A stretch of 64,000 nucleotides of DNA from the NCBI GenBank assembly GCA_902787955.1, contig CADAIJ010000004.1:1-64000 (forward strand), in the 5' to 3' direction. The stretch's first letter is position 1; every line of letters starts with the position of its first letter. The notes under the pieces are model-generated. The model was not told where the DNA came from. It was given only the letters and a program-made list of their open reading frames with translations, and did not search any database. Of this stretch, positions 1-64,000 are shown one piece after another. Position numbers and translations under genes: made by a program. Source of the stretch: an uncultured Erysipelotrichaceae bacterium. Its GTDB lineage: Bacteria > Bacillota_I > Bacilli_A > RFN20 > CAG-826.

Positions 1-1055
<1,055 letters not shown>

Positions 1056-1178
1056 TTTCATAAAATTTTAAGATTTACGAATCTACAAAAAGAGTAAAAT
1101 AAAGGGTATATAATTATTGGAACATGTGTTATATTAATATCTAGTTTTCAGAGAACAGCGAAAGTCTCTAATAAAAAA

Positions 1179-1290
1179 GTCTGGTGGTGATGGCGCGGTG
1201 GACACACCTGTTCCCATCCCGAACACAGAAGTTAAGCACCGTAGTGGCGAAGGTATCTGATTTATCAGGGAGAATAGCGAGCTGCCGGGC
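1179..1290 (+). rRNA. 5S ribosomal RNA
   Basis: The core CCCATCCCGAACACAGAAGTTAAGC at about 1214 is diagnostic of 5S rRNA. The terminal helix forms between GTCTGGTGGT at the start and GCTGCCGGGC at the end, with several G-U pairs. It lies about 120 bp after 23S in the usual 23S-5S order, and a T-run right after the 3' end probably terminates the operon. The ends are good to a few bases. Confidence 0.95.
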
Positions 1291-1316
1291 TTTTTTATTT
1301 TAAGCCCATTTAATTA

Positions 1317-1325
1317 TGTTATAAT
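1317..1325 (+). promoter_or_regulatory. extended -10 promoter for the gene at 1346
   Basis: TGTTATAAT matches an extended -10 element exactly. The predicted start is near 1332, at the GGAG Shine-Dalgarno sequence 11 nt before the ATG, so the leader would be very short. No clear -35 box. Confidence 0.55.
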
Positions 1326-1345
1326 TATTCTGGAGATATAGGGCA

Positions 1346-2542
1346 ATGAATAAGATCAATTTTATTTTTCTTAGAAGTGATATCGCTTTAGCGGATCAGG
1401 AACTTGATTCGAAAAGAATGGAGTTCCTATATGAAATTCAAAAAGAAAATATCGTTTTAAGTTCTTCTGGATTGCCTCTATTTTATATAGAATCAGGTGG
1501 TAGCGAAGAAAAATTTAAAAAGAAATATAAAGATTATTCTGCTCCTTATATTTTACTTGCGACATCCTCAAATAATTCCTTACCAGCCTCTTTAGAGATT
1601 ATGTCTTTTTTAAGAAATAATAATCTAGAAGCGTATTTAATTCATGGGGAGATGGATGAACTTATTAAAGGAGTTAAAAATCTTTCCGTAGATAAGATTG
1701 ATTCTACTTACGAATTTAAAAAGAATGATTATTTAAAAGGGGAAAGACTTGGTGTTATTGGTAAACCATCTGATTGGTTAATCGCTTCTTTAACAAATTA
1801 TAAGGAAGTAAAAGAAAGAACAGGTGCCGAACTTATTGATATCACCTTTGAAGAATTTAAAGAAGAAATTGAAAAACATATTCTTCCAAGTTTCACTAAT
1901 GAAATAATTGATCAATATGAAAATGAGAAGATTAAGAAAGACACAATTATCGGCGCTCTTTACATTTATAGCGCTTTAAAATCCTTAATTGAAAAATACG
2001 ATTTAAATGGCTTAACTGTTCGTTGCTTTGATTTACTTGGCACAATTAAAAATACATCTTGTTTAGCCCTTGCTTTACTTAATAGTGAAGGTATCACCGC
2101 GACATGTGAAGGTGATGTTCCTTCCATGCTAAGCATGCACTATGTTTTAAAGCTCTTAAATGAAGAATCTTTCCAATGTAATCCATCTTATATTAATGTA
2201 ATTAATAACTACATTGTTTTAGCGCATTGCACCCTTCCTTTATCAATGTCTTATTCTTCTAAATTTGATACCCATTTTGAAAGTGGAATCGGTTTAGGAA
2301 TTAAAGGGGAACTTAGTGAAGAAAATGTCACTATCTTTAAACTAAATAATAACTTAACTAAGATGACTCTTATTGAAGGTAATATTTCTGAAAACTTAAA
2401 TAAGAGCAATTTATGTCGTACTCAAATCAAGGTGAGAAGTAAAGAAAACTTAAAAACTTTATTAGACACTCCTCTTGGTAATCATTTAATCGTATTCTAT
2501 GGAAATCATAGGGACGAACTATTAAAGAAATTAGGCTTGTAA
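1346..2542 (+). CDS. L-fucose/L-arabinose isomerase-fold protein
   Basis: The 398-residue protein resembles the FucI/AraA-like sugar isomerase family, which interconverts aldoses and ketoses. The best-matching part is the second half, with a CEGDVPSMLSMHYV segment near residue 254 where the family places a metal-ligand acidic residue, and a conserved IxxHCTLP-like stretch around 300. Whole-length similarity is recognised by eye only, so the substrate is unknown. It stands alone between the rRNA operon and the asp23-fakA pair, with its own promoter and GGAG Shine-Dalgarno sequence. No sugar transporter or kinase is adjacent, so a pathway cannot be read from context. Confidence 0.6.
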   Translation: MNKINFIFLRSDIALADQELDSKRMEFLYEIQKENIVLSSSGLPLFYIESGGSEEKFKKKYKDYSAPYILLATSSNNSLPASLEIMSFLRNNNLEAYLIHGEMDELIKGVKNLSVDKIDSTYEFKKNDYLKGERLGVIGKPSDWLIASLTNYKEVKERTGAELIDITFEEFKEEIEKHILPSFTNEIIDQYENEKIKKDTIIGALYIYSALKSLIEKYDLNGLTVRCFDLLGTIKNTSCLALALLNSEGITATCEGDVPSMLSMHYVLKLLNEESFQCNPSYINVINNYIVLAHCTLPLSMSYSSKFDTHFESGIGLGIKGELSEENVTIFKLNNNLTKMTLIEGNISENLNKSNLCRTQIKVRSKENLKTLLDTPLGNHLIVFYGNHRDELLKKLGL

Positions 2543-2609
2543 CCGTTTTAGTTTTGTATTTATATGAAATTGTGATATATTAGCATTGCTAATATTAAGA
2601 AAGGTAATT

Positions 2610-2969
2610 ATGGCAGTAACAAAGAAAAACAAATTTGGACAAGTATCAATTAGTATCGACGCTATCGCAAGTGTAGCGGGTGATGCCGCCTTAGAATGCT
2701 ATGGCGTTGTTGGTATTGCTAATCGTAGCAGTGTCCACGAAGTTATCGCAGAAATCTTAAAGAAAGAATCTTTTGCGAAAGGTATCGTTATTGATAAAGA
2801 GAAAAATGGATATTCCTTATCCTTATATTTAGTTATTGCTCCTAATGTTAAAATTACCGAAGTTTTATCTGAAGTTCAGAAGAAAGTTAAATATGATCTC
2901 GAACGTTCATTTGGTATTAAAGTTTATAAACTCCACGTGTTCGCTCAAGACATCAATAATAAGAAATAG
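2610..2969 (+). CDS. Asp23/Gls24 family envelope stress protein
   Basis: This 119-residue protein belongs to the Asp23/Gls24 family, typically small cytosolic proteins that associate with the membrane and respond to envelope stress. The family pattern is visible: the GQVSISIDAIASVAG start, the AALECYGVVGIA segment and a C-terminal part ending in a VYKLHVFAQDI strand. The ATG at 2610 is chosen because AAGAAAGG precedes it at good spacing; a TTG at 2586 is in frame but has no such site. The stop is 2 bp before fakA, the usual Firmicutes pairing (YloU-YloV), so the two are almost certainly co-transcribed. Confidence 0.9.
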   Translation: MAVTKKNKFGQVSISIDAIASVAGDAALECYGVVGIANRSSVHEVIAEILKKESFAKGIVIDKEKNGYSLSLYLVIAPNVKITEVLSEVQKKVKYDLERSFGIKVYKLHVFAQDINNKK

Positions 2970-2971
2970 TT

Positions 2972-4618
2972 ATGCGTAGTATTAATGGTAAATTATTAAA
3001 GGATATGTTTGTTAGCGGTGCTAACAATCTTTACAATCACTATCCAGAAATCGACGCTTTAAACGTCTTCCCAGTTCCAGATGGTGATACCGGTATGAAT
3101 ATGAACCTCACTTTAACTAGTGGGGCTAAAGAAGTAATGAATAGAGGGGATGAAGATGTCCACGCTATTGCTGTTACTTTCTCCAAAGGTTTATTAATGG
3201 GTGCTCGTGGTAACTCTGGTGTTATCACTTCCCAAATTTTTAGAGGCTTTGCTCAATCTTTACAAGGTAAGAAAGTTATTAAAGTCCTCGATTTAGCGGA
3301 TGCTTTCACTAATGCCTCTAATGTTGCTTATCAAGCAGTTGTTAGACCTGTTGAAGGTACTATTTTAACTGTTATTAGAGAATCTTCGACCGCTTTAAGT
3401 GAAAAAGTGAAAGAAGATATGTCAATTGAAAAAGCCATGGATATTCTTTATAGCGAAGCTAAAGCTTCCTTAAAGAGAACTCCTGACTTATTACCAGTTT
3501 TAAAAGAAGTTGGCGTTGTTGACTCTGGTGGTACTGGTCTTGTCACTATTATCGAAGGTATGAGAAGCGCGATCAAAGGCGTTATCATTGAAAAGACTGC
3601 TGCTACATCAACTGAAGAAAAAGAAGTCATTTTTGGCGCTGCAGCCAATATGGAAAACGAAGATGAATTTGGTTATTGTACTGAATTTATTATGCGTTTA
3701 GGTCCAGACGCTACTAAGAAAGTATTTAATGAAAATAGATTTAGAAGCGTTCTTGAATCTCGTGGTAATTCCATCGTATTAGTTACTGATGAAGATATCG
3801 TTAAAGTTCATATCCATACTTTAACTCCAGGTGTTGTCTTAAACTACGCCCAAAACTATGGTGAATTCTTAACCCTTAAGATTGAGAATATGACTGAACA
3901 ACACACTAAACTTCATGCTGGTGCTAATGAAGCTGAAACTAATCAAGAACCTCAAAAAGATTATGCGATGGTCTCTATCTCTAGTGGTTCTGGTTTAGAT
4001 GAATTATTCACAAATATCGGTGTTGATCAAATCGTTAGCGGTGGTCAAACCATGAACCCATCCACTGAAGATATTGTTAGTGCGATTCGTAAATGTAACG
4101 CTAAAGATGTCTTTGTCTTCCCAAATAATGGCAATATCATTATGGCAGCGATGCAAGCTAGTGATGTTCTTGAAGGTGAAATTAAAGTTCACGTTATTCC
4201 AACTAAAACTATTCCTCAAGGTATAAGCGCTGCTAGTGTCTTTAATCCAGATGCTGATCCAGAAGAAAATGAAAGAGAAATGAATGATGCTCGTTCTAAT
4301 GTTCTTAGTGGCGCTATTACTTACGCTATTAAAGATACATCTATGAATGGTGTTGAAGTTAAAAAAGATTACTTCATGGGTATTAACGGTAAAAAGATTG
4401 TTTGCTGTAACAAAGAAAAGATGGATACCTTATATGAATTAATCGCTTCAATGGTTACTGAAGATTCTTATTTAATCTCAATCTATTTAGGTGATGATGT
4501 TAAGAATATTGATCAAGAAGCAATTACTTCTAAATTAAATGAATTATATCCTAACTGCGATGTTGATATTGTAGTAGGTAATCAACCAGTTTATTCCTTC
4601 CTTCTCGGCGTGGAATAA
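2972..4618 (+). CDS. fakA: fatty acid kinase, ATP-binding subunit FakA (DAK2 domain)
   Basis: FakA phosphorylates fatty acids bound to a FakB partner, giving acyl-phosphate that feeds the PlsX/PlsY route to phospholipids. The N-terminal DAK2 kinase domain shows the metal/ATP motif PVPDGDTGMNMN at residues 34-45 and the glycine-rich GARGNSGVI. The C-terminal part is the FakB-interacting domain common to YloV proteins. At 548 residues the length is normal. No fakB is in this window. It follows asp23 by 2 bp and precedes recG by 11 bp, an order conserved in Firmicutes; plsX lies just beyond recG, which fits shared use in lipid synthesis. Confidence 0.93.
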   Translation: MRSINGKLLKDMFVSGANNLYNHYPEIDALNVFPVPDGDTGMNMNLTLTSGAKEVMNRGDEDVHAIAVTFSKGLLMGARGNSGVITSQIFRGFAQSLQGKKVIKVLDLADAFTNASNVAYQAVVRPVEGTILTVIRESSTALSEKVKEDMSIEKAMDILYSEAKASLKRTPDLLPVLKEVGVVDSGGTGLVTIIEGMRSAIKGVIIEKTAATSTEEKEVIFGAAANMENEDEFGYCTEFIMRLGPDATKKVFNENRFRSVLESRGNSIVLVTDEDIVKVHIHTLTPGVVLNYAQNYGEFLTLKIENMTEQHTKLHAGANEAETNQEPQKDYAMVSISSGSGLDELFTNIGVDQIVSGGQTMNPSTEDIVSAIRKCNAKDVFVFPNNGNIIMAAMQASDVLEGEIKVHVIPTKTIPQGISAASVFNPDADPEENEREMNDARSNVLSGAITYAIKDTSMNGVEVKKDYFMGINGKKIVCCNKEKMDTLYELIASMVTEDSYLISIYLGDDVKNIDQEAITSKLNELYPNCDVDIVVGNQPVYSFLLGVE

Positions 4619-4629
4619 TTATCTTAAGA

Positions 4630-6630
4630 ATGGAAAAGGTTAAGTTTTCCAAATCAGAGAAAATAAATAATGCCCTTTATAAAATGGGCATTTTTTCCTA
4701 TAAAGACGTGATTAACACTCTTCCAAGGAAATACATTGATTATAGTTTAACAAAAGAGACAAATTTAAACGATAAAGATAAGGTTGTTATTGAAGGAAAA
4801 ATAGTAGGAACTCCCTTAACTTCCCGTTTTAAAAACATTTCTGTCACTAAATTTACCTTTGTTTCTTTAGCTAAAAATATCTTTTATGTTGAAGCATGGA
4901 ATCGTCCTTATTTAGCTAAAACCCTTAGTGGAGAAGAGGTGTACACGCTTAACGCTTCATATGATTTAAAGAAGAATAAGTTAAATTTGATTAATATCAC
5001 TAAAGGAAAGATTGATAAAGATGAGACACTTAAACCCCAATATGCTTTACCAAACGATATCGAACAATATCAATTCCATAGATTAGTTTCAAAAGCTTTT
5101 AAAGAAGTAGATTCATCTAAATTTATAAATGATGTTCCAGCGTATTTTATAAAGAAGTATCGTTTGCTTAATAAGTATGACGCTTTATATAAACTTCATT
5201 TCCCTAAATCTTATGATGATTTATATCAAGGGATGAGAGTTTTTAAATATTATGAATCTTTATTCTTTACCTTAAAGAATCATTTAATCCGTTATGAGAA
5301 TAAATTATTAGTTAAAGAAACAAAGAATCATATTGATATTAAAGAACTTAAAGATTTCTTAGCCACTCTTCCTTATGAACTCACTAGTGATCAAAAGAAA
5401 GTAACGAATGAGATTATTAAAGATATGAACGATAAATCTTTAATGTATCGTTTACTTCAAGGTGATGTTGGAACTGGTAAAACTTTAGTAGCCTTAATTG
5501 CTTTATACGCAAACTATATTAGAGGGGATCAAGGCGCCTTAATGGCTCCAACTGATGCTTTAGCTAGACAACACTATAAAGTAGCAGTGGATCTTTTTAA
5601 AAACACAAATATTAAAATAGCTTTATTACTTGGCTCAACCTCAACAAAAGATAGAAGTGTTATTCGAGCTGCTTTAATGAATCATGAAATTGATTTAGTA
5701 ATAGGAACTCACGTCCTTTTCTCAAAAGATATCAATTATGATTCATTAGGTTTAGCGATTATTGATGAACAACATAAGTTTGGTGTTAACCAAAGACAGA
5801 CATTAGCAAGTAAAGGTGAGCACGCTGATTTACTTCTTATGAGTGCTACTCCAATTCCAAGAACTTTAGCGTTAACATTATATGGTGATTTAGATGTTTC
5901 AACAGTGGAGGAATATCCATTTAAAGATAGGCATATTGAAACGAAGATTTTAAAAGATGATTCTAAAGAACTTAAGAAGCTAATTTCTAACTCATTAGAA
6001 AACGATAAACGCATCTTTGTTGTCGCCCCTTTAATTGATGATGAAAACCAAAAAGAAGCCATTTCTGCGGAGTTTTTATACGCAAAATATGCTTTAAAGT
6101 ATCCAGGAAAAGTTTCATTATTACATGGAAGACTAGACTATGATGATAAGAATTTTGCTCTTCAAGATTTTATTAAAGGAATAACCCCAATTCTTGTTTC
6201 TACTACTGTTATAGAAGTTGGAATTGATGTTAAAAAAGCAGACCTTATGATTATTTATGATCCTACTCATTTTGGTTTAGCTTCACTTCATCAACTTAGA
6301 GGGAGAATCGGAAGAGACGGAAGTTTAGCTAACTGTGTTTTAGTGTATGATGGAAACGATGAAGATGAATTAGATAAACTTAATGTTTTAGTTAATTCTA
6401 ATAATGGCTTCCATATTGCTGAAGAGGATTTAAGAAGAAGAGGCCCAGGAGAATTAACTGGTGTTAAACAATCTGGTATTGCTAACTTCACCTTTGTTAA
6501 TCTTGTTAATGACTTTAAGATATTTGTCACCGCAAGAGATGATTCTAAATTCATTATTGAAAATAAGAACGAATACGGCTTTAAAAATATCCTTCTTAAG
6601 GCTAGTAAAGATATTAAGGGAAGAGATTAA
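4630..6630 (+). CDS. recG: ATP-dependent DNA helicase RecG
   Basis: RecG remodels stalled replication forks and branch-migrates Holliday junctions. The 666-residue protein has an N-terminal wedge/OB region, a Walker A motif GDVGTGKT near residue 278, the RecG-typical Walker B DEQH near 379 followed by KFGVNQR, a SATPIPRTLAL motif, and a C-terminal helicase half with QLRGRIGR. The length is slightly shorter than the common 680-690. It sits between fakA and plsX as in Bacillus. An intrinsic terminator overlaps its stop codon. No strong Shine-Dalgarno sequence precedes the ATG, so translation may depend on the upstream gene. Confidence 0.96.
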   Translation: MEKVKFSKSEKINNALYKMGIFSYKDVINTLPRKYIDYSLTKETNLNDKDKVVIEGKIVGTPLTSRFKNISVTKFTFVSLAKNIFYVEAWNRPYLAKTLSGEEVYTLNASYDLKKNKLNLINITKGKIDKDETLKPQYALPNDIEQYQFHRLVSKAFKEVDSSKFINDVPAYFIKKYRLLNKYDALYKLHFPKSYDDLYQGMRVFKYYESLFFTLKNHLIRYENKLLVKETKNHIDIKELKDFLATLPYELTSDQKKVTNEIIKDMNDKSLMYRLLQGDVGTGKTLVALIALYANYIRGDQGALMAPTDALARQHYKVAVDLFKNTNIKIALLLGSTSTKDRSVIRAALMNHEIDLVIGTHVLFSKDINYDSLGLAIIDEQHKFGVNQRQTLASKGEHADLLLMSATPIPRTLALTLYGDLDVSTVEEYPFKDRHIETKILKDDSKELKKLISNSLENDKRIFVVAPLIDDENQKEAISAEFLYAKYALKYPGKVSLLHGRLDYDDKNFALQDFIKGITPILVSTTVIEVGIDVKKADLMIIYDPTHFGLASLHQLRGRIGRDGSLANCVLVYDGNDEDELDKLNVLVNSNNGFHIAEEDLRRRGPGELTGVKQSGIANFTFVNLVNDFKIFVTARDDSKFIIENKNEYGFKNILLKASKDIKGRD

Positions 6631-6646
6631 ATCTCTTTTCTTTTTT
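6621..6646 (+). terminator. intrinsic terminator overlapping the recG stop
   Basis: AAGAGATT and AATCTCTT pair perfectly around one central A and are followed by TTCTTTTTT. The recG stop codon at 6628-6630 lies inside the hairpin. Confidence 0.75.
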
Positions 6647-6708
6647 CATCCTAATTATTTATCCAGCCAATTATATTGTTAATTATATTCGCTTATATAA
6701 TAAGAATT

Positions 6709-6717
6709 TGCTATTAT
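6709..6717 (+). promoter_or_regulatory. extended -10 promoter for plsX
   Basis: TGCTATTAT fits an extended -10 element with predicted start near 6724, giving a leader of about 19 nt that contains the AGAGGA Shine-Dalgarno sequence. A second TATAAT lies at 6696-6701. I see no FapR-type operator here. Confidence 0.45.
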
Positions 6718-6742
6718 ATATTCTAATTAGAGGAATTTTTCT

Positions 6743-7726
6743 ATGGTTAAATTAGTTATTGATATGTCAGGCGGAGATAATGGTGTGTCCGCTACAATTG
6801 GAGGAGTTAAATTATTCCTTCAAGATTATTCTGATGTCGAATTTGTTTTAGTGGGCAAAAAAGAAGAACTAAAAGAATTCGAAAATAATGAAAGATGCAC
6901 AATTATTGATGCTCAAGAAATTGCCCCAATGGAATGCACAGCTCTTGAAGCAATGAGAAATAAAGAAACATCGGTTTATAAAGCGGTTAATGCTGTTAAA
7001 GAACTTAACGCTGATGGTGTTGTTTCCGCCGGATCAACTGGTGCTTTCCTTTCTTTAACTACCTTAATCAATAAAAGAATTGAAGGAGTATCTCGTCCTG
7101 CTTTAATTCTTCCTTTCCCAACCAAACAAGATAATAAATATGTTGTCTTCCTTGATGTTGGTGCCTCTAATGAAAATTCACCTGAAGAATTATATCAATT
7201 CGCTAAAATGGGCGAAGCATATTATCGTGTCGTCTTTAATAAAGAAAACCCAACTCTATATTTAATGTCTAATGGTACTGAAGAAGGTAAAGGTTCTCCA
7301 GTTTCTAAAGAAGCTTTTAAATTATTAAAAGATGATAAGAATTTCAAAGGCTATATTGAAGCAAGAGCAGTTTATGAAGGATACGCTGATGTAGTAGCGA
7401 TGGATGGCTTTACCGGTAACGTCTTCCTTAAAGGTGCTGAAGGTATGGCTAAGATGATGTCTGGAATGATTAAAGACGCTTTTAAATCTTCATTTGTCTC
7501 TAAAATTGGATATTTATTCGCTCGTAAAGGTTTCAAAGGTTTATCCAATAAAATGGACTATAAGAAAGTTGGTGGCGCTTTACTTTTAGGGGTTAACACT
7601 ATTCCAGTCAAAGCCCATGGTAATTCCGATCCAAATTCATTTTATTGCTCAATTAGAGTTTGCTATAACTTAGCTAAAGGTGATGTCGTTAATAAAATTA
7701 AACAATCATTAAACGGAGCTAAATAA
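6743..7726 (+). CDS. plsX: phosphate acyltransferase PlsX
   Basis: PlsX converts acyl-ACP and phosphate to acyl-phosphate, the acyl donor for PlsY in phosphatidic acid synthesis. The 327-residue sequence shows the family N-terminus VIDMSGGDNG (commonly DAMGGDHAP), the SAGSTGAFLS motif, the FLDVGAS segment, DGFTGNVFLKG and the late LLGVNTIPVKAHGNS. The usual His after GGD is replaced by Asn here. Length and order before rnc are typical, but fabD, fabG and acpP, which usually sit between plsX and rnc in Firmicutes, are absent. It overlaps rnc by one base. Confidence 0.95.
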   Translation: MVKLVIDMSGGDNGVSATIGGVKLFLQDYSDVEFVLVGKKEELKEFENNERCTIIDAQEIAPMECTALEAMRNKETSVYKAVNAVKELNADGVVSAGSTGAFLSLTTLINKRIEGVSRPALILPFPTKQDNKYVVFLDVGASNENSPEELYQFAKMGEAYYRVVFNKENPTLYLMSNGTEEGKGSPVSKEAFKLLKDDKNFKGYIEARAVYEGYADVVAMDGFTGNVFLKGAEGMAKMMSGMIKDAFKSSFVSKIGYLFARKGFKGLSNKMDYKKVGGALLLGVNTIPVKAHGNSDPNSFYCSIRVCYNLAKGDVVNKIKQSLNGAK

Positions 7727-8406
7727 TGAAAGATATTCAAGAACTATTATCCGAATATAAGATTAAAGTCAAAAACCGTGAACTTTTTGAATTAGCTTTC
7801 ACTCATAAATCATTTAATGGTGACGCTAATACGAAGCATCATGACTATGAAAGACTTGAGTTTTTAGGCGATTCAGTTTTAGGCTGCGTTGTCGCCGAAC
7901 TCGCTTTTAAAACCCATCAAGATATGGCTCAAGGCCCATTAACTAAACTAAAATCCGCTATTGTTTCAACTGTTCCATTAGCTGAAACTGCTCGCCAAAT
8001 GCATTTAGATGAATATGTAAGAGTAGGCAATTCCTTTGCTAATGATGTTTCAAAATCAGATTCCTTACTTGAGGATGTTTTTGAAGCATTTGTTGGAGCG
8101 CTTTATCTTGATCAAGGTTTTACTGTAACTAGAAAACTATTAATCAAAGTTCTTCATAGTCATATCCAAGCTTTCCAAATGAAAGACTTAACTGATTATA
8201 AATCTCGTTTGCAAGAAGAGATGCAAGCCGAACACCGTGAATCAGTAGTCTATGAAGTTATTAAAGAAGAAGGCCCATCTCACCAAAGAATATTTACTGT
8301 TCAAGTTACCTTTGATGGGGTTATTTTAGGAGTTGGAAAAGGCTCCACAAAAAAGAAAGCCGAACAAGAAGCTGCTAAAGCTGCTTTAGATAAAAGAGTG
8401 GGGTAG
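7726..8406 (+). CDS. rnc: ribonuclease III
   Basis: RNase III cleaves double-stranded RNA during rRNA maturation and mRNA turnover. The 226-residue protein carries the signature ERLEFLGDSVLG at residues 42-53 with its catalytic acidic residues, a second acidic site at LEDVFEAFVGALYLD, and a C-terminal double-stranded RNA-binding domain from about residue 155 ending in the typical KKKAEQEAAKAAL helix. The start overlaps the plsX stop (AATGA-type coupling), and ftsY follows 2 bp later. This is the rnc-ftsY order of Firmicutes with smc missing between them. Confidence 0.96.
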   Translation: MKDIQELLSEYKIKVKNRELFELAFTHKSFNGDANTKHHDYERLEFLGDSVLGCVVAELAFKTHQDMAQGPLTKLKSAIVSTVPLAETARQMHLDEYVRVGNSFANDVSKSDSLLEDVFEAFVGALYLDQGFTVTRKLLIKVLHSHIQAFQMKDLTDYKSRLQEEMQAEHRESVVYEVIKEEGPSHQRIFTVQVTFDGVILGVGKGSTKKKAEQEAAKAALDKRVG

Positions 8407-8408
8407 TT

Positions 8409-9407
8409 ATGGGTTTATTTAAGTTTTTAAAAGATAAATTCTCCAAAAAAGAAGAGAATAAAGTTGAACAAGAATCCACTAAAACTTACGTCCAAGGAAT
8501 GGAAAAATCCCGTAAGAATTTTGCTTCTAAACTCGATAATCTTTCGAAACGTTATAAAGAAGTTAACGCTACTTATTTTGAAGAATTAGAAGAAATCTTA
8601 ATTGAAGCAGATGTTGGTGTTTCTTTAACCCTTCGAATAATTGACGAAGCTTTAACTGAATCAAAAGAAAAGAACATTAAAGAACCTAAAGAAATCAATG
8701 ATTTAGTCGTTGATAAGATGTTTTTAGGGTATGCAACTAATGGAGGAAATATCGTTAACGAAATTAGATTTGTTAGTGAAGGCCCAACCGTTTTACTTGT
8801 TGCTGGTGTTAATGGTGTTGGTAAAACTACTACCATTGCTAAACTTGCTTATCGTTATATTCATCAAGGTAAGAAAGTAATGCTTTGCGCTGCTGATACT
8901 TTTAGAGCAGGCGCTATTGAACAACTTACCATTTGGGCGGAACGTTTAGGTTGTCCAATTGTAACAGGTAAACCAGAAAGTGATCCGGCTAGCGTTGCCT
9001 TTGATGGAGCTAGAAAAGCCAAAGAAGAAAATATTGATTTATTAATTGTTGATACCGCTGGTCGACTTCAAAACAAAACCAATTTAATGAATGAACTTGG
9101 TAAGATTAGCCGTGTTATTTCTAAAGAAATAAGTGGAGCACCTCATGAAGCATTTTTAGTTATTGATGCTACTACTGGCCAAAACGGGGTTGTTCAAGCT
9201 AAAGAATTTAAAGACTGTGTTCCATTAACTGGTATTGTAATTACGAAAATGGATGGAACTTCTAAAGGCGGCATCATCCTTGCCATTAGAGATGAACTTG
9301 GTTTACCAGTTCGCTTTATTGGTTTAGGGGAAAAGATGACTGACTTAGAAGAATTTGACTTAGATAAATATTTATATGGCTTATGTCTTGGAGACGAATA
9401 TGAATAA
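8409..9407 (+). CDS. ftsY: signal recognition particle receptor FtsY
   Basis: FtsY is the membrane-associated SRP receptor GTPase that accepts ribosome-SRP complexes for delivery to SecYEG. The 332-residue protein has a short charged N-terminal region, the four-helix N domain, a P-loop [10 protein letters not shown] near residue 133, DTAGR near 215, the insertion-box DTFRAGA and the TKMDG specificity motif. The lack of a long acidic A domain is normal for Gram-positive FtsY. Its last bases overlap ylxM by 8 nt; ffh follows, so both SRP GTPases are in one operon. Confidence 0.97.
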
Positions 9408-9711
9408 TAATTTAGATCATGTTGTCTATATGAATAAGCTTATCTCTATTTATGGGAAGTTATTAACCGAAATTCAAAGAGATATTCTTCAAGATTATTA
9501 TGAATTTAATCTCTCTTTCCAAGAGATAGCGGAAGCAAGAAATATATCTCGTTCCGCGGTTAGTGACTGCATTAAAAAAGCGGCGACAAAATTAGACAAT
9601 TTAGAAAAAGCGCTGGGGTTACTAGCCTTTATTGAAGAAGAGAAGAAGAAAAATAACCCTGAAATAGATAAAGTAATTGAACGATTGGAGGAAAGATTAA
9701 ATGGCATTTGA
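9400..9711 (+). CDS. ylxM: YlxM-type SRP operon helix-turn-helix protein
   Basis: This 103-residue protein matches the YlxM/p13 family, small sigma-70 region 4-like proteins encoded beside ffh that have been linked to SRP function. The helix-turn-helix is visible in the segment [20 protein letters not shown]. The ATG at 9400 is preferred because TTGGAG lies just before it; an earlier in-frame ATG at 9376 lies deep inside ftsY. It overlaps ftsY at its start and ffh at its end by 11 nt, and the GGAGG for ffh is inside it, so translation of the three genes is coupled. Confidence 0.9.
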
Positions 9712-11056
9712 ATCACTTAGTGACCGTTTCCAAAGAGCTCTTAAAAAGATTCGTGGTCAATCTAGACTTACCGAAGCTAATATGGACGATATGCTTAAAG
9801 AAGTCCGTATTGCTCTTTTAGAAGCTGATGTTAACTTCAAAGTTGTTAAAGAATTTATTGAACACATTAAAACTAAAGCCATTGGTGAACAAGTTTATTT
9901 AAAACTTAATCCTTCCCAAATGGTTGTTAAAATCGTTCATGATGAATTAGTTGAATTACTCGGTAGTGGAGATTCTGAACTTAAATATCAAAAGAATAAA
10001 CCTACTATTATTATGCTTGTTGGTTTACAAGGTACAGGTAAAACTACATCTGCGGGTAAATTAGCCTATTTAATGAAGAAGAAACTTGGTAAAAAAGTTC
10101 TTCTTGCCGCGTGTGACGTTTATCGTCCTGCCGCTATTGACCAATTAAAACAAGTAGCAGCCCAAGTTGATGTTCCTGTTTATTCACTTGGAACTAACGC
10201 TAATCCTGTTGATATTGCTAAACAAGCTCGAGATAAAGCTTTTAATGAACATCTTGATGTTCTTATTATCGATACTGCTGGTCGTTTACAAATTGATGAG
10301 CCTTTAATGGAAGAACTTAATAATATTTCTAAAGAAGTTAAACCAGATGAAGTTCTTTTACTTGTTGATGCGATGAGTGGTCAAGACGCCATTAATGTCG
10401 CTAATACCTTTAATTCTAAACTAGATTTAACTGGTATTATCATGTCTAAACTTGATGGCGACGCTCGTGGCGGTTCAGCCCTTTCAATTAAGCATTTGAC
10501 GGGAGTTCCTATTAAATTTGCTGGTGTTGGTGAAAAATTATCAGACTTAGATATCTTCCATCCAGACCGTATGGCAGATCGTATTTTAGGAATGGGCGAT
10601 GTTGTAACTTTAGTTGAAAAAGTCCAAGAAGAAATCGATGAAAAAGATGCGAGAAAAACCGCCCAAAAGATGATGGATGGTGATTTCACTTTAGAAGATA
10701 TGCTTGAACAAATGAAAAAGATTCAAAAGATGGGCTCATTATCTTCTTTAATGAAATTAATTCCTGGAATGCCAAAGATTAGTGAAGAACAAAAACTTCA
10801 AGCCGAAAAAGAAATGAAAAATGTTGAAGCGGTTGTTAATTCAATGACTCCTGAAGAAAGAAGACATCCAGAAATATTAAAGAATTCTCGTAAAGTTAGA
10901 ATCGCTAATGGATGCGGTAAAACTAACGCTGACATTAATCGCGTCTTAAAGAAATATGAACAAATGAAAGCTGCAATGAAGCAGATGAAACAATATCAAA
11001 AGAGTGGACGAATGCCTCCAGGTGGCTTAGGTGGTCTTGGCGGAATGCCGTTCTAA
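9701..11056 (+). CDS. ffh: signal recognition particle protein Ffh
   Basis: Ffh binds SRP RNA and hydrophobic signal sequences and targets them to FtsY. The 451 residues show the N domain, a P-loop GLQGTGKTTSAGKLA near residue 108, DTAGRLQ near 190, TKLDG-like SKLDGDARGG, and a methionine-rich M domain from about 300 that ends in a glycine-rich PGGLGGLGGMPF tail. It starts inside ylxM with a strong GGAGG. The downstream side is unusual: rather than continuing into rpsP, the stop is one base away from the stop of trmD on the other strand. Confidence 0.97.
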   Translation: MAFESLSDRFQRALKKIRGQSRLTEANMDDMLKEVRIALLEADVNFKVVKEFIEHIKTKAIGEQVYLKLNPSQMVVKIVHDELVELLGSGDSELKYQKNKPTIIMLVGLQGTGKTTSAGKLAYLMKKKLGKKVLLAACDVYRPAAIDQLKQVAAQVDVPVYSLGTNANPVDIAKQARDKAFNEHLDVLIIDTAGRLQIDEPLMEELNNISKEVKPDEVLLLVDAMSGQDAINVANTFNSKLDLTGIIMSKLDGDARGGSALSIKHLTGVPIKFAGVGEKLSDLDIFHPDRMADRILGMGDVVTLVEKVQEEIDEKDARKTAQKMMDGDFTLEDMLEQMKKIQKMGSLSSLMKLIPGMPKISEEQKLQAEKEMKNVEAVVNSMTPEERRHPEILKNSRKVRIANGCGKTNADINRVLKKYEQMKAAMKQMKQYQKSGRMPPGGLGGLGGMPF

Positions 11057-11057
11057 T

Positions 11058-11831
11058 TTATTTAGTAAATTTTTTACCTTTATTTAAAGCATCGGTTAAC
11101 CACTTTGGTTCATCGATGCTTTTATTTAATTCATCAACAAGCTTTAAATCTTGCTTTGTGAAGTTATGTTTTTCATAAAGATCAGGACGATACTTTTTAG
11201 TTAATCGAAGGGACTCTTTGCGGCGAAATTTATTAATCGCGGTGTGATTTCCGGTATATAAAATATTAGGAACTTTCTTCCCTTCAAAATCATCTGGTTC
11301 AGTATATTGTGGATATTCTAATAAATTATCTTCAAATGATTCCTCATTTAGTGATTCATTAGAAATCGCTCCATCAAGTAAACGGATAATTGAATCACTA
11401 ATAACCATTGCGCCTAGTTCTCCACCAGTAAGGATATAATCACCGATAGAAACTAGTTCATCAACATATTCGTTTATTCTTTCATCAACGCCTTCATAAT
11501 GGCCACATATAATTGTTAATTCAGGGCAGTTCTTATATGTTTTCGCATCACTTTGCTTATAAGTTTTCCCTCGCGGAGACATTAAGATTTTATGGGTATC
11601 CATTAAGTTATTTTGTCTTAAACAGTCGACGATTGGTTGACACTTTAAAACTAAACCAGCTCCTCCCCCAATTGGAGCGGTATCAACTCGTCCATATTTA
11701 TCTAAGGTGTAATCTCTTATATTTATGATCTTTACTTCCACAGCTTCTTTAGCGATAGCGCGTTTAATAATTGAGTTATTTAAAAACCCGTCAAACATGT
11801 CAGGAAATAAAGTGAGAATATTTATTATCAT
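11058..11831 (-). CDS. trmD: tRNA (guanine-37-N1)-methyltransferase TrmD
   Basis: TrmD methylates G37 next to the anticodon of tRNAs that read CNN codons, which prevents frameshifting. The 257-residue SPOUT enzyme shows the N-terminus INILTLFPDMFDGFL, the SAM-binding knot with CGHYEGVDERI and SIGDYILTGGE, and the catalytic-region YTEPDDFEGKKVP. It overlaps rimM by 4 nt and is last in an rpsP-khpA-rimM-trmD operon that runs opposite to the flanking genes. Its stop almost touches the ffh stop; the only terminator-like sequence there is a weak AATTTA/TAAATT hairpin. Confidence 0.97.
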   Translation of the reverse strand: MIINILTLFPDMFDGFLNNSIIKRAIAKEAVEVKIINIRDYTLDKYGRVDTAPIGGGAGLVLKCQPIVDCLRQNNLMDTHKILMSPRGKTYKQSDAKTYKNCPELTIICGHYEGVDERINEYVDELVSIGDYILTGGELGAMVISDSIIRLLDGAISNESLNEESFEDNLLEYPQYTEPDDFEGKKVPNILYTGNHTAINKFRRKESLRLTKKYRPDLYEKHNFTKQDLKLVDELNKSIDEPKWLTDALNKGKKFTK

Positions 11832-12334
11832 AAAAGACCTTCGATAAATTTAACAATAATCTTTTTACTTTCAATATCAACAGTTTTGATAAAAGCATCA
11901 ACAAAAGGAATTAAGACATCCTTACCATTATCTCTTTTAACTCTTAATGTACGATAAGAAGCATATTCTTCAACATTTTTAACTTCTCCAATTAATATAT
12001 CGTTATCAAAGATAACAGTGCATTCAATTAAATCAGTGTAAAAATATTCATCTTTTCTTAATACTTTATTATCTTTTTCAACAAGTAAGTTGTAGTGAAC
12101 GTATTTTTCAGCTTCTTCTATCGAAGAGATTTCCTTAAAGATTAAATTATCACATTCCCCGTTTTTACTATGGATTTTAATTGTGACTTCTTTAAGATTT
12201 CCATCATCCTTCGATAGAAAAAGGTGATTCCCACTTTTAAAGCGAGAATCACGAAAATCTGTAGTTGGATAAACTTTGACTTCGCCTCTAAGGCCAATAG
12301 TTCTAATGATTGTACCGACGCGAAGATATTCCAT
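11828..12334 (-). CDS. rimM: 16S rRNA processing protein RimM
   Basis: RimM assists maturation of the 30S head and binds ribosomal protein S19. The N-terminal RimM domain begins MEYLRVGTIIRTIGLRGEV, and the C-terminal PRC-barrel part contains GEVKNVEEYASYRTLRV and the conserved LIPFVDAFIKTVD. I chose the ATG at 12334 because the protein then begins exactly at the conserved first strand and lies 4 nt after the khpA stop; a TTG at 12355 would overlap khpA. No clear Shine-Dalgarno sequence is present, so coupling to khpA is likely. Length of 168 residues is usual. Confidence 0.93.
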   Translation of the reverse strand: MEYLRVGTIIRTIGLRGEVKVYPTTDFRDSRFKSGNHLFLSKDDGNLKEVTIKIHSKNGECDNLIFKEISSIEEAEKYVHYNLLVEKDNKVLRKDEYFYTDLIECTVIFDNDILIGEVKNVEEYASYRTLRVKRDNGKDVLIPFVDAFIKTVDIESKKIIVKFIEGLL

Positions 12335-12338
12335 AAGT

Positions 12339-12596
12339 TTATTTGTCTTCGTCAAAAGATTCGAATTTTAAATGAATTCTTTTGTTTTCTGTTTTGCCTG
12401 CAACAGCGACAACGTCTCTTAAAGCATTAGCAACTGAGCCTTTTTTACCAATTAAGCGAGCAGTGTCTTCGTTTTCAGCAACAATTAATAAATTAACATC
12501 TTTGTCAGAATCACTTGGAAGTTCTCTAACCATTAATGCATCTTTATTAATTAAGAATGGATCACAGATTGTATGAATAATCTTTTCGTAGTCCAT
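12339..12596 (-). CDS. khpA: KH-domain RNA-binding protein KhpA
   Basis: KhpA is a small RNA-binding protein, partner of KhpB in many Gram-positives, that binds a range of transcripts and affects cell elongation and division. The 85 residues are essentially one KH domain with the RNA-contacting GxxG-type loop in DTARLIGKKGSVANALRD. It sits between rpsP and rimM as in most Firmicutes. It is 2 bp after the rpsP stop, so co-transcription from the rpsP promoter is expected. Confidence 0.92.
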   Translation of the reverse strand: MDYEKIIHTICDPFLINKDALMVRELPSDSDKDVNLLIVAENEDTARLIGKKGSVANALRDVVAVAGKTENKRIHLKFESFDEDK

Positions 12597-12598
12597 TA

Positions 12599-12871
12599 TT
12601 ATTTTCCTTTTTTGGAAGCGTTATATTTTTCCATAATACCTTTTTCAGTGAAAAGGGTCTTGATGGAATCAGATGGGGTAGCACCGGCTTTTAACCATTT
12701 TAAAGCGAGTTCTTCATTGAGGTCAGCGGATTCTGGACCCTTAGCTGGATCATAGAAACCGATTTGTTCAATGTAACGACCATCTCTAGCGAATCTGCTA
12801 TCGGCAACAACGACTCTATAAATAGAGGTTTTATGACGACCGATTCTGGTTAATCTAATTTTAACTGACAT
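12599..12871 (-). CDS. rpsP: 30S ribosomal protein S16
   Basis: S16 is a small-subunit protein needed for 30S assembly. The 90-residue sequence has the family start VKIRLTRIGRHKTSIYRVVVADSRFARDGRYIE and the GFYDPAKG motif, with a normal length and a basic tail. It is first in the minus-strand operon rpsP-khpA-rimM-trmD. An AAGGAG Shine-Dalgarno sequence precedes it, and a near-consensus promoter lies directly upstream. That promoter fits a transcription unit made independent after inversion. Confidence 0.97.
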   Translation of the reverse strand: MSVKIRLTRIGRHKTSIYRVVVADSRFARDGRYIEQIGFYDPAKGPESADLNEELALKWLKAGATPSDSIKTLFTEKGIMEKYNASKKGK

Positions 12872-12902
12872 AAATTTAATCTCCTTATTAAAACCGCTAG
12901 TA

Positions 12903-12931
12903 ATGATAAGTTATATTTATAAAGGTGTCAA
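12903..12931 (-). promoter_or_regulatory. sigma-A promoter of the rpsP operon
   Basis: On the minus strand TTGACA (12931-12926) is followed after exactly 17 bp by TATCAT (12908-12903). The predicted start is near 12896, leaving a leader of about 25 nt with AAGGAG. Confidence 0.8.
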
Positions 12932-12960
12932 GTATTTTTACTTAACAGATAAAATAAGTC

Positions 12961-12985
12961 AAAAAGAAAGAGGAGATTACTCCTC
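12961..12985 (-). terminator. intrinsic terminator of the glycosyltransferase gene
   Basis: On the minus strand GAGGAG-TAAT-CTCCTC is followed by TTTCTTTTT. The hairpin includes the stop codon of the gene it ends. Confidence 0.75.
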
Positions 12986-14314
12986 ACTCTTTTCTTCGTT
13001 TGTTTCATTTACTTCTTCAGCTGTTGCTTCAGTTTCTAGCTGTTTCTTTTCTACAATTTTTGGATAAAGAATCTTAAATATATCGTAAGCAATAATACAA
13101 ATAACAATTAAATATAAGATAGCGCCAAATCTAAATGATAAAGCCTTAGTTGGATCGTTTTGTTCTTGTGGGACAACGTTGATAAATGGTACATTCCAAA
13201 GATAAACCATATAACCAATCATCGAAGTTATTATCGCCATTATTCCGAGATAGAACTTCTTTGGGTTTAAGACAACATAAATCATGATTGCAGCGTCTGC
13301 GATGTAATAATATCTATCATGCATATGTGGTAAAACAAATGGAGTTAGCATCACAAAGAAAACAAAGATTTTAACAAGCATATTATCGTCAAATTCTTCT
13401 TTGCTGCGATAGATGAAATAAATGAAAATTCCTATAGATACTAAGGCGAATGGGACTGAGAAGGCGGAAATATAGTCTTCAGATTTGAAGTTAGTAAAGA
13501 TGAGAGAATATAAGGTTGAACAGTTCAAAGCGAGCTGTTTATAGCTATTCACACTTTGGTTGAAATAGACCGTTAAAATTTCTCCAAGTCGAACAAAGAA
13601 ATTATCCGCGGCAATACAAGCTGGAAGAGCAAAAATAATATAAACAATTGGAATCCAAACTAAGTATTTTAAATTCACTTTTCGTCTTAAGAACATAACG
13701 ACAAAGAACGGAATAATAAAGATTGTTTGGAGTTTAAAGGCAAAGGCAACAGAAAGCATAATCGCTGAGGTGCGGTGGTGTTTTGTCATAAAGAAGTAGA
13801 AACTCATCACCACAAATGTTGCGTAAATCGCATCGCATTGTCCCCATAATGCAGAATTTAAGAAAATAGTTATACCAAATAACACTAAACCATAGGTAAG
13901 GATTGATTTAACTTTATCTTTATTAGTGATGTGATAAACGATTAAGCCACAGAACACGGATAAAACATAATCAAAGAAGACGGAATAAATCTTGATTGCG
14001 TGAACAAGTTGATCACTTCCTGGTTCTATTCTAAATAAAGAAATAAACCATAAATAATAGTTATATGCAGGAGTGTAGTCTCCGATATTTTGTCCTAACG
14101 CTTTAAAGCCGTTATCATAATAAAGGGTGTACCATTTATTTAAAAAGGAATTAAAGTCACCGGTTCTTTTATCAAATAAAGCAATTCTTAAAACCAAACC
14201 TACGATTGAAATAACCGCTAAAAGGATAATCCAATCATATTTCTTTAAGAAGGCGAAAAATACATCTCCAACCTTTTTCCAGAAGTTACTAATTTTTTCG
14301 AAAAATGCGTTCAT
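12977..14314 (-). CDS. multipass membrane glycosyltransferase, GT-C type (Gpi18-related)
   Basis: The 445-residue protein has about ten hydrophobic segments and resembles bacterial proteins related to the Gpi18/PIG-V mannosyltransferases, GT-C enzymes that use lipid-linked sugars at the outer membrane face. Visible features are an early acidic loop (FDKRTGDFNSFLNKW), DYTPAYNYYLW near residue 80, the conserved NSALWGQCDAIYA, and a MHDRYYYIADA motif in the C-terminal third. The tail is Glu-rich and cytosolic. Donor and acceptor are unknown. It has its own terminator and lies between the inverted rpsP block and the M18 peptidase, divergent from the latter. Confidence 0.75.
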   Translation of the reverse strand: MNAFFEKISNFWKKVGDVFFAFLKKYDWIILLAVISIVGLVLRIALFDKRTGDFNSFLNKWYTLYYDNGFKALGQNIGDYTPAYNYYLWFISLFRIEPGSDQLVHAIKIYSVFFDYVLSVFCGLIVYHITNKDKVKSILTYGLVLFGITIFLNSALWGQCDAIYATFVVMSFYFFMTKHHRTSAIMLSVAFAFKLQTIFIIPFFVVMFLRRKVNLKYLVWIPIVYIIFALPACIAADNFFVRLGEILTVYFNQSVNSYKQLALNCSTLYSLIFTNFKSEDYISAFSVPFALVSIGIFIYFIYRSKEEFDDNMLVKIFVFFVMLTPFVLPHMHDRYYYIADAAIMIYVVLNPKKFYLGIMAIITSMIGYMVYLWNVPFINVVPQEQNDPTKALSFRFGAILYLIVICIIAYDIFKILYPKIVEKKQLETEATAEEVNETNEEKSEE

Positions 14315-14458
14315 TTTGTATACCTGAAATAATAGTATAATCTAACTTGTTAAAACAAAAAAGCAAATGAATATCATTAACTTAATGAACATATCGTTTG
14401 TTATTTTCATTTAAATAATATTTAATATTCATTGACTAATAAAAAGGAGGATTTCTCT

Positions 14459-15826
14459 ATGTATAGAAAAAACGCATGGAATAAATATGAAAACAAAGCT
14501 GATGTCTTCGCGTTTGCTGAAGGATATAAACAATTCATTTCCTATGGAAAAACTGAACGTTTAGTCGTTAAAGAAGCTCTTGTTTTACTTGAAGATAAGG
14601 GCTTTAAAAATGGCGCTACATTAAAAAGCGTTAAGCCAGGCGATAAGGTTTATTTTACAAACCGTAACAAAAATATCGCTGCCTTTATTATCGGCAAAGA
14701 ACCACTTGTTAATGGTTTAAGAATTTTAGGTGCTCACATCGATTCACCTCGCTTAGACTTTAAAGAAAACCCATTCTATGAAGATCGTGATTTCGTTTTA
14801 GCAGACACTCACTATTATGGTGGTGTTAAAAAATATCAATGGGTTACAATCCCACTCGCCCTTCATGGTGTGGTTGTTAAAAAAGATGGCACAACAGTCG
14901 ACATCAATATCGGTGAAGATGAATTCGAACCAATCGTTGGTATCACTGATTTACTTATCCATTTAAGCGCTGATCAACTCGCTAAACCTGGTTCTAAGGT
15001 TATTGAAGGTGAAGGCTTAGATGTTTCTATTGGTTCTATCCCACTTAAAGATGAAAAAGAAGATCCAGTTAAAACTCATGTCTTAGCTATCTTAAAAAAT
15101 GAATACGGAATTGATGAAGAAGACTTTGTCTCTGCTGAAATTGAAGTTGTTCCTGCCGGCAAAGCTCGTGACTATGGTTTAGATCGTTCAATGGTCGCCG
15201 GTTATGGTCATGATGATAGATGCTGCGCTTATTCTTCTTTAAAAGCTTTATTAGATACAAATGAAACTGATAAAACTGCTTGCTGCATATTAGTTGATAA
15301 AGAAGAAATTGGTTCTGTTGGTGCAACCGGTGCTCAATCTGTTTTCTTTGAAAACATCGTTGCTAAACTTGCGGAACTTATGGGTGAAGCTAATCCACTT
15401 TTACTTACTAGAAGAGCTTTTGAAAATTCCAAGATGCTTTCTAGCGATGTTTCCGCTGGGTTTGACCCACTTTATCCACAAGTAAATGATCCAAAAAATG
15501 CGGCTTTCTTTGGTAAAGGTTTAGTCTTTAATAAGTACACTGGTTCACGTGGTAAATCCGGTTGTAACGATGCTAATCCAGAATATTATGCTTGGGTTAG
15601 AAGAGTTATGGATGAGGCTGATGTATATTGGCAAAACGCTGAACTTGGTAAAGTTGACCAAGGTGGTGGTGGTACAATCGCCTACATCTTAGGTAACTAC
15701 AATATGAATGTTATTGACGCAGGTATTCCTGTTCATAATATGCACGCTCCTATGGAGATTATTTCCAAAGTTGACCTCTATGAAGCGTATTTAGGTTATA
15801 AAGCATTCTTAGTCGCTAAAGATTAG
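14459..15826 (+). CDS. M18 family zinc aminopeptidase
   Basis: M18 peptidases are large cytosolic dodecameric exopeptidases that release N-terminal, often acidic, residues using two metal ions. The metal ligands are recognisable in AHIDSPRLDFK, GHDDRCCA, VDKEEIGSVGA and the C-terminal PVHNMHAPME. The sequence fits the Firmicutes and clostridial group of about 460 residues. The ATG at 14459 is chosen because AAAGGAGG precedes it; a TTG at 14432 lies upstream of that site. It is divergent from the glycosyltransferase, with about 140 bp of AT-rich promoter region between them, and is followed by the rplS promoter. Confidence 0.92.
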   Translation: MYRKNAWNKYENKADVFAFAEGYKQFISYGKTERLVVKEALVLLEDKGFKNGATLKSVKPGDKVYFTNRNKNIAAFIIGKEPLVNGLRILGAHIDSPRLDFKENPFYEDRDFVLADTHYYGGVKKYQWVTIPLALHGVVVKKDGTTVDINIGEDEFEPIVGITDLLIHLSADQLAKPGSKVIEGEGLDVSIGSIPLKDEKEDPVKTHVLAILKNEYGIDEEDFVSAEIEVVPAGKARDYGLDRSMVAGYGHDDRCCAYSSLKALLDTNETDKTACCILVDKEEIGSVGATGAQSVFFENIVAKLAELMGEANPLLLTRRAFENSKMLSSDVSAGFDPLYPQVNDPKNAAFFGKGLVFNKYTGSRGKSGCNDANPEYYAWVRRVMDEADVYWQNAELGKVDQGGGGTIAYILGNYNMNVIDAGIPVHNMHAPMEIISKVDLYEAYLGYKAFLVAKD

Positions 15827-15828
15827 TC

Positions 15829-15857
15829 TTGCTTTTCAAATATTAATTTGATATTCT
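15829..15857 (+). promoter_or_regulatory. promoter of rplS
   Basis: TTGCTT at 15829-15834 and, after 17 bp, TATTCT at 15852-15857 preceded by TGA, an extended -10 form. The predicted start is near 15864. Confidence 0.65.
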
Positions 15858-15863
15858 TTTCGT

Positions 15864-15925
15864 TGCGTGCTCTAAGCACCCTGCGGACGTTCCGCTTTCA
15901 AGACATGATATGAACGCCTTAAGAA
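15864..15925 (+). ncRNA. structured leader of rplS (candidate L19 autoregulatory leader)
   Basis: Two small hairpins follow one another: GTGC-TCTAA-GCAC (15867-15879) and GCGGA-CGT-TCCGC (15883-15895). Both stems are GC-rich against an AT-rich background and lie in the 5' leader of rplS. Ribosomal protein L19 leaders are known in Firmicutes; I assign this by position and shape and cannot score a covariance model. Confidence 0.55.
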
Positions 15926-15952
15926 AAAATTTGTAAAGAAGGAGGAAAAGAG

Positions 15953-16300
15953 ATGAACTCAAATATTGTTAATGAGATTACTGCTCGTCAAATTAAAACT
16001 GATGTCCCAGAATTCTCCAGCGGTGATACTGTCAAAGTTTATGTTAGAATCATCGAAAACAAAAAAGAACGTATTCAAATCTTCCAAGGCGTCGTAATGC
16101 AACGCCGCGGCTCCGGTGTCAGTGAAACATTTACCGTTAGAAAGATTTCTTCCGGTGTTGGTGTTGAAAGAACTTTCCCAGTTAACTCTCCAGCTATCGC
16201 TAAGATCGAAAGAGTTAAGAAAGGTAAAGTACGTCGCAGTAGAATTAATTACTTACGTGAACGTTCTGGCAAAGCCGCTCGTATTAAAGAAGTATTGTAA
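15953..16300 (+). CDS. rplS: 50S ribosomal protein L19
   Basis: L19 lies at the 30S-50S interface. The 115-residue protein shows the typical [15 protein letters not shown] start, [23 protein letters not shown] in the middle, and the basic end [28 protein letters not shown] precedes the ATG. The gene has its own promoter, a structured leader and a terminator, so it is monocistronic here. That contrasts with the usual ffh-rpsP-rimM-trmD-rplS unit and follows from inversion of the rpsP block. Confidence 0.98.
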
Positions 16301-16319
16301 TTACGTAACTTTAGAAATT

Positions 16320-16346
16320 AGTCGCCATTTGGCGACTTTTTCTTTT
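16320..16346 (+). terminator. intrinsic terminator after rplS
   Basis: AGTCGCC-ATTT-GGCGACT is a perfect 7-bp hairpin followed by TTTTCTTTT. Confidence 0.9.
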
Positions 16347-16351
16347 GTTTG

Positions 16352-16379
16352 TTGATAATTAGTTACATTAATTTATACT
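16352..16379 (+). promoter_or_regulatory. promoter of lepB with ATG at about +3
   Basis: TTGATA at 16352-16357 and, after 16 bp, TATACT at 16374-16379. Only 9 nt separate the -10 box from the lepB ATG at 16389, so the predicted mRNA has essentially no leader and no Shine-Dalgarno sequence. Confidence 0.7.
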
Positions 16380-16388
16380 TATTTAAGT

Positions 16389-17168
16389 ATGGCTGATGAA
16401 GAAAAGAAAGTAGACCAAGAATCTTCAAATGTAGATTCTTCAAAGAAAAAGAAATGGAATGTGCTTATTAATGTTGCTTCCATTACTTTAATCGTGGTCA
16501 CTTTAACTTTAATCGGAATGTCTGCCTTTCAGATTTATCATCGTAACCGTTATGAACATTTCTGGGTCAACGGACAATCAATGTATCCAACTTTAAATAA
16601 AGACGCCAAATATAAAGATGGTAGCTTAATTGGCTTAAGAAATAGAAGTAGCGATGTAAGTGGAAACTACGATGTTGATTTTGGTTACATGGACACTCAT
16701 ACCGAGTCATTAGATAATATCAAACGTTTTAATATTGTTGTTTGCCAATATAACGCTTCTGGAGTGGATGTAATTAAAAGAGTAGCAGTCCTTCCAGGCG
16801 AAACTTTTTATATCACTGTTTCTACAATTGGAAGTGAAGAAAACGGTAATTTATATATTAAAGATAAAGATACCGGTGAATTTAATTTAGTTGAACAACC
16901 TATTGATAGTGAAATCGTTCATGGTGGAACTTACACGACTAATTTTGCCACTCCAACCACTTTAGCGGATAACGAATACTTTGTTATGGGGGATAATCGT
17001 TACGGATCTAATTCAAGCGACTGTCGCACCCCATCTAATAAAGTTTATCGTTCTTATATCTCTGGCTTAGTTATGGGCTTAGAAGCTAAATGCCGCATTA
17101 TTAGAAATGATAAAGGTGTTTTTGAGCCTACTGATATTACTCATTATTTCCCTTGGAGAAAGTTATGA
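16389..17168 (+). CDS. lepB: type I signal peptidase
   Basis: Signal peptidase I removes signal peptides from secreted proteins at the outer membrane face. The 259-residue protein has a charged cytosolic N-terminus, one membrane segment at about residues 26-49, the catalytic Ser64 in NGQSMYPT, the catalytic Lys130 in VIKRVAVLPGE, and the late box NEYFVMGDNRYGSNSSDCR. The ATG at 16389 has no Shine-Dalgarno sequence but lies 9 nt after a good promoter. It overlaps rbgA by 4 nt; lepB-rbgA-rnhB after rplS is a common Firmicutes order. Confidence 0.95.
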   Translation: MADEEKKVDQESSNVDSSKKKKWNVLINVASITLIVVTLTLIGMSAFQIYHRNRYEHFWVNGQSMYPTLNKDAKYKDGSLIGLRNRSSDVSGNYDVDFGYMDTHTESLDNIKRFNIVVCQYNASGVDVIKRVAVLPGETFYITVSTIGSEENGNLYIKDKDTGEFNLVEQPIDSEIVHGGTYTTNFATPTTLADNEYFVMGDNRYGSNSSDCRTPSNKVYRSYISGLVMGLEAKCRIIRNDKGVFEPTDITHYFPWRKL

Positions 17169-18028
17169 ATAAAGCAAAACAAATTCATTGGTTTCCAGGG
17201 CATATGAAGAAGGCTCAAAATGAAATAGAAGCCAAACTTAAAATTGTTGACTGTGTTATTGAGTTACTTGACGCTCGTATTCCTTTTTCAAGCCGTAATA
17301 AACATTTATATAAATTAACTGAGCATAAATCTCGTCTAGTGGTTTTAACTAAATGTGACCTTGCCGATTCTAAAATAACCGACCTCTGGGTGGATTTTTT
17401 CGAAAAAGAAGGGGTTAAAGCTATCTTTGTTAACCTTAATAATCAAGCTGATATTAAGCGCATTATTAATGAAGCGAGTAACTTGGGAAAAGCTAAACAA
17501 GAAAAAGAAATTAAACGTGGAATGAAACCTCAACCTATAAGAGCGATGATTATTGGAATTCCTAATGTAGGTAAATCCACTTTAATTAATAAGATTGCTA
17601 ATCGAAAAGCGGCGAGTGTTGAAAATAAACCTGGTCACACAAAGTCACAACAATGGATTAAAGTTTCTAATCAATTTGAGTTACTTGACACTCCTGGGAT
17701 TCTTCAATCAAATTATGAAGATAAAGAAAAAGCAGTTAACCTCGCTCTTACTGGTTCAATTAATCAAAACATCCTTCCAAAAGACGATTTAGTGGACTTC
17801 CTACTATCTTTTTTGAAAAATTACTATCCAAATTTATTAAGTGCTAGATATAAATTAAGCGATATAAATAAAGAAAATTATGAGTTATTAAAAGACATTG
17901 CTATTAGTCGGGGATTCCTTAAAAAAGGAGAAGCTGATTTAGATAAAGCAATGGATTTACTATTACACGAATTTAAAAACGGAATCATTGGACAATGCAC
18001 ACTAGAGAGAGTTCCAACGAATATTTAG
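17165..18028 (+). CDS. rbgA: ribosome biogenesis GTPase RbgA (YlqF)
   Basis: RbgA is a circularly permuted GTPase required late in 50S subunit assembly. Permutation is visible: the G4 motif LTKCDLAD comes first, followed by the P-loop GIPNVGKSTLINK and then G3 DTPGIL. The family start INKAKQ-like KQIHWFPGHMKKA is present. The ATG at 17165 overlaps the lepB stop and has GGAGAAAG in front; a TTG 12 nt upstream is less likely. The 287-residue length is normal. Its end overlaps rnhB by 34 nt. Confidence 0.96.
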   Translation: MNKAKQIHWFPGHMKKAQNEIEAKLKIVDCVIELLDARIPFSSRNKHLYKLTEHKSRLVVLTKCDLADSKITDLWVDFFEKEGVKAIFVNLNNQADIKRIINEASNLGKAKQEKEIKRGMKPQPIRAMIIGIPNVGKSTLINKIANRKAASVENKPGHTKSQQWIKVSNQFELLDTPGILQSNYEDKEKAVNLALTGSINQNILPKDDLVDFLLSFLKNYYPNLLSARYKLSDINKENYELLKDIAISRGFLKKGEADLDKAMDLLLHEFKNGIIGQCTLERVPTNI

Positions 18029-18654
18029 ATTATCAAGAACAATTCTATTCTGATGAAGTTAATTATATTGTTGGAATAGATGAAGCAGGACGAGGTCCAT
18101 TAGCAGGTCCAGTTGTCGCTGCGGCGGTAATTTTCTCACGCGCGTATATTAATAAAGATATAAATGACTCGAAACAACTTAGTGAAAAGCAAAGAGAGAA
18201 ACTTTTTAACGTTATAAAAGAGAATGCTTTAGCAATAGGTGTGGGTATCGTAGACGCTGAAACAATTGATAAATTAAATATTTATGAAGCCACGAAAGTT
18301 GCGATGAAAGAAGCAATTAAAAACTTAAACCATAATTTCGATTTAATCTTAACTGACGCAATGCCACTTAAAGGATTTGATGTACCAGTAATAGATATTA
18401 TTAAGGGCGACGCAAAAGCTTTACCAATTGCCGCGGCCTCAATCATTGCAAAAGTAACTCGAGATCACATTATGGATGAACTTGATACAAAATATCCAAT
18501 GTATAACTTTAAACATAATAAAGGTTATGGAACTAAAGACCATATGAATGCATTAAAAGAATACGGACCAGTCCCAAAACTTCATCGCTATTCTTATAAA
18601 CCTGTTTATCGTGCTTCTATAGAAGAAGTGTCATTATTTGACGATTTAAAATAA
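17995..18654 (+). CDS. rnhB: ribonuclease HII
   Basis: RNase HII removes ribonucleotides from DNA and the RNA strand of hybrids. The catalytic Asp29-Glu30 pair lies in GIDEAGRGPLAGPVVAAAV, and the further acidic residues lie in LILTDAMPL and KVTRDHIMDELD. The late YGTKDHMNALKEYGPVPKLH is typical. At 219 residues the protein is a compact form lacking the N-terminal extension seen in Bacillus RnhB. The start codon lies inside rbgA, so translation is coupled. The stop is followed by a T-run and then the dprA leader. Confidence 0.95.
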   Translation: MHTRESSNEYLDYQEQFYSDEVNYIVGIDEAGRGPLAGPVVAAAVIFSRAYINKDINDSKQLSEKQREKLFNVIKENALAIGVGIVDAETIDKLNIYEATKVAMKEAIKNLNHNFDLILTDAMPLKGFDVPVIDIIKGDAKALPIAAASIIAKVTRDHIMDELDTKYPMYNFKHNKGYGTKDHMNALKEYGPVPKLHRYSYKPVYRASIEEVSLFDDLK

Positions 18655-18660
18655 TTTTTT

Positions 18661-18713
18661 CCCAAATTTTGATCATTTTTATCGCCTTCACCCCCTACTT
18701 ATTGGTAGGAGGT
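18661..18713 (+). promoter_or_regulatory. dprA leader pattern shared with the gene at 36685
   Basis: CCCAAA at 18661-18666, 23 bp, ACCCCC at 18690-18695, then TAGGAGGT at 18706-18713. The region upstream of 36685 has the same two hexamers with the same 23-bp spacing and the same Shine-Dalgarno octamer. No standard -35/-10 pair is evident. Confidence 0.4.
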
Positions 18714-18719
18714 CTTTTT

Positions 18720-19559
18720 ATGGAAGCAAGAGACATTTTAATTTATTTGAACATGCGTTTTGACGCGAATTGGGATGAAATCTATAAGCATATATGCGCT
18801 AAAGATTTAGATTTTACTGAAGATGAAGTTGAGTCCGCTTTAAAAAGTATTAAGTCTAAAGTGGTAACTGCCTTAGATGATGATTATCCTGAGGTACTTA
18901 AGACATGTTTTAAGATGCCATTTGTTCTTTATTATTATGGAGACTTATCTCTTTTAAATGATCGAGAGAAGATTACTGCAATAGTAGGATCAAGAAACGC
19001 ATCTAATTATGGAAGGACAAAAGGATATGAAATCGCTAAAGAAATCGCTAAAGAATATATCATTATTTCTGGTATGGCTCATGGAATTGACTCAGTGGCT
19101 CATGAAGCGTCGATTGCAGTAAACGGTAAAACGATAGCAGTTTTAGGTAGTGGAATTGATTATTGTTACCCACAAGACAATAAAAGATTATATGAATATA
19201 TTAAAGAAAATGGATTATTAATATCTGAGCACGCGAACAAACACGCTCCATTACCAACTAATTTTCCATGGCGAAATCGAATTATAGCTCACTGCGCGAG
19301 ATTTTTATTTGTTCCAGAAGCTAAATTAAGATCAGGAAGTCAAGTTACAGTTAGTTTTGCTCTTAATACCGTTGATAACATTTTTGTTCTTCCTCATCAT
19401 GCTGGAGAGGATTCATTATGTAACCGTTTAGCTATTTCAGGAGCAGCTTTAATTGAATCAATTGAGGATTTCCATCACGAGGTAGCATTAGGCAAAGGGA
19501 AGTATGAAGTAAGTGAAGAAGTGCGAAAGAATTTTTCAAGCGAGGTTAAAGAATATTAA
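18720..19559 (+). CDS. dprA: DNA-processing protein DprA
   Basis: DprA binds incoming single-stranded DNA during natural transformation and loads RecA. The 279-residue protein contains the Rossmann-like DprA core: IVGSRNASNYG, the signature SGMAHGIDSVAHEAS, VLGSGIDYCYP, and the later FPWRNRIIAHCARFLFVPEA. The C-terminal winged helix common in longer DprA proteins is absent or reduced. The ATG at 18720 is chosen because TAGGAGG lies at ideal distance; a TTG at 18669 is upstream of it. The order rnhB-dprA-topA is typical of Firmicutes. No other competence gene is in the window. Confidence 0.94.
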   Translation: MEARDILIYLNMRFDANWDEIYKHICAKDLDFTEDEVESALKSIKSKVVTALDDDYPEVLKTCFKMPFVLYYYGDLSLLNDREKITAIVGSRNASNYGRTKGYEIAKEIAKEYIIISGMAHGIDSVAHEASIAVNGKTIAVLGSGIDYCYPQDNKRLYEYIKENGLLISEHANKHAPLPTNFPWRNRIIAHCARFLFVPEAKLRSGSQVTVSFALNTVDNIFVLPHHAGEDSLCNRLAISGAALIESIEDFHHEVALGKGKYEVSEEVRKNFSSEVKEY

Positions 19560-19637
19560 TAATCTTTAAGATAATAAGGTCCAAATTTCCCTTGTTGACT
19601 TATATTGTTTTATGTTTATCATTTATGGCGAAATATT

Positions 19638-21725
19638 ATGAAATTAGTCATTGTTGAGTCTCCAAATAAGTGTAATACCATCTCCAAATACCTTGGTGCA
19701 GGCTATAAAGTTATGGCCACGAAGGGTCACCTTCGTGATCTCTCCAAAAAAGGTGTTGGAGGCTTTGGTATTGAACCAGATAGTGACTTTAAAGCGCATT
19801 ATGAAATTGACTCATCAAAATATAAAATCGTTAATGAATTACGCGCTGAAAGTAAAAAAGCCGAAGAAGTAATTCTCGCAACCGACCCTGACCGTGAAGG
19901 TGAAGCTATTGCTTGGCATTTAGCCCAAATCCTAGGTTTAGATTTATCTAAAACTAAAAGACTAGAGTTCCATGAGATCACTAAAGAATCAATTAATGAA
20001 GCGATTAATAATCCTCGTTTAATCGATATGAATCTTGTTCAATCTCAAGAATCAAGAAGAATTATTGACCGCGTTATTGGTTTTAAACTTTCTAACATTA
20101 TGCAGAAGAAGATTAAATCTCGTTCGGCGGGAAGAGTTCAATCTGCTACTTTAAAACTTATCTGTGACCATGAAGATGAAATTAAAAACTTCGTTCCAGA
20201 AGAATATTGGTCTTTATCCGCGGAAATTGGTTTAGATGAAAGTGTGATTAAGGCTAACTTCTATGGTTTAAATAACAAAGCAAAGAAGATTTCTTCTAAA
20301 GAAGTTAACGATAAGATTCTTGAACAAATGGGACAATTCGCTAAAGTTAGTGATATTAAAACCGTTAGTAAAAAACAAGAATCAAAACCTGCTTTTACAA
20401 CTTCATCCTTACAACAAGAAGCATTCAATCAATATGGTTTTAGTGCCTCAAAGACCGCATCTTTAGCCCAAGAACTTTATGAAGGTATTGAAATTGATGG
20501 TGAACGCATTGGTTTAATTACTTATATCCGTACTGATAGTACTCAACTTAGTGCTTCATTTATTGCTAGCGCGACTAAATATATTACTGAACATATCGGC
20601 AAAGAATATATGGGCACTATTAAGCGTGGTAGCAAAGTTAAAAACGCGCAAAATGCACACGAAGCTATTCGTCCAACAAGCGTTTATCGTTTCCCAGAAG
20701 TTTTACGTCCTTCTTTTAAAAGAACAGATTTATATAAACTTTATAAACTCATCTATCAAAGAGCAATTGCCTCTTTAATGACACCTAAAGAATACGAAAC
20801 TACCACAATTACTTTCGATTCCAATGGAGTCACCTTTAAATACGATACTGAAAAAACAACTTTTGATGGTTACACAAAAGTTTATCGTAGTAAAGAAGAT
20901 ACACCTGATGTCGCTACACCTAATGTTGTTTTAGGTAATGAATACGCGATTATTAAGATTAAAAACCAACAAGAATTTACTACTCCTCCAGCTAGATATA
21001 GCGAAGCTAAAGTAGTTAAACTTATGGAAGAAATGGGTATTGGTAGACCTTCTACTTATGCTTCAACAATCGTTACCTTAATTAAAAGAGACTATATTGT
21101 TTCCCAAAAAGGTATCATTACTCCAACTGAAGTTGGTTATCGTACCAATCACGTCTTATTTAAATATTTCCCAGAAATTATCGATGTTAATTACACTGCG
21201 AACATGGAAACTGAACTTGACCAAATTCAAGATGGCGTTAAATCGAGAGTGGAAGTTTTAAATGATTTCTATTATCCATTTATGGATCTTTGTGATGAAA
21301 AAGCCAAGATCATGTATAACGATGATCCAGTTCCTGCAGGAAGAAATTGTCCAAAATGTGGTAGTCCACTTGTTTATAAAAACTCCACCTTTGGTGAATT
21401 TGTAGGTTGCTCAAATTATCCTCACTGTAAATATAAAGAACTTCCTGAAAAGGAAATTGAATATTTAGATGAAACTTGTCCAAAGTGTGGCAAGAAATTA
21501 GTGTATCGTTATACAACTAACCATAGAAGATTTGTTGGTTGTAGTGGCTATCCAGATTGTGACTTTGTTAGACATGAAGAAGCTAACGATAAAAAAGTCA
21601 TTAAAGAATGCCCTGAATGTGGTGGAAATATGGTCGTTAAGAAATATAAAGGCCGTTCATATTTAGGTTGCACTAATTATCCAAAGTGTAAACATACCGA
21701 AAAATATGTTTATTCAAAGAAATAA
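19638..21725 (+). CDS. topA: DNA topoisomerase I
   Basis: Topoisomerase I relaxes negative supercoils. The 695-residue protein has an N-terminal Toprim domain (VIVESPNKCNTI, ATDPDREGEAIAWHL), the active-site Tyr near 296 in GLITYIRTDSTQ, and three C-terminal four-cysteine zinc ribbons beginning CPKCGSPL, CPKCGKKL and CPECGGNM. The ATG at 19638 starts exactly at the Toprim strand, although no Shine-Dalgarno sequence is visible; an in-frame ATG at 19605 would add 11 unsupported residues. A possible promoter, TTGACT at 19595 and TATCAT at 19617, would give a leader of about 9 nt. Confidence 0.97.
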   Translation: MKLVIVESPNKCNTISKYLGAGYKVMATKGHLRDLSKKGVGGFGIEPDSDFKAHYEIDSSKYKIVNELRAESKKAEEVILATDPDREGEAIAWHLAQILGLDLSKTKRLEFHEITKESINEAINNPRLIDMNLVQSQESRRIIDRVIGFKLSNIMQKKIKSRSAGRVQSATLKLICDHEDEIKNFVPEEYWSLSAEIGLDESVIKANFYGLNNKAKKISSKEVNDKILEQMGQFAKVSDIKTVSKKQESKPAFTTSSLQQEAFNQYGFSASKTASLAQELYEGIEIDGERIGLITYIRTDSTQLSASFIASATKYITEHIGKEYMGTIKRGSKVKNAQNAHEAIRPTSVYRFPEVLRPSFKRTDLYKLYKLIYQRAIASLMTPKEYETTTITFDSNGVTFKYDTEKTTFDGYTKVYRSKEDTPDVATPNVVLGNEYAIIKIKNQQEFTTPPARYSEAKVVKLMEEMGIGRPSTYASTIVTLIKRDYIVSQKGIITPTEVGYRTNHVLFKYFPEIIDVNYTANMETELDQIQDGVKSRVEVLNDFYYPFMDLCDEKAKIMYNDDPVPAGRNCPKCGSPLVYKNSTFGEFVGCSNYPHCKYKELPEKEIEYLDETCPKCGKKLVYRYTTNHRRFVGCSGYPDCDFVRHEEANDKKVIKECPECGGNMVVKKYKGRSYLGCTNYPKCKHTEKYVYSKK

Positions 21726-21736
21726 ATATAAAAAGT

Positions 21737-21745
21737 TGTTATAAT
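21737..21745 (+). promoter_or_regulatory. extended -10 promoter of trmFO, leaderless geometry
   Basis: TGTTATAAT is an exact extended -10 element. Eight bases separate it from the ATG at 21754, so transcription should begin within about 2 nt of the start codon. Confidence 0.65.
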
Positions 21746-21753
21746 ATTTTCCG

Positions 21754-23043
21754 ATGAAAAGAATAAATGTAATCGGAGCAGGATTAGCAGGCTCAGAAGC
21801 TTGCTATTTTTTGCTCAAGAAAGGTTATGAAGTTCATTTATATGAAAAGCGCCCTAAAGTAATGACGCCTGCTCATGAAACTTCATACTTTGGTGAACTT
21901 GTTTGTTCTAATTCTTTAAAAGGAAAAGCAATCACTAATGCTTGTGGTTTATTAAAAGAAGAGATCCGTTTAATGGGCTCAATCATGATGGAAAGTTCAA
22001 ATCAATCCGAAGTACCTAGTGGTGGTGCATTATCAGTGGATAGAGAATTATTCGCTAAATATATAACTGATAAACTTAAATCATTCCCTAACTTAATTAT
22101 TCATGAAGAAGATGTCTCTTCCCTTGATGAAAGTGTTCCTACTATAGTAGCGACTGGGCCTCTTACAAGCGACTCCCTAGTGGTTTTTTTGAAAAAACTA
22201 ACCAATTCCGAGGACTTATTTTTCTTTGATGCTAGCGCGCCTATTATTAAAAAAGATTCGATTGATTTTACTAAGGCTTACTATAAAAGCCGTTACGACC
22301 AAGGCGATGATTCTTATATTAATTGTCCATTCTCAAAAGAAGAATATGATGTCTTTTATCATGAACTTGTTAATGCTGAACTAGCGATGGTTCATGAATT
22401 TGATAAACATTATTTTGAAGGTTGTATGCCTATTGAAGTTATGGCTAAAAGAGGTTATGACACGATTAGATTTGGACCACTTAAACCAAAAGGACTTCAA
22501 AGAGAAGGCTATCCAAAAGCTTTTGCAGTGGTTCAACTCCGTCAAGATAACGTTGTTAATGATTTATATAATATCGTAGGTTTTCAAACTAACCTTACTT
22601 ATGGGGAACAAAAAAGAGTATTTAGACTTATCCCAGGACTAGAGCATGCCGAATTTGTTCGATACGGTTTAATGCATCGAAATACTTATTTAAACTCACC
22701 TTTATTACTTAATGAAGATTTGTCTTTAAAGGGTCATCCTAATATCTATATTGCTGGTCAATTAGCAGGTGTCGAAGGTTATGTAGAATCCGCTGCTATG
22801 GGATTACTAGCCGCTATCTTTATTGATCAAAAATTAACAAAAAACAATGCAGAACTCCCACCAATTAGAACAATGTGTGGTTCTTTACTAAACTATATTA
22901 CACACGCTAATACGAAAGATTTTTCTCCGATGAATGCTAACTTTGGTATTCTTTTTGGAGCAAATAAATATAATAAAGAAGAAGTAGCGAAATACGCTTT
23001 AGAGTTAATCAAAGAATACTATGCTAAAGTTCAAAGAGATTGA
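21754..23043 (+). CDS. trmFO: folate-dependent tRNA uridine-54 methyltransferase TrmFO
   Basis: TrmFO makes 5-methyluridine at position 54 of tRNA using methylenetetrahydrofolate and FAD. The N-terminal dinucleotide fold is VIGAGLAGSEACYFL. It is followed by the family segments ELVCSNSLKG, GLLKEEIRLMGS and VPSGGALSVDRELF, and later FRLIPGLEHAEFVRYGLMHR and AGQLAGVEGYVESAAMG. The length of 429 residues is typical. There is no Shine-Dalgarno sequence. The topA-trmFO-xer order is conserved in Firmicutes. Its end overlaps the recombinase gene by 23 nt. Confidence 0.96.
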   Translation: MKRINVIGAGLAGSEACYFLLKKGYEVHLYEKRPKVMTPAHETSYFGELVCSNSLKGKAITNACGLLKEEIRLMGSIMMESSNQSEVPSGGALSVDRELFAKYITDKLKSFPNLIIHEEDVSSLDESVPTIVATGPLTSDSLVVFLKKLTNSEDLFFFDASAPIIKKDSIDFTKAYYKSRYDQGDDSYINCPFSKEEYDVFYHELVNAELAMVHEFDKHYFEGCMPIEVMAKRGYDTIRFGPLKPKGLQREGYPKAFAVVQLRQDNVVNDLYNIVGFQTNLTYGEQKRVFRLIPGLEHAEFVRYGLMHRNTYLNSPLLLNEDLSLKGHPNIYIAGQLAGVEGYVESAAMGLLAAIFIDQKLTKNNAELPPIRTMCGSLLNYITHANTKDFSPMNANFGILFGANKYNKEEVAKYALELIKEYYAKVQRD

Positions 23044-23935
23044 TAGTTTTATAGAGTATCTCCAGTTTAATCTTGGATTCTCGGTTGAAACACTTGATGC
23101 CTATCGTAGAGACATCAATTCTTTCTACACCTATATTTATACAAATGGCAAAGATATTTTAGATGTTGATAAAGAAACCATTCGAGATTATTTAGCTAAA
23201 GAACTTGAAGCGGGTAAAACTCATAAAACATTATGTCGCAGATTATCTTGTTTAAGACATTACTATGACTATTTATTTGATAATGGCTATGTAATGCAAA
23301 ACCCATTTTATTTTATAAATAATCCAAAGAAAGAAAAGACACTTCCACACGTTTTATATCCTGAACAAGTCGAAACATTATTAGCTGAAAATAAAAAACG
23401 AACTGATAACTTAAAATACCGTGATGAATGCATCTTAGAAATCCTTTATTCTAGTGGAGTTCGTGTTCATGAATTAGTTAACATCACCCTTCAAGATATC
23501 GATATTAAATCTCGTATTATCCGTATCAATGAAGGTAAAGGCAAAAAAGATCGTTTAGTGGGCTTTGATGAAAGAACTCAAAAAACTCTACTTGATTACG
23601 TTAGAAAGTATCGTGTAGAACTCGAAAATAACAATAAAAATGGGATGGTGGATTACTTATTTTTATCTGCGAAAGGTGAACAATTAACCACTCGTGGAGT
23701 GCAATATATCTTGAAGCAAATCGAACTAAAAACTGGTTTAGATTATGGACTTCATCCTCATACTTTAAGACACTCTTTTGCGACAAATTTACTCAATAAC
23801 GGTGCAGATCTCCGGGTAATTCAAGAACTTCTTGGCCATTCTTCGCTTAACACAACTCAGATTTACACTCACGTTTCCGAAGAGGCAATGAAATACCAAT
23901 TTGCTACCTCTCACCCAAGAGCTAAAAAGAAATAA
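23021..23935 (+). CDS. xerC: XerC/XerD-type tyrosine recombinase
   Basis: This 304-residue tyrosine recombinase probably resolves chromosome dimers at dif. The N-terminal SAM-like core-binding domain covers about residues 1-90. The catalytic set is complete: Arg148 in SSGVRVHEL, Lys near 174 in EGKGKKDR, His247 and Arg250 in HPHTLRHSF, His273 in LLGHSSL and nucleophile Tyr282 in QIYTHV. The position after topA-trmFO matches XerC (CodV) of Bacillus, but hslV/hslU/codY, which follow there, are absent and rpsB comes next. XerC versus XerD is decided by context only. Confidence 0.88.
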   Translation: MLKFKEIDSFIEYLQFNLGFSVETLDAYRRDINSFYTYIYTNGKDILDVDKETIRDYLAKELEAGKTHKTLCRRLSCLRHYYDYLFDNGYVMQNPFYFINNPKKEKTLPHVLYPEQVETLLAENKKRTDNLKYRDECILEILYSSGVRVHELVNITLQDIDIKSRIIRINEGKGKKDRLVGFDERTQKTLLDYVRKYRVELENNNKNGMVDYLFLSAKGEQLTTRGVQYILKQIELKTGLDYGLHPHTLRHSFATNLLNNGADLRVIQELLGHSSLNTTQIYTHVSEEAMKYQFATSHPRAKKK

Positions 23936-23945
23936 CAAATATTAT

Positions 23946-23974
23946 TTGTATTTTATCTAGTTGTTTGCTAGAAT
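23946..23974 (+). promoter_or_regulatory. promoter of the rpsB-tsf-pyrH-frr operon
   Basis: TTGTAT at 23946-23951, a 17-bp spacer, and TAGAAT at 23969-23974 preceded by TGC (extended -10). The predicted start is near 23981, giving a 123-nt leader, long for this genome. Confidence 0.75.
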
Positions 23975-23980
23975 ATTTCA

Positions 23981-24103
23981 CGCTGCAATAAGCAGTAATA
24001 CACACATTAGGAATTCAACTTCCAGGTCCTGCTCGCCACGGGGCAAAATAGCAGGGGAGGTTGTTCGAACTAATGGAGGATAAAAACAAATGGAGGTTCT
24101 CAA
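23981..24103 (+). ncRNA. structured rpsB leader, candidate S2 autoregulatory element
   Basis: The leader can form CTGC-AATAA-GCAG near 23983, GGAA...TTCC at 24010-24023, and a larger CCTGCT...AGCAGG stem (24028-24055) enclosing a GC-rich CGCCACGGGGC internal part. Such structure and GC content stand out here. Leaders for ribosomal protein S2 are known in bacteria; no covariance search was possible. Confidence 0.5.
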
Positions 24104-25207
24104 ATGGAAGAACAAGAAAAAGTAGTAGCACCTGCTGAAGAAGCTGCTCCAGCACCTGCTCAAGAGGAGGTCATGAAAATGGTATTACATGACGAAAACG
24201 CTCCTATTATTACCATGAAAAAATTATTAGAGGGTGGTGTCCACTTCGGTCATCAAACTCGCAAATGGAATCCAAAGATGGGCAAATTCATCTATGGTGC
24301 TCGTAATGGAATCTATATTATCGATTTAGCTAAATCTGCTGCTAAGATCGAAGAAGCTTATCTTGCTTTAAAGAAAATCGTTGATGAAAACGGTAAAGTC
24401 TTATTCGTTGGTATCAAACCACAATGTAAGACCGTCGTTGAAGAACAAGCTCTCCGTTCTGGTAGCTTCTATATCACCAGCCGTTGGTTAGGTGGTACCC
24501 TCACAAACTTCAAGACTATTCAATCTCGTATTAGAAGATTAAAAGAACTTGAACAAATGGAAATTGATGGTACATTTGAACGCCTTCCAAAGAAAGAAGT
24601 TTCTCTCTTAAAGAAGGAAAAAGACAAACTAGCCAAGAACTTATCCGGTATTAAAGAAATGAGAAAAGTTCCTAACGCTGTTATCGTTGTCGATCCAATG
24701 CTCGAACATAACGCTGTTAGCGAAGCTCATAAGCTCGGTATTCCAGTATTTGGTATTGCTGATACAAACAGTGATCCAGATGTTCTTGATTTCCCAATCC
24801 CAGCTAACGATGACGCTCTTCGTTCCGTCAAATTAATCGTTACAATTCTCGCTGATGCTATCGTTGAATCCAAAGGTGGTATCACTGAAGTTGCTTACGT
24901 TAAAGACGAAGGTGACGAAGTTACAATGAAAGATGTCATCCGTCAAGCTGATAAAGAAAACGCTGAAAGAATTGCCGCTATTCGTAAAGCTAGACAAGAA
25001 AAACAAGAAAGACTCGAAAAGCTCCAAGCTCAAAGAGAAGCTCAAAGAAAAGCTCGCGAAGAAGGCAAGAATGCTCCAAAAGCTGAAGAAGCTAAGGAAG
25101 AAAAACCAACTGAAGAAAAATCTGAAGAAGCCGCTCCTGCTAAGAAGCCAGCTAAGAAAGCTCCTGCTAAAAAAGCCGCTGCTCCTAAGGAAGGAGATGC
25201 AGAATAA
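24104..25207 (+). CDS. rpsB: 30S ribosomal protein S2, with N- and C-terminal extensions
   Basis: S2 binds the 30S head-body junction. The canonical core begins at TMKKLLEGGVHFGHQTRKWN around residue 37 and includes GIKPQCKTVVEEQA, FYITSRWLGGTLTNFKT and FGIADTNSDPD. It is longer than the usual 250-260 residues. About 30 extra Glu/Ala/Pro-rich residues precede the core, and a Lys/Ala/Pro-rich tail follows. The first ATG has TGGAGG in front. An internal GAGGAGG with ATGs at 24173 and 24179, both in frame, could start a 342-residue form lacking the extension. It overlaps tsf by one base. Confidence 0.95.
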   Translation: MEEQEKVVAPAEEAAPAPAQEEVMKMVLHDENAPIITMKKLLEGGVHFGHQTRKWNPKMGKFIYGARNGIYIIDLAKSAAKIEEAYLALKKIVDENGKVLFVGIKPQCKTVVEEQALRSGSFYITSRWLGGTLTNFKTIQSRIRRLKELEQMEIDGTFERLPKKEVSLLKKEKDKLAKNLSGIKEMRKVPNAVIVVDPMLEHNAVSEAHKLGIPVFGIADTNSDPDVLDFPIPANDDALRSVKLIVTILADAIVESKGGITEVAYVKDEGDEVTMKDVIRQADKENAERIAAIRKARQEKQERLEKLQAQREAQRKAREEGKNAPKAEEAKEEKPTEEKSEEAAPAKKPAKKAPAKKAAAPKEGDAE

Positions 25208-26073
25208 TGGCTAACATGATTGAACTCATTAAAGAACTTAGAGAACGTACCGGTGCTGGTATGATGGACTGCAAACACGCTCTTGAAGAAACAAATCAAG
25301 ATGTTGAAAAAGCCATCGACTGGTTAAGACAAAAAGGTATTGCTAAAGCCGCTGCTAAAGCTTCCCGTATTGCCGCTGAAGGTCTTGCAGGCGTTAAAGT
25401 CTCTGGTAACAAAGCTGCTATCGTTGAAGTTAACTGCGAAACTGACTTCGTTTCTAAAGGTGATAAATTCCATAAGCTCGTTGAAGATGTCTTAGATGTC
25501 ACCTTAAAAGAAGAACCTGCATGCATCAATTGTGCTCGTGAAGCTACAGCTTCCTTATTCACAGATGCTACAGTCTCCATGGGCGAAAAACTCGATTATC
25601 GTCGTTTCGAAATCGTGAAAAAAGCTGATGGTGAAGGCTTTGGTTCTTATATCCACATGGGTGGTAAGATCGGTGTTCTTGTCGTCTTAGAAAAAGAAGA
25701 TGAAGAACTCGCTAAAGGACTTGCAATGCACATCGCTGCTAACGCTCCAAAGTTCGTCTCTGAAGCTGAAATTCCAGCCGATGTCATAGCTCATGAAAGA
25801 GCAATCCAAGTTGAACTTATGAAACAAGATGAAAAGCTTGCTAATAAGCCAGCTGATATGCTTGAAAACATTGCCACTAAGAAAGTCCAAAAGGTCTTAT
25901 CTGAATCCACTTTATCCGCTCAAGTTTATTTACTTGATGGCGAGAAGAGTGTTGCTCAAGTCTTAAAAGAAAAAGGCAATAACGTTAAGTGCTTTATCCG
26001 TTACGCTGTTGGTGAAGGTATTGAAAAAAGACAAGATAACTTTGCCGAAGAAGTAATGAAAGAAGTAAAATAA
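25207..26073 (+). CDS. tsf: translation elongation factor Ts
   Basis: EF-Ts exchanges GDP for GTP on EF-Tu. The N-terminal UBA-like domain contains IKELRERTGAGMMDCKHALEE, and the Tu-contacting TDFVS motif appears in CETDFVSKGD near residue 80. The dimerisation core follows, with GGKIGVLVVLE and MHIAANAPKFVS. The length of 288 residues is normal. It starts on the last base of the rpsB stop, the usual rpsB-tsf coupling, and is followed by pyrH after 29 bp. Confidence 0.97.
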   Translation: MANMIELIKELRERTGAGMMDCKHALEETNQDVEKAIDWLRQKGIAKAAAKASRIAAEGLAGVKVSGNKAAIVEVNCETDFVSKGDKFHKLVEDVLDVTLKEEPACINCAREATASLFTDATVSMGEKLDYRRFEIVKKADGEGFGSYIHMGGKIGVLVVLEKEDEELAKGLAMHIAANAPKFVSEAEIPADVIAHERAIQVELMKQDEKLANKPADMLENIATKKVQKVLSESTLSAQVYLLDGEKSVAQVLKEKGNNVKCFIRYAVGEGIEKRQDNFAEEVMKEVK

Positions 26074-26102
26074 TTATTAGCTAATTGATTGGAGTCTTGC
26101 TT

Positions 26103-26819
26103 ATGAAATACAAACGAATCCTCATTAAATTATCTGGAGAAGCTCTTTCCGGTAATGGGGAAAGTGGTATTCTCTCTAGCAAGGCTCTTTTATCTACTTT
26201 AAGCGTTATTAAAGATATTCATGATCTTGGCGTGGAAGTAACTATAGTTACCGGTGCTGGAAATATCTGCCGCGGAGCGATTATTGAAAAATCCGGAATT
26301 GACCGTGTTACAGGCGATAAGATGGGAATGCTTGGGACAGCGATTAATGCATTTGCTGTCTCTTCATCCTTAAAATCTTTAGGGGTCGATAGTGAGGTTT
26401 TATCCGCGATTGAACTTGGTGATTTCGCTCCTAAATTTGATAAAGATCTCGCTGATAAATTATTAAAAGAAGGTAAGATTATCGTCTTTGCCGCAGGTAC
26501 TGGAAAACCATTTTTTACCACTGATACATGTGCAACCTTAAGAGCAATCGAGACGGGTTGTGATGCGATTTTTATGGCCAAAAATGGTGTGGAAGGAGTC
26601 TTCGATAGCGATCCAAGAATCAATAAAAACGCTCAGATGTTTAAAGAAATCACCTGCTCTGAAATGATTAAACGCAATTTGAAGGTGATGGATTTAACCG
26701 CTGTTGAAATGCTTAAAGACAAAGATATCGACGTTAGAGTATTTAGTATGTCTAATCCTGAAAACTTTGTTAAAATATTAAATGGTGAAGATATTGGTAC
26801 CACCATTAAGAAAGGATAA
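26103..26819 (+). CDS. pyrH: UMP kinase
   Basis: PyrH phosphorylates UMP to UDP and is the bacterial amino-acid-kinase-fold enzyme. The 238 residues show KRILIKLSGEALSG at the N-terminus, VTGAGNICRG, the UMP-site GDKMGMLGTAINA, GTGKPFFTTDTCA and KNGVEGVFDSDP. The ATG at 26103 is chosen because TTGGAGT lies in front and the family begins here; a TTG 18 nt upstream overlaps that site. It is third in the rpsB-tsf-pyrH-frr operon. Confidence 0.97.
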   Translation: MKYKRILIKLSGEALSGNGESGILSSKALLSTLSVIKDIHDLGVEVTIVTGAGNICRGAIIEKSGIDRVTGDKMGMLGTAINAFAVSSSLKSLGVDSEVLSAIELGDFAPKFDKDLADKLLKEGKIIVFAAGTGKPFFTTDTCATLRAIETGCDAIFMAKNGVEGVFDSDPRINKNAQMFKEITCSEMIKRNLKVMDLTAVEMLKDKDIDVRVFSMSNPENFVKILNGEDIGTTIKKG

Positions 26820-26824
26820 CTAAT

Positions 26825-27370
26825 ATGGATGAAATTGCATTAGAAGCCAAAGAACGTATGGCGAAAACTATCGAATCTTTTAAAGGTGACTTAGCTCAAC
26901 TTAGAACTGGTAGAGCCACACCAGCAATGCTTGACCGCGTTGAATGTGACTATTATGGAGATAAGATTGCTATTAACCAAATCTCATCTATTTCAGTTCC
27001 AGAACCAAGACAACTTTTAATTAAGCCTTATGATCGTAACGACATTAAATCAATCGTCGCTGCTATCCACGCTTCTAACCTTGGTTTTAACCCAATTAAT
27101 GATGGTGATTCAATTCGTATTATTATTCCACCATTAACTGAAGATACTCGTCGTGATTTAGTTAAGAAAGCCAAAGGCTTACTTGAAGAAAATAAGGTTG
27201 CTCTTCGTAACATTAGAAGAGAATATATCGACTTTGTTAAAGATAGCGATGAAATGACTGATGACTATAAGAAACGTGTTCAAGACGATATTCAAAAAGT
27301 CATGGATGACGCTACTAAAGAAGTTGAATCCTTATTAGCGGCTAAAGAAAAAGATATCATGGCTATCTAG
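26825..27370 (+). CDS. frr: ribosome recycling factor
   Basis: RRF splits post-termination ribosomes together with EF-G. The 181-residue protein has the family features LAQLRTGRATPAMLDRVECDYYG near residues 22-44, SISVPEPRQLLIKPYD, and the PPLTEDTRRDLVKKAK helix. It lies 5 bp after pyrH. The operon ends in an intrinsic terminator 22 bp downstream, which separates it from the uppS-to-polC unit. Confidence 0.97.
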   Translation: MDEIALEAKERMAKTIESFKGDLAQLRTGRATPAMLDRVECDYYGDKIAINQISSISVPEPRQLLIKPYDRNDIKSIVAAIHASNLGFNPINDGDSIRIIIPPLTEDTRRDLVKKAKGLLEENKVALRNIRREYIDFVKDSDEMTDDYKKRVQDDIQKVMDDATKEVESLLAAKEKDIMAI

Positions 27371-27391
27371 CCTATTCATTATATTTAGATT

Positions 27392-27420
27392 AAGAGGAGT
27401 TATTCCTCTTTTTCTTTTTT
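27392..27420 (+). terminator. intrinsic terminator after frr
   Basis: AAGAGGA-GTTAT-TCCTCTT, a perfect 7-bp stem, followed by TTTCTTTTTT. Confidence 0.9.
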
Positions 27421-27464
27421 AAAGAATTTAGGCAATATCTATTTTTAAACGCGCTTAATGTGTG

Positions 27465-27470
27465 TATAAT
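27465..27470 (+). promoter_or_regulatory. -10 box of uppS, leaderless geometry
   Basis: A perfect TATAAT lies 9 nt before the uppS ATG at 27480, directly after the frr terminator. No convincing -35 box and no Shine-Dalgarno sequence are present. Confidence 0.6.
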
Positions 27471-27479
27471 AATTTCATT

Positions 27480-28202
27480 ATGGAAAACAAAGTTCAATTA
27501 TTACAACCACTTACTCACATCGCTTTTATTATGGATGGAAATGGCCGCTGGGCCAAAAAGAGAGGACTTCCTCGTTATTTAGGACATAAAGAAGGCTGCG
27601 AAAGAATTATCGAAGTCTTTGATTTGTGCAAAGAATATGGTGTTAAAGTTTGTTCTTTCTATGCTTTCTCCACTGAAAACTGGAATCGTCCAAAAGATGA
27701 AATTAGACATTTATTTAATTATCTTGAGGCTTTCTTTAAACGCGAAATTGATCACTTAATGAGAGATGGTGTTCGCGTTGTTATTTCTGGAGATATGTCT
27801 CGTTTACCAGTCAAAACCCAAAACACATGTAAAAAAGCGATTGAACAAACTAAAAATAATACTAACTATGTAATGAACATTTGTCTTAACTATGGAAGTA
27901 GAGATGAGATTGTTCACGCTAGTAAAGAAATCGCTACAGAAGTTAAAGAAGGTTCATTAAAGATAGATGATATTACTGAAGAATTATTCTCTAATCATTT
28001 ATACACTAAAGGATTACCTGATGTTGATTTAATGATTCGTACTTCTGGTGAAGAAAGATTATCCAACTATTTATTATGGCAAAACGCTTATAGTGAATTT
28101 GTATTTACTCCCGTTCATTGGCCAGATTTTAAACGTGACGCTTTTGAAGACGCTTTAAAAGAATACAATAACCGTCAACGTCGTTTTGGAGGACTTAAGT
28201 AA
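27480..28202 (+). CDS. uppS: isoprenyl transferase (undecaprenyl diphosphate synthase)
   Basis: UppS condenses isopentenyl units to the C55 lipid carrier for cell-wall synthesis. The 240-residue protein has the catalytic motif IAFIMDGNGRWAKKRGLPR (Asp19 binds Mg-diphosphate), YAFSTENWNRPKDE in the middle, and the late RTSGEERLSNYLLWQNAYSE. The ATG at 27480 is chosen over an in-frame GTG at 27462, which overlaps the -10 box. No Shine-Dalgarno sequence is visible. It heads the unit uppS-cdsA-dxr-rseP-polC, overlapping cdsA by one base. Confidence 0.96.
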   Translation: MENKVQLLQPLTHIAFIMDGNGRWAKKRGLPRYLGHKEGCERIIEVFDLCKEYGVKVCSFYAFSTENWNRPKDEIRHLFNYLEAFFKREIDHLMRDGVRVVISGDMSRLPVKTQNTCKKAIEQTKNNTNYVMNICLNYGSRDEIVHASKEIATEVKEGSLKIDDITEELFSNHLYTKGLPDVDLMIRTSGEERLSNYLLWQNAYSEFVFTPVHWPDFKRDAFEDALKEYNNRQRRFGGLK

Positions 28203-29236
28203 TGGCTTCTAAACATCCAATTGAAATGAATGAATTAACCCAAGAACAGAAAAAGAGTGTTCATGTTAGGGTTATTACTGCTTTAGTTTTAGCTGCTATT
28301 TTAATTCCGGCTTTAGTAGTTGGCTCTTATTTCTTTGCTTTAGCTATCTTTGTTGTAGCAGGACTTTGCGCTTATGAAATTGTTCACGTTACTAAGCCAT
28401 CTAAGAAGATTGGTATTCCTCTTTATATTGTTACCACTATTTTAGTGGAGTCCTTTGTCTTCTGGATTTTCTTAAAGAATAATTTAGAAACTTTATCTGA
28501 ATCTCATGATCTTTTCCAAACTTTCGATTCAGTATTAACTAATTCATTTACTGATATATCTATATCAATTATCGCTCTTCTTGTTGGAGCGTTATTCTAC
28601 TTCATGATGTCTTTCCTCTTTGAGGAAGTTACCATATCAAATGTCATGTATTACATCGCAATGACATCAATTATTGGTATTTGTTTACAATCATTTATGT
28701 ATCTTAGATATTCTCCATTTACCGCCTTTTCTCCTCTATATAGCGCGGAATACTTAAATGGACCTGTCTTTAGATTTGCTCAATCGTGGTTACTATTAAC
28801 TTATGTCGCAATCGGTGTTTTTGGTAATGATATCTTTGCTTTCTTTACTGGAATCTTATTTGGTAAACATAAAGTTAACCCACGTATCTCTCCTAAAAAG
28901 ACCTGGGAAGGATTTGCCGGTGGAATGATTATGTCTGCTATCTTATCTCTTGCCTTTGCGTTAATTTTATCCGCGTGTAATTTACCAATTTCTCCAGTCT
29001 TAGATCTGAATCACTGGTACTGGGTCTTATTAATTTCATTAACAATGCCTATTATTGGTGATATTGGTGACTTCGTTTATAGTGCGATTAAAAGACATTT
29101 TGGAATTAAAGATTTCTCTAATCTTCTTCCAGGCCATGGTGGTGTGTTAGATCGTATCGATTCATTATCATTTGGCTGTGGTTTAGTCGCAACATTCTTA
29201 ATTATGATTTCGAATGGATGGAACTTCTTAATCTAG
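28202..29236 (+). CDS. cdsA: phosphatidate cytidylyltransferase CdsA
   Basis: CdsA makes CDP-diacylglycerol from phosphatidate and CTP. The 344-residue integral membrane protein has many hydrophobic helices. Its most diagnostic part is the C-terminal signature, including SPKKTWEGFAGG and the stretch around GDFVYSAIKRHFGIKDFSNL and LPGHGGVLDRIDSL, which binds metal and nucleotide. A hydrophilic N-terminus of about 25 residues precedes the first helix. It overlaps uppS and is one base before dxr, the classic Firmicutes order. Confidence 0.95.
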   Translation: MASKHPIEMNELTQEQKKSVHVRVITALVLAAILIPALVVGSYFFALAIFVVAGLCAYEIVHVTKPSKKIGIPLYIVTTILVESFVFWIFLKNNLETLSESHDLFQTFDSVLTNSFTDISISIIALLVGALFYFMMSFLFEEVTISNVMYYIAMTSIIGICLQSFMYLRYSPFTAFSPLYSAEYLNGPVFRFAQSWLLLTYVAIGVFGNDIFAFFTGILFGKHKVNPRISPKKTWEGFAGGMIMSAILSLAFALILSACNLPISPVLDLNHWYWVLLISLTMPIIGDIGDFVYSAIKRHFGIKDFSNLLPGHGGVLDRIDSLSFGCGLVATFLIMISNGWNFLI

Positions 29237-29237
29237 T

Positions 29238-30383
29238 ATGAAAACTGTTTTACTTCTTGGTGCGTCTGGCTCTATTGGTAGTCAGACTTTAGATATCATT
29301 AGGGATAATCCTAACGATTTTAAGCTTGTCGCCTTTAGTGTGGGGAATAGACATGAAAAGATTGATGAAATCTTAAAAAACCATCAAGAAGTCCGTTCAA
29401 TTTATTTAATTGATGAAGGAAAAGCGATTGAATATAAAGCTAAATACCCGCATATTAAGTTTTATTCAGGTGAAAAAGGGTTAGCGAAACTAACTAATAA
29501 TGCCGATTATGAAATGTGCGTTGAAGCGCTTGTTGGTATCGCTGGACTTGAGCCTGCTGTTATTGCTTTAAAGAGAAATAAAATCCTCTGTTTAGCTAAT
29601 AAAGAAGCTTTAGTAACAGGGGGACACATAATCAATAATCTTCTTAAAGAAGGTAAAGGAAAACTATATCCAATTGATTCTGAACATGTTGCCTTAGCTA
29701 AATGCTTAAAGAAAGTTAAACCTGAAGAAATAGATAAATTAATTATCACAGCCTCAGGAGGAGCGCTTCGTAACGTTCCTTTAGATGAACTTGATAATAA
29801 AAAGGCTAGCGATGCATTAAATCATCCAACTTGGAAGATGGGCGCTAAAATAACGATTGACTGCGCGACGATGATGAATAAAGGCTTTGAAGTTATTGAA
29901 GCTTATTATTTATTTGGTTATGGCTTAGATAAGATTGAAGTTTTAATGCATGATGAATCTTTAGTGCATTCAATGGTTAAAACCAAAGATGGTCGTTACA
30001 TTATTGATTACGGAAAGCCAGATATGCATAACCCAATTCGTTATGCAATGTATGAAGGAAAAGCTTTCTTAGACACGATAGAAGTTAGAGATTTAAACGA
30101 ATTAAAAGATTGTCATTTCCACAAATTTGATCCAAAGCGTTACCCATGTGTTTTACTTGCTAAAGACGCTTTAAAACAAAAAGGTCTTTCTTTAGTGGCC
30201 CTTAACGCTTCAAACGAGATTTGTGTAAATGCTTATCTAAAAGATAAAATATCGTTTTTAAATATTTCTAAAACTATTGCTAGAATTATGTCAAAGGTGG
30301 ATAATAATCCAAACCCTTCTTTAGAAGAAGTGCTAAACTTTGATAAATATATCAGGGACTTAACAAAGGAGATGATTAAATAA
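29238..30383 (+). CDS. dxr: 1-deoxy-D-xylulose 5-phosphate reductoisomerase
   Basis: Dxr carries out the first committed step of the MEP route to isoprenoids, using NADPH and a divalent metal. The 381-residue sequence begins with the nucleotide fold LLGASGSIGSQTLDII and shows KEALVTGG, the substrate/metal segment PIDSEHVAL, ITASGGALRN, the HPTWKMGAKITIDCATMMNKG block and the flexible-loop MHDESLVHSMV. Its presence in the uppS operon groups isoprenoid precursor and carrier synthesis. The start is one base after the cdsA stop. Confidence 0.97.
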   Translation: MKTVLLLGASGSIGSQTLDIIRDNPNDFKLVAFSVGNRHEKIDEILKNHQEVRSIYLIDEGKAIEYKAKYPHIKFYSGEKGLAKLTNNADYEMCVEALVGIAGLEPAVIALKRNKILCLANKEALVTGGHIINNLLKEGKGKLYPIDSEHVALAKCLKKVKPEEIDKLIITASGGALRNVPLDELDNKKASDALNHPTWKMGAKITIDCATMMNKGFEVIEAYYLFGYGLDKIEVLMHDESLVHSMVKTKDGRYIIDYGKPDMHNPIRYAMYEGKAFLDTIEVRDLNELKDCHFHKFDPKRYPCVLLAKDALKQKGLSLVALNASNEICVNAYLKDKISFLNISKTIARIMSKVDNNPNPSLEEVLNFDKYIRDLTKEMIK

Positions 30384-30384
30384 T

Positions 30385-31875
30385 ATGCAAATGCCAACAA
30401 CTTGGTACGAATGGATATTAACAATTATCTTAGCTATTCTTAGCTTTGAAGTTTTAATCGCACTTCATGAGTTAGGTCATTTATTAACCGCGAAAGCATT
30501 TAATGTTTATTGCTTAGAATATTCTTTAGGTTTTGGTCCGAAGATTTTCCAAAAGAAACCAAAAGAAGGAAAAGAAACTAAATTCACAATTAGAGCAATT
30601 CCATTAGGTGGATATGTTTCAATGTATGGGGAAGAAGTTGAACTTGAAGAAGGTTTGAATATTCCTCATGAAAGATCATTAGAAGGAATTGCTAGATATA
30701 AAAGAGCAGTGGTATTTGCTGCTGGTGTTATAGTTAACGCTCTTCTTGCCTTCACATTATTCTTTATTTCAGATGTTTGCTTCCCACTAGTAAGTGCAAC
30801 AAATATTTCCGAAGTTAAAGAAGGCTCAACCGCGGAAACTTCTGGTATTAAAAATAAAGATCGTCTCTATTTTGTGGGAAACGAAATGGATGGAGAAACT
30901 AAAGAAGAAACAAAAGAAGATGGAAGTAAAGAAACTTATACTTTTAATTCCAGAATCTATTATGAATACACTAAAGACACAGTGATTTATGCTGGATATT
31001 TATATATCGTAGATTCTGATATCCAAATTGGTGAATATCATTATGTTATGACTTATTACCCAACCGGTACTAAAAATAGCACTATCTTTACTAATGCTTT
31101 TAAACTCTACCCAGCAGATACATCAGAATCTAAAGAAATTAAGAATAGTGATGCTTTTGCTAACTGGAATAAATTTGGCTATGAAATCCCATATTATCCA
31201 AACTATAAAACTGATCCATACATGGTGGACCGTGATTTATCTTTTGATGCTGATACATATTTTAGAAAGTATCTTGGTAAGAACGAAAAAGGTAATGATA
31301 CTTGGGCTACTCCAAGCGAAAGAGTATTACGTAAGTTAGTCATTCATAGTGAAAAAGAGGGGAGTTCCTATCATTGGAAAGATGTCGGACTATCTTTTAT
31401 AACTCAAGAAGTATGGCTTGATTTTGGAAGCAGAATGGCTAATGTCTTTGAAGATTTTGGTAATGCTTCCATTGCAGTCTTTAGAGGTTTAGGAGTTTTA
31501 TTTAGTGGTGGTATTAGAAATATGTCAGGCTTTATTGGCATTTTCCAAACTAGCGCCTCAATCCTTTCCTCATATACATTCTCTACTTATTTATATTTCT
31601 GGGGTTTAATCTCCGTTAACTTAGCTATCTTTAATTTATTACCTTTCCCTGGTTTAGACGGTTGGTCATTAGCGGTTACCGCGGTTGAAGGAAGTGTTAA
31701 CGCCGTCCGTAAAGCTAAACTTAGAAAGATTAATATAGAAAACGATACCCCATATGAAGAGTGGAAGATTCCATCTAAAGTTAAGAATATTGTTTCTTAT
31801 ATTGGTTTAGGTTTAATTTTCCTCCTTATGGCGGTGATTATTGTCATTGATATTTTGAGATTATTTGGCGTATGA
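30385..31875 (+). CDS. rseP: M50 site-2 protease, RseP/RasP type
   Basis: This intramembrane zinc metalloprotease cleaves membrane-bound anti-sigma factors and leftover signal peptides. HELGH at residues 28-32 in the first membrane segment supplies two zinc ligands. The second conserved motif appears as NLLPFPGLDGW near residue 420, with Trp where most relatives have a second Gly. A PDZ-like region lies between, beginning near VKEGSTAETSGIKNKDRL. The protein is 496 residues, longer than RasP (about 420), because of a Tyr- and Lys-rich insertion at about 170-320. It overlaps polC by 4 nt. Confidence 0.9.
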   Translation: MQMPTTWYEWILTIILAILSFEVLIALHELGHLLTAKAFNVYCLEYSLGFGPKIFQKKPKEGKETKFTIRAIPLGGYVSMYGEEVELEEGLNIPHERSLEGIARYKRAVVFAAGVIVNALLAFTLFFISDVCFPLVSATNISEVKEGSTAETSGIKNKDRLYFVGNEMDGETKEETKEDGSKETYTFNSRIYYEYTKDTVIYAGYLYIVDSDIQIGEYHYVMTYYPTGTKNSTIFTNAFKLYPADTSESKEIKNSDAFANWNKFGYEIPYYPNYKTDPYMVDRDLSFDADTYFRKYLGKNEKGNDTWATPSERVLRKLVIHSEKEGSSYHWKDVGLSFITQEVWLDFGSRMANVFEDFGNASIAVFRGLGVLFSGGIRNMSGFIGIFQTSASILSSYTFSTYLYFWGLISVNLAIFNLLPFPGLDGWSLAVTAVEGSVNAVRKAKLRKINIENDTPYEEWKIPSKVKNIVSYIGLGLIFLLMAVIIVIDILRLFGV

Positions 31876-34800
31876 ACAATAAGATGGTGAGATTCCTTAA
31901 CTCAATCAATATCACCGATGTTAATAAATTTGACATCGATTTTGATGCTGTCTCCCGTAATCCATATGATAGAAATCAAGTCGATATGTTAATTGTTAAA
32001 GATCAACCATGGTCAAGTGAACTACTTAGTGAATTCATGGAAGGTCTAAGAATGATTCATTATCCATATGATATTAAGTTCTCTTACCGTAATAAACCTA
32101 CTATTTATAACGCTTTAGAATTATTCTCTGACTGGTTTAGAATGACCTATCGTTATCCAACCACTCTTCAGCCTGAAATCGATATTGATACTTTAATGTT
32201 TAAGTTTAATAGTGAGACTGAAAAGGAAGAAAACGAACAGGTTCTCAAGGATTTTAAAGAATTTTTAGATTTTCTCGGCTACCGTTTTGATATTGACTCG
32301 AAGGTTATCGAAGTAGTGGAAGAAGTTAAAGTTTCACAACGTAAACTCGATAACATGGTTAAAAAAGCCGAAAGCGTTAGTGAAAATGCAATTAATGAGG
32401 CTTCTGAAGATTCGGATACTTATTATAAAGATGCGAAAGATATCATCGAAGAAGAGCAAACCGATATGGTTAAAAACTATCAAGAAGAAAATAAAAAGAT
32501 GCTTGATAAAAACCAACAGAAGATGGAAAAGGAACGTAAATCTTATTCAAGAAAGAATGCTTGGAGAGATAAACTTCCATACACCGTTTATGAAGACTTA
32601 TCCCAAATTAATGAAAAATCCGGAAACGTTGATATCACTGGTGAATTATTTGGTATAGACAAAGTTAGAACCATTAGAGGAGGTCTTTCTCTCCTTACCT
32701 TTGGTATTGGTCATAAAGGAACTGCTATTTCTTTAAAAGCGATTGAAAATGAAAATATGTCAGGTGATTTTATCGCCTCATTAATTAATGGGCTATACGC
32801 TCATGTTAAAGGTTACGCTGAAAAAGATTCTTATACCAATCAACTCTTAGTTAATGTTTCATCTATCGATATTCTTCCTCCTCCACCTTTAAGAGAAGAT
32901 CATTACGAAGAAAAACGTGTTGAATTACATTTACATACTAAGATGTCAGTTATGGATGGGGTGGCTACCGCTTCAGATTATGCTGCCTTAGTGGCAAACA
33001 TGGGTCATAAAGCTATGGCTATTACTGACCACGGTGTTGTTCAAGCTTTCCCTGAAGCTCAAAAAGCCGCTGATAAATATAACATCAAGATTCTTTATGG
33101 TAGTGAACTTTACATGGTTAATGATGAACTTCCATTCGCTTTAAACCCTAAAGATATCCCGCTTAATAAAGCTCGTTATATTGTCTTCGACTTAGAAACC
33201 ACTGGACTATCTACGCGTTATGACCGTATTACTGAGTTTGGCGCGATTGTTTTTGAACATGGTTCTATCACCAAAACAGTGGATATTATCATCAATCCTG
33301 AAATGCATATCCCTGAACCAGTTCAAAAGAAAACTAAGATTACTGATGAAATGGTTAAATCTTGTCCAACTATTAAAGAAGTAATGCCTCAAATCTTAGA
33401 ACTTATAGAAGACAGTATCTTAGTTTCTCATAACATCGCCTTCGATGTTGGCTTTTTGAATGAAGCTTTAATTCGTTTAGGGATGGAAACTTTAAAGAAT
33501 CCTCAAATTGATACTTTATCCTTATCTAGATATCTATTCCCAGAAAGTAAAGCTCATAGATTAGGTAACTTATCCCGTAACTTAGGAATTACTTCATATA
33601 ATGAAGATGAAGCTCACCGCGCTGACTACGACGCTCGTATTTTAAATGAAGTCTGGTTAGCGATGCTTTCTAAATTAACTCAAGGAAATAGCAATATCCT
33701 TCATAGTGATTTAGCAAAGATTAAATCGAGTGAAACAATGCTAAGGCATATGAGACCATATCATATTATTGCTTTAGCAAGAAACCATGATGGCCTTCAT
33801 TCTTTATATGAATTAATTTCCAAATCTCATATTACGTATTTAAGTGATGTTCCTAAAACTCCCAAAAGAGAAATTAGTGAACACCGCAAAGATTTATTAC
33901 TAGGTTCTGCCTGCTTTAATGGTGAAATCTTTGATATTGCACGTACTAGAAGTAAAGCCGAACTTGTTAACGCTGTTAAATTTTATGACTATATTGAGAT
34001 TCAACCTTTAGCAAACTATTCTTTCTTAATTGATACAGGTTCACTCGAAAACGAAGAACAATTAATCAAACTTTTAAAAGATATAGTTGAAGCAGCGGAT
34101 GAGGCAGGGGTTATGGTGTGTGCGACTGGTGACGCTCATTACCTTGATCCAGAAGATAAAATTATTCGTGATATTTATATTTCTGCAAAAGCCGTTGGTA
34201 ATAAACCTCACCCATTAGCAAGAAACACAAAAGGCCCATCTCCAGAACAATATTTCCGTTCAACTGAAGAAATGATGGCTATATTCTCTCCTCTTTTTGG
34301 TGAAGAGAAGGCTAAAGAGATGGTTATTACTAACACAAATAAAGTCGCTGATATGATTGAAAGCTTTAAACCAATTCAGAAAGAATTACATGCTCCAGTT
34401 ATTGAAGGTTCACCAAAAATCTTAACTGATTCATGTTACGAAACCGCTCATAAATTATATGGGGATGAACTTCCTGAACTTATTCATGAAAGACTTCAAA
34501 CTGAGCTTGATGGTATTATCAATAACGGTTATTCCGTTACTTATTATATTGCTCACCAAATTGTTGAAAGAGCCCATAGTGATGGTTACATGGTTGGTTC
34601 TCGTGGGTCGGTTGGTTCATCATTAGCGGCAACCATGTTTGGAATTACTGAAGTTAATCCACTTCCTCCTCATTATCGTTGCCCTAACTGTAAACATTTT
34701 GAAGTGGTGGATGATCCAACTATTCAATCTGGTTACGATTTAAGTGATAAATTATGTCCAAAGTGTGGCACAAAGATGGTAGGGGATGGACAAAATATTC

Positions 34801-36353
34801 CTTTCCAAACCTTCCTTGGATTTAACGCTGAAAAGATTCCTGATATTGACCTTAACTTCCCATCTGATTATCAGTGGAGAGCATTCAATCTAACTAAAGA
34901 ATTCTTTGGTGAACATAACGTCTTTAGAGCAGGCACAATTGAAAAAGTTGCCGAAAAGACCGCCTTTGGTTATGTTAAAGGCTATTTTGAAAGAGAACTT
35001 CAAATTAAAAAAGGAATGAGCGAAGAAGAAGCTAAACGCGAAGTATCAACTTATTCTCAATCTTTAATTGGTTATCTCGCTGCTAGAGCAATCGATGTTA
35101 AAAGAACAACTGGTCAACACGCTGGTGGTGTTATGGTTCTTCCAAAAGGACTATCTATTTATGATTTCACCCCAATTCAATATCCAGCGGATGATAAAGA
35201 ATCTACATGGCTAACAACTCACTTTGATTATCGTGCGCTTCATGATGCTTTACTTAAGCTTGACCTTTTAGGTCATGTTGACCCATTAGCTCTTAAAATG
35301 ATGTCAGAAATGACAAATATTGATGTTAAAACTATTCCACTTAATGATCAGAAAGTTATTTCCTTATTCACTTCTGATAAAGCATTAAATCGTTCTCAAA
35401 ACTATTTACACGCTAGAACTGGTGCGTCAGGTTTACCTGAATTTGGTACTGAAACATGTCAAAACATCTTAGTGGATACTCAACCAAAATCATTTGCTGA
35501 CCTCGTTGTTGTCGCCGGTTTGGCCCATGGTACTGACGTTTGGTCAAATAACGCTGAAGAGTTAATTAAGAATAAAACCTGCACCATTAAAGAGGTTATC
35601 GGTTGTCGTGACGATATTATGACTTATTTAATTTCGAAAGGTTTACCAAAGAGTGAATCATTCGCTATTATGGAAAAGACTCGTAAAGGTGACTTTAAGT
35701 CTGTAGAAAAAACATATGCTCCATTAATGAGAGCTTGTGGAGTACCAGATTGGTATATTGATTCTTGTTACAAGATTAAATACATGTTCCCAAAAGCTCA
35801 CGCGGTTGCTTATACCACAATGGCGGTTCGTGTTGGTTATTTTAAACTATATCATCCACTTGAATTCTACGCTGTTTGGTTTACCGCTAGATGTGATGCT
35901 TATGATATTAACGCTATGCTTGGTGGTTATGAATCAATCTTAGCTAGATATGATGAAATTAAACGTAAATCAAACACCAAAGGTGAAAAAGCTACGCCAA
36001 AAGAAAAGAACATTTTCAAGATGCTTACCGTTGCGATTGAAATGGAAGAAAGAGGAATTGAATTCGCTAATATTGATCTTTATAAATCTGAAGCAACTCG
36101 ATTTGTTTGTGACCACACTAACATGAAACTTATTCCCCCATTTATCGTTTTAGATGGTTTAGGTGAAGCTGCAGCGGAAAGTGTTGTTACTGCTAGAAAA
36201 GATGGCAACTTCTCATCGCAAGAAGATTTATTAAAGAGGACCAAACTTTCTTCTACTAACGTTAAAGATATGGTCGATATTGGTGCTTTAAAAGGACTTG
36301 GTGAATCAGATCAAATGTCCTTATTTGAATTTGGAATGGAATTTGGAGATTAG
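31872..36353 (+). CDS. polC: DNA polymerase III alpha subunit, PolC type
   Basis: PolC is the main replicative polymerase of low-GC Gram-positives. In order, the 1493-residue protein has an N-terminal and OB region, a PHP domain starting VELHLHTKMSVMDG near residue 353, an inserted DnaQ-like 3'-5' exonuclease beginning VFDLETTGLSTRYDRITEFG near 438, a zinc-binding region (CPNCK near 937, CPKCG about 35 later), and the polymerase active site PDIDLNFPSDYQ near 991. Length is normal (Bacillus 1437). It overlaps rseP. proS, usually between rseP and polC, is missing. A tRNA-Pro gene starts 3 bp after the stop. Confidence 0.98.
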   Translation: MNNKMVRFLNSINITDVNKFDIDFDAVSRNPYDRNQVDMLIVKDQPWSSELLSEFMEGLRMIHYPYDIKFSYRNKPTIYNALELFSDWFRMTYRYPTTLQPEIDIDTLMFKFNSETEKEENEQVLKDFKEFLDFLGYRFDIDSKVIEVVEEVKVSQRKLDNMVKKAESVSENAINEASEDSDTYYKDAKDIIEEEQTDMVKNYQEENKKMLDKNQQKMEKERKSYSRKNAWRDKLPYTVYEDLSQINEKSGNVDITGELFGIDKVRTIRGGLSLLTFGIGHKGTAISLKAIENENMSGDFIASLINGLYAHVKGYAEKDSYTNQLLVNVSSIDILPPPPLREDHYEEKRVELHLHTKMSVMDGVATASDYAALVANMGHKAMAITDHGVVQAFPEAQKAADKYNIKILYGSELYMVNDELPFALNPKDIPLNKARYIVFDLETTGLSTRYDRITEFGAIVFEHGSITKTVDIIINPEMHIPEPVQKKTKITDEMVKSCPTIKEVMPQILELIEDSILVSHNIAFDVGFLNEALIRLGMETLKNPQIDTLSLSRYLFPESKAHRLGNLSRNLGITSYNEDEAHRADYDARILNEVWLAMLSKLTQGNSNILHSDLAKIKSSETMLRHMRPYHIIALARNHDGLHSLYELISKSHITYLSDVPKTPKREISEHRKDLLLGSACFNGEIFDIARTRSKAELVNAVKFYDYIEIQPLANYSFLIDTGSLENEEQLIKLLKDIVEAADEAGVMVCATGDAHYLDPEDKIIRDIYISAKAVGNKPHPLARNTKGPSPEQYFRSTEEMMAIFSPLFGEEKAKEMVITNTNKVADMIESFKPIQKELHAPVIEGSPKILTDSCYETAHKLYGDELPELIHERLQTELDGIINNGYSVTYYIAHQIVERAHSDGYMVGSRGSVGSSLAATMFGITEVNPLPPHYRCPNCKHFEVVDDPTIQSGYDLSDKLCPKCGTKMVGDGQNIPFQTFLGFNAEKIPDIDLNFPSDYQWRAFNLTKEFFGEHNVFRAGTIEKVAEKTAFGYVKGYFERELQIKKGMSEEEAKREVSTYSQSLIGYLAARAIDVKRTTGQHAGGVMVLPKGLSIYDFTPIQYPADDKESTWLTTHFDYRALHDALLKLDLLGHVDPLALKMMSEMTNIDVKTIPLNDQKVISLFTSDKALNRSQNYLHARTGASGLPEFGTETCQNILVDTQPKSFADLVVVAGLAHGTDVWSNNAEELIKNKTCTIKEVIGCRDDIMTYLISKGLPKSESFAIMEKTRKGDFKSVEKTYAPLMRACGVPDWYIDSCYKIKYMFPKAHAVAYTTMAVRVGYFKLYHPLEFYAVWFTARCDAYDINAMLGGYESILARYDEIKRKSNTKGEKATPKEKNIFKMLTVAIEMEERGIEFANIDLYKSEATRFVCDHTNMKLIPPFIVLDGLGEAAAESVVTARKDGNFSSQEDLLKRTKLSSTNVKDMVDIGALKGLGESDQMSLFEFGMEFGD

Positions 36354-36355
36354 TT

Positions 36356-36432
36356 CGGGGCGTAGCGAAGCTTGGTATCGCGTTCGGTTCGGGACCGAAA
36401 GGTCATGGGTTCAAATCCCATCGCTCCGACCA
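36356..36432 (+). tRNA. tRNA-Pro(CGG)
   Basis: Acceptor CGGGGCG pairs with CGCTCCG (one G-U), and the anticodon stem TTCGG/CCGAA encloses loop TTCGGGA, so the anticodon is CGG. The T arm has GGTTCAAATCC, and CCA is encoded. The gene begins 3 bp after the polC stop with no promoter of its own visible, so it is probably transcribed with polC. Confidence 0.95.
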
Positions 36433-36460
36433 TTAATAATGAAAATAAGATAAATAGGTA

Positions 36461-36466
36461 TATAAT
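36461..36466 (+). promoter_or_regulatory. -10 box for tRNA-Arg
   Basis: TATAAT lies 11 bp upstream of the mature tRNA-Arg 5' end. The -35 region is poor. Confidence 0.45.
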
Positions 36467-36477
36467 ATCTACTCGAT

Positions 36478-36554
36478 GCGCACATAGCTCAGCTGGATAG
36501 AGCATCTTCCTCCTAAGAAGAGGGTCGGACGTTCGAATCGTCTTGTGCGCGCCA
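36478..36554 (+). tRNA. tRNA-Arg(CCT)
   Basis: Acceptor GCGCACA pairs with TGTGCGC, and anticodon stem TCTTC/GAAGA encloses loop CTCCTAA, giving anticodon CCT for AGG codons. D arm AGCTCAGCTGGATAGAGC, T arm with TTCGAAT, and encoded CCA are present. Confidence 0.95.
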
Positions 36555-36564
36555 CTAAAAAAGG

Positions 36565-36595
36565 AAACGCGGAAAAAATATTTCTGCGTTTTTTA
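36565..36595 (+). terminator. intrinsic terminator after tRNA-Arg
   Basis: AAACGCGGAAA pairs with TTTCTGCGTTT (one G-U) around a short A/T loop, with a T-run that merges with the stem end. Confidence 0.75.
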
Positions 36596-36630
36596 TATAG
36601 GAACTCGGCTCTTTGAGACAAATTGTCCCA
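36596..36630 (+). repeat. copy 1 of a 35-bp dispersed repeat
   Basis: It begins TATAGGAACTCGG and ends TTTGAGACAAATTGTCCCA. It matches 62198-62232 at 32 of 35 positions, including an identical 23-mer at 36608-36630. Its 3' half is one arm-pair of a near-perfect palindrome. It lies directly after the tRNA-Arg terminator. Confidence 0.75.
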
Positions 36631-36677
36631 AACTTTTTCACTTTGCCATATTTTTACCCCCATTAATAGTAGGAGGT
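36627..36677 (+). promoter_or_regulatory. leader pattern of the 36685 gene shared with dprA
   Basis: CCCAAA at 36627-36632, 23 bp, ACCCCC at 36656-36661, then TAGGAGGT at 36670-36677. The two hexamers and the exact 23-bp spacing recur before dprA (18661-18713). Confidence 0.4.
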
Positions 36678-36684
36678 ATTTTTT

Positions 36685-37413
36685 ATGGAATTATCAAATT
36701 ATTACAATCAAAAGAAAGTGAAATCACTCGGTTTTTCTGATCGTCTAATCAAAGAATTACTACCTGAACCCGTTTTAGAAAAGAACCCACATCACGAGGA
36801 TGGCCACATGATGAAACTTTGGCCTAAATCAATTGTCAAAGCTGCAATGAAGGACAATAGGTTTTTAAATTATCAAAGAGAAAGACAACATCGCTCTATC
36901 TCAATGAAAAATGCTGCGGGATTAAAAAAGTTTGAAACACTTAAACAAGTGAATGAAGCATTAAAAGATTTAGTCGTACAGGTTTATCCTTATGAAACAT
37001 TATTAGCAAATACTAAGAAGTTTTATGTTAGAAATGAAAAAGAAAGTATTAGGTTTGCTAATTTATCACCTAAGAAGCTTAATAAGTTCCTTCTTAATTA
37101 TGTAAGGCATAAGTGCACTAACTATGAAAAGATTTACCTTAACTTATATGGAAAATATGGTTGTATCGATGCTTATATTCATTTGAGAGAAGAAGCAATG
37201 AAAGCTATTGCGAGATTTTATCCATTTCTAGAAGAGGCAGTCTGTGAAGATATTTTAAAGATGCGTAGTAAAAACCATGAATCTATGGAGATTGCCCATA
37301 AGAAATATTTAGAAAAAAGAATGAAAAGAATACACCTTAGAGAGCAATTTAAAGCTAGAAAGAAAAAACGTCTTGAAGAAAGTGCTTGCTTAGAAGCTAA
37401 AAATATTAAATAA
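36685..37413 (+). CDS. conserved protein of unknown function
   Basis: I do not recognise a named family for this 242-residue basic soluble protein. Two stretches look like conserved motifs I associate with uncharacterised bacterial proteins: an N-terminal LGFSDRLIKELLPEP followed by NPHH and MKLWP (residues about 14-47), and a central LLNYVRHKCTNYE (about 136-148) followed by DAYIHLREEAMKAIARFYPFL. The last 40 residues are Lys/Arg-rich, which would suit nucleic acid binding. TAGGAGG gives a clear start. The gene sits alone between tRNA-Arg and tRNA-Ala, and its leader resembles that of dprA. Confidence 0.8.
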   Translation: MELSNYYNQKKVKSLGFSDRLIKELLPEPVLEKNPHHEDGHMMKLWPKSIVKAAMKDNRFLNYQRERQHRSISMKNAAGLKKFETLKQVNEALKDLVVQVYPYETLLANTKKFYVRNEKESIRFANLSPKKLNKFLLNYVRHKCTNYEKIYLNLYGKYGCIDAYIHLREEAMKAIARFYPFLEEAVCEDILKMRSKNHESMEIAHKKYLEKRMKRIHLREQFKARKKKRLEESACLEAKNIK

Positions 37414-37439
37414 TATTAAGGCATTCAAGCGAGTGCAAT

Positions 37440-37515
37440 GGGTCTGTAGCTCATCTGGGAGAGCGCCTCCATGGCATGGAGGAGGTGGCCGGTTCGAGCC
37501 CGGTCAGATCCACCA
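37440..37515 (+). tRNA. tRNA-Ala(GGC)
   Basis: Acceptor GGGTCTG pairs with CAGATCC (one G-U), and anticodon stem CCTCC/GGAGG encloses loop ATGGCAT, so the anticodon is GGC. The T loop GGTTCGAGCCC and encoded CCA are present. It starts 27 bp after the unknown gene and is followed by a terminator. Confidence 0.95.
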
Positions 37516-37527
37516 GATTGATAAAAT

Positions 37528-37553
37528 ATCCTGAGTTAGTTCAGGATTTTTTT
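37528..37553 (+). terminator. intrinsic terminator after tRNA-Ala
   Basis: ATCCTGA-GTTAGT-TCAGGAT, a perfect 7-bp stem followed by TTTTTT. Confidence 0.9.
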
Positions 37554-37570
37554 GTTCTTAAATGTCAAAT

Positions 37571-38656
37571 TTACCAATTATACACATTTAAATCATCACT
37601 AATGTGATAGTCATTTGAACCAACAAAATAGTTCTTAATACTTACTTCATTACCTTTTAAAACAAAAGTGGAAGCGCCATTAAGATTTATAATCCCATCA
37701 TCATAATAAGACATTGTTTCACTAGTTTTAACCGCGTTAGTTAGCCTTACTCCTTCGTGAAGTAAAGTAAAACTATTGCCATGTTGATGCCCACATATTA
37801 CATCTTTCATTCCTTTATCTTTCATTCTAGTAAAGAAACCGTTTTGAATTGATCCACTTAATGAGAAATGCACATGGACATCGCCAATCGCATTATCTTT
37901 ATATTCTCTATAGTGGTGATACGCTAAAGAATATTCTGGAAGAGGTTTATGAAGGAAGACCATTGAGTCAACATAATTATCGTTATTTTTCTTCTTTAAC
38001 CCCTCAGAAATCCACTCAAAATAGGAAATTTGGTCATCGTTAATTTTGTCTAAATAGCCAGAATCAACCATATAAAGAGCTTTTAAAATCTTATTATTTT
38101 CTTTAATAACAATTGCGTAATTTCCCAGCGTTTCAAAGTTGGTTGGGCCTCTTTTATATAAGGAATATTTTCCAGCTTCATATAAGTCTGAACAATATTC
38201 CATACTTGCTACGGCAGAATTAAAATCATTTCCATAATCATGGTTTCCAAATACAGGTGCCCATGGGATTTTATATTCATCTAGCCATTTAATTATTCTT
38301 TTTAAAGAAACTAAATTCTCGTTACTCCAAGTTTGGTCTCCTGATAGAGTAATAAGATCTGGCTTTGTTAACTTAACTAAATAATTCATTTCATTATGAA
38401 CAATTGAGGCATTAAAGTAGTTTTCTGTGTCACATAATTGAACATCAGCAAGGTTAAGAATTACAAAGTCTTTATTAGGATCTTTATTAATATAAGTCAC
38501 ATCATTATCGTTAAATTCTTCTGACTCATTCCATTCATCAATTACTACTTTTCCTTTATAACGATGAAAGAAGGTAAAGTAGACATTTAAAACAATCGCA
38601 CTTACCGCGGTTAATGAGATTAATGACGTTAGAATATACTTATCACGTTTATTCAT
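37571..38656 (-). CDS. membrane-anchored calcineurin-like metallophosphoesterase
   Basis: The 361-residue protein starts with MNKRDKYILTSLISLTAV, a positive stretch and one hydrophobic segment, so the domain should face outside. The phosphoesterase metal-site motifs are all present: LADVQLCD, LSGDQTWS, VFGNHDYG, FLHKPLPEY and CGHQHGN. The substrate is unknown; similar proteins act on phosphomonoesters, nucleotides or lipids. I prefer the ATG at 38656 to a GTG at 38674, because the charged residues then begin the signal anchor. No Shine-Dalgarno sequence is clear. It converges on tRNA-Ala and diverges from rnfC. Confidence 0.85.
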   Translation of the reverse strand: MNKRDKYILTSLISLTAVSAIVLNVYFTFFHRYKGKVVIDEWNESEEFNDNDVTYINKDPNKDFVILNLADVQLCDTENYFNASIVHNEMNYLVKLTKPDLITLSGDQTWSNENLVSLKRIIKWLDEYKIPWAPVFGNHDYGNDFNSAVASMEYCSDLYEAGKYSLYKRGPTNFETLGNYAIVIKENNKILKALYMVDSGYLDKINDDQISYFEWISEGLKKKNNDNYVDSMVFLHKPLPEYSLAYHHYREYKDNAIGDVHVHFSLSGSIQNGFFTRMKDKGMKDVICGHQHGNSFTLLHEGVRLTNAVKTSETMSYYDDGIINLNGASTFVLKGNEVSIKNYFVGSNDYHISDDLNVYNW

Positions 38657-38781
38657 TATTAAAAAGATTAGCACCCAAAATAGAAAATAAAAACCAAGAT
38701 ATTTATCGATAATTTACCTAAATTTTATATATAGATTTCTATTTTCCGGTTTTTCTTATATATAAATAAGAACGATTGAGT

Positions 38782-38787
38782 TACAAT
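38782..38787 (+). promoter_or_regulatory. candidate -10 box of the rnf operon
   Basis: TACAAT lies 8 nt before the rnfC ATG, the same short geometry as other lead genes here. The -35 region is weak, and an AAAGAG stretch before ATG could alternatively be a poor Shine-Dalgarno sequence. Confidence 0.4.
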
Positions 38788-38795
38788 TAAAGAGT

Positions 38796-40097
38796 ATGAT
38801 TGCTAAGACTACGCATATTAAAGATACGAAAAATTTAGTTGGTTCATTACCTGCTATTCGTTATATGAAGCCAAAATATCTTTATATTGCGATGGCTAAT
38901 GCTCGTTGTCCAAAAGCAGATTTATACATAAAAGAAGGAGATCATGTTAATTCTTTCCAAGTTATTGGGATGAGACATGGTCCATTTTTCGAACAACCAA
39001 TCCACGCAACATGTTCTGGTACATATGTTGGCTTAGAAAAGCATTATCACCGTAATGGAAAACTAACCGATTTTATTAAAATTAAAAACGACTTTAAAGA
39101 AACCTTTGATCATTCTGTAAAAGAAAGATCTGATGAAGAAATTAAAGCTTTAACTAAAGAAGAAATGACTGAAATCATTAAAGACTGCGCTAATGTCGGT
39201 CTTGGTGGTTCTTCTTTCCCAACCTTTGTTAAATTCCAAACTGATAAACCAATTAAGATGATTCTTGTTAATGGTATTGAATGCGAACCATACATTACCG
39301 CTGACCATCGTTTAATGCTTGAATTCCCATATCGAGTTATGGAAGCAATTAAATACACGATGCAAGCTTTTAACTGTAAGCAAGCTAAGATTTGTATTAA
39401 ATCAAAATACACTGATATCAAACGTGTCTATGAACAAGTTCTCAAAGAATACGTTGGTTCTGGTATCGAACTTTGCTGTGTTGGAAATTATTACCCACAA
39501 GGCTGGGAAGTAGAAATGATTCGTAACGCAACTGGTATTCAACTTAAACCGGGTGAACTTCCATCTAGCCAAGGAATTATTGATTTTAATGTCTCCACGA
39601 TGGTGGGTATTTATAAAGCAATTAAATATAACATGCCAGTCATTAAAAGATTTATTACAGTTACAGGTGATGGCATCAACTATCCAAAGAACTTTAGAGT
39701 TAAAGTTGGAACATCAATTAAAGAACTTATTCCTCTTTGTGGAGGATATAAACATCCTGATAAAGAAAAAGTCTTCATTTTAGGTGGACCTATGATGGGT
39801 GCATCCGTTCCAAGTGATGACTGCATTATTACTAAAACTGTTACTTCTATTATTATTTTAGATAAAGTCAACTATGTTGAAGAACCATGCGTTAGATGTG
39901 GTTCCTGTGTTTTATCTTGTCCAGTTCATCTTGAACCGGTGCAAATTATGAACGCAGTTAAAGCTAACGATAAAGAAAGAATTAAAAAACTCAATCCTCT
40001 TAAATGTGTTGAATGTGGTTTATGCGCTTATTCTTGCACATCTAAGATTAATGTTACGGATTATGTGAAGAGGGCAAAGATTTTTGCGAAATTATGA
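38796..40097 (+). CDS. rnfC: Rnf electron transport complex subunit RnfC
   Basis: RnfC is the peripheral NADH-side subunit of the Rnf complex, which couples ferredoxin:NAD oxidoreduction to ion transport. The 433-residue protein shows the glycine-rich nucleotide/FMN region GLGGSSFPTFVKF and an IECEPYITADHRLM segment, plus two [4Fe-4S] motifs, CVRCGSCVLSCPVHLEP near residue 365 and CVECGLCAYSCTSKI near 405. It leads the operon rnfC-D-G-E-A-(64 aa)-B-apbE-NusG_II-Gx, the clostridial order, and overlaps rnfD by 4 nt. Confidence 0.95.
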   Translation: MIAKTTHIKDTKNLVGSLPAIRYMKPKYLYIAMANARCPKADLYIKEGDHVNSFQVIGMRHGPFFEQPIHATCSGTYVGLEKHYHRNGKLTDFIKIKNDFKETFDHSVKERSDEEIKALTKEEMTEIIKDCANVGLGGSSFPTFVKFQTDKPIKMILVNGIECEPYITADHRLMLEFPYRVMEAIKYTMQAFNCKQAKICIKSKYTDIKRVYEQVLKEYVGSGIELCCVGNYYPQGWEVEMIRNATGIQLKPGELPSSQGIIDFNVSTMVGIYKAIKYNMPVIKRFITVTGDGINYPKNFRVKVGTSIKELIPLCGGYKHPDKEKVFILGGPMMGASVPSDDCIITKTVTSIIILDKVNYVEEPCVRCGSCVLSCPVHLEPVQIMNAVKANDKERIKKLNPLKCVECGLCAYSCTSKINVTDYVKRAKIFAKL

Positions 40098-41242
40098 TTA
40101 TCACTAAGGAAAACGCGCCACACTTAAGAAGAAAAGCAACCGTTACAAGAATGATGGTTGATGTTTTAATCGCGCTTGCCCCAACCTTAATCTTCTCTCT
40201 TATTGTTTATCCAATTAATACTTTGGTTACCTACACTATTTCTGTCTTTATTATGTTAAGTGCAGAATTTGTCTTTATCGGATTAACCCATATGTTCCCT
40301 AAAGATGGAGTTAAACGAACATTTAAAGAGAAATTCATCCATTCTTATAAAGGAACATTCACTCAAAATAATTTCTTAAGTGCCGCTATATCTGCTGTCA
40401 TCTTTACTTTAATTATGCCAGTAGCGATGAAACTTCCAGATGGCTCAATTATTCCACCTATTTATCCTGCTATTGTTGGCTCATTGGTGGGAATTGTGCT
40501 AGGAAAATTAGTCTTTGGCGGCCTTGGACAAAATATCTTTAACCCAGCAGTTGTTGGTATGCTATTTGCTAAACTTTGCTTTGGTTCCACCTATGTTTAT
40601 TATGCTGATACATGGTTCTTTAAGATGCCAGATGCAGTAAGCGGTGCTACTCCTTTAGGTTTAATTAACGATGGGGCTCTTTCTAATATTACAGAGTATC
40701 AAACATTTGATTTATTCTTTGGTAGAATCCCAGGAACACTAGGCGAAGTTTATAAGATTACAATTTTAATTGGTTTAGTCTATCTTCTTGTTAGAAGAAG
40801 TGCTGATTTCCGTATCGTTGTTTCTTATTTAGGCACATTTACTGTTTTAACCTTAGTTGCAGGGTTAGCGCTTCTAGGCTTAGGAACTGGTATTAATCCA
40901 TTCTCCTTCACTTTATATAGCTTATTAAGTGGTGGTGTTTTATTTGGGGCGACATTTATGTTAACTGATCCAGTAACTAGTCCAATTAATCCTCCATCTA
41001 GAGTGATTTATGGTATGGTTGCTGCTCTTATCACTGTCTTTATTCGTTTATTTGCCGCTTTACCAGAAGGTGTTGGTTTCTCCATTCTTCTTTCTAATAT
41101 GATTGCAGTTGTATTAGATCACTACGAATGGTCTAACCCACGCTTTAACTGGAAGAACATTTTAGCGATGTCTTTAATCGTTATAGTTGGAGCTTTGATT
41201 ACTTTCCTAGCGCTTATGTATGGAGGTGTCTATCATGGATAA
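40094..41242 (+). CDS. rnfD: Rnf complex membrane subunit RnfD, flavinylated
   Basis: RnfD is a multi-helix membrane subunit carrying a covalent FMN. The 382 residues hold about nine to ten hydrophobic helices. The flavinylation motif AVSGATPLG is present, with the predicted FMN-bearing Thr at residue 176. FGGLGQNIFNPAVVG and MLTDPVTSPINPPSR are family hallmarks. The ApbE encoded in the same operon should attach the flavin. It overlaps rnfC by 4 nt and rnfG by 8 nt. Confidence 0.95.
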   Translation: MIITKENAPHLRRKATVTRMMVDVLIALAPTLIFSLIVYPINTLVTYTISVFIMLSAEFVFIGLTHMFPKDGVKRTFKEKFIHSYKGTFTQNNFLSAAISAVIFTLIMPVAMKLPDGSIIPPIYPAIVGSLVGIVLGKLVFGGLGQNIFNPAVVGMLFAKLCFGSTYVYYADTWFFKMPDAVSGATPLGLINDGALSNITEYQTFDLFFGRIPGTLGEVYKITILIGLVYLLVRRSADFRIVVSYLGTFTVLTLVAGLALLGLGTGINPFSFTLYSLLSGGVLFGATFMLTDPVTSPINPPSRVIYGMVAALITVFIRLFAALPEGVGFSILLSNMIAVVLDHYEWSNPRFNWKNILAMSLIVIVGALITFLALMYGGVYHG

Positions 41243-41777
41243 AAAACACTATATCCTCACCTCTTTAACTTTAGGCCTTATTGGTGCAGCTAGTGCTTTA
41301 CTTGTTGGAGGCGCTAATCTTTTAACTAATGAACGAATTAAAGAAAACGAAGTTAAAAAGATAAATGATGGTATCGCTATAATCTTTGGCAAAGAAAGTA
41401 AGGTAGAAAAAACCGAGTCTAAAGAAGACGCTAAATTGTCTAAAGAATATAAATACACTAATACAATTTATACTGTAGTTAAAAATGGTGGAGAATCATA
41501 TTCAGGTTATGCGATTAGAACCTTAGGAAGCAATATGTATGGAAAGATATCTTTAATTATTGGTTATGAAGAATCTTCTAAAGCTTTCCTTGGTTTAACA
41601 ATTGTAACTAATGAACAAACATATGCTTCTACTTTAGTAGAAAATTATATTAATCCACTTAATAACGATGAAATTGATGTTGAAGATGTTAAGTGTGGTG
41701 CAACTTATGGCGCTAAACTAGTCCGCGATATGGTTTTAGAAGCTAAAGAAGTTGCCTTAGAACTTTGGGGTAAATAA
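41235..41777 (+). CDS. rnfG: Rnf complex subunit RnfG, FMN-binding
   Basis: RnfG has one N-terminal membrane helix (about residues 8-30) and an extracytosolic FMN-binding domain. The attachment motif is DVKCGATYGAKLV with acceptor Thr157. The residue before GAT is Cys, whereas SGAT is usual. The ATG at 41235 has GGAGGTG in front; an ATG at 41220 lies farther inside rnfD. The 180-residue length is compact. The Cys change does not remove the Thr, so flavinylation should still be possible. Confidence 0.93.
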   Translation: MDKKHYILTSLTLGLIGAASALLVGGANLLTNERIKENEVKKINDGIAIIFGKESKVEKTESKEDAKLSKEYKYTNTIYTVVKNGGESYSGYAIRTLGSNMYGKISLIIGYEESSKAFLGLTIVTNEQTYASTLVENYINPLNNDEIDVEDVKCGATYGAKLVRDMVLEAKEVALELWGK

Positions 41778-41779
41778 AT

Positions 41780-42493
41780 ATGGCAGAAGAAAAGATGACC
41801 ACTAAGAAGAATTTCCTCAAAGGTATTATCGAGGAAAACCCATTACTTGTTTCAATTCTTGGAACATGTCCAGCTTTAGCAACCACTAAAACAATTGAAG
41901 CAGCAATCGGGATGGGTTTACTTTTTACCATTGTTTTAATTTGTTCTAGTGTTCTAGTTTCTTTATTACGCAAATTAATCAGTGAAGAGATTAGAACACC
42001 AGCTTATATCCTAATTATTGCGACATTTGTCACAATCGTTAAGATGCTAACAAATGCCTTTATTCCAGATTTATATTCAACCTTAGGAGTCTTTATTTCC
42101 TTAATCGTTGTTAACTGTATCGTTTTAGGAAGAGCAGAAGCATATGCTTCTAAACATGGAGTATTTGATTCCTTAATTGATGCCTTAGGTATGGGATTAG
42201 GTTATACCTTAGCTATCGTTGGTATTGCTTTCTTTAGAGAACTCTTAGGTACAGGTGGTTTATCTATTGGTAAGATCTTCACCTTTATTCCAGAAGCTAA
42301 ATTACAAATTATTCCAAAAGGATATGAAATATCAGTATTCCAAAATCCAGCGGGAGCTTTCATTGTTTTCGCTATCATCTTAGCGGTTATTGCCTTTATT
42401 AAAAACCGTAAAGAGGAATATAAGAAAGCTCAAGATAAACTTAAAAAAGCTCAAGCTAAAGCCGCTTTAAGTAAGGAAGGAGAAGCTAAATAA
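41780..42493 (+). CDS. rnfE: Rnf complex membrane subunit RnfE
   Basis: RnfE pairs with RnfA in the membrane; together their cysteines hold a [2Fe-2S] cluster inside the bilayer. The 237-residue protein has six predicted helices. Both cluster-ligand regions are present: LGTCPALATTK near residue 32 and VVNCIVLGRAEAYASK near 113. The C-terminal tail, after KNRKEEYK, is an extra Lys/Ala-rich cytosolic stretch. It starts 2 bp after rnfG and overlaps rnfA by one base. Confidence 0.95.
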   Translation: MAEEKMTTKKNFLKGIIEENPLLVSILGTCPALATTKTIEAAIGMGLLFTIVLICSSVLVSLLRKLISEEIRTPAYILIIATFVTIVKMLTNAFIPDLYSTLGVFISLIVVNCIVLGRAEAYASKHGVFDSLIDALGMGLGYTLAIVGIAFFRELLGTGGLSIGKIFTFIPEAKLQIIPKGYEISVFQNPAGAFIVFAIILAVIAFIKNRKEEYKKAQDKLKKAQAKAALSKEGEAK

Positions 42494-43089
42494 TGTCTAC
42501 TTTTGTTGCCTTTATTTTGGCGATTGCCTCAAGTATGCTTATCGATAACGTTGTCTTATCGCGTTTTTATGGCATTTGTCCTTTCCTTGGAGTTTCTAAA
42601 AAAGTTAAATCTTCTTTAGGAATGGGCTTAGCGGTTGTCTTTGTTATTACAATTGCGACCTTAATTTGTTGGCCACTTTATCGTTTGCTCGAACTTGCTC
42701 ATATCGAGTTTATGGATACAGTTGCTTATATTCTTGTTATTGCTTCTTTAGTCCAATTGGTGGGACTCTTTATTAAGAAATTCTCTCCATCATTATATAA
42801 AAGCTTAGGTATTTATCTTCCACTTATCACCACAAACTGTGCGGTTTTAGGTGTTGTTCAATCTAATACTGATCAAGGTTTATCTTTCTTAAATTCTCTT
42901 GCAAACGGTTTAGGAACTTCAATTGGTTTCCTTCTTGTTATTGTTATCTTTAGTTGCATTAGAGTGAGACTTGAATCTGCTAATGTACCAAAAGCATTTA
43001 AGGGTTTACCAATTGCATTAATTATCGCTGCGATTATGGCAATTGCCTTTATGGGCTTACAAGGATTATTCACAGGTATTAAATTATGA
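42493..43089 (+). CDS. rnfA: Rnf complex membrane subunit RnfA
   Basis: RnfA is the partner of RnfE and very conserved. The 198 residues contain six hydrophobic helices with SSMLIDNVVLSRF and the cysteine sites YGICPFLGVSKKV near residue 29 and TTNCAVLGVVQ near 116, giving the other two ligands of the buried iron-sulfur cluster. It overlaps rnfE and, by 4 nt, the small cysteine-rich gene that follows. The length is typical. Confidence 0.96.
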   Translation: MSTFVAFILAIASSMLIDNVVLSRFYGICPFLGVSKKVKSSLGMGLAVVFVITIATLICWPLYRLLELAHIEFMDTVAYILVIASLVQLVGLFIKKFSPSLYKSLGIYLPLITTNCAVLGVVQSNTDQGLSFLNSLANGLGTSIGFLLVIVIFSCIRVRLESANVPKAFKGLPIALIIAAIMAIAFMGLQGLFTGIKL

Positions 43090-43280
43090 ACGAAAGCGGA
43101 TATCTTATTTTAGCTATATCGATTATCGTTGCATTAGCAATAATCTTTGTTGTCTCTTTTGTCTTCTATGTTAGAACTCCTGCCCCTAAGGGTTGTGAAA
43201 ACATTAAAATTAGTGAAGAAAATTGTTCTTCTTGTGATAAAAAAGAATGTCGATTCTATAAAGAAAAGGAGACTGAATAA
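43086..43280 (+). CDS. 64-residue cysteine-rich membrane protein in the rnf operon
   Basis: One N-terminal membrane helix (about residues 6-28) is followed by a short tail with five cysteines in [21 protein letters not shown]. It overlaps rnfA by 4 nt and rnfB by one base, so it is clearly translated as part of the operon. I do not recognise it as a known Rnf subunit. The layout, one helix plus a small Cys cluster, resembles NqrM, which helps insert iron into the homologous Nqr membrane subunits, and FeoB-associated Cys-rich proteins. A role in loading the RnfA/RnfE cluster, or as the split-off N-terminus of an Rnf component, is inference. Confidence 0.8.
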
Positions 43281-43597
43281 TGGAAATATTATACGCTGTA
43301 TTAATCTTATTAGGTCTCGGTCTTATTCTTGGACTTGGCTTAGCTATTGCCGCTAAAGTTTTATATGTTAAAGAAGATGAAAGAATCGATGAAGTTGCTA
43401 AAAAGCTTCCTAACTATAATTGTGGTAGCTGTGGTTATGCTGGCTGCCGTTCTTTAGCAGAGGCCATTATTAAAGGTGAAGAAGAAAACTTAAGAAAATG
43501 TAAACCAGGTAAAGAAGACTCTAACTTCAAACCTATTATTGAATATTTAGATCAACATCCAAATGAAGACGGAACTAAAGTCAAAGTCCATCTTTAA
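43280..43597 (+). CDS. rnfB: short RnfB subunit lacking ferredoxin domains
   Basis: RnfB normally takes electrons from soluble ferredoxin through an N-terminal helix, a CX2CX4C cluster domain and two or more ferredoxin-type [4Fe-4S] sites (about 260-330 residues). Here only 105 residues exist: the helix (about 4-28) and the first cluster, with Cys48, Cys51, Cys56 and Cys74 in [12 protein letters not shown] and LRKCKPG. The stop is followed 2 bp later by apbE, so there is no room for a lost C-terminus and no frameshift is seen. Naturally minimal RnfB is the simplest reading. Confidence 0.9.
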
Positions 43598-43599
43598 TT

Positions 43600-44553
43600 A
43601 TGAAATTTAAACCATTAATTTATTTATCATTATTTCCTTTATTAACGTCATGCTCTAGTGGCGTTATTTTTGAAGATAAAGCATTTGCGTTTGATACGAT
43701 GATTGATATGAAACTTTATGAGGGTGAATCTTCTTCATTAAAAGAAATTAAAAACCTTGCAAATACATATTCAAAACTTACTGATAACTATTTAACGAGC
43801 GATGTTAATAATGTCTATACAATTAATAACACTAACGAAGATGTTTCAGTCGATTCAAATCTATATAAACTCCTTAAATTATCTTATGAATTAAAGGGTA
43901 AAGGACTTACTTATTTCAATCCTTTATGTGGTTCTTTAGCTAAGAAGTGGAAAGAGGCTTTAGATAAAAAAGAAGTGCTTTCTAGCGGGATAATTGAAGA
44001 AGAATTAGCTAAAATCAATAGTTCGTCTCTAACTTTTAAAGATAATAATATTGTTCAAAGAGTAGGGGACGCTGAGATTGATTTAGGCGCTATTGCAAAA
44101 GGCTATTATTTAGATAGTGTTAAAGAATATTTTGTATCAAAGAATTACACTAAATATTTAATAAACGCTGGAACATCAAGCATTCTTTTAGGCTCTAAAA
44201 ATACTGATGATGGTTTATTTAATATTGGGTTAAGTTATGTTAAAAATGGATATCTAAAACTTAAAAATTGCTTTGTTTCAACATCCTCAAATAAGAGTCA
44301 AGGAGTAATGATTGACGGCAAAATTTATTCTCATATTGTTAACCCTATTAATGGTAGTGCTCTTAATGAGAATGATGTAGCAATTGTTGTGTCTAATAAT
44401 GGAGCGTATGGAGATGCTATTTCAACTACGTTAACGATGTGTAATATTGAAGAAGTAAAAGAAATCGAATCTTTATTTGAAGTTAAAGCAATCATTATTA
44501 AAGGTTCAGATATTATTTATAAAAACCAAGAATTAGAGGTTTATTATCACTAA
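43600..44553 (+). CDS. apbE: FAD:protein FMN transferase ApbE, lipoprotein
   Basis: ApbE attaches FMN to Thr in S/T-GAT motifs outside the membrane. The 317-residue precursor has a lipoprotein signal with lipobox LTSC near residue 18. The catalytic core shows FAFDTMIDMKLYEG, the DLGAIAKGYYLDS motif for FAD binding, INAGTSS and HIVNPINGSALNE, and a late TTLTMCN. It follows rnfB by 2 bp, and its probable targets are RnfD Thr176 and RnfG Thr157 in the same operon. It overlaps the next gene by one base. Confidence 0.95.
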   Translation: MKFKPLIYLSLFPLLTSCSSGVIFEDKAFAFDTMIDMKLYEGESSSLKEIKNLANTYSKLTDNYLTSDVNNVYTINNTNEDVSVDSNLYKLLKLSYELKGKGLTYFNPLCGSLAKKWKEALDKKEVLSSGIIEEELAKINSSSLTFKDNNIVQRVGDAEIDLGAIAKGYYLDSVKEYFVSKNYTKYLINAGTSSILLGSKNTDDGLFNIGLSYVKNGYLKLKNCFVSTSSNKSQGVMIDGKIYSHIVNPINGSALNENDVAIVVSNNGAYGDAISTTLTMCNIEEVKEIESLFEVKAIIIKGSDIIYKNQELEVYYH

Positions 44554-44927
44554 TGGATAAGAAAAAGCTTAGAAATGATCTCATCTTAATTATCTCTTTA
44601 TTTTTAGTGATGGCAGTAACCTTAACTATTACTTTGTCTTTCAAAGTGAGAACTAATTTAGTCGCTCGTATTTTCTACGAAAATAATATTGTTGAAACTA
44701 TCGATTTATCTAAAAACGAAGATAAAGATTATTTTGTTGATGGAAAACACGGAAAATTACATATTCATACTCATGAAGGCGCAATTGCGGTTTTAGAATC
44801 TAATTGTCCTCATCAAGACTGTGTTCATATGGGTTATGTAAGTGAATCCGGTAAACCAATCATCTGTGCGTATAACGCTGTTTCTATTGTAATTGATGGA
44901 AACAATATTAACGATGTGGAGATCTAA
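44553..44927 (+). CDS. NusG domain II-containing membrane-anchored protein
   Basis: The 124-residue protein has a short basic start, one membrane helix (about residues 9-28) and an outside beta-rich domain of the NusG domain II type. It includes NCPHQDCVHMG, a Cys/His stretch suggestive of metal or disulfide chemistry, and CAYNAVSIVI. Such proteins are often encoded between ApbE and a Gx-type membrane protein in Firmicutes. Their biochemical role is unknown. It overlaps apbE by one base and lies 2 bp before the next gene. Confidence 0.85.
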   Translation: MDKKKLRNDLILIISLFLVMAVTLTITLSFKVRTNLVARIFYENNIVETIDLSKNEDKDYFVDGKHGKLHIHTHEGAIAVLESNCPHQDCVHMGYVSESGKPIICAYNAVSIVIDGNNINDVEI

Positions 44928-44929
44928 CG

Positions 44930-45448
44930 ATGAATATCCATAAGATTACATTAGTTGGAGTTCTTATCGCTGGTGCGGTAGTTATTGGCTATTTAGAATC
45001 TTTAATTCCATCTGTTGGGATTCCAGGAATTAAACTAGGCTTAGCAAATATTGTTATTCTTATAACTTTATATGAACTTGGAATAAAAGAAGCTATTTTT
45101 GTGAATGCTTTAAGAGTTATTTTAGTGAGTTTAATAACAGGAACTCTATTATCTTATGGTTTCCTAATGTCGTTAGCAGGAGCAATCTTATCGCTTGGAG
45201 TAATGATTTTGTTCCACACATTAATTAAGAAATTTTCCATTATTGGTGTTAGTGTTCTAGGAGCCTTATTCCACGTTATAGGTCAAATAATAGTAGCAAT
45301 GGTTTTCTTAGAATCAGTTTATGTTTTATATTATCTTCCATTTATCGCAGTTACTTCTTTAATCACTGGTGTTTTAGTGGGCTTAGGATCTCAATTAATA
45401 ATTAAAACTGGTGCTATTAAAAAGATAAAAGAGAAGTATAATTTCTAA
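44930..45448 (+). CDS. Gx-type integral membrane protein (HepT component I-like)
   Basis: The 172-residue hydrophobic protein has about five helices and matches the family labelled Gx transporter or heptaprenyl diphosphate synthase component I. Typical parts are PGIKLGLANIVILI near residue 37 and FLMSLAGAILSLGVM. The fold is related to small substrate-binding ECF-like membrane components; no quinone-synthesis partner is nearby. Its steady neighbour set (apbE, NusG_II) points to support of the flavinylated redox system, for example flavin precursor or isoprenoid transport, but that is inference. It is last in the rnf operon; a repeat copy follows and no clear terminator is seen. Confidence 0.8.
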   Translation: MNIHKITLVGVLIAGAVVIGYLESLIPSVGIPGIKLGLANIVILITLYELGIKEAIFVNALRVILVSLITGTLLSYGFLMSLAGAILSLGVMILFHTLIKKFSIIGVSVLGALFHVIGQIIVAMVFLESVYVLYYLPFIAVTSLITGVLVGLGSQLIIKTGAIKKIKEKYNF

Positions 45449-45454
45449 AAAAGA

Positions 45455-45489
45455 TATAGGAACTCAATTATTTGGGAAAAATTTATTAA
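45455..45489 (+). repeat. copy 2 of the dispersed repeat (diverged)
   Basis: It starts TATAGGAACTC, identical to copy 1, and continues ATTATTTGGGAAAAATT, matching the TTTGRGAMAAATT half-site but losing the second palindrome arm. It begins 6 bp after the stop of the Gx-type gene. Confidence 0.5.
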
Positions 45490-45523
45490 TTTTTAAATAA
45501 CTAATTACTTATTAAATATATAT

Positions 45524-45532
45524 TGCTATAAT
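45524..45532 (+). promoter_or_regulatory. extended -10 promoter for the NUDIX gene at 45550
   Basis: TGCTATAAT is an extended -10 element with predicted start near 45539, leaving an 11-nt leader with a weak AGTGAAG Shine-Dalgarno sequence. Confidence 0.5.
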
Positions 45533-45549
45533 TGATAAAAGTGAAGATT

Positions 45550-45948
45550 ATGAAAAGAGAAGTATTTGTTGTTGCAGGCGCAATTATAAAAGATAATAAG
45601 GTTTTCTCTGCCCAAAGAGGTAATAAAGGAGAAACTAAATTTAAATGGGAATTTCCAGGTGGAAAAATAGAACCAGGTGAAACTCCTGAAGAGGCTTTAG
45701 CAAGAGAATTAAGAGAAGAATTATCAATAAACGTTAAAGTATATGAATTAATTACTGATATTGTTGATGAATATGAAACTCAAATTCTTCATATTGCTAC
45801 ATATCGCTGCGAACTAATAAGTGGAACACCAACCTTAAGCGAACATATTAATATGGCGTGGTCCACTAAAGATGAATTAGATAATTTAAGATTCTCTGAT
45901 GCTGATGAACCTACATTAAAAATTATTAAGGAGAAGTATTTAAAGTGA
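45550..45948 (+). CDS. MutT/NUDIX hydrolase, nucleotide-sanitising type
   Basis: The 132-residue protein is a MutT-like pyrophosphohydrolase, likely cleaning oxidised or damaged (d)NTPs. The NUDIX box GGKIEPGETPEEALARELREEL is at about residues 37-58; the final Gly of the consensus is Ser here (EELSI). EVFVVAGAIIKDNKVFSAQR and FKWEFPGGK match the MutT/NudG group. The ATG at 45550 is chosen over an earlier GTG. It overlaps the hydrolase gene by 4 nt. Confidence 0.85.
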   Translation: MKREVFVVAGAIIKDNKVFSAQRGNKGETKFKWEFPGGKIEPGETPEEALARELREELSINVKVYELITDIVDEYETQILHIATYRCELISGTPTLSEHINMAWSTKDELDNLRFSDADEPTLKIIKEKYLK

Positions 45949-46925
45949 TTGGTATAATTATTGGATCTATTTGTGGTGCTATTTTATTAGCGTTTATTCT
46001 TCTATTTTTAATGTGTGAATTAACCTTCCGTAAAGTTTTCTTTCAAAGAAGTGATGGTGATGTTCGTATTCGTTACGCTCCAATAAGCGAAGAACTAGAT
46101 GTGGAAAGTGTTTCATTTAAGAATAATAAGAAAGCTACTTTAAATGGTTTTATTTATAAGAAGAAAGGTTCTAATTCTAAAAGATTAGTTATCGTTTCTC
46201 ATGGTTTAGGAGCTGGACATGCTTATTTAAGACCATTAATCAATTATTTGGCTAATAAAGGTTTTGCGGTTTTTGCTTATGATAACTATGCTGCTTCACT
46301 TAGTGAAGGAAAAGTTGTTACCTGTATGAGCCAAGCCATCATAGATTTAAAGTATGCGATTGAATATATTACTTCTAGAAAACAATTTAGTAAGAACACT
46401 GAAATCAATCTTTTAGGCCACTCCTGGGGTGGTTTTGCAGTCTTAAACGCTTTGAACTTTAAAGATATTAAGATTAATAAGATTGTGTCTTTTGCAGGAT
46501 TTGATAATGACGGGAAGTTCTGCGCTGGCAATTCTAAATTCTTAAAAGCCTTCTCATTTGTTATTACCCTTAGAAATGCCTTATATTGTGGTAAATATGC
46601 ATTCTATAGTGCATCTAAAGGTTTGAAACTTAATAAAGATACTAAAGTATATTATCTACAAGGCAAGTTAGATGAAACAGTAAATCCTAAAGATAGTGGT
46701 TATGTCTTTGAAAAGATTATTAATCCAAATCTTAAAGTTGAGATGTTAGACAATAAATATCATTCCCCATTTATCGCTGATAGTGCTGAAAAAGAAGCGA
46801 TGAAAGTCTTAAAAGATTTCGGTATTTTCGGTGGTGGTAACGCTCCTCTTGATACTATTTATTATGAAAATATTTCCACGCCTGACATGGAAATATATCA
46901 AAAAGTTCTTAATTTCTTAAACTAA
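45945..46925 (+). CDS. alpha/beta hydrolase with N-terminal membrane anchor
   Basis: The 326-residue protein begins with a hydrophobic helix (about residues 2-26) and then an alpha/beta-hydrolase fold: SHGLGAGHAYL for the oxyanion region, nucleophile elbow LLGHSWGGFAV with Ser near 160, an acidic residue near GKLDETVNP, and a final His in NKYHSPF. The catalytic triad is therefore complete. The substrate is unknown; esterases and peptidases share this plan. The start is GTG, overlapping the NUDIX stop, with AAGGAG upstream. It converges on the acyl-activating enzyme, overlapping it by 4 nt. Confidence 0.85.
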   Translation: MIGIIIGSICGAILLAFILLFLMCELTFRKVFFQRSDGDVRIRYAPISEELDVESVSFKNNKKATLNGFIYKKKGSNSKRLVIVSHGLGAGHAYLRPLINYLANKGFAVFAYDNYAASLSEGKVVTCMSQAIIDLKYAIEYITSRKQFSKNTEINLLGHSWGGFAVLNALNFKDIKINKIVSFAGFDNDGKFCAGNSKFLKAFSFVITLRNALYCGKYAFYSASKGLKLNKDTKVYYLQGKLDETVNPKDSGYVFEKIINPNLKVEMLDNKYHSPFIADSAEKEAMKVLKDFGIFGGGNAPLDTIYYENISTPDMEIYQKVLNFLN

Positions 46926-48871
46926 TTCTTATTTTTATAAATATAAATAGCTACTTCGAGTGGAGTATTAATTTTTCCTATTGTTTCAGTTGGAATTGGG
47001 GTGTTGAATGTCGATTCAACTTCAGAGAGCATTGACATATAAGTGAACGAATCACCACCTAAATCAATGATAAAGTGAGAAGATCTGGTGATTTTTTCTT
47101 TTTCAATACCGGAATTATTACTAAATATTTCAATAACTTGATCAATTATTGGATTTAATTCATCTTCATCAATACCTTGATAAGAGATATTTTCATTTCT
47201 TGATAACGCTATAAATTGTTCTGGGTTTTTATTTAATCTATCTTTAAGTTCGAATCTTTTGATCTTTAAAGAAGCGTTTAAAGGAATATTTTCTAATGAT
47301 AATAAAGTAGCTTCGACTCGCATCGAAGTTGGCAAGGAATCATTTGCTCTTATTATCTCTTTTTCCAAAGTGGCTACTTCTTCTTGTTCAAGTTTACGGT
47401 TTAATTCTAAAACAAGAGTAACTTTATTAAGATGCTCAATAATCGCTAAATTAGAAACATATGGAAGATTCTTAAAGTTATTTTCTAATTCTTCAGGATA
47501 AATGTTTTCCCCATTTGCAGTAATTATTACTTCTTTAACTTTGCCATGAATAAAGGCATATCCGTTACCATCAATTTCAGCGATATCACCAGTGTGGAAA
47601 TAACCATTTGAATCGACTTGTGCAGGGATTTTTTCTTGATTCACAAAACGATAAGAATGCATTTGCTTTGTTTTAACAAGTAATTCTTTATTCTCAATTT
47701 TATATTCAACATTTGTAAGTGGCTTACCAATTGAACCACGATTTCTTTGACTAACTTTTGGAGATAATTCAACTGATGTAACACCAATCTCAGTCATTCC
47801 ATAGCCATTATAAAGTGGATATCCAATCCCGTTGATTGTTTCTAATGTTTCTTTACTTAAAGCGGATCCACCTGCAATACAATATCTAATTTCTTTTCCT
47901 AAAATCTTATTCTTCACAATATTTTGAAAGAATTTAGTGGTGACGATTCCAGCTTCAGTATCAGATATCTTCCCGTTATTATATTTCATCATCTTTTCAA
48001 TAAGAGCTTGTTTCTTTGGACTTTCTTTAGAAACAGTTTGTTTAAATGATTTAGCTAATGAATCAAATAAAAGTGGAACCCCATATAAATGAGAGATCTT
48101 ATAAGTCTTGGAGAAATATTGAATATCATTAGAAGAAATAGAATTTGGGAAAACGATACACGCTCCAAAGAAGCTATACCATAAAAAGACAGCAACAAAG
48201 CCGAAGATGTGCGCAAATGGAACGATAGCTAATAATCTAAGTTTTCCAAATTTTTCAGTATACATAATGTCTACTGTTGTATCAGGCATACAATATGCAC
48301 TATAGATTTGTTCAACTAAGTTATCAGCAGTATAAACATATACTCTTGAATCACCAGTGGTGCCACTAGTTGAAAAAGCAACTTCATTAGCCCAATCTGG
48401 TTCGAATGTAGCAGACTCTATTTTTACATCATCTAATGCAATTGTTTGAACACTATATGTTTCTTTATCGTCAGTTATAATTCCTTTGGCGTTTGCTTCA
48501 AATATTAATCTTTCAGCGTCTTCTTTTCTTAAGATAGGATTAATAAGTAAAACATTAAATCCTGCCATTAATAAACCATAAAATGTATAGACCCATTTTG
48601 GTGAATTAACTAATTTTAAGGCTATATACTCGCCTCTTTGGGAATTTATTCTCTTTTTAAAGAAGCTTGCATACCCTTTTACAAAAGCATCTAAATCACT
48701 ATATTTAATCACTTCGCCTTTACCATTTTCTTCATAGATAAAAAGTTCTTTATTCTTCCAATATCTCAAAGGTAAATTATATATTTCATTAAATGTGCGT
48801 TTAGATTGATAAAGTTCTTCTGCGATATCGTAGAAGATTTTCATTTCAGCTTTAGAGTTTCTTTTTGCCAT
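46922..48871 (-). CDS. acyl-activating (AMP-binding) enzyme fused to a carrier domain
   Basis: The 649-residue protein activates an acyl group as its adenylate. It has the P-loop FSTSGTTGDSRVY, the GYGMTEIGV motif and a YFHTGDIAEIDGNGYAFIHGK segment, followed by the C-terminal subdomain GENIYPEELE. From about residue 570 a carrier-protein domain is fused, with the 4'-phosphopantetheine site LGGDSFTY (Ser608). Adenylation plus carrier in one chain suggests loading of a fatty or amino acid onto its own carrier for a following transfer. No transferase or synthase is adjacent. The ATG has no Shine-Dalgarno sequence but a -10 box 9 nt upstream. Confidence 0.85.
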   Translation of the reverse strand: MAKRNSKAEMKIFYDIAEELYQSKRTFNEIYNLPLRYWKNKELFIYEENGKGEVIKYSDLDAFVKGYASFFKKRINSQRGEYIALKLVNSPKWVYTFYGLLMAGFNVLLINPILRKEDAERLIFEANAKGIITDDKETYSVQTIALDDVKIESATFEPDWANEVAFSTSGTTGDSRVYVYTADNLVEQIYSAYCMPDTTVDIMYTEKFGKLRLLAIVPFAHIFGFVAVFLWYSFFGACIVFPNSISSNDIQYFSKTYKISHLYGVPLLFDSLAKSFKQTVSKESPKKQALIEKMMKYNNGKISDTEAGIVTTKFFQNIVKNKILGKEIRYCIAGGSALSKETLETINGIGYPLYNGYGMTEIGVTSVELSPKVSQRNRGSIGKPLTNVEYKIENKELLVKTKQMHSYRFVNQEKIPAQVDSNGYFHTGDIAEIDGNGYAFIHGKVKEVIITANGENIYPEELENNFKNLPYVSNLAIIEHLNKVTLVLELNRKLEQEEVATLEKEIIRANDSLPTSMRVEATLLSLENIPLNASLKIKRFELKDRLNKNPEQFIALSRNENISYQGIDEDELNPIIDQVIEIFSNNSGIEKEKITRSSHFIIDLGGDSFTYMSMLSEVESTFNTPIPTETIGKINTPLEVAIYIYKNKN

Positions 48872-48880
48872 ATCGTAATT

Positions 48881-48886
48881 ATTATA
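48881..48886 (-). promoter_or_regulatory. -10 box of the acyl-activating enzyme, leaderless geometry
   Basis: On the minus strand TATAAT (48886-48881) is 9 nt before the ATG. It is back to back with the tRNA-Leu promoter. Confidence 0.55.
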
Positions 48887-48908
48887 ATTATTATTTTTAA
48901 ATTTACTA

Positions 48909-48914
48909 TATAAT
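48909..48914 (+). promoter_or_regulatory. -10 box for tRNA-Leu(CAG)
   Basis: TATAAT is 9 bp upstream of the mature tRNA 5' end at 48924. Confidence 0.5.
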
Positions 48915-48923
48915 TAATATCGC

Positions 48924-49006
48924 GCAGTGGTGGCGAAACTGGTAGACGCATAGGCCTCAGAAACCTAGGGTAATACGTATGAGTTCAAGTCTCATCCACT
49001 GCACCA
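48924..49006 (+). tRNA. tRNA-Leu(CAG)
   Basis: Acceptor GCAGTGG pairs with CCACTGC, and there is a long variable arm as expected for Leu. The anticodon loop CTCAGAA has T33 followed by CAG. The anticodon stem TAGGC/ACCTA has a C-A mismatch next to the loop. CCA is encoded. Confidence 0.92.
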
Positions 49007-49009
49007 AAG

Positions 49010-49043
49010 GATAAAAAAAGAACCGAGTTCAACGCTCGGTTCT
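49010..49043 (-). terminator. terminator of the flavin oxidoreductase gene, possibly bidirectional
   Basis: AGAACCGAG-TTCAACG-CTCGGTTCT is a perfect 9-bp hairpin. On the minus strand a run of T residues follows it; on the plus strand the following TATTGTTT is weaker but could end the tRNA-Leu transcript. Confidence 0.85.
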
Positions 49044-49060
49044 TATTGTTTAAGCATTGA

Positions 49061-50518
49061 TTAGAAGAATCTTCCAATAATATCTTTAGAAGCGGCACAA
49101 GTATCTTCCATATCGCCGAAGGAGAGAATTTCACCAGCGTAGAAGGTATTCTTGTTACCTTGTAAAGCTTCAAGCTTGTCATACCAACCATCAGCGTAAT
49201 CTTTACTAGAAACGTGTGGGCAATAATAAACTTCTTGTGCGTATAATTTTTCTTTGATTGGGAATCCGACTTTAGTCATATCTTCATCCATGGTCTTCAT
49301 AACGACATCATAATCAACATCAGGAGTACCAGTGTGGTTAGCTAAAGCATAAACGGTACATGGACAATCTTTTTCAAGATATTCCCATCTATTGTAATAA
49401 ACCATGGCGTGACCGAGTCTTTCTGGAACCATGTTTTCAACAAGATAACCAGAGATAACTGGGCTCTTACCTTCTTCAAAGGTAGCGATATAGTCGCAAT
49501 ATCTTTCATGAATAATCTTGGAGAATAATTCTTTTTCTTCTTTGGTTGCGTCTGCGTATTTAGCAAAGTAATCAAGTGGAGTGGTGACGATTAATTTATC
49601 AAATTCTTCAGTCTTTTCTCCTTCTTTACTCTTAACTGTTACAAAGATTTTACCTTCTGGACGTTGAACTTTAACGACTTCGTGTTCTAATAATGCTGGG
49701 TGTTTAAGTTTAGCGTTAACATGGACGTAGATTTCTTGTGTACCATCTTGCCATGTCCAAAGTTTCATATTAACGAATTCTAAAGCAGTGGTGACATCAA
49801 GATATTTCATGACTAAGGCTGCTGGAATTTCATCGAAGAAACCATAACCAAAGGATGTGAATGGTGCGATCCAAATTCTTTGAACTTCTTCAACACCATT
49901 GATCTTACAGAATTCGGCAAATGGAAGAGCTAAGTCTTTAAGATTTGGGTTTTCACCTTGAATATAATTTGGGAATGAGCTTTCTTTTGTTGCGCCACAA
50001 TAGCCATCAACACCTTTAGAAATACCAAAGTATTTACCAGATGCAACGCCTAAATGACCATAGCAGTCATAACCAACGTATTTAGTTTGCATTAAGTGGT
50101 TGAGCTTCTTCATTTGTTTTTTAAGTTTGAGTAAGCCCGATAGTTTTTTGAATGAGAAGTTAACTTTTGGTTCAAATGGATGATCAATTTCGCCTGTAGT
50201 TTTGCGGAATTCTCTTCTCATATTTGGTTCGCCAGGTTTGAAATCTGGACCTTTATGATAATATCCACCGAATTCTTCCATTTCGCTAACAGCGTGGTAG
50301 GTAATAGCACCCATGATAGCACCTGTTTCGAAACTCTTTTCTTCTTCAACACCATTGTGTCTAACTTTGATCTTTGGAGAATAGCATTTACCACCAACTT
50401 TATTTAACTTTTCATAAATGACATAGTTAGTGTAGCCTTTCTTTTCAAGATACATGGCAGCAGAAAGTCCAGCTGGACCGCCACCAATAATACATATTCT
50501 TTGATTTAAATCACTCAT
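49061..50518 (-). CDS. FAD-dependent amine-oxidase-like oxidoreductase
   Basis: The 485-residue protein begins with a dinucleotide-binding fold, ICIIGGGPAGLSAAMYLEKKG, followed by YEKLNKVGGKCYSP, the second FAD contact typical of the flavin monoamine oxidase/phytoene desaturase clan. The C-terminus NTFYAGEILSFGDMEDTCAAS is the usual closing FAD motif. The substrate cannot be read from the sequence. It is a single-gene unit ended by a strong hairpin; codon use and neighbours give no pathway. Confidence 0.8.
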   Translation of the reverse strand: MSDLNQRICIIGGGPAGLSAAMYLEKKGYTNYVIYEKLNKVGGKCYSPKIKVRHNGVEEEKSFETGAIMGAITYHAVSEMEEFGGYYHKGPDFKPGEPNMRREFRKTTGEIDHPFEPKVNFSFKKLSGLLKLKKQMKKLNHLMQTKYVGYDCYGHLGVASGKYFGISKGVDGYCGATKESSFPNYIQGENPNLKDLALPFAEFCKINGVEEVQRIWIAPFTSFGYGFFDEIPAALVMKYLDVTTALEFVNMKLWTWQDGTQEIYVHVNAKLKHPALLEHEVVKVQRPEGKIFVTVKSKEGEKTEEFDKLIVTTPLDYFAKYADATKEEKELFSKIIHERYCDYIATFEEGKSPVISGYLVENMVPERLGHAMVYYNRWEYLEKDCPCTVYALANHTGTPDVDYDVVMKTMDEDMTKVGFPIKEKLYAQEVYYCPHVSSKDYADGWYDKLEALQGNKNTFYAGEILSFGDMEDTCAASKDIIGRFF

Positions 50519-50592
50519 ATTATAAATATGCTCCTTATGTTTATTATGATATCGCTACTAAAATAAAAAATGAATAGTTTTCAATGAGTTAA

Positions 50593-50620
50593 TTGTATTT
50601 TTCTCTTAAATTAATATAAT
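50593..50620 (+). promoter_or_regulatory. promoter of tRNA-Leu(CAA)
   Basis: TTGTAT at 50593-50598, 16 bp, TATAAT at 50615-50620, with the mature tRNA starting at 50638. Confidence 0.7.
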
Positions 50621-50637
50621 TATAAACACTTGGCCTT

Positions 50638-50723
50638 GCAGGCGTGGCGTAATGGCAGCCGCGATAGACTCAAAATCTATTGCCAGCGATGGCGTGTGGG
50701 TTCGAGTCCCACCGCCTGCACCA
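50638..50723 (+). tRNA. tRNA-Leu(CAA)
   Basis: Acceptor GCAGGCG pairs with CGCCTGC, and anticodon stem ATAGA/TCTAT encloses loop CTCAAAA, giving CAA. The long variable arm TGCCAGCGATGGCG and encoded CCA are present. Confidence 0.96.
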
Positions 50724-50725
50724 AT

Positions 50726-50748
50726 ATGTCGATTTAATCGGCATTTTT
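50726..50748 (+). terminator. intrinsic terminator after tRNA-Leu(CAA)
   Basis: ATGTCGAT-TTA-ATCGGCAT (one G-U pair) followed by TTTT. Confidence 0.8.
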
Positions 50749-50794
50749 ATTTACTCATTTTCGAAAACTTTAAACAGTTTACTAAATGCCTAGT

Positions 50795-50800
50795 TATATT
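50795..50800 (+). promoter_or_regulatory. -10 box of manA, leaderless geometry
   Basis: TATATT lies 8 nt before the manA ATG; no Shine-Dalgarno sequence is present and the -35 region is poor. Confidence 0.45.
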
Positions 50801-50808
50801 TATTAACT

Positions 50809-51741
50809 ATGAGTGATAAAATTATAGATACTATGGAACTAATTAAACTTATTCCTGCATATAAATCATACATCTGGGGCGGAGATTACTTTCATAAACA
50901 TGGAAAGAATTTCGATACCACATCAATTTCTGAACTCTGGGAACTTAGCGCTAGAGAAAACGATTCTTCTATAGTTGCTAGTGGTCCTGATAAAGGTAAA
51001 AAGTTTGCAGACATTTTAACTCCAAGTGATATTGGACCAGTTTATAACCGCTTTAATCGTTTTCCTCTTTTAATTAAATTAATTGATGCGAATGATCGTT
51101 TATCTATTCAAGTTCATCCAAGCGATGAATATGCTTTGGAACACGAAAATTCATTAGGTAAAACTGAATCATGGATTATTATTGATGCCGATGAAGGTGC
51201 AGGTCTTTATCTTGGCTTTAAAGAAACATTATCAAAAGAAGAGATCCGCAAACATTTAGAGGACAATACAATTACTGATTATTTAAACTTCATACCTGTT
51301 AAAAAAGGTGATAGTTTCCTAATTAATTCAGGGACAGTCCACGCCATCGGAAAAGGTATTAGATTAATTGAAATCCAAGAAAATAGTGATCTTACCTATC
51401 GTTTCTATGACTATAATCGTATTGGTAAAGATGGTAAACCTAGAGAGCTTCATATTGAGAAAGCTTTAAAGGTTGTTAACACCGAAAAATATATAAGAAG
51501 TCCATCCTTTTCCGAAATTTATATAGATTCTACACACTTTGAAGTTGTGGGCAAAACAATAAATAAAGAATTACTTATTGACCCTGATAAAGATTCGTTT
51601 ATTTCGTTCACTTTTATTAGTGGTTCAGGCGTTGTTAATGATATTCCTTATAAACAATTTGATACCTTTTTCCTTCCATATGGTAAATCGTGCAAAATCG
51701 TTGGAGATGGAGAAGTTATTATCTCTAAAGCAAAACTATGA
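50809..51741 (+). CDS. manA: mannose-6-phosphate isomerase, class I
   Basis: ManA interconverts mannose 6-phosphate and fructose 6-phosphate using zinc in a cupin fold. The 310-residue protein is the short Firmicutes type. Zinc ligands are seen in SIQVHPSDEYALEHE and in the INSGTVHAIGKG stretch, and the active-site Arg region is in EIQENSDLTYRFYDYNR. The N-terminus has about eight residues before the usual MELIKLIP start; an ATG at 50833 would give the shorter form. It overlaps the next gene by 4 nt and opens an amino-sugar and hexose cluster. Confidence 0.94.
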   Translation: MSDKIIDTMELIKLIPAYKSYIWGGDYFHKHGKNFDTTSISELWELSARENDSSIVASGPDKGKKFADILTPSDIGPVYNRFNRFPLLIKLIDANDRLSIQVHPSDEYALEHENSLGKTESWIIIDADEGAGLYLGFKETLSKEEIRKHLEDNTITDYLNFIPVKKGDSFLINSGTVHAIGKGIRLIEIQENSDLTYRFYDYNRIGKDGKPRELHIEKALKVVNTEKYIRSPSFSEIYIDSTHFEVVGKTINKELLIDPDKDSFISFTFISGSGVVNDIPYKQFDTFFLPYGKSCKIVGDGEVIISKAKL

Positions 51742-52199
51742 GTGATTATGTAAAAGAACTCCGAAAAGTGGTGGGGAATGCCCCTCTATTAATTCCTCAT
51801 GCGGTAACTGTAGTTATTAATGATAAAAATGAGATTCTTTTTGAAGTTAGAAGAGATGATGGATATTTAGATTTTCCAGGTGGCGCTATCGAAATTGGTG
51901 AAGAAATAGAAGTAGCAGCCAAACGTGAATTATTTGAAGAAACTGGAGTAGTTGCTAATACCCTAGAATTATTTAAAGTTTATTCTGGCAAAATTACTCA
52001 TTACATTTATAAAAATGGTAACGAAATATATGGCATTGATTTTGTGTTCATTGTTCATGATTATAAAGGTGAGCTTAAACCTGAACTTAGTGAAGTAAGT
52101 GAAATTAAATATATTTGTTTAAATGATGTGCCTTTAGAAAAACTTTCGATACGAAATAAAAAGATAATAGAAAATTTAAAAGCCTCATATTTTCGATGA
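51738..52199 (+). CDS. NUDIX hydrolase
   Basis: The 153-residue protein has a perfect NUDIX box in GGAIEIGEEIEVAAKRELFEETGV, residues about 47-70, preceded by IPHAVTVVINDKNEILFEVR. The substrate is unknown; similar proteins hydrolyse nucleotide sugars, dinucleoside polyphosphates or damaged nucleotides. The overlap with manA suggests joint expression and perhaps a nucleotide-sugar substrate, which is inference. An 81-bp gap separates it from nagA. Confidence 0.85.
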   Translation: MSDYVKELRKVVGNAPLLIPHAVTVVINDKNEILFEVRRDDGYLDFPGGAIEIGEEIEVAAKRELFEETGVVANTLELFKVYSGKITHYIYKNGNEIYGIDFVFIVHDYKGELKPELSEVSEIKYICLNDVPLEKLSIRNKKIIENLKASYFR

Positions 52200-52280
52200 T
52201 ATTTATAAATTAAATATTTTTTATTTGCTTTTATATCTCTGTTATGGCAACCTTATCAAGTGCGAAATTAGGGGATTATT

Positions 52281-53408
52281 ATGATAATAAGGGACATATC
52301 AATTGTTACATTAACTAAGATAATCGAGAAAGGTTATCTATCTTTCGAAGATGGCTTAATTAAAAATATTGGTGAAGGTGATTACTTAGGTAATGAAGAA
52401 TCTATTTCAAAACCTGGATTAATTGCGTTCCCTGGATTTATAGATATTCATATCCATGGTTCAGTCGGAATTGACTTCATGGATGCTAAAGAAGAAGATT
52501 ATTCAAAAATTGCGGATTCTTTATATGAAGAAGGTGTTACTACATTTTTAGCCACAACTCTTACTAGTGATAAAGAATCTTTGGCAAGAGTTTGTAAAAC
52601 TGTTAAAAATGTAATCAAAGATATTCCTTCTCTAGGTGGAATTCATTTTGAAGGTCCATATATTTCTTTGAAATATAAAGGCGCTCAAAATCCTGAATTT
52701 ATTCGTGATCCAGATATTCAAGAATTTGATGAACTTCAAAAGATTTCTGGTGGAAACATTAAATACATTGCTATGGCTCCTGAAAAAGATGGTGCTTTAG
52801 AATTTATTAAACATGTCACTCAAAACGGTGTTGTTGTTTCCGCTGGTCATACTGATGCCTCATTTGATTGCGTTAGTGAAGCAATTAATAACGGTTTAAC
52901 AAATACAACCCACACACATAACGCTATGTCACCACACCATCATCGTAATCCTGGTGTTGTTACTGCAGCGATGTATTTTGATGAAATTTATCCAGAAGTT
53001 ATTTGTGATACTGTTCACGTCTGCCCAAATACTTTAAAAGCTTTCTATAAAATTACTGGTCCTGATCGCTTCATTGCTATTACAGACGCTTTAAAAGTTA
53101 AACATAGCAATATTGAACACTTTGAATTATTCGGTCTTGAATGTATCAGAAAAGAAGATGCTGCATATTTGACTACTGGCCCATTAGCTGGTTCTCTTTT
53201 AACTATGGATCAAGCCTTACGAAATTTAAGAAATATTACTGGAGCGGATTATGTCTCTTTAGCGAAGATGACATCAAAAAACGCTGCAGAAAGCCTACAT
53301 TTTAATGATAGAGGGGAATTAGCTAAAGGAAAATTGGCTGATATCGTCTTACTTGATAAAGATCTTAAAGTTAAAGAAGTTTACAAACTTGGAAAGAGAG
53401 TTAAATAA
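52281..53408 (+). CDS. nagA: N-acetylglucosamine-6-phosphate deacetylase
   Basis: NagA removes acetate from GlcNAc-6-phosphate, feeding glucosamine 6-phosphate to glycolysis or wall synthesis. The 375-residue amidohydrolase shows FPGFIDIHIHGSVGIDFMD with the HxH metal pair, LGGIHFEGPYIS, VVSAGHTDASFD, THTHNAMSPHHHRNPG and the catalytic-Asp region AITDAL near residue 270. A GGGGATT sequence precedes the ATG. No nagB is in view. It is followed after 1 bp by the ROK protein and then a kinase-like protein, consistent with amino-sugar use. Confidence 0.95.
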   Translation: MIIRDISIVTLTKIIEKGYLSFEDGLIKNIGEGDYLGNEESISKPGLIAFPGFIDIHIHGSVGIDFMDAKEEDYSKIADSLYEEGVTTFLATTLTSDKESLARVCKTVKNVIKDIPSLGGIHFEGPYISLKYKGAQNPEFIRDPDIQEFDELQKISGGNIKYIAMAPEKDGALEFIKHVTQNGVVVSAGHTDASFDCVSEAINNGLTNTTHTHNAMSPHHHRNPGVVTAAMYFDEIYPEVICDTVHVCPNTLKAFYKITGPDRFIAITDALKVKHSNIEHFELFGLECIRKEDAAYLTTGPLAGSLLTMDQALRNLRNITGADYVSLAKMTSKNAAESLHFNDRGELAKGKLADIVLLDKDLKVKEVYKLGKRVK

Positions 53409-53409
53409 G

Positions 53410-54789
53410 ATGGTTAAGCCTATTTTAGAACCAGAATTTTTGCCAGCGATTATTGAGCTTCGTAAATTTAATGAAGACGTTAAAAAATACGAAAATAGAC
53501 AACACTTAATTGTTGCAGTTGAAAGAGCAAATGGTTACGTATACCGCCGTGAATTTGATATCTTCCCAGATGGTGTTGATGATGAAAGAAATACTTTTAT
53601 AACCGAAAGATTAATTAAAACAATTCTTTGGGTTATCGGTGGATTTAAGATTTATATCGCTGGTAGCCATGTAGTTTATAAGAATATTAAAGATTATTAC
53701 CGTAAAGGTGGCTTGAGAGAATTTGACTATGATTTCTGGTCCACAACTTTTGAAAGAGAAGTTGAAGTTTTAGAAGCTACTTATGAAAATATCCCAGCAG
53801 AAGTTCCTTCAAGTGAAGCTGCAGGTGGTCATTTAGATGGAAAAAGAATCGGCTTTGATGCTGGTGGAAGTGATATTAAAGTATCTGCGGTTATTGATGG
53901 AAAAGTTGTTTCTAGTGAAGAAATTGTTTGGCTTCCTAAATTAAATGAAGACATTAATTATCACTATGAAAATATTTATAAAGCTTTAAAAGTCGGCGTT
54001 GAAAGATTAGGTGGAGACGTTGATGCAGTTGGTATTTCTACTGCAGGTGTTATCGTTACAGATAGACCAATGGTTTCCTCTATCTTTATTAAAGTTCCTA
54101 AGAAAGATTTCGAACTTGTTAAATATGCTTACGTTAACTCTGTTAATAAACTTGCTAAAGAATTAGGTCATCCTATTCCATATGTTGTTGCTAACGATGG
54201 CGATGTTACTGCTTTAGCAGGAGCTGTCGACTTAAAAGACAATTGCGTTCTTGGCATTTCAATGGGAACCTCTGAAGCTGGAGGATACGTTGATCATAAC
54301 GGAAATCTTCCAGGATGGTTTAGTGAACTTGCTTTCGTTCCAGTTGATTTTAATAGAAACGCAATGGTAGACGAATGGTCAAAAGACTTCGGAGTTGGCT
54401 GCAAATATTTATCACAAGACGCTGTTATTAAACTTGTTGATAGGGCTGGAATTGAAGTTGATCCAAAACTTACTTTAGCTGAGAAGCTTTCTTATGTTCA
54501 ATCTTTAATGGCTAACGATGATGAACGTGCTAAAAAGATTTTTGAAACAATTGGTGTTTATCTCGCTTATGCTTTAGCATACTATGCTGAATTTTATGAA
54601 ATTAAACACGTTATCTTACTTGGAAGAGTTACTTCTGGCAAGGGTGGAGATATCATTTTAAATACCGCGAAAGAAACACTTAATAAAGATTTCCCTGAAT
54701 ACGCTCATTTCCACTTAACTATGCCAAGCGAATCTATGAGAAGAGTGGGACAATCAATCGCCGCAGCATCTTTACCAATGATTAAATAA
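53410..54789 (+). CDS. ROK-type sugar kinase-like protein with N-terminal extension
   Basis: The ASKHA/ROK core begins near residue 145 with IGFDAGGSDIKVSAVIDGK (phosphate-1 loop) and continues with DAVGISTAGV, VANDGDVTALAGA and ISMGTSEAGGYVD (phosphate-2). It ends with VILLGRVTSGKGG. About 140 residues with no recognised motif precede it. The ROK zinc motif CxCG-type is not evident. The ATG at 53410 lies 1 bp after nagA. The likely substrate is an amino sugar or hexose because of its neighbours, but a non-kinase role is possible. Confidence 0.8.
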   Translation: MVKPILEPEFLPAIIELRKFNEDVKKYENRQHLIVAVERANGYVYRREFDIFPDGVDDERNTFITERLIKTILWVIGGFKIYIAGSHVVYKNIKDYYRKGGLREFDYDFWSTTFEREVEVLEATYENIPAEVPSSEAAGGHLDGKRIGFDAGGSDIKVSAVIDGKVVSSEEIVWLPKLNEDINYHYENIYKALKVGVERLGGDVDAVGISTAGVIVTDRPMVSSIFIKVPKKDFELVKYAYVNSVNKLAKELGHPIPYVVANDGDVTALAGAVDLKDNCVLGISMGTSEAGGYVDHNGNLPGWFSELAFVPVDFNRNAMVDEWSKDFGVGCKYLSQDAVIKLVDRAGIEVDPKLTLAEKLSYVQSLMANDDERAKKIFETIGVYLAYALAYYAEFYEIKHVILLGRVTSGKGGDIILNTAKETLNKDFPEYAHFHLTMPSESMRRVGQSIAAASLPMIK

Positions 54790-54799
54790 AGGGGGCTAC

Positions 54800-55873
54800 A
54801 TGGAAAATTTAATTAAACAATTCGACATCAAAGGAAACATTGTTTCCATTAATAAATATGGTAATGGCCATATTAATAAAACATTTTTAGTTAAAACAAC
54901 TGAAGATACATACATCTTTCAATTCATTAATAACAACGTATTTAACAATGTTAATATGCTTATGCATAACATTGATTTAGTTACTACTCATCTTTTAAGT
55001 AAAGGTAGTAAAACTTTAGAGATCGTTAAAACCAAAGATGGAAGATTATATACAAAATATGGAAATGATTATTTCCGTGGATATAAATATATCGATAATT
55101 CAGTCTGCTACGAAAAGTTACCAAGCTTAGAAATGGTTACTGAAGCAGCGAAAGGTTTTGGAAAATTCCATTCTGATTTATCTGATATTGATATTAGTCA
55201 AATTGGCGATGTTATTCCTGATTTCCATAATACTGCGAAACGTTATGAAGTTTTTAAAAGTATCGTTCAAAAAGACCCATGTAAAAGAAAAGCATTATGT
55301 GAAGATGATGTCTTATTCTTAATGAGTAGAAAAAGTGACTATTCCTTACTTGTTGATGCTCTTGAAAAAGGCAAAATCAATAAATCAATTACCCATAATG
55401 ATCCAAAGATTAACAATGTTGTTTTTGATAAAAAAACCAATAAGGTCTCCTGTGTTTTAGATTTAGACACAGTTATGACTGGTACATTCTTATACGACTT
55501 TGGTGATGCGTTAAGATCACTTTTTACAGGTGATAACGAAGACTCCATGGATACATCTAAATTAGTTTGTAATTTGGATATTTATAGAGCGTATCTTGAT
55601 GGCTATTTTGCAAAGATGAAAGATGTCATTAACGCTAAAGAAATTGAATTATTACCTTATTCTATTTTGGTTATTACTGAAGAGCTTGCTCTTCGCTTCC
55701 TTGGTGATTACATCAATGGCGATAAATATTTTGGTGTTGATTATCCAACCCATAACTTAGTTCGTGCTAAGACTCAAATTGCTTTAGCTAAGGACATTAT
55801 TAAGCATCTTGATGATTTAAAACAAATCACTAACGAAATTGTTCAAAAATATAAATTAACATATAGGAACTGA
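54800..55873 (+). CDS. phosphotransferase related to N-acetylhexosamine 1-kinase
   Basis: The 357-residue protein has the aminoglycoside phosphotransferase/choline-kinase fold: a glycine-rich INKYGNGHINKTFLV start, catalytic SITHNDPKINNVVFD (HxDxxxxN form) near residue 195, and metal-binding CVLDLDTVMTGTFLYDFGDALR. This pattern is that of NahK, which makes GlcNAc/GalNAc 1-phosphate in glycan salvage. Assignment is by motif and by position after nagA and ROK. GGGGG before ATG is a good Shine-Dalgarno sequence. Its last codons and stop are contributed by a dispersed-repeat copy. Confidence 0.78.
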   Translation: MENLIKQFDIKGNIVSINKYGNGHINKTFLVKTTEDTYIFQFINNNVFNNVNMLMHNIDLVTTHLLSKGSKTLEIVKTKDGRLYTKYGNDYFRGYKYIDNSVCYEKLPSLEMVTEAAKGFGKFHSDLSDIDISQIGDVIPDFHNTAKRYEVFKSIVQKDPCKRKALCEDDVLFLMSRKSDYSLLVDALEKGKINKSITHNDPKINNVVFDKKTNKVSCVLDLDTVMTGTFLYDFGDALRSLFTGDNEDSMDTSKLVCNLDIYRAYLDGYFAKMKDVINAKEIELLPYSILVITEELALRFLGDYINGDKYFGVDYPTHNLVRAKTQIALAKDIIKHLDDLKQITNEIVQKYKLTYRN

Positions 55874-55890
55874 CCTATTTGGGAAAAAGT
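55862..55890 (+). repeat. copy 3 of the dispersed repeat (diverged), containing a stop codon
   Basis: TATAGGAACT followed by ATTTGGGAAAAAG resembles copy 2. The TGA stop of the kinase-like gene lies inside it (55871-55873), and a terminator follows directly. Confidence 0.5.
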
Positions 55891-55914
55891 TAGCCAGTCG
55901 CGGCTAATTTTTTT
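55890..55914 (+). terminator. intrinsic terminator after the kinase-like gene
   Basis: TTAGCC-AGTCGC-GGCTAA followed by TTTTTTT. Confidence 0.85.
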
Positions 55915-55980
55915 ATCATATTTAATGCATTTTCTTTATTAAATAATAAAATAGTAAAGATTAGAAAGTGAGGCCAACTT

Positions 55981-57309
55981 ATGAACTCAATTAAAAAAGA
56001 ACATTTAGAAGGATTATATAAAGAGGTTAAAGAAGATAAAGCTTTAACTATTGCTAGACACGCTTTAAGCAAAACAGATATCTATAGTGTTGCTTATAGC
56101 CAAGATAACGCTAAAGAAATGGATTTCAATTTCTCCATTGATATTAAGACTCTTCCTATTACAAACCAAAAGGCTTCAGGAAGATGCTGGATCTTTGCCG
56201 CGACTAACGTCTTAAGAGAAATGATTGCTAAGGAATTAAATCTTGAAAACTTTGAATTATCTCAATCTTATTTAGCATTCTATGATAAGCTTGAAAAGCT
56301 TAATTATGCTTTAGAAATTATCATTGAAACTATTAACGATGATTATGATGATAGAACTCTTCAATACATTTTAAAGAGTGGTATCGGTGATGGTGGACAA
56401 TGGGATATGTTTGTTAATATTGTTAAGAAATATGGCTTATGTCCAAAGAATGTCTATCCAGAAACTTATTCTTCAAGTAACACAAGATATATTAACTCCT
56501 TAATTAATGCTGAAATGAGAGCGTTTGCTCCTGCCGCTAGAGAATATCTTAAAAAAGGTGGAATGGAATTAGTTTTAAAAGAAAAAGAAGCTTTAATGGA
56601 CAAGTTCTATAAAGCTCTTGTTTCCTGCTATGGCTTACCACCAGAAACCTTTGATTTTGAATATACCGATAAGGATAAAAAATATAATAAAATCGAAGGC
56701 TTTACACCATTATCATTCTTCGAAAAATATATAGGAACTCAACTCGATGACTATGTTTCTATCATTAACGCTCCAACTGATGATAAGGAATTTATGAAGT
56801 CTTATACCGTCAAATATTTAGGTAACGTTGCTGGTGGAAAAGCAGTCACTCATTTAAATCTTCCAATCGAAAGAATGAAAGAATTAATTATTTCTCAACT
56901 TAAAGACGGACAAATCGTTTGGTTTGGTAGTGATGTCGGAGCGTACCGTGATGTTGATAGAGCGTCTTGGGATGATACCTACTTTGATTTCAAATCTTTA
57001 TTCGGTTTAGATTATTATTGTGAAAAGGGCAAATCACTCGACTTTGCAATTTCCCAAATGACACACGCAATGTGTATCACAGGTGTTAACTTAGCTAATG
57101 ACAAACCAACAAAATGGAAAATTGAGAACTCGTGGGGTAATGTCGGTCCAAATGCTGGTTACTATATCATCTCCGAGTCCTGGTTCAATCGTTATACTTT
57201 CCAAGCAGTTGTTAATAAAAAATACCTTACTAAAGAAGAACTCGACGCTTATAATGCAAAGCCTATTGAACTTAAACCATGGGATCCAATGGGTTCTTTA
57301 GCAGACTAA
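55981..57309 (+). CDS. pepC: aminopeptidase C (C1B cysteine peptidase)
   Basis: PepC is a cytosolic papain-fold aminopeptidase of the bleomycin hydrolase family. The catalytic triad is present: Cys69 in QKASGRCWIFAA, His362 in MTHAMCITGV and Asn383 in IENSWGNVG. The 442-residue length matches the family. A GAGG Shine-Dalgarno sequence precedes the ATG. It is a single-gene unit between two terminators. There is no signal peptide, so it acts on imported peptides or protein turnover products. Confidence 0.96.
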   Translation: MNSIKKEHLEGLYKEVKEDKALTIARHALSKTDIYSVAYSQDNAKEMDFNFSIDIKTLPITNQKASGRCWIFAATNVLREMIAKELNLENFELSQSYLAFYDKLEKLNYALEIIIETINDDYDDRTLQYILKSGIGDGGQWDMFVNIVKKYGLCPKNVYPETYSSSNTRYINSLINAEMRAFAPAAREYLKKGGMELVLKEKEALMDKFYKALVSCYGLPPETFDFEYTDKDKKYNKIEGFTPLSFFEKYIGTQLDDYVSIINAPTDDKEFMKSYTVKYLGNVAGGKAVTHLNLPIERMKELIISQLKDGQIVWFGSDVGAYRDVDRASWDDTYFDFKSLFGLDYYCEKGKSLDFAISQMTHAMCITGVNLANDKPTKWKIENSWGNVGPNAGYYIISESWFNRYTFQAVVNKKYLTKEELDAYNAKPIELKPWDPMGSLAD

Positions 57310-57329
57310 ATAAATCTATATAAAAAACT

Positions 57330-57372
57330 AAGGGTCATTTTGTAAAAATGCGATAAAATGGCTCTTTTTTCA
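57330..57372 (+). terminator. intrinsic terminator after pepC
   Basis: AAGGGTCATTTT pairs with AAAATGGCTCTT (two G-U pairs) across a 13-nt loop and is followed by a T-run. Confidence 0.8.
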
Positions 57373-57436
57373 TTTTAAATTCTCTATTTATTAATAAATA
57401 CTTTTAATCGAACAAGTTATTTGGTTAAATTTTATT

Positions 57437-58120
57437 ATGGCGGAAAAGAATGTAAGAACGATTGTTGTTAATCGAAGCGCATACGCTGATAACGACTTAG
57501 AGGCTTCTTTATTAAGAAAAAAGCTTAAAGAAGAAGGTGTCTTCCTCGTTAATGTTATGTCTTCTCCAGGAAGTGGAAAAACAACAACCTTAGTTCGCCT
57601 CATTAATCTCCTTAAAGATAAATATCGTATAGGAGTAATGGAAGCGGACATTGATTCTGATATCGATGCGCTAAAGGTTAGTGAAGTTACTGGTGTTAAA
57701 TCAATTCAACTTCATACCTCGGGAATGTGTCACTTAGACGCCGGGATGACATTCGATGGACTTAAGGCTATTGACTATAAGGATTTAGACTTAATCTTCC
57801 TTGAGAATGTTGGTAACTTAGTTTGTCCCGCTGAATTTGATGCAGGTGCCCATCTCGATATCACCATTCTTTCAGTGCCAGAGGGCGATGATAAGCCTTT
57901 GAAGTATCCACTAATTTATCAGAAGTGCAATCTTGTGATAATAAATAAAATGGATACTCTTCCATACTTTACTTTCTCTTTAGAGAAATGTAAGGAAAAC
58001 ATCAGAATGAGAAATGAGAATGCAACCATCATTCCAATCTCGGCTAAAACTGGTGAAGGAAGTGACAAATTAGTGGATTACTTTATAAAAAGTATTCAGG
58101 AATTTAGGGAGGAAAAATAG
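57437..58120 (+). CDS. hypB: HypB-type nickel-insertion GTPase, copy 1
   Basis: HypB hydrolyses GTP to drive nickel delivery, with HypA, into [NiFe] hydrogenase or other nickel enzymes. The 227-residue protein has P-loop NVMSSPGSGKTTT, EADIDSDIDA, LHTSGMCHLDAGM with the metal-site Cys-His pair, LENVGNLVCPAEFD with the second Cys, and the base-specificity NKMD. It lacks a His-rich N-terminus, so it does not store nickel that way. No Shine-Dalgarno sequence is seen. The stop is followed at once by the 962-residue flavoprotein. Its known partners hypC, D, E and F are not in the window. Confidence 0.93.
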   Translation: MAEKNVRTIVVNRSAYADNDLEASLLRKKLKEEGVFLVNVMSSPGSGKTTTLVRLINLLKDKYRIGVMEADIDSDIDALKVSEVTGVKSIQLHTSGMCHLDAGMTFDGLKAIDYKDLDLIFLENVGNLVCPAEFDAGAHLDITILSVPEGDDKPLKYPLIYQKCNLVIINKMDTLPYFTFSLEKCKENIRMRNENATIIPISAKTGEGSDKLVDYFIKSIQEFREEK

Positions 58121-61009
58121 ATGCCTGAACAAAGTAAATTGATTACGCCTAAATACCAAGGTGAAAAGAATCCTGATAAGAGGTACTTAAAATTAGGTAA
58201 GAAGATTACCGATATTGTCCCTCATAAATTATTCGGGGTTAAATCAACTGACCCAGAGTACTGGGGTTTAAAAGAAATGTTAACCGGGGAAATGGTTGAT
58301 GTTTTAAACAAAATGAAACTTAGAAAGTTCTACACATTTGAAGAACTTCTAAAAATGAACAAGAACCATGAAGCTATTGAACTTCAAAAGTTGCTCGATG
58401 AAATGTCCTACATTGGTATTATCGAATATGACTATGGTGATAATTACGATCATAATCATCCACTTGAAGATAAACCAAAAATCAAACGCTACCGTATCTC
58501 ATTCTTCGTTCCAGGTTCTGCTGAATTATTCAACTCTTCAGTAGACCGTATTGCTAAGAATCCTACTGTCGCTACATTCTTTGAAAGAATGACATTTGTT
58601 CCACTTGCGGGCATTACCTCAATGATTCCTCCTGGTGGTGACGGTGTTGGTATGCACGTTATCCCAGTTGAAAAAGCTATTGAAGCTGATAAGACTTCTG
58701 TCGACTTAGAACATATCTCTTATTGGTTACAAAAATACGAAGGACATATCTCTGCTGGTATTTGTTCTTGCCGTGCTTCTAGACCATATACTGAAGAAGG
58801 TTGTACTGATGATGTTAACGATTGGTGCGTCCAACTTGGTGATATGGCAGATTACACTGTCGAAACTAAACGTGCCCACTATATTACTAAAGAACGCGCT
58901 TTAGAAATCTTTAAAGAATCCGAAAAACATGGTTATGTTCACCAAATCACCAATATCGATGGTTCCGAACATATCTTTGATATTTGTAACTGTAACGTTA
59001 AGATTTGTAACGCTTTACGTACATCCTTATTATTCAATACTCCATATCTTTCTCGTTCATCCTTTACCGCTAACGTAACAGCTTATAAGTGTGTTGCTTG
59101 TGGTAAGTGCGTTGAAGTTTGTCCAGCCGGCGCTGTCAAACTTGGTCAAAAATTATGTAAGAAAGATGGCACCATGGTTGAATATCCTAAAGCACCTCTT
59201 CCAGATAAGATTCACTGGGGTAAATATGCTTGGGATGAAAACTACCGTGATACCGCTAGAATGTCTAACACTTATGCAACTGGTAGTGCTCCATGTAAAG
59301 CTGCCTGTCCAGCTCACGTCCCAGTTCAAGCTTATTTAAAACTTGCTCATGATGGTAAGTATAAAGAAGCTCTTAAGATGATTAAGACTGAAAACCCATT
59401 CCCAGCCGTTTGTGGTCGTGTTTGTAATAAACGCTGCGAAGACGCTTGTACCAGAGGTCAAATTGATGCTCCAGTATCAATTGACGAAGTCAAGAAATTT
59501 GTCGCTGATTTAGATTTAAATTCTAAAGATCGCTTCGTTCCAGAAAAATTAGTTCAATCATTAGTTAATGATACTTGGGATGAAAAGATCGCCATTATCG
59601 GTGCTGGCCCAGCCGGTTTAACCGCCGCCTATTATTTAGGTGTTATGGGTTATAAAGTAACCGTCTTTGAAAAGAATGAAAAACCTGGTGGTATGTTACG
59701 TTATGGTATCCCAGCTTATAAACTTGAAAAAGACGTTATCGATGCTGAAATCGAAGTAATTAAAGAACTCGGCGCTGAAATCAAATGCGGTGTCGAAGTT
59801 GGTAAAGATATCACTATTAAGGAACTTAAAGAACAAGGCTATAAAGCTTTCTATATCGCTATTGGTTGCCAAGGTGGCCGTAGAGTTGGTTTAGAAAACG
59901 AAAACGCTAAAGGTACTGATATTGCTGTCTCTTACTTACAAGAAGCTTTATCTAATCCAAATAAGAAATTTAATGGTGACGTCGTTGTCGTTGGTGGTGG
60001 TAACGTTGCTATCGACTGTGCTAGAACCGCTCATAGACTTGGTGCTAAGAGTGTCAATATGTTCTGCTTAGAAGATAGAGATCATATGCCAGCTACAAAC
60101 TTAGAAGTTAAAGAAGCTCTTGAAGAAGATGTTATCGTCAATAACTCCTATGGTCCAAAAGAAATAAAAGTTAATGAAAAAGGCGAAGTTTGTGCTGTTG
60201 TCTTCAAACGTTGTACTCGCGTCTTAGATGAAGAAGGTAAATTCTCTCCACTTTATGACGAAAACGATACCGTTGAAGTTAAAGCCGACAAGTTAATCTT
60301 TGCTGTTGGTCAAGCCATCGTTTGGGGTGACTTACTTAAAGATACTGGTGTTACCTTCTATCGTGGTAACTATCCAATCGCTGATAAGTTTACTTATCAA
60401 ACCGCTGACCCAGATATCTTCGTTGGTGGTGATGTCTTCACTGGCCCAAGATTCGTTATTGACGCTATCGCTCAAGGTCACGAAGCTGCTGAATCCTTAC
60501 ATAGATATGTTAGACCACGCGCTTCTATGACAGTTGGTAGAGATAGAAGACACTTCACACCACTTAATAAAGAAGACTTATCCTATCCATCCTACGATAC
60601 CGCTGGTAGAGTAGAACCAGGAATGGATGAAACTATTGATTATAAGAATTCCTTCAAGGATGCTCATAAGACCTTAACTGAAGAACAAGTTAAAGTTGAA
60701 ACAGGCCGCTGCTTATCTTGTGGTGCCTCTGTTGTCGATCCACATAAGTGTATCGGTTGTGGTTTATGTACAACTCGCTGTGAATTCGATGCTATCCACT
60801 TAGTAAGAGATCATCCAGAATGCACTAATATGAGAGTAGCAGAAAAGAAAGTTACTGGCTTAGCTGCTTATGCCTTAAAACGTGCCTTCAAGATTATCGG
60901 ATACTCTGGTAGTAAAGAAGCCAAGATGATGAGAGCTAAACGCAAAGCGTTTAAGAGAGCTCATCGTAAAGATCCTAACAAATTTACAGGCAATAGCGTA
61001 AATGCATGA
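58121..61009 (+). CDS. multidomain Fe-S flavoprotein, GltD-like NAD(P) oxidoreductase
   Basis: The 962 residues combine, in order: an N-terminal alpha/beta part without recognised motif (1-210); a cysteine-rich region with GICSCRASRPYT and ICNCNVKIC; a ferredoxin motif CVACGKCVEVCP near 324; the GltD/DPYD-type Fe-S domain (CKAACPAHVP near 391, CGRVCNKRCEDAC near 430); an FAD fold GAGPAGLTAAYYLG near 493; an NAD(P) fold VVGGGNVAIDCA near 625; an FVGGDVFTGP FAD motif; and C-terminal clusters CLSCG near 864 and CIGCGLCTTRCEFD near 876. It probably moves electrons between NAD(P)H and a low-potential carrier. Physical embedding between hypB and hypA is the unusual point. It overlaps hypA by 8 nt. 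Confidence 0.85.
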   Translation: MPEQSKLITPKYQGEKNPDKRYLKLGKKITDIVPHKLFGVKSTDPEYWGLKEMLTGEMVDVLNKMKLRKFYTFEELLKMNKNHEAIELQKLLDEMSYIGIIEYDYGDNYDHNHPLEDKPKIKRYRISFFVPGSAELFNSSVDRIAKNPTVATFFERMTFVPLAGITSMIPPGGDGVGMHVIPVEKAIEADKTSVDLEHISYWLQKYEGHISAGICSCRASRPYTEEGCTDDVNDWCVQLGDMADYTVETKRAHYITKERALEIFKESEKHGYVHQITNIDGSEHIFDICNCNVKICNALRTSLLFNTPYLSRSSFTANVTAYKCVACGKCVEVCPAGAVKLGQKLCKKDGTMVEYPKAPLPDKIHWGKYAWDENYRDTARMSNTYATGSAPCKAACPAHVPVQAYLKLAHDGKYKEALKMIKTENPFPAVCGRVCNKRCEDACTRGQIDAPVSIDEVKKFVADLDLNSKDRFVPEKLVQSLVNDTWDEKIAIIGAGPAGLTAAYYLGVMGYKVTVFEKNEKPGGMLRYGIPAYKLEKDVIDAEIEVIKELGAEIKCGVEVGKDITIKELKEQGYKAFYIAIGCQGGRRVGLENENAKGTDIAVSYLQEALSNPNKKFNGDVVVVGGGNVAIDCARTAHRLGAKSVNMFCLEDRDHMPATNLEVKEALEEDVIVNNSYGPKEIKVNEKGEVCAVVFKRCTRVLDEEGKFSPLYDENDTVEVKADKLIFAVGQAIVWGDLLKDTGVTFYRGNYPIADKFTYQTADPDIFVGGDVFTGPRFVIDAIAQGHEAAESLHRYVRPRASMTVGRDRRHFTPLNKEDLSYPSYDTAGRVEPGMDETIDYKNSFKDAHKTLTEEQVKVETGRCLSCGASVVDPHKCIGCGLCTTRCEFDAIHLVRDHPECTNMRVAEKKVTGLAAYALKRAFKIIGYSGSKEAKMMRAKRKAFKRAHRKDPNKFTGNSVNA

Positions 61010-61346
61010 GTTAGGAATTGTCTTCCACGTCATTAAACAAGCCGAAGAAGTCGCGGAAGCTAATAAGGTTCAAAAGGTATGCAAACTCACTTTAGAAGTG
61101 GGTCAAGTATCGGGAATCGAATTAGATTATTTCCGCGAATGCTTCGACTGGGCTATTAAAAAAAGCAAGTTCATGCAGGAATGTAAACTCGAGATCATTG
61201 TGATCGAAGGTATTACATATTGCCGTACTTGCAAAGAAACTTATAAGACCGTTGAACATGGACGAATTTGTCCGTTCTGCGGTAGTAAGGATACATATCT
61301 TGTCGTAGGAGACAAAGTTATTATTAAAGATTTAGAAGTTATTTAA
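61002..61346 (+). CDS. hypA: HypA-type nickel metallochaperone
   Basis: HypA binds nickel through its N-terminal MHE (His2) and zinc through two CxxC motifs. All are present: MHELGIVFHVIK at the start, CRTC and CPFC in the zinc loop near residues 73-99. The 114-residue length is normal. It overlaps the flavoprotein gene by 8 nt, so hypB, flavoprotein and hypA form one translationally coupled unit. Its 3' end overlaps the second hypB gene on the opposite strand by 15 bp. Confidence 0.93.
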   Translation: MHELGIVFHVIKQAEEVAEANKVQKVCKLTLEVGQVSGIELDYFRECFDWAIKKSKFMQECKLEIIVIEGITYCRTCKETYKTVEHGRICPFCGSKDTYLVVGDKVIIKDLEVI

Positions 61347-61997
61347 TAACTTAGTTAAGTGATTAGCAACTTCATCTACATTAATATCATTTAAAGCAGA
61401 GGTTACAAAAACTTCTGCTTTTTTGTTGCGGAGATGAATATTGTCTTTAACTCTATCAAAATCAAAATCAAAGACAGGAGCGACATCTTTTTTAGTAATA
61501 ACGACGAAAGACGCTACTTCAAACATTAAAGGATATTTAAGTGGTTTATCATCACCCTCTGGAACAGATAATAAAACCATATTAGCGTGACTTCCTGTAT
61601 CAAATTCAGCAGGGCAGACTAAGTTTCCAACGTTTTCTAAGATGACTAAATCTAGGTTCTTTAAATCAAATTCGTTAATAGTATCTCTAACCATTTGAGC
61701 GGTTAAATGACACGCGCCACCAGTATGCATTTGCATTACGCGCACGCCTGTCTTTTCTTTAATAGTATAGGCATCAACATCGCTATCAAGATCAGCTTCA
61801 ATAACACCAATATTGTATTTGTCTTTAAGTTTATTAATTAAGTTAACTAAAAGAGTTGTTTTTCCACTTCCTGGAGAAGACATGACATTAAGTAAAAAGA
61901 TACCTTGTTTCTTAAGTTCCTCCCTAAGTTCGTTTCCGATAGTGGAGTTTCTTAATAAGATATCTTCTTTTACTTCAACGATTTTAATTTTGTCCAT
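61332..61997 (-). CDS. hypB: HypB-type nickel-insertion GTPase, copy 2
   Basis: A second 221-residue HypB-family GTPase, clearly homologous to the one at 57437: NVMSSPGSGKTTL, EADLDSDVDA, MHTGGACHLTAQM with the Cys-His pair, LENVGNLVCPAEFD, and SVPEGDDKPLKYP. The base-specificity motif reads TKKD, not NKMD. It is downstream of a methyltransferase and an ABC-type importer on the minus strand, so it is under different control from copy 1. Division of labour between two metal targets is possible but not shown. Confidence 0.92.
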   Translation of the reverse strand: MDKIKIVEVKEDILLRNSTIGNELREELKKQGIFLLNVMSSPGSGKTTLLVNLINKLKDKYNIGVIEADLDSDVDAYTIKEKTGVRVMQMHTGGACHLTAQMVRDTINEFDLKNLDLVILENVGNLVCPAEFDTGSHANMVLLSVPEGDDKPLKYPLMFEVASFVVITKKDVAPVFDFDFDRVKDNIHLRNKKAEVFVTSALNDINVDEVANHLTKLLNNF

Positions 61998-61999
61998 AT

Positions 62000-62566
62000 T
62001 TATTTCCTTCTTAGAATCATCTTAATTATTTTATCGTTTTCTACTAAAGAAACAATTTCAAATAATTCTAAAAAGGGTTTTACCTCTTCTTGAAGAGGTT
62101 TTAATTGACGGGAAACACCCATCGCATGTTGCTTGTGATGGGTGTTCAATTCCTCTCTTGGACAATCGTGAATAATTGCTAAAATTCCATTTTTTCTTAT
62201 AAGAAGTCCGCTCTTTGAGACAAATTGTCCCACATCTAAGAAATGAGGATAGGCATCAAAACAGACAATTGCATCGAATGGTTCAGCATCATATTCGTAA
62301 TAATCTTTATTAATGAATTTAACTTTTGGATTATTTGTGTTTAATTTAGCGAACTCAATCATCTTCTCGGATAAGTCTAATGCAGTAACGTCTGCATCAA
62401 ATAAAACTTGGAGCTTATTTGAGATGATTCCTCTTCCAGCTCCTAAATCTAAAATTCGTGAGTTTTTATTAATATTAAGTGACTTTAAAAGTTCATCAAT
62501 TCTTTCATTATCTTCATGAACGTATTGAGGAGCAATTTGATCGAAATATTCTTTAATTTTATTCAC
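62000..62566 (-). CDS. class I SAM-dependent methyltransferase
   Basis: The 188-residue protein has the standard SAM site RILDLGAGRGIISNKL near residue 36, an acidic VTALDLSEKMIEFA second motif and DAIVCFDAYPHFLD. The substrate is unknown. It lies between hypB copy 2 (2 bp) and the binding lipoprotein (8-nt overlap), so it belongs to this unit. It could modify a metal chelator or ligand that the importer takes up; this is inference. Part of the segment DVGQFVSKSGLL is encoded by a copy of the dispersed repeat. Confidence 0.85.
   Translation of the reverse strand: MNKIKEYFDQIAPQYVHEDNERIDELLKSLNINKNSRILDLGAGRGIISNKLQVLFDADVTALDLSEKMIEFAKLNTNNPKVKFINKDYYEYDAEPFDAIVCFDAYPHFLDVGQFVSKSGLLIRKNGILAIIHDCPREELNTHHKQHAMGVSRQLKPLQEEVKPFLELFEIVSLVENDKIIKMILRRK
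62198..62232 (+). repeat. copy 4 of the 35-bp dispersed repeat, inside a methyltransferase gene
   Basis: It matches 36596-36630 at 32 of 35 positions, with 23 identical bases at 62210-62232. The plus-strand repeat lies antisense to the methyltransferase coding strand and keeps the reading frame open. Confidence 0.7.
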
Positions 62567-63701
62567 TGATTAAATCCTTAATATTAACTTTTCGATAGCC
62601 GCCATAAGCAGTGCTATATTCTTTCATCTCATCATAGATTTCTTTACCTAAGAATTTCTTAGTAACTTCGTTAGCTTTAGTTTTAATATCAAAATCAACA
62701 AAGTTAGTTGGATGAGTGACACTTGCAACATAATAAGTGGAAATGATTTGAATTTCAAGGTTTGTATAATACGCGTTATATGGAAGAAGGATATATGTTT
62801 CTCCGTTTTTAATTGCATTCATCGCGTCATATGTTTCAGAATCATTTTTATAATCTGCTAAGAAGCCACTTAAACCAGCGCCATCTAAAAAGATTCGATC
62901 AGGTTGAGCTGCTACTAGTTTTTCTTTTTCTAAAGTAACTTGTGCTTTAGCGTGAATAAATTCAGCCATGTCATCAACAATGTTTTTAGTTTTAGCAAAA
63001 TCTAAAACAGGGTAGTGGACACTAGATCCTAATAAATTAGTTGATCCCCAGTTTCCAATACAACCAACGTAGTTTTTATCGTTATTCATTTCTAATTTAG
63101 CTAATTCATCTTTTTGAGCTTTAACATAGTTATTTAATTCAGTTGCTCTTTCTTCTTTGTTAAATATTTTTCCTAATAAGGTAATAGATTTAGCAAATTC
63201 TTCTCCAAAAACAGCATTATCTGAATGAGCAACAGCGACAACTGGAATATTCAAGTCTTTTTGTAATTGGGCGTTAACTTCTGGGTTACTATAAATGGAA
63301 ATAATAATATTTGGACGAGCACTTATAATCTTTTCTTTTTCAGGAGCTTGATTCTTTGGCCCACCAACTCCAATTGATGGAAGATTTTTAAAGATATCTT
63401 TATTGACGTGATAATAAGGTCTTAAGGCAGTACCAACACCAAAAGGAGCTTTATCGATATCTTCAACACCAACGAGTTTATTTACATCTCCTACATAAGA
63501 ATAAAGTCTTAAAGCACCTGCTCCTAAACAAATAGGACGATCTACTTTTGTTTTATCAATAGTGATTTCCCTATTTTGTAAGTCTGTTACTGTAATGATA
63601 TTGCCTTCATCTCCACTTTGGCTTGGAGTAGGAGTAGAAGTACAACTCATTAAAAGTCCTACTTGAGAAAAAATTAAGAAATATTTCAGTGTCTTATTCA
63701 T
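62559..63701 (-). CDS. ABC transporter substrate-binding lipoprotein (BtuF/FepB type)
   Basis: The 380-residue precursor starts with a lipoprotein signal, lipobox LMSC with Cys20, followed by a Thr/Ser/Pro linker. The mature part opens with ITVTDLQNREITI and contains a KLVGVEDID segment and KIISARPNIIISIYSN, the periplasmic-binding fold used for cobalamin, haem, iron-chelates and nickel-chelates. The ligand cannot be told from sequence. Linkage to hypB copy 2 favours a nickel complex. It overlaps both the ABC ATPase upstream (8 nt) and the methyltransferase downstream (8 nt). Confidence 0.88.
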   Translation of the reverse strand: MNKTLKYFLIFSQVGLLMSCTSTPTPSQSGDEGNIITVTDLQNREITIDKTKVDRPICLGAGALRLYSYVGDVNKLVGVEDIDKAPFGVGTALRPYYHVNKDIFKNLPSIGVGGPKNQAPEKEKIISARPNIIISIYSNPEVNAQLQKDLNIPVVAVAHSDNAVFGEEFAKSITLLGKIFNKEERATELNNYVKAQKDELAKLEMNNDKNYVGCIGNWGSTNLLGSSVHYPVLDFAKTKNIVDDMAEFIHAKAQVTLEKEKLVAAQPDRIFLDGAGLSGFLADYKNDSETYDAMNAIKNGETYILLPYNAYYTNLEIQIISTYYVASVTHPTNFVDFDIKTKANEVTKKFLGKEIYDEMKEYSTAYGGYRKVNIKDLISE

Positions 63702-64000
63702 AAATAACTACCTTCCTTCCATCTATTTCTTTTATTGTTGTTTTGATTCCATATATTGTTTCTAAATCTTCGCTTGTTATCTCCTTAGGAGTGGTGATTT
63801 TATATATTTGTTCGTCTTTTAAAAGAATGAGTTTATCCGCTAAAGATAAAGCGAGGTTAATATCGTGCATTGAAATAAGAGTGCTTCTTTTATTCTCCTT
63901 CGTAATCTTTTTAATTAAAGAAGCAATCATTACTTGAGCCTTGATATCTAAGTTTGATGTTGGCTCATCAAAAATAATCGTGGAGGTGTTTTGAATATAG
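63694..64000 (-). CDS. ABC transporter ATPase, C-terminal part (5' end outside window)
   Basis: Only the last 102 codons are in the window; the start lies beyond 64000. The Walker B and D-loop IIFDEPTSNLDIKAQ, followed by the H-loop STLISMHDINLAL, identify an ATPase of the iron-chelate/cobalamin importer type (FepC/BtuD). It is the partner of the adjacent lipoprotein; a permease gene is expected outside the window. An internal ATG at 63930 is not the true start because the reading frame continues with conserved motif upstream. Confidence 0.9.
   Translation of the reverse strand, partial: YIQNTSTIIFDEPTSNLDIKAQVMIASLIKKITKENKRSTLISMHDINLALSLADKLILLKDEQIYKITTPKEITSEDLETIYGIKTTIKEIDGRKVVIYE

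Follow-up and report, generated by a model that had tools for sequence, protein, structure and literature searches.

A shared promoter-like leader before competence and recombination genes of an uncultured Erysipelotrichaceae bacterium

In streptococci, late competence genes (comEA, dprA, ssbB and others) are preceded by one short -10-type element that is not of the sigma-A kind, the CIN-box of the ComX (SigX) regulon, with the consensus TACGAATA and several variants (PMC11288034, in excerpt). In Lactobacillus sakei, a non-sporulating member of the Firmicutes, the alternative sigma factor sigma-H activates the com genes and dprA (PMC3364868, in excerpt). In Micrococcus luteus, according to the excerpted text, the tad genes are the only type IV pilus genes in a genome that also has comEA/comEC and dprA, and transformation requires them (PMC4322843); within the Erysipelotrichales the Bulleidia extructa genome has a tad operon (PMC12786226, in excerpt). 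These are the systems that most resemble the locus described here.

The leader pair and its copies in the genome

The window, i.e., the whole stretch of 64,000 nt that was analysed, holds two copies of a CCCAAA-N23-ACCCCC leader (18661-18725 and 36627-36690), where a preliminary description had placed them, both followed by TAGGAGGT and an ATGGAA start. With the gap relaxed to N15..30, the pair of blocks matched twice in the window against 0.03 expected, and two or more matches were obtained in 0 of 100 shuffles; across the whole genome (G000; 1.5 Mb, 14 contigs) these two are the only matches, with the relaxed gap as with the exact N23 form. The description had further stated that ACCCCC is absent outside rRNA, and this stands because the third of the three copies in the window (position 968) belongs to the 23S rRNA. 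It had seen no obvious standard promoter, and the sigma-70-like matches near both leaders are indeed weak: two at the dprA leader (both strands) against 1.2 in shuffles, and one at the second leader, at 36643, against 0.4. The identical block spacing holds for these two sites but is not unique, the other copies in G000 having 23-25 bases.

All features of the pair lie on the forward strand. At dprA, the conserved block CCCAAATT (18661..18668), the CCCAAA of which is common to nine G000 sites, stands 5′ of a putative -35-like element, TTGATC (18669..18674), read by eye from the aligned leaders at the distal peak of conservation between recA and dprA leaders of the same genome. The -10-like CCCCTA (18692..18697), likewise read by eye and at the proximal peak, is 17 bp from TTGATC and overlaps ACCCCC. 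A terminator-like hairpin with 8 of 9 pairs, ACCCCCTAC-TTATTG-GTAGGAGGT, followed by CTTTTT (18690..18713), carries the dprA Shine-Dalgarno sequence TAGGAGGT (18706..18713) in its right arm, and the gene itself (18720..19559, 279 aa) matches PF02481 (7.6e-60) and TIGR00732 (195.5 bits, cut-off 191.15). At the second site, the CCCAAA block is at the end of an imperfect palindrome, TTTGAGACAAATTGTCCCAAA (36612..36632), similar to sequences at loci L035 and L041; the putative -35-like TTTTCA (36635..36640, by eye against the other sites) and -10-like CCCCAT (36658..36663) are again 17 bp apart, and the gene that follows (36685..37413, 242 aa), hereafter the 36685 gene, is under the same leader as dprA.

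The 36685 protein has no Pfam or NCBIfam family, its predicted structure is poor (mean pLDDT 52), and no plasmid or viral relatives were found in a search for them. Among 116 genomes of the family it matched only its own; a near-identical copy (L146) is present in the near relative G014, which is evidently outside those 116, under the same leader, with an altered spacer and both blocks kept. Since the leader is the same as that of dprA and is conserved in G014, the earlier proposal that the 36685 gene belongs to the dprA regulon is supported by sequence.

We searched G000 for further copies with up to three mismatches, for exact CCCAAAYTTTT (11 places) and for exact CCCAAATTTT (13 places), and read the downstream genes. 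Nine strong sites were retained; the remaining exact matches, including a degenerate copy at L100, had no second block and were discarded. Four of them belong to competence and recombination genes: dprA; recA (L033), which lies after cinA; the consecutive genes comEA and comEC (L098); and rpsF-ssb (L107), where a short ORF comes first. The leader was therefore present before recA, comEA/comEC and ssb, where the preliminary description had advised looking for it. The other five sites precede the 36685 gene, an ABC-transporter gene (L102), L035, L037 and L041. No comG was found in G000, the sole clear PF00437 match being a TadA-like ATPase, and the Tad operon has a partial leader copy without CCCAAA. 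A matrix built from the nine sites and applied to 550 kb of G000 scored the sites at 32.6-46.6 bits, the next independent match at 15.7 and the best reversed control at 20.0; in the leave-one-out version, eight of the nine sites remained above the best reversed control, and dprA fell below it (15.9).

Several of these loci show features of their own. Between the leader and rpsF, a sigma-A-like TTGTTA-N17-TATAAT was seen by eye, and the rpsF-ssb locus (C5:124115 onwards) apparently combines a distal competence-type leader with a proximal sigma-A-like promoter. The same arrangement, a distal competence-type and a proximal sigma-A promoter, is found at rpsF-ssb of Bacillus subtilis. At L102 (C3:85939, minus strand), the ABC transporter gene, encoding an ATPase and a membrane part, is immediately 3′ of the leader. 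L037 (C1:50629-53663, minus strand) and L035 (C10:16085-19119, minus strand) contain tiny tandem ORFs (about 22 aa), every one with a Shine-Dalgarno sequence to itself; their very hydrophobic products have LLLKD-like ends and resemble type I toxin-like or signalling peptides. At L041 (C1:176047-179081) and at L145 of G014 (C17), the leader is followed by a gene for a 65-aa peptide, charged in its leader part and hydrophobic in its core, that looks bacteriocin-like by eye and has no Pfam or NCBIfam match. L136 (C6:29833-30444) holds another dprA-like sequence (58.7 bits), in which there is an internal TAG.

Leaders within and between genomes of the genus

In a survey of 24 genomes of the genus, recA, dprA and PF00437 matches were each present in 23, and comEC (PF03772) in 10 (5 of the 9 good ones). 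The RecA segment of CAMOYS010000022.1, a MAG labelled ‘uncultured Bacillales bacterium’, is identical to that of G000, and further matches came from rumen and gut Bacilli, including Candidatus Alloenteromonas. The leaders of recA, dprA, comEA and the Tad operon were similar inside one genome and dissimilar across genomes. We quantified this by local alignment of the 52 nt upstream of the Shine-Dalgarno sequence, comparing own-genome with other-genome pairs in 20,000 permutations, with 21 recA, 22 dprA and 10 comEA leaders. The recA leaders of G001, G002 and G008 (absent or partial), the contig-cut dprA leader of G014 and the second dprA-like copies of four genomes were left out, the start of the G022 dprA leader was chosen by eye, and close relatives were collapsed by eye (G014 into G000, G001 and G018 into G003, G023 into G004), G005 and G011 being counted separately although alike.

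The recA-dprA score was 40.0 within and 20.1 between genomes (17 genomes), a difference reached in 0 of 20,000 permutations. For the pairs with comEA the values were 27.0 against 17.2 with recA (7 genomes; 37 of 20,000) and 26.2 against 18.7 with dprA (8 genomes; 36 of 20,000). The Tad leaders, tested on 9 genomes at first and then on a larger set, gave 40.9 against 22.3 with dprA (14 genomes) and 41.2 against 23.5 with recA (13 genomes), both in 0 of 20,000 permutations. Nine control pairs involving topA, rnhB, cinA or the gene after recA gave no signal (1,188 to 16,390 of 20,000). The own partner was ranked top for recA-dprA in 12 of 17 genomes (the exceptions being G004, G010, G013, G016 and G022), for dprA-tad in 7 of 14 and for recA-tad in 7 of 13, and the comEA leader of G012 was ranked last.

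When recA and dprA leaders of the same genome were compared, conservation formed two peaks, at -27..-37 and -4..-15 from the Shine-Dalgarno sequence, with a trough between them, as would be expected for a -35/-10 promoter-like architecture; CCCAAA adjoins the -35-like and ACCCCC overlaps the -10-like element. We read the boxes by eye (the two-peak profile is their sole computed support) as TTGATC/TTGAAC in G000, TTGGAC in G012, TTGAAC in G006 and GTGCAA in G003 for the -35-like element and, 16-18 bp away, as CCCCTA in G000, CCCCAA in G012, CGAATA in G004, CGAATT/CGGATT in G003, CGCATT in G006, CGTAAT in G007 and CAGTAT in G009 for the -10-like one. ACCCCC is also the -35 sequence of SigI, and a SigI promoter was considered and rejected, as its -10 would coincide with the Shine-Dalgarno sequence. 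The -10 region of dprA reads TGCGAATA in G004 and TACGAATT in G003, both comparable with the CIN-box, and TGCGAATA is a variant recorded for Streptococcus dysgalactiae (PMC11288034, in excerpt). The consensus ComX box was not found in G000, which is of the CCCCTA type, the CIN-box variant occurring only in relatives such as G004.

Many dprA leaders also fold into a terminator-like hairpin over the ribosome site. A scan called a terminator-like structure at 18694-18709, and in several genomes the Shine-Dalgarno sequence forms one arm of the dprA hairpin and a T run follows. The last 50 nt of the leader folded with z ≤ -2 relative to dinucleotide shuffles for 11 of 19 dprA, 3 of 18 recA, 2 of 8 comEA and 0 of 9 tad leaders.

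The Tad operon and candidate regulators

The PF00437 ATPase fragment of G000 has TIGR03819 as its best NCBIfam match (E 4.8e-18, below the cut-off) and is followed by genes of 242 and 223 aa at the places of tadB and tadC; these and the other tad names are given by position and size, the fragments having no telling family match. Because TIGR03819 and the gene order make the operon Tad-like, the PF00437 genes were rejected as comG. G000 thus has a Tad/Flp-pilus set consisting of tad genes, comEA (ComEA above the TIGR00426 cut-off), comEC and dprA, with no second type IV pilus ATPase. A PF00437 search of G010 and G015 gave no convincing TadA-like match.

The first gene of the Tad operon is a small helix-turn-helix gene of the MG284/MPN403 type in 18 of the 18 genomes with a readable start; the contigs of G021, G002, G017 and G022 end too early, and contig C3 of G016, which repeats G011, was not counted. 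On that contig (L301), the first Tad-operon protein and the leader are identical to those of G011 (L213, C34), and since a further tad operon of G016 is on C6, contig C3 of this assembly may be contamination. The proteins, about 102-130 aa long and found by one profile, match NF045770, the MG284/MPN403 C-terminal domain, in 10 of 10 scanned cases (E up to 1, best 3.4e-20; 42.3 bits in G000, cut-off 37.3), and 9 of 10 match PHROG 248, ‘transcriptional activator’. Alignment with a seven-sequence set of ECF sigma factors by hhalign failed (probability 0.2), no telling match was obtained among solved structures, and a literature search on MG284/MPN403 gave nothing relevant.

No ComX/SigH was found in G000 by a whole-genome search with TIGR02937, a model that may miss ComX, and scanning roughly one third of the genome added none; the search returned RpoD, one ECF factor (P0003), a YlxM-like protein and three weak matches. 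P0003 was rejected as the regulator: only 10 of the 24 genomes of the genus have relatives of it, which share 22-31% identity and have different neighbour genes, and none was found in several genomes with the same leader architecture. At L148 (C4, about 132380-134950), an ECF sigma gene stands beside a gene for a membrane-anchored, serpin-like protein and after one for a SWIM-type zinc finger protein, as named by eye. The MG284/MPN403-type proteins, which head the Tad operon and show no alignment with the ECF set, are a candidate regulator of the leader.

Interpretation and comparison with known systems

We propose, with a probability of roughly three in four, that the leader is the promoter of a competence (natural transformation) regulon, read by a dedicated factor. 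Such a promoter would consist of the -35-like element (TTGATC/TTGAAC in G000), a 16-18 bp spacer and the non-sigma-A-like -10 (CCCCTA), and would serve dprA, recA, comEA-comEC, rpsF-ssb, the Tad operon in its partial form and some lineage-specific genes including the 36685 gene. The specificity factor might be a sigma factor, divergent but ComX/SigH-like, or an activator resembling one, e.g., the MG284/MPN403-type protein, and its recognition sequence would have drifted between species, the promoters changing together. At dprA, the promoter would overlap the terminator-like hairpin, by which the ribosome site is covered. Transcripts started at the putative promoter would not include the left arm, so that the ribosome site would stay accessible, and read-through from rnhB would be ended or silenced by the hairpin, dprA being reserved for the regulated promoter. 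The gene set and the within-genome concordance support, at the sequence level, the preliminary suggestion of a competence-type regulator signature; beyond it, the leader differs from genome to genome and changes as a set, and the Tad operon, headed by a helix-turn-helix-type gene, takes the expected place of comG. These cells would presumably take up DNA. More tentatively, the MG284/MPN403-type protein, and not a ComX-type sigma factor, could be the autoregulated master of competence and Tad the uptake pilus, the specificity having shifted by species and all targets having followed.

Other explanations were weighed against a competence promoter. A control sequence of the DNA-damage (SOS) type seems unlikely to us, even if recA, ssb, dprA and small hydrophobic peptides such as those 3′ of the leader at L035 and L037 would be plausible members of a damage regulon. 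Indeed, the SOS regulons of many bacteria include recA and ssb, but comEA-comEC and a pilus operon are atypical as damage genes, and the two blocks have promoter-like spacing, not that of a single operator. Somewhat less probable still is a mainly structural leader, in which ACCCCC would pair with AGGAGG and so terminate transcription of the upstream gene and/or switch translation, the shared blocks being a by-product. The folding of the majority of dprA leaders, the terminator-like call at 18694-18709 and the CTCCT/AGGAG arms at recA in G005 and G011 are consistent with this idea; however, 15 of 18 recA leaders (z above -2) and all nine tad leaders tested have no such hairpin, the tad element of G012 and G004 is far from the Shine-Dalgarno sequence in use, and the distal block is shared about as much as the proximal one.

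A chance similarity or a dispersed repeat (a duplicated cassette) is very improbable. The sites at 36627, L035 and L041 do share about 30 further upstream bases, including ATATAGGAA and CTCTTTGAGACAAA, but the six other sites keep both blocks without this extension, the concordance recurs with different letters in 17 genomes, and none of the shuffled windows contained two matches.

If the competence promoter is confirmed, an uncultured gut and rumen lineage would join the bacteria with a competence regulon, a shared promoter would tie a Tad pilus to com genes in Bacilli, the MG284/MPN403 family would gain a functional context, and the genus would offer a natural series of genomes for the direct study of specificity drift, with regulator and promoters changing jointly. 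No prior report of such a regulon was found in a literature search covering few subscription journals.

Among the features of ComX/SigH regulons, a shared promoter-like sequence before comEA-comEC, dprA, recA and ssb is present, whereas comG operon membership is not, a Tad-like operon with a partial leader being there instead. Relative to streptococcal ComX, the element varies by species, recA has its own site, and the Tad operon takes part, comG and ComX not having been found in G000. L. sakei uses comG and, in the excerpted text, induces recA and ssb little (PMC3364868), whereas here the leader is on recA and rpsF-ssb and no SigH was found. B. extructa, as excerpted, also has comG, and its tad locus was interpreted as an adhesion system (PMC12786226). 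The regulator candidate shares its C-terminal domain and PHROG 248 matches with the MG284/MPN403 family and the ArpU/late phage regulators, but is first in a pilus operon under a competence-type leader. Finally, M. luteus is an Actinobacterium, whereas here, in Bacilli, the tad operon has a leader in common with com and recombination genes.
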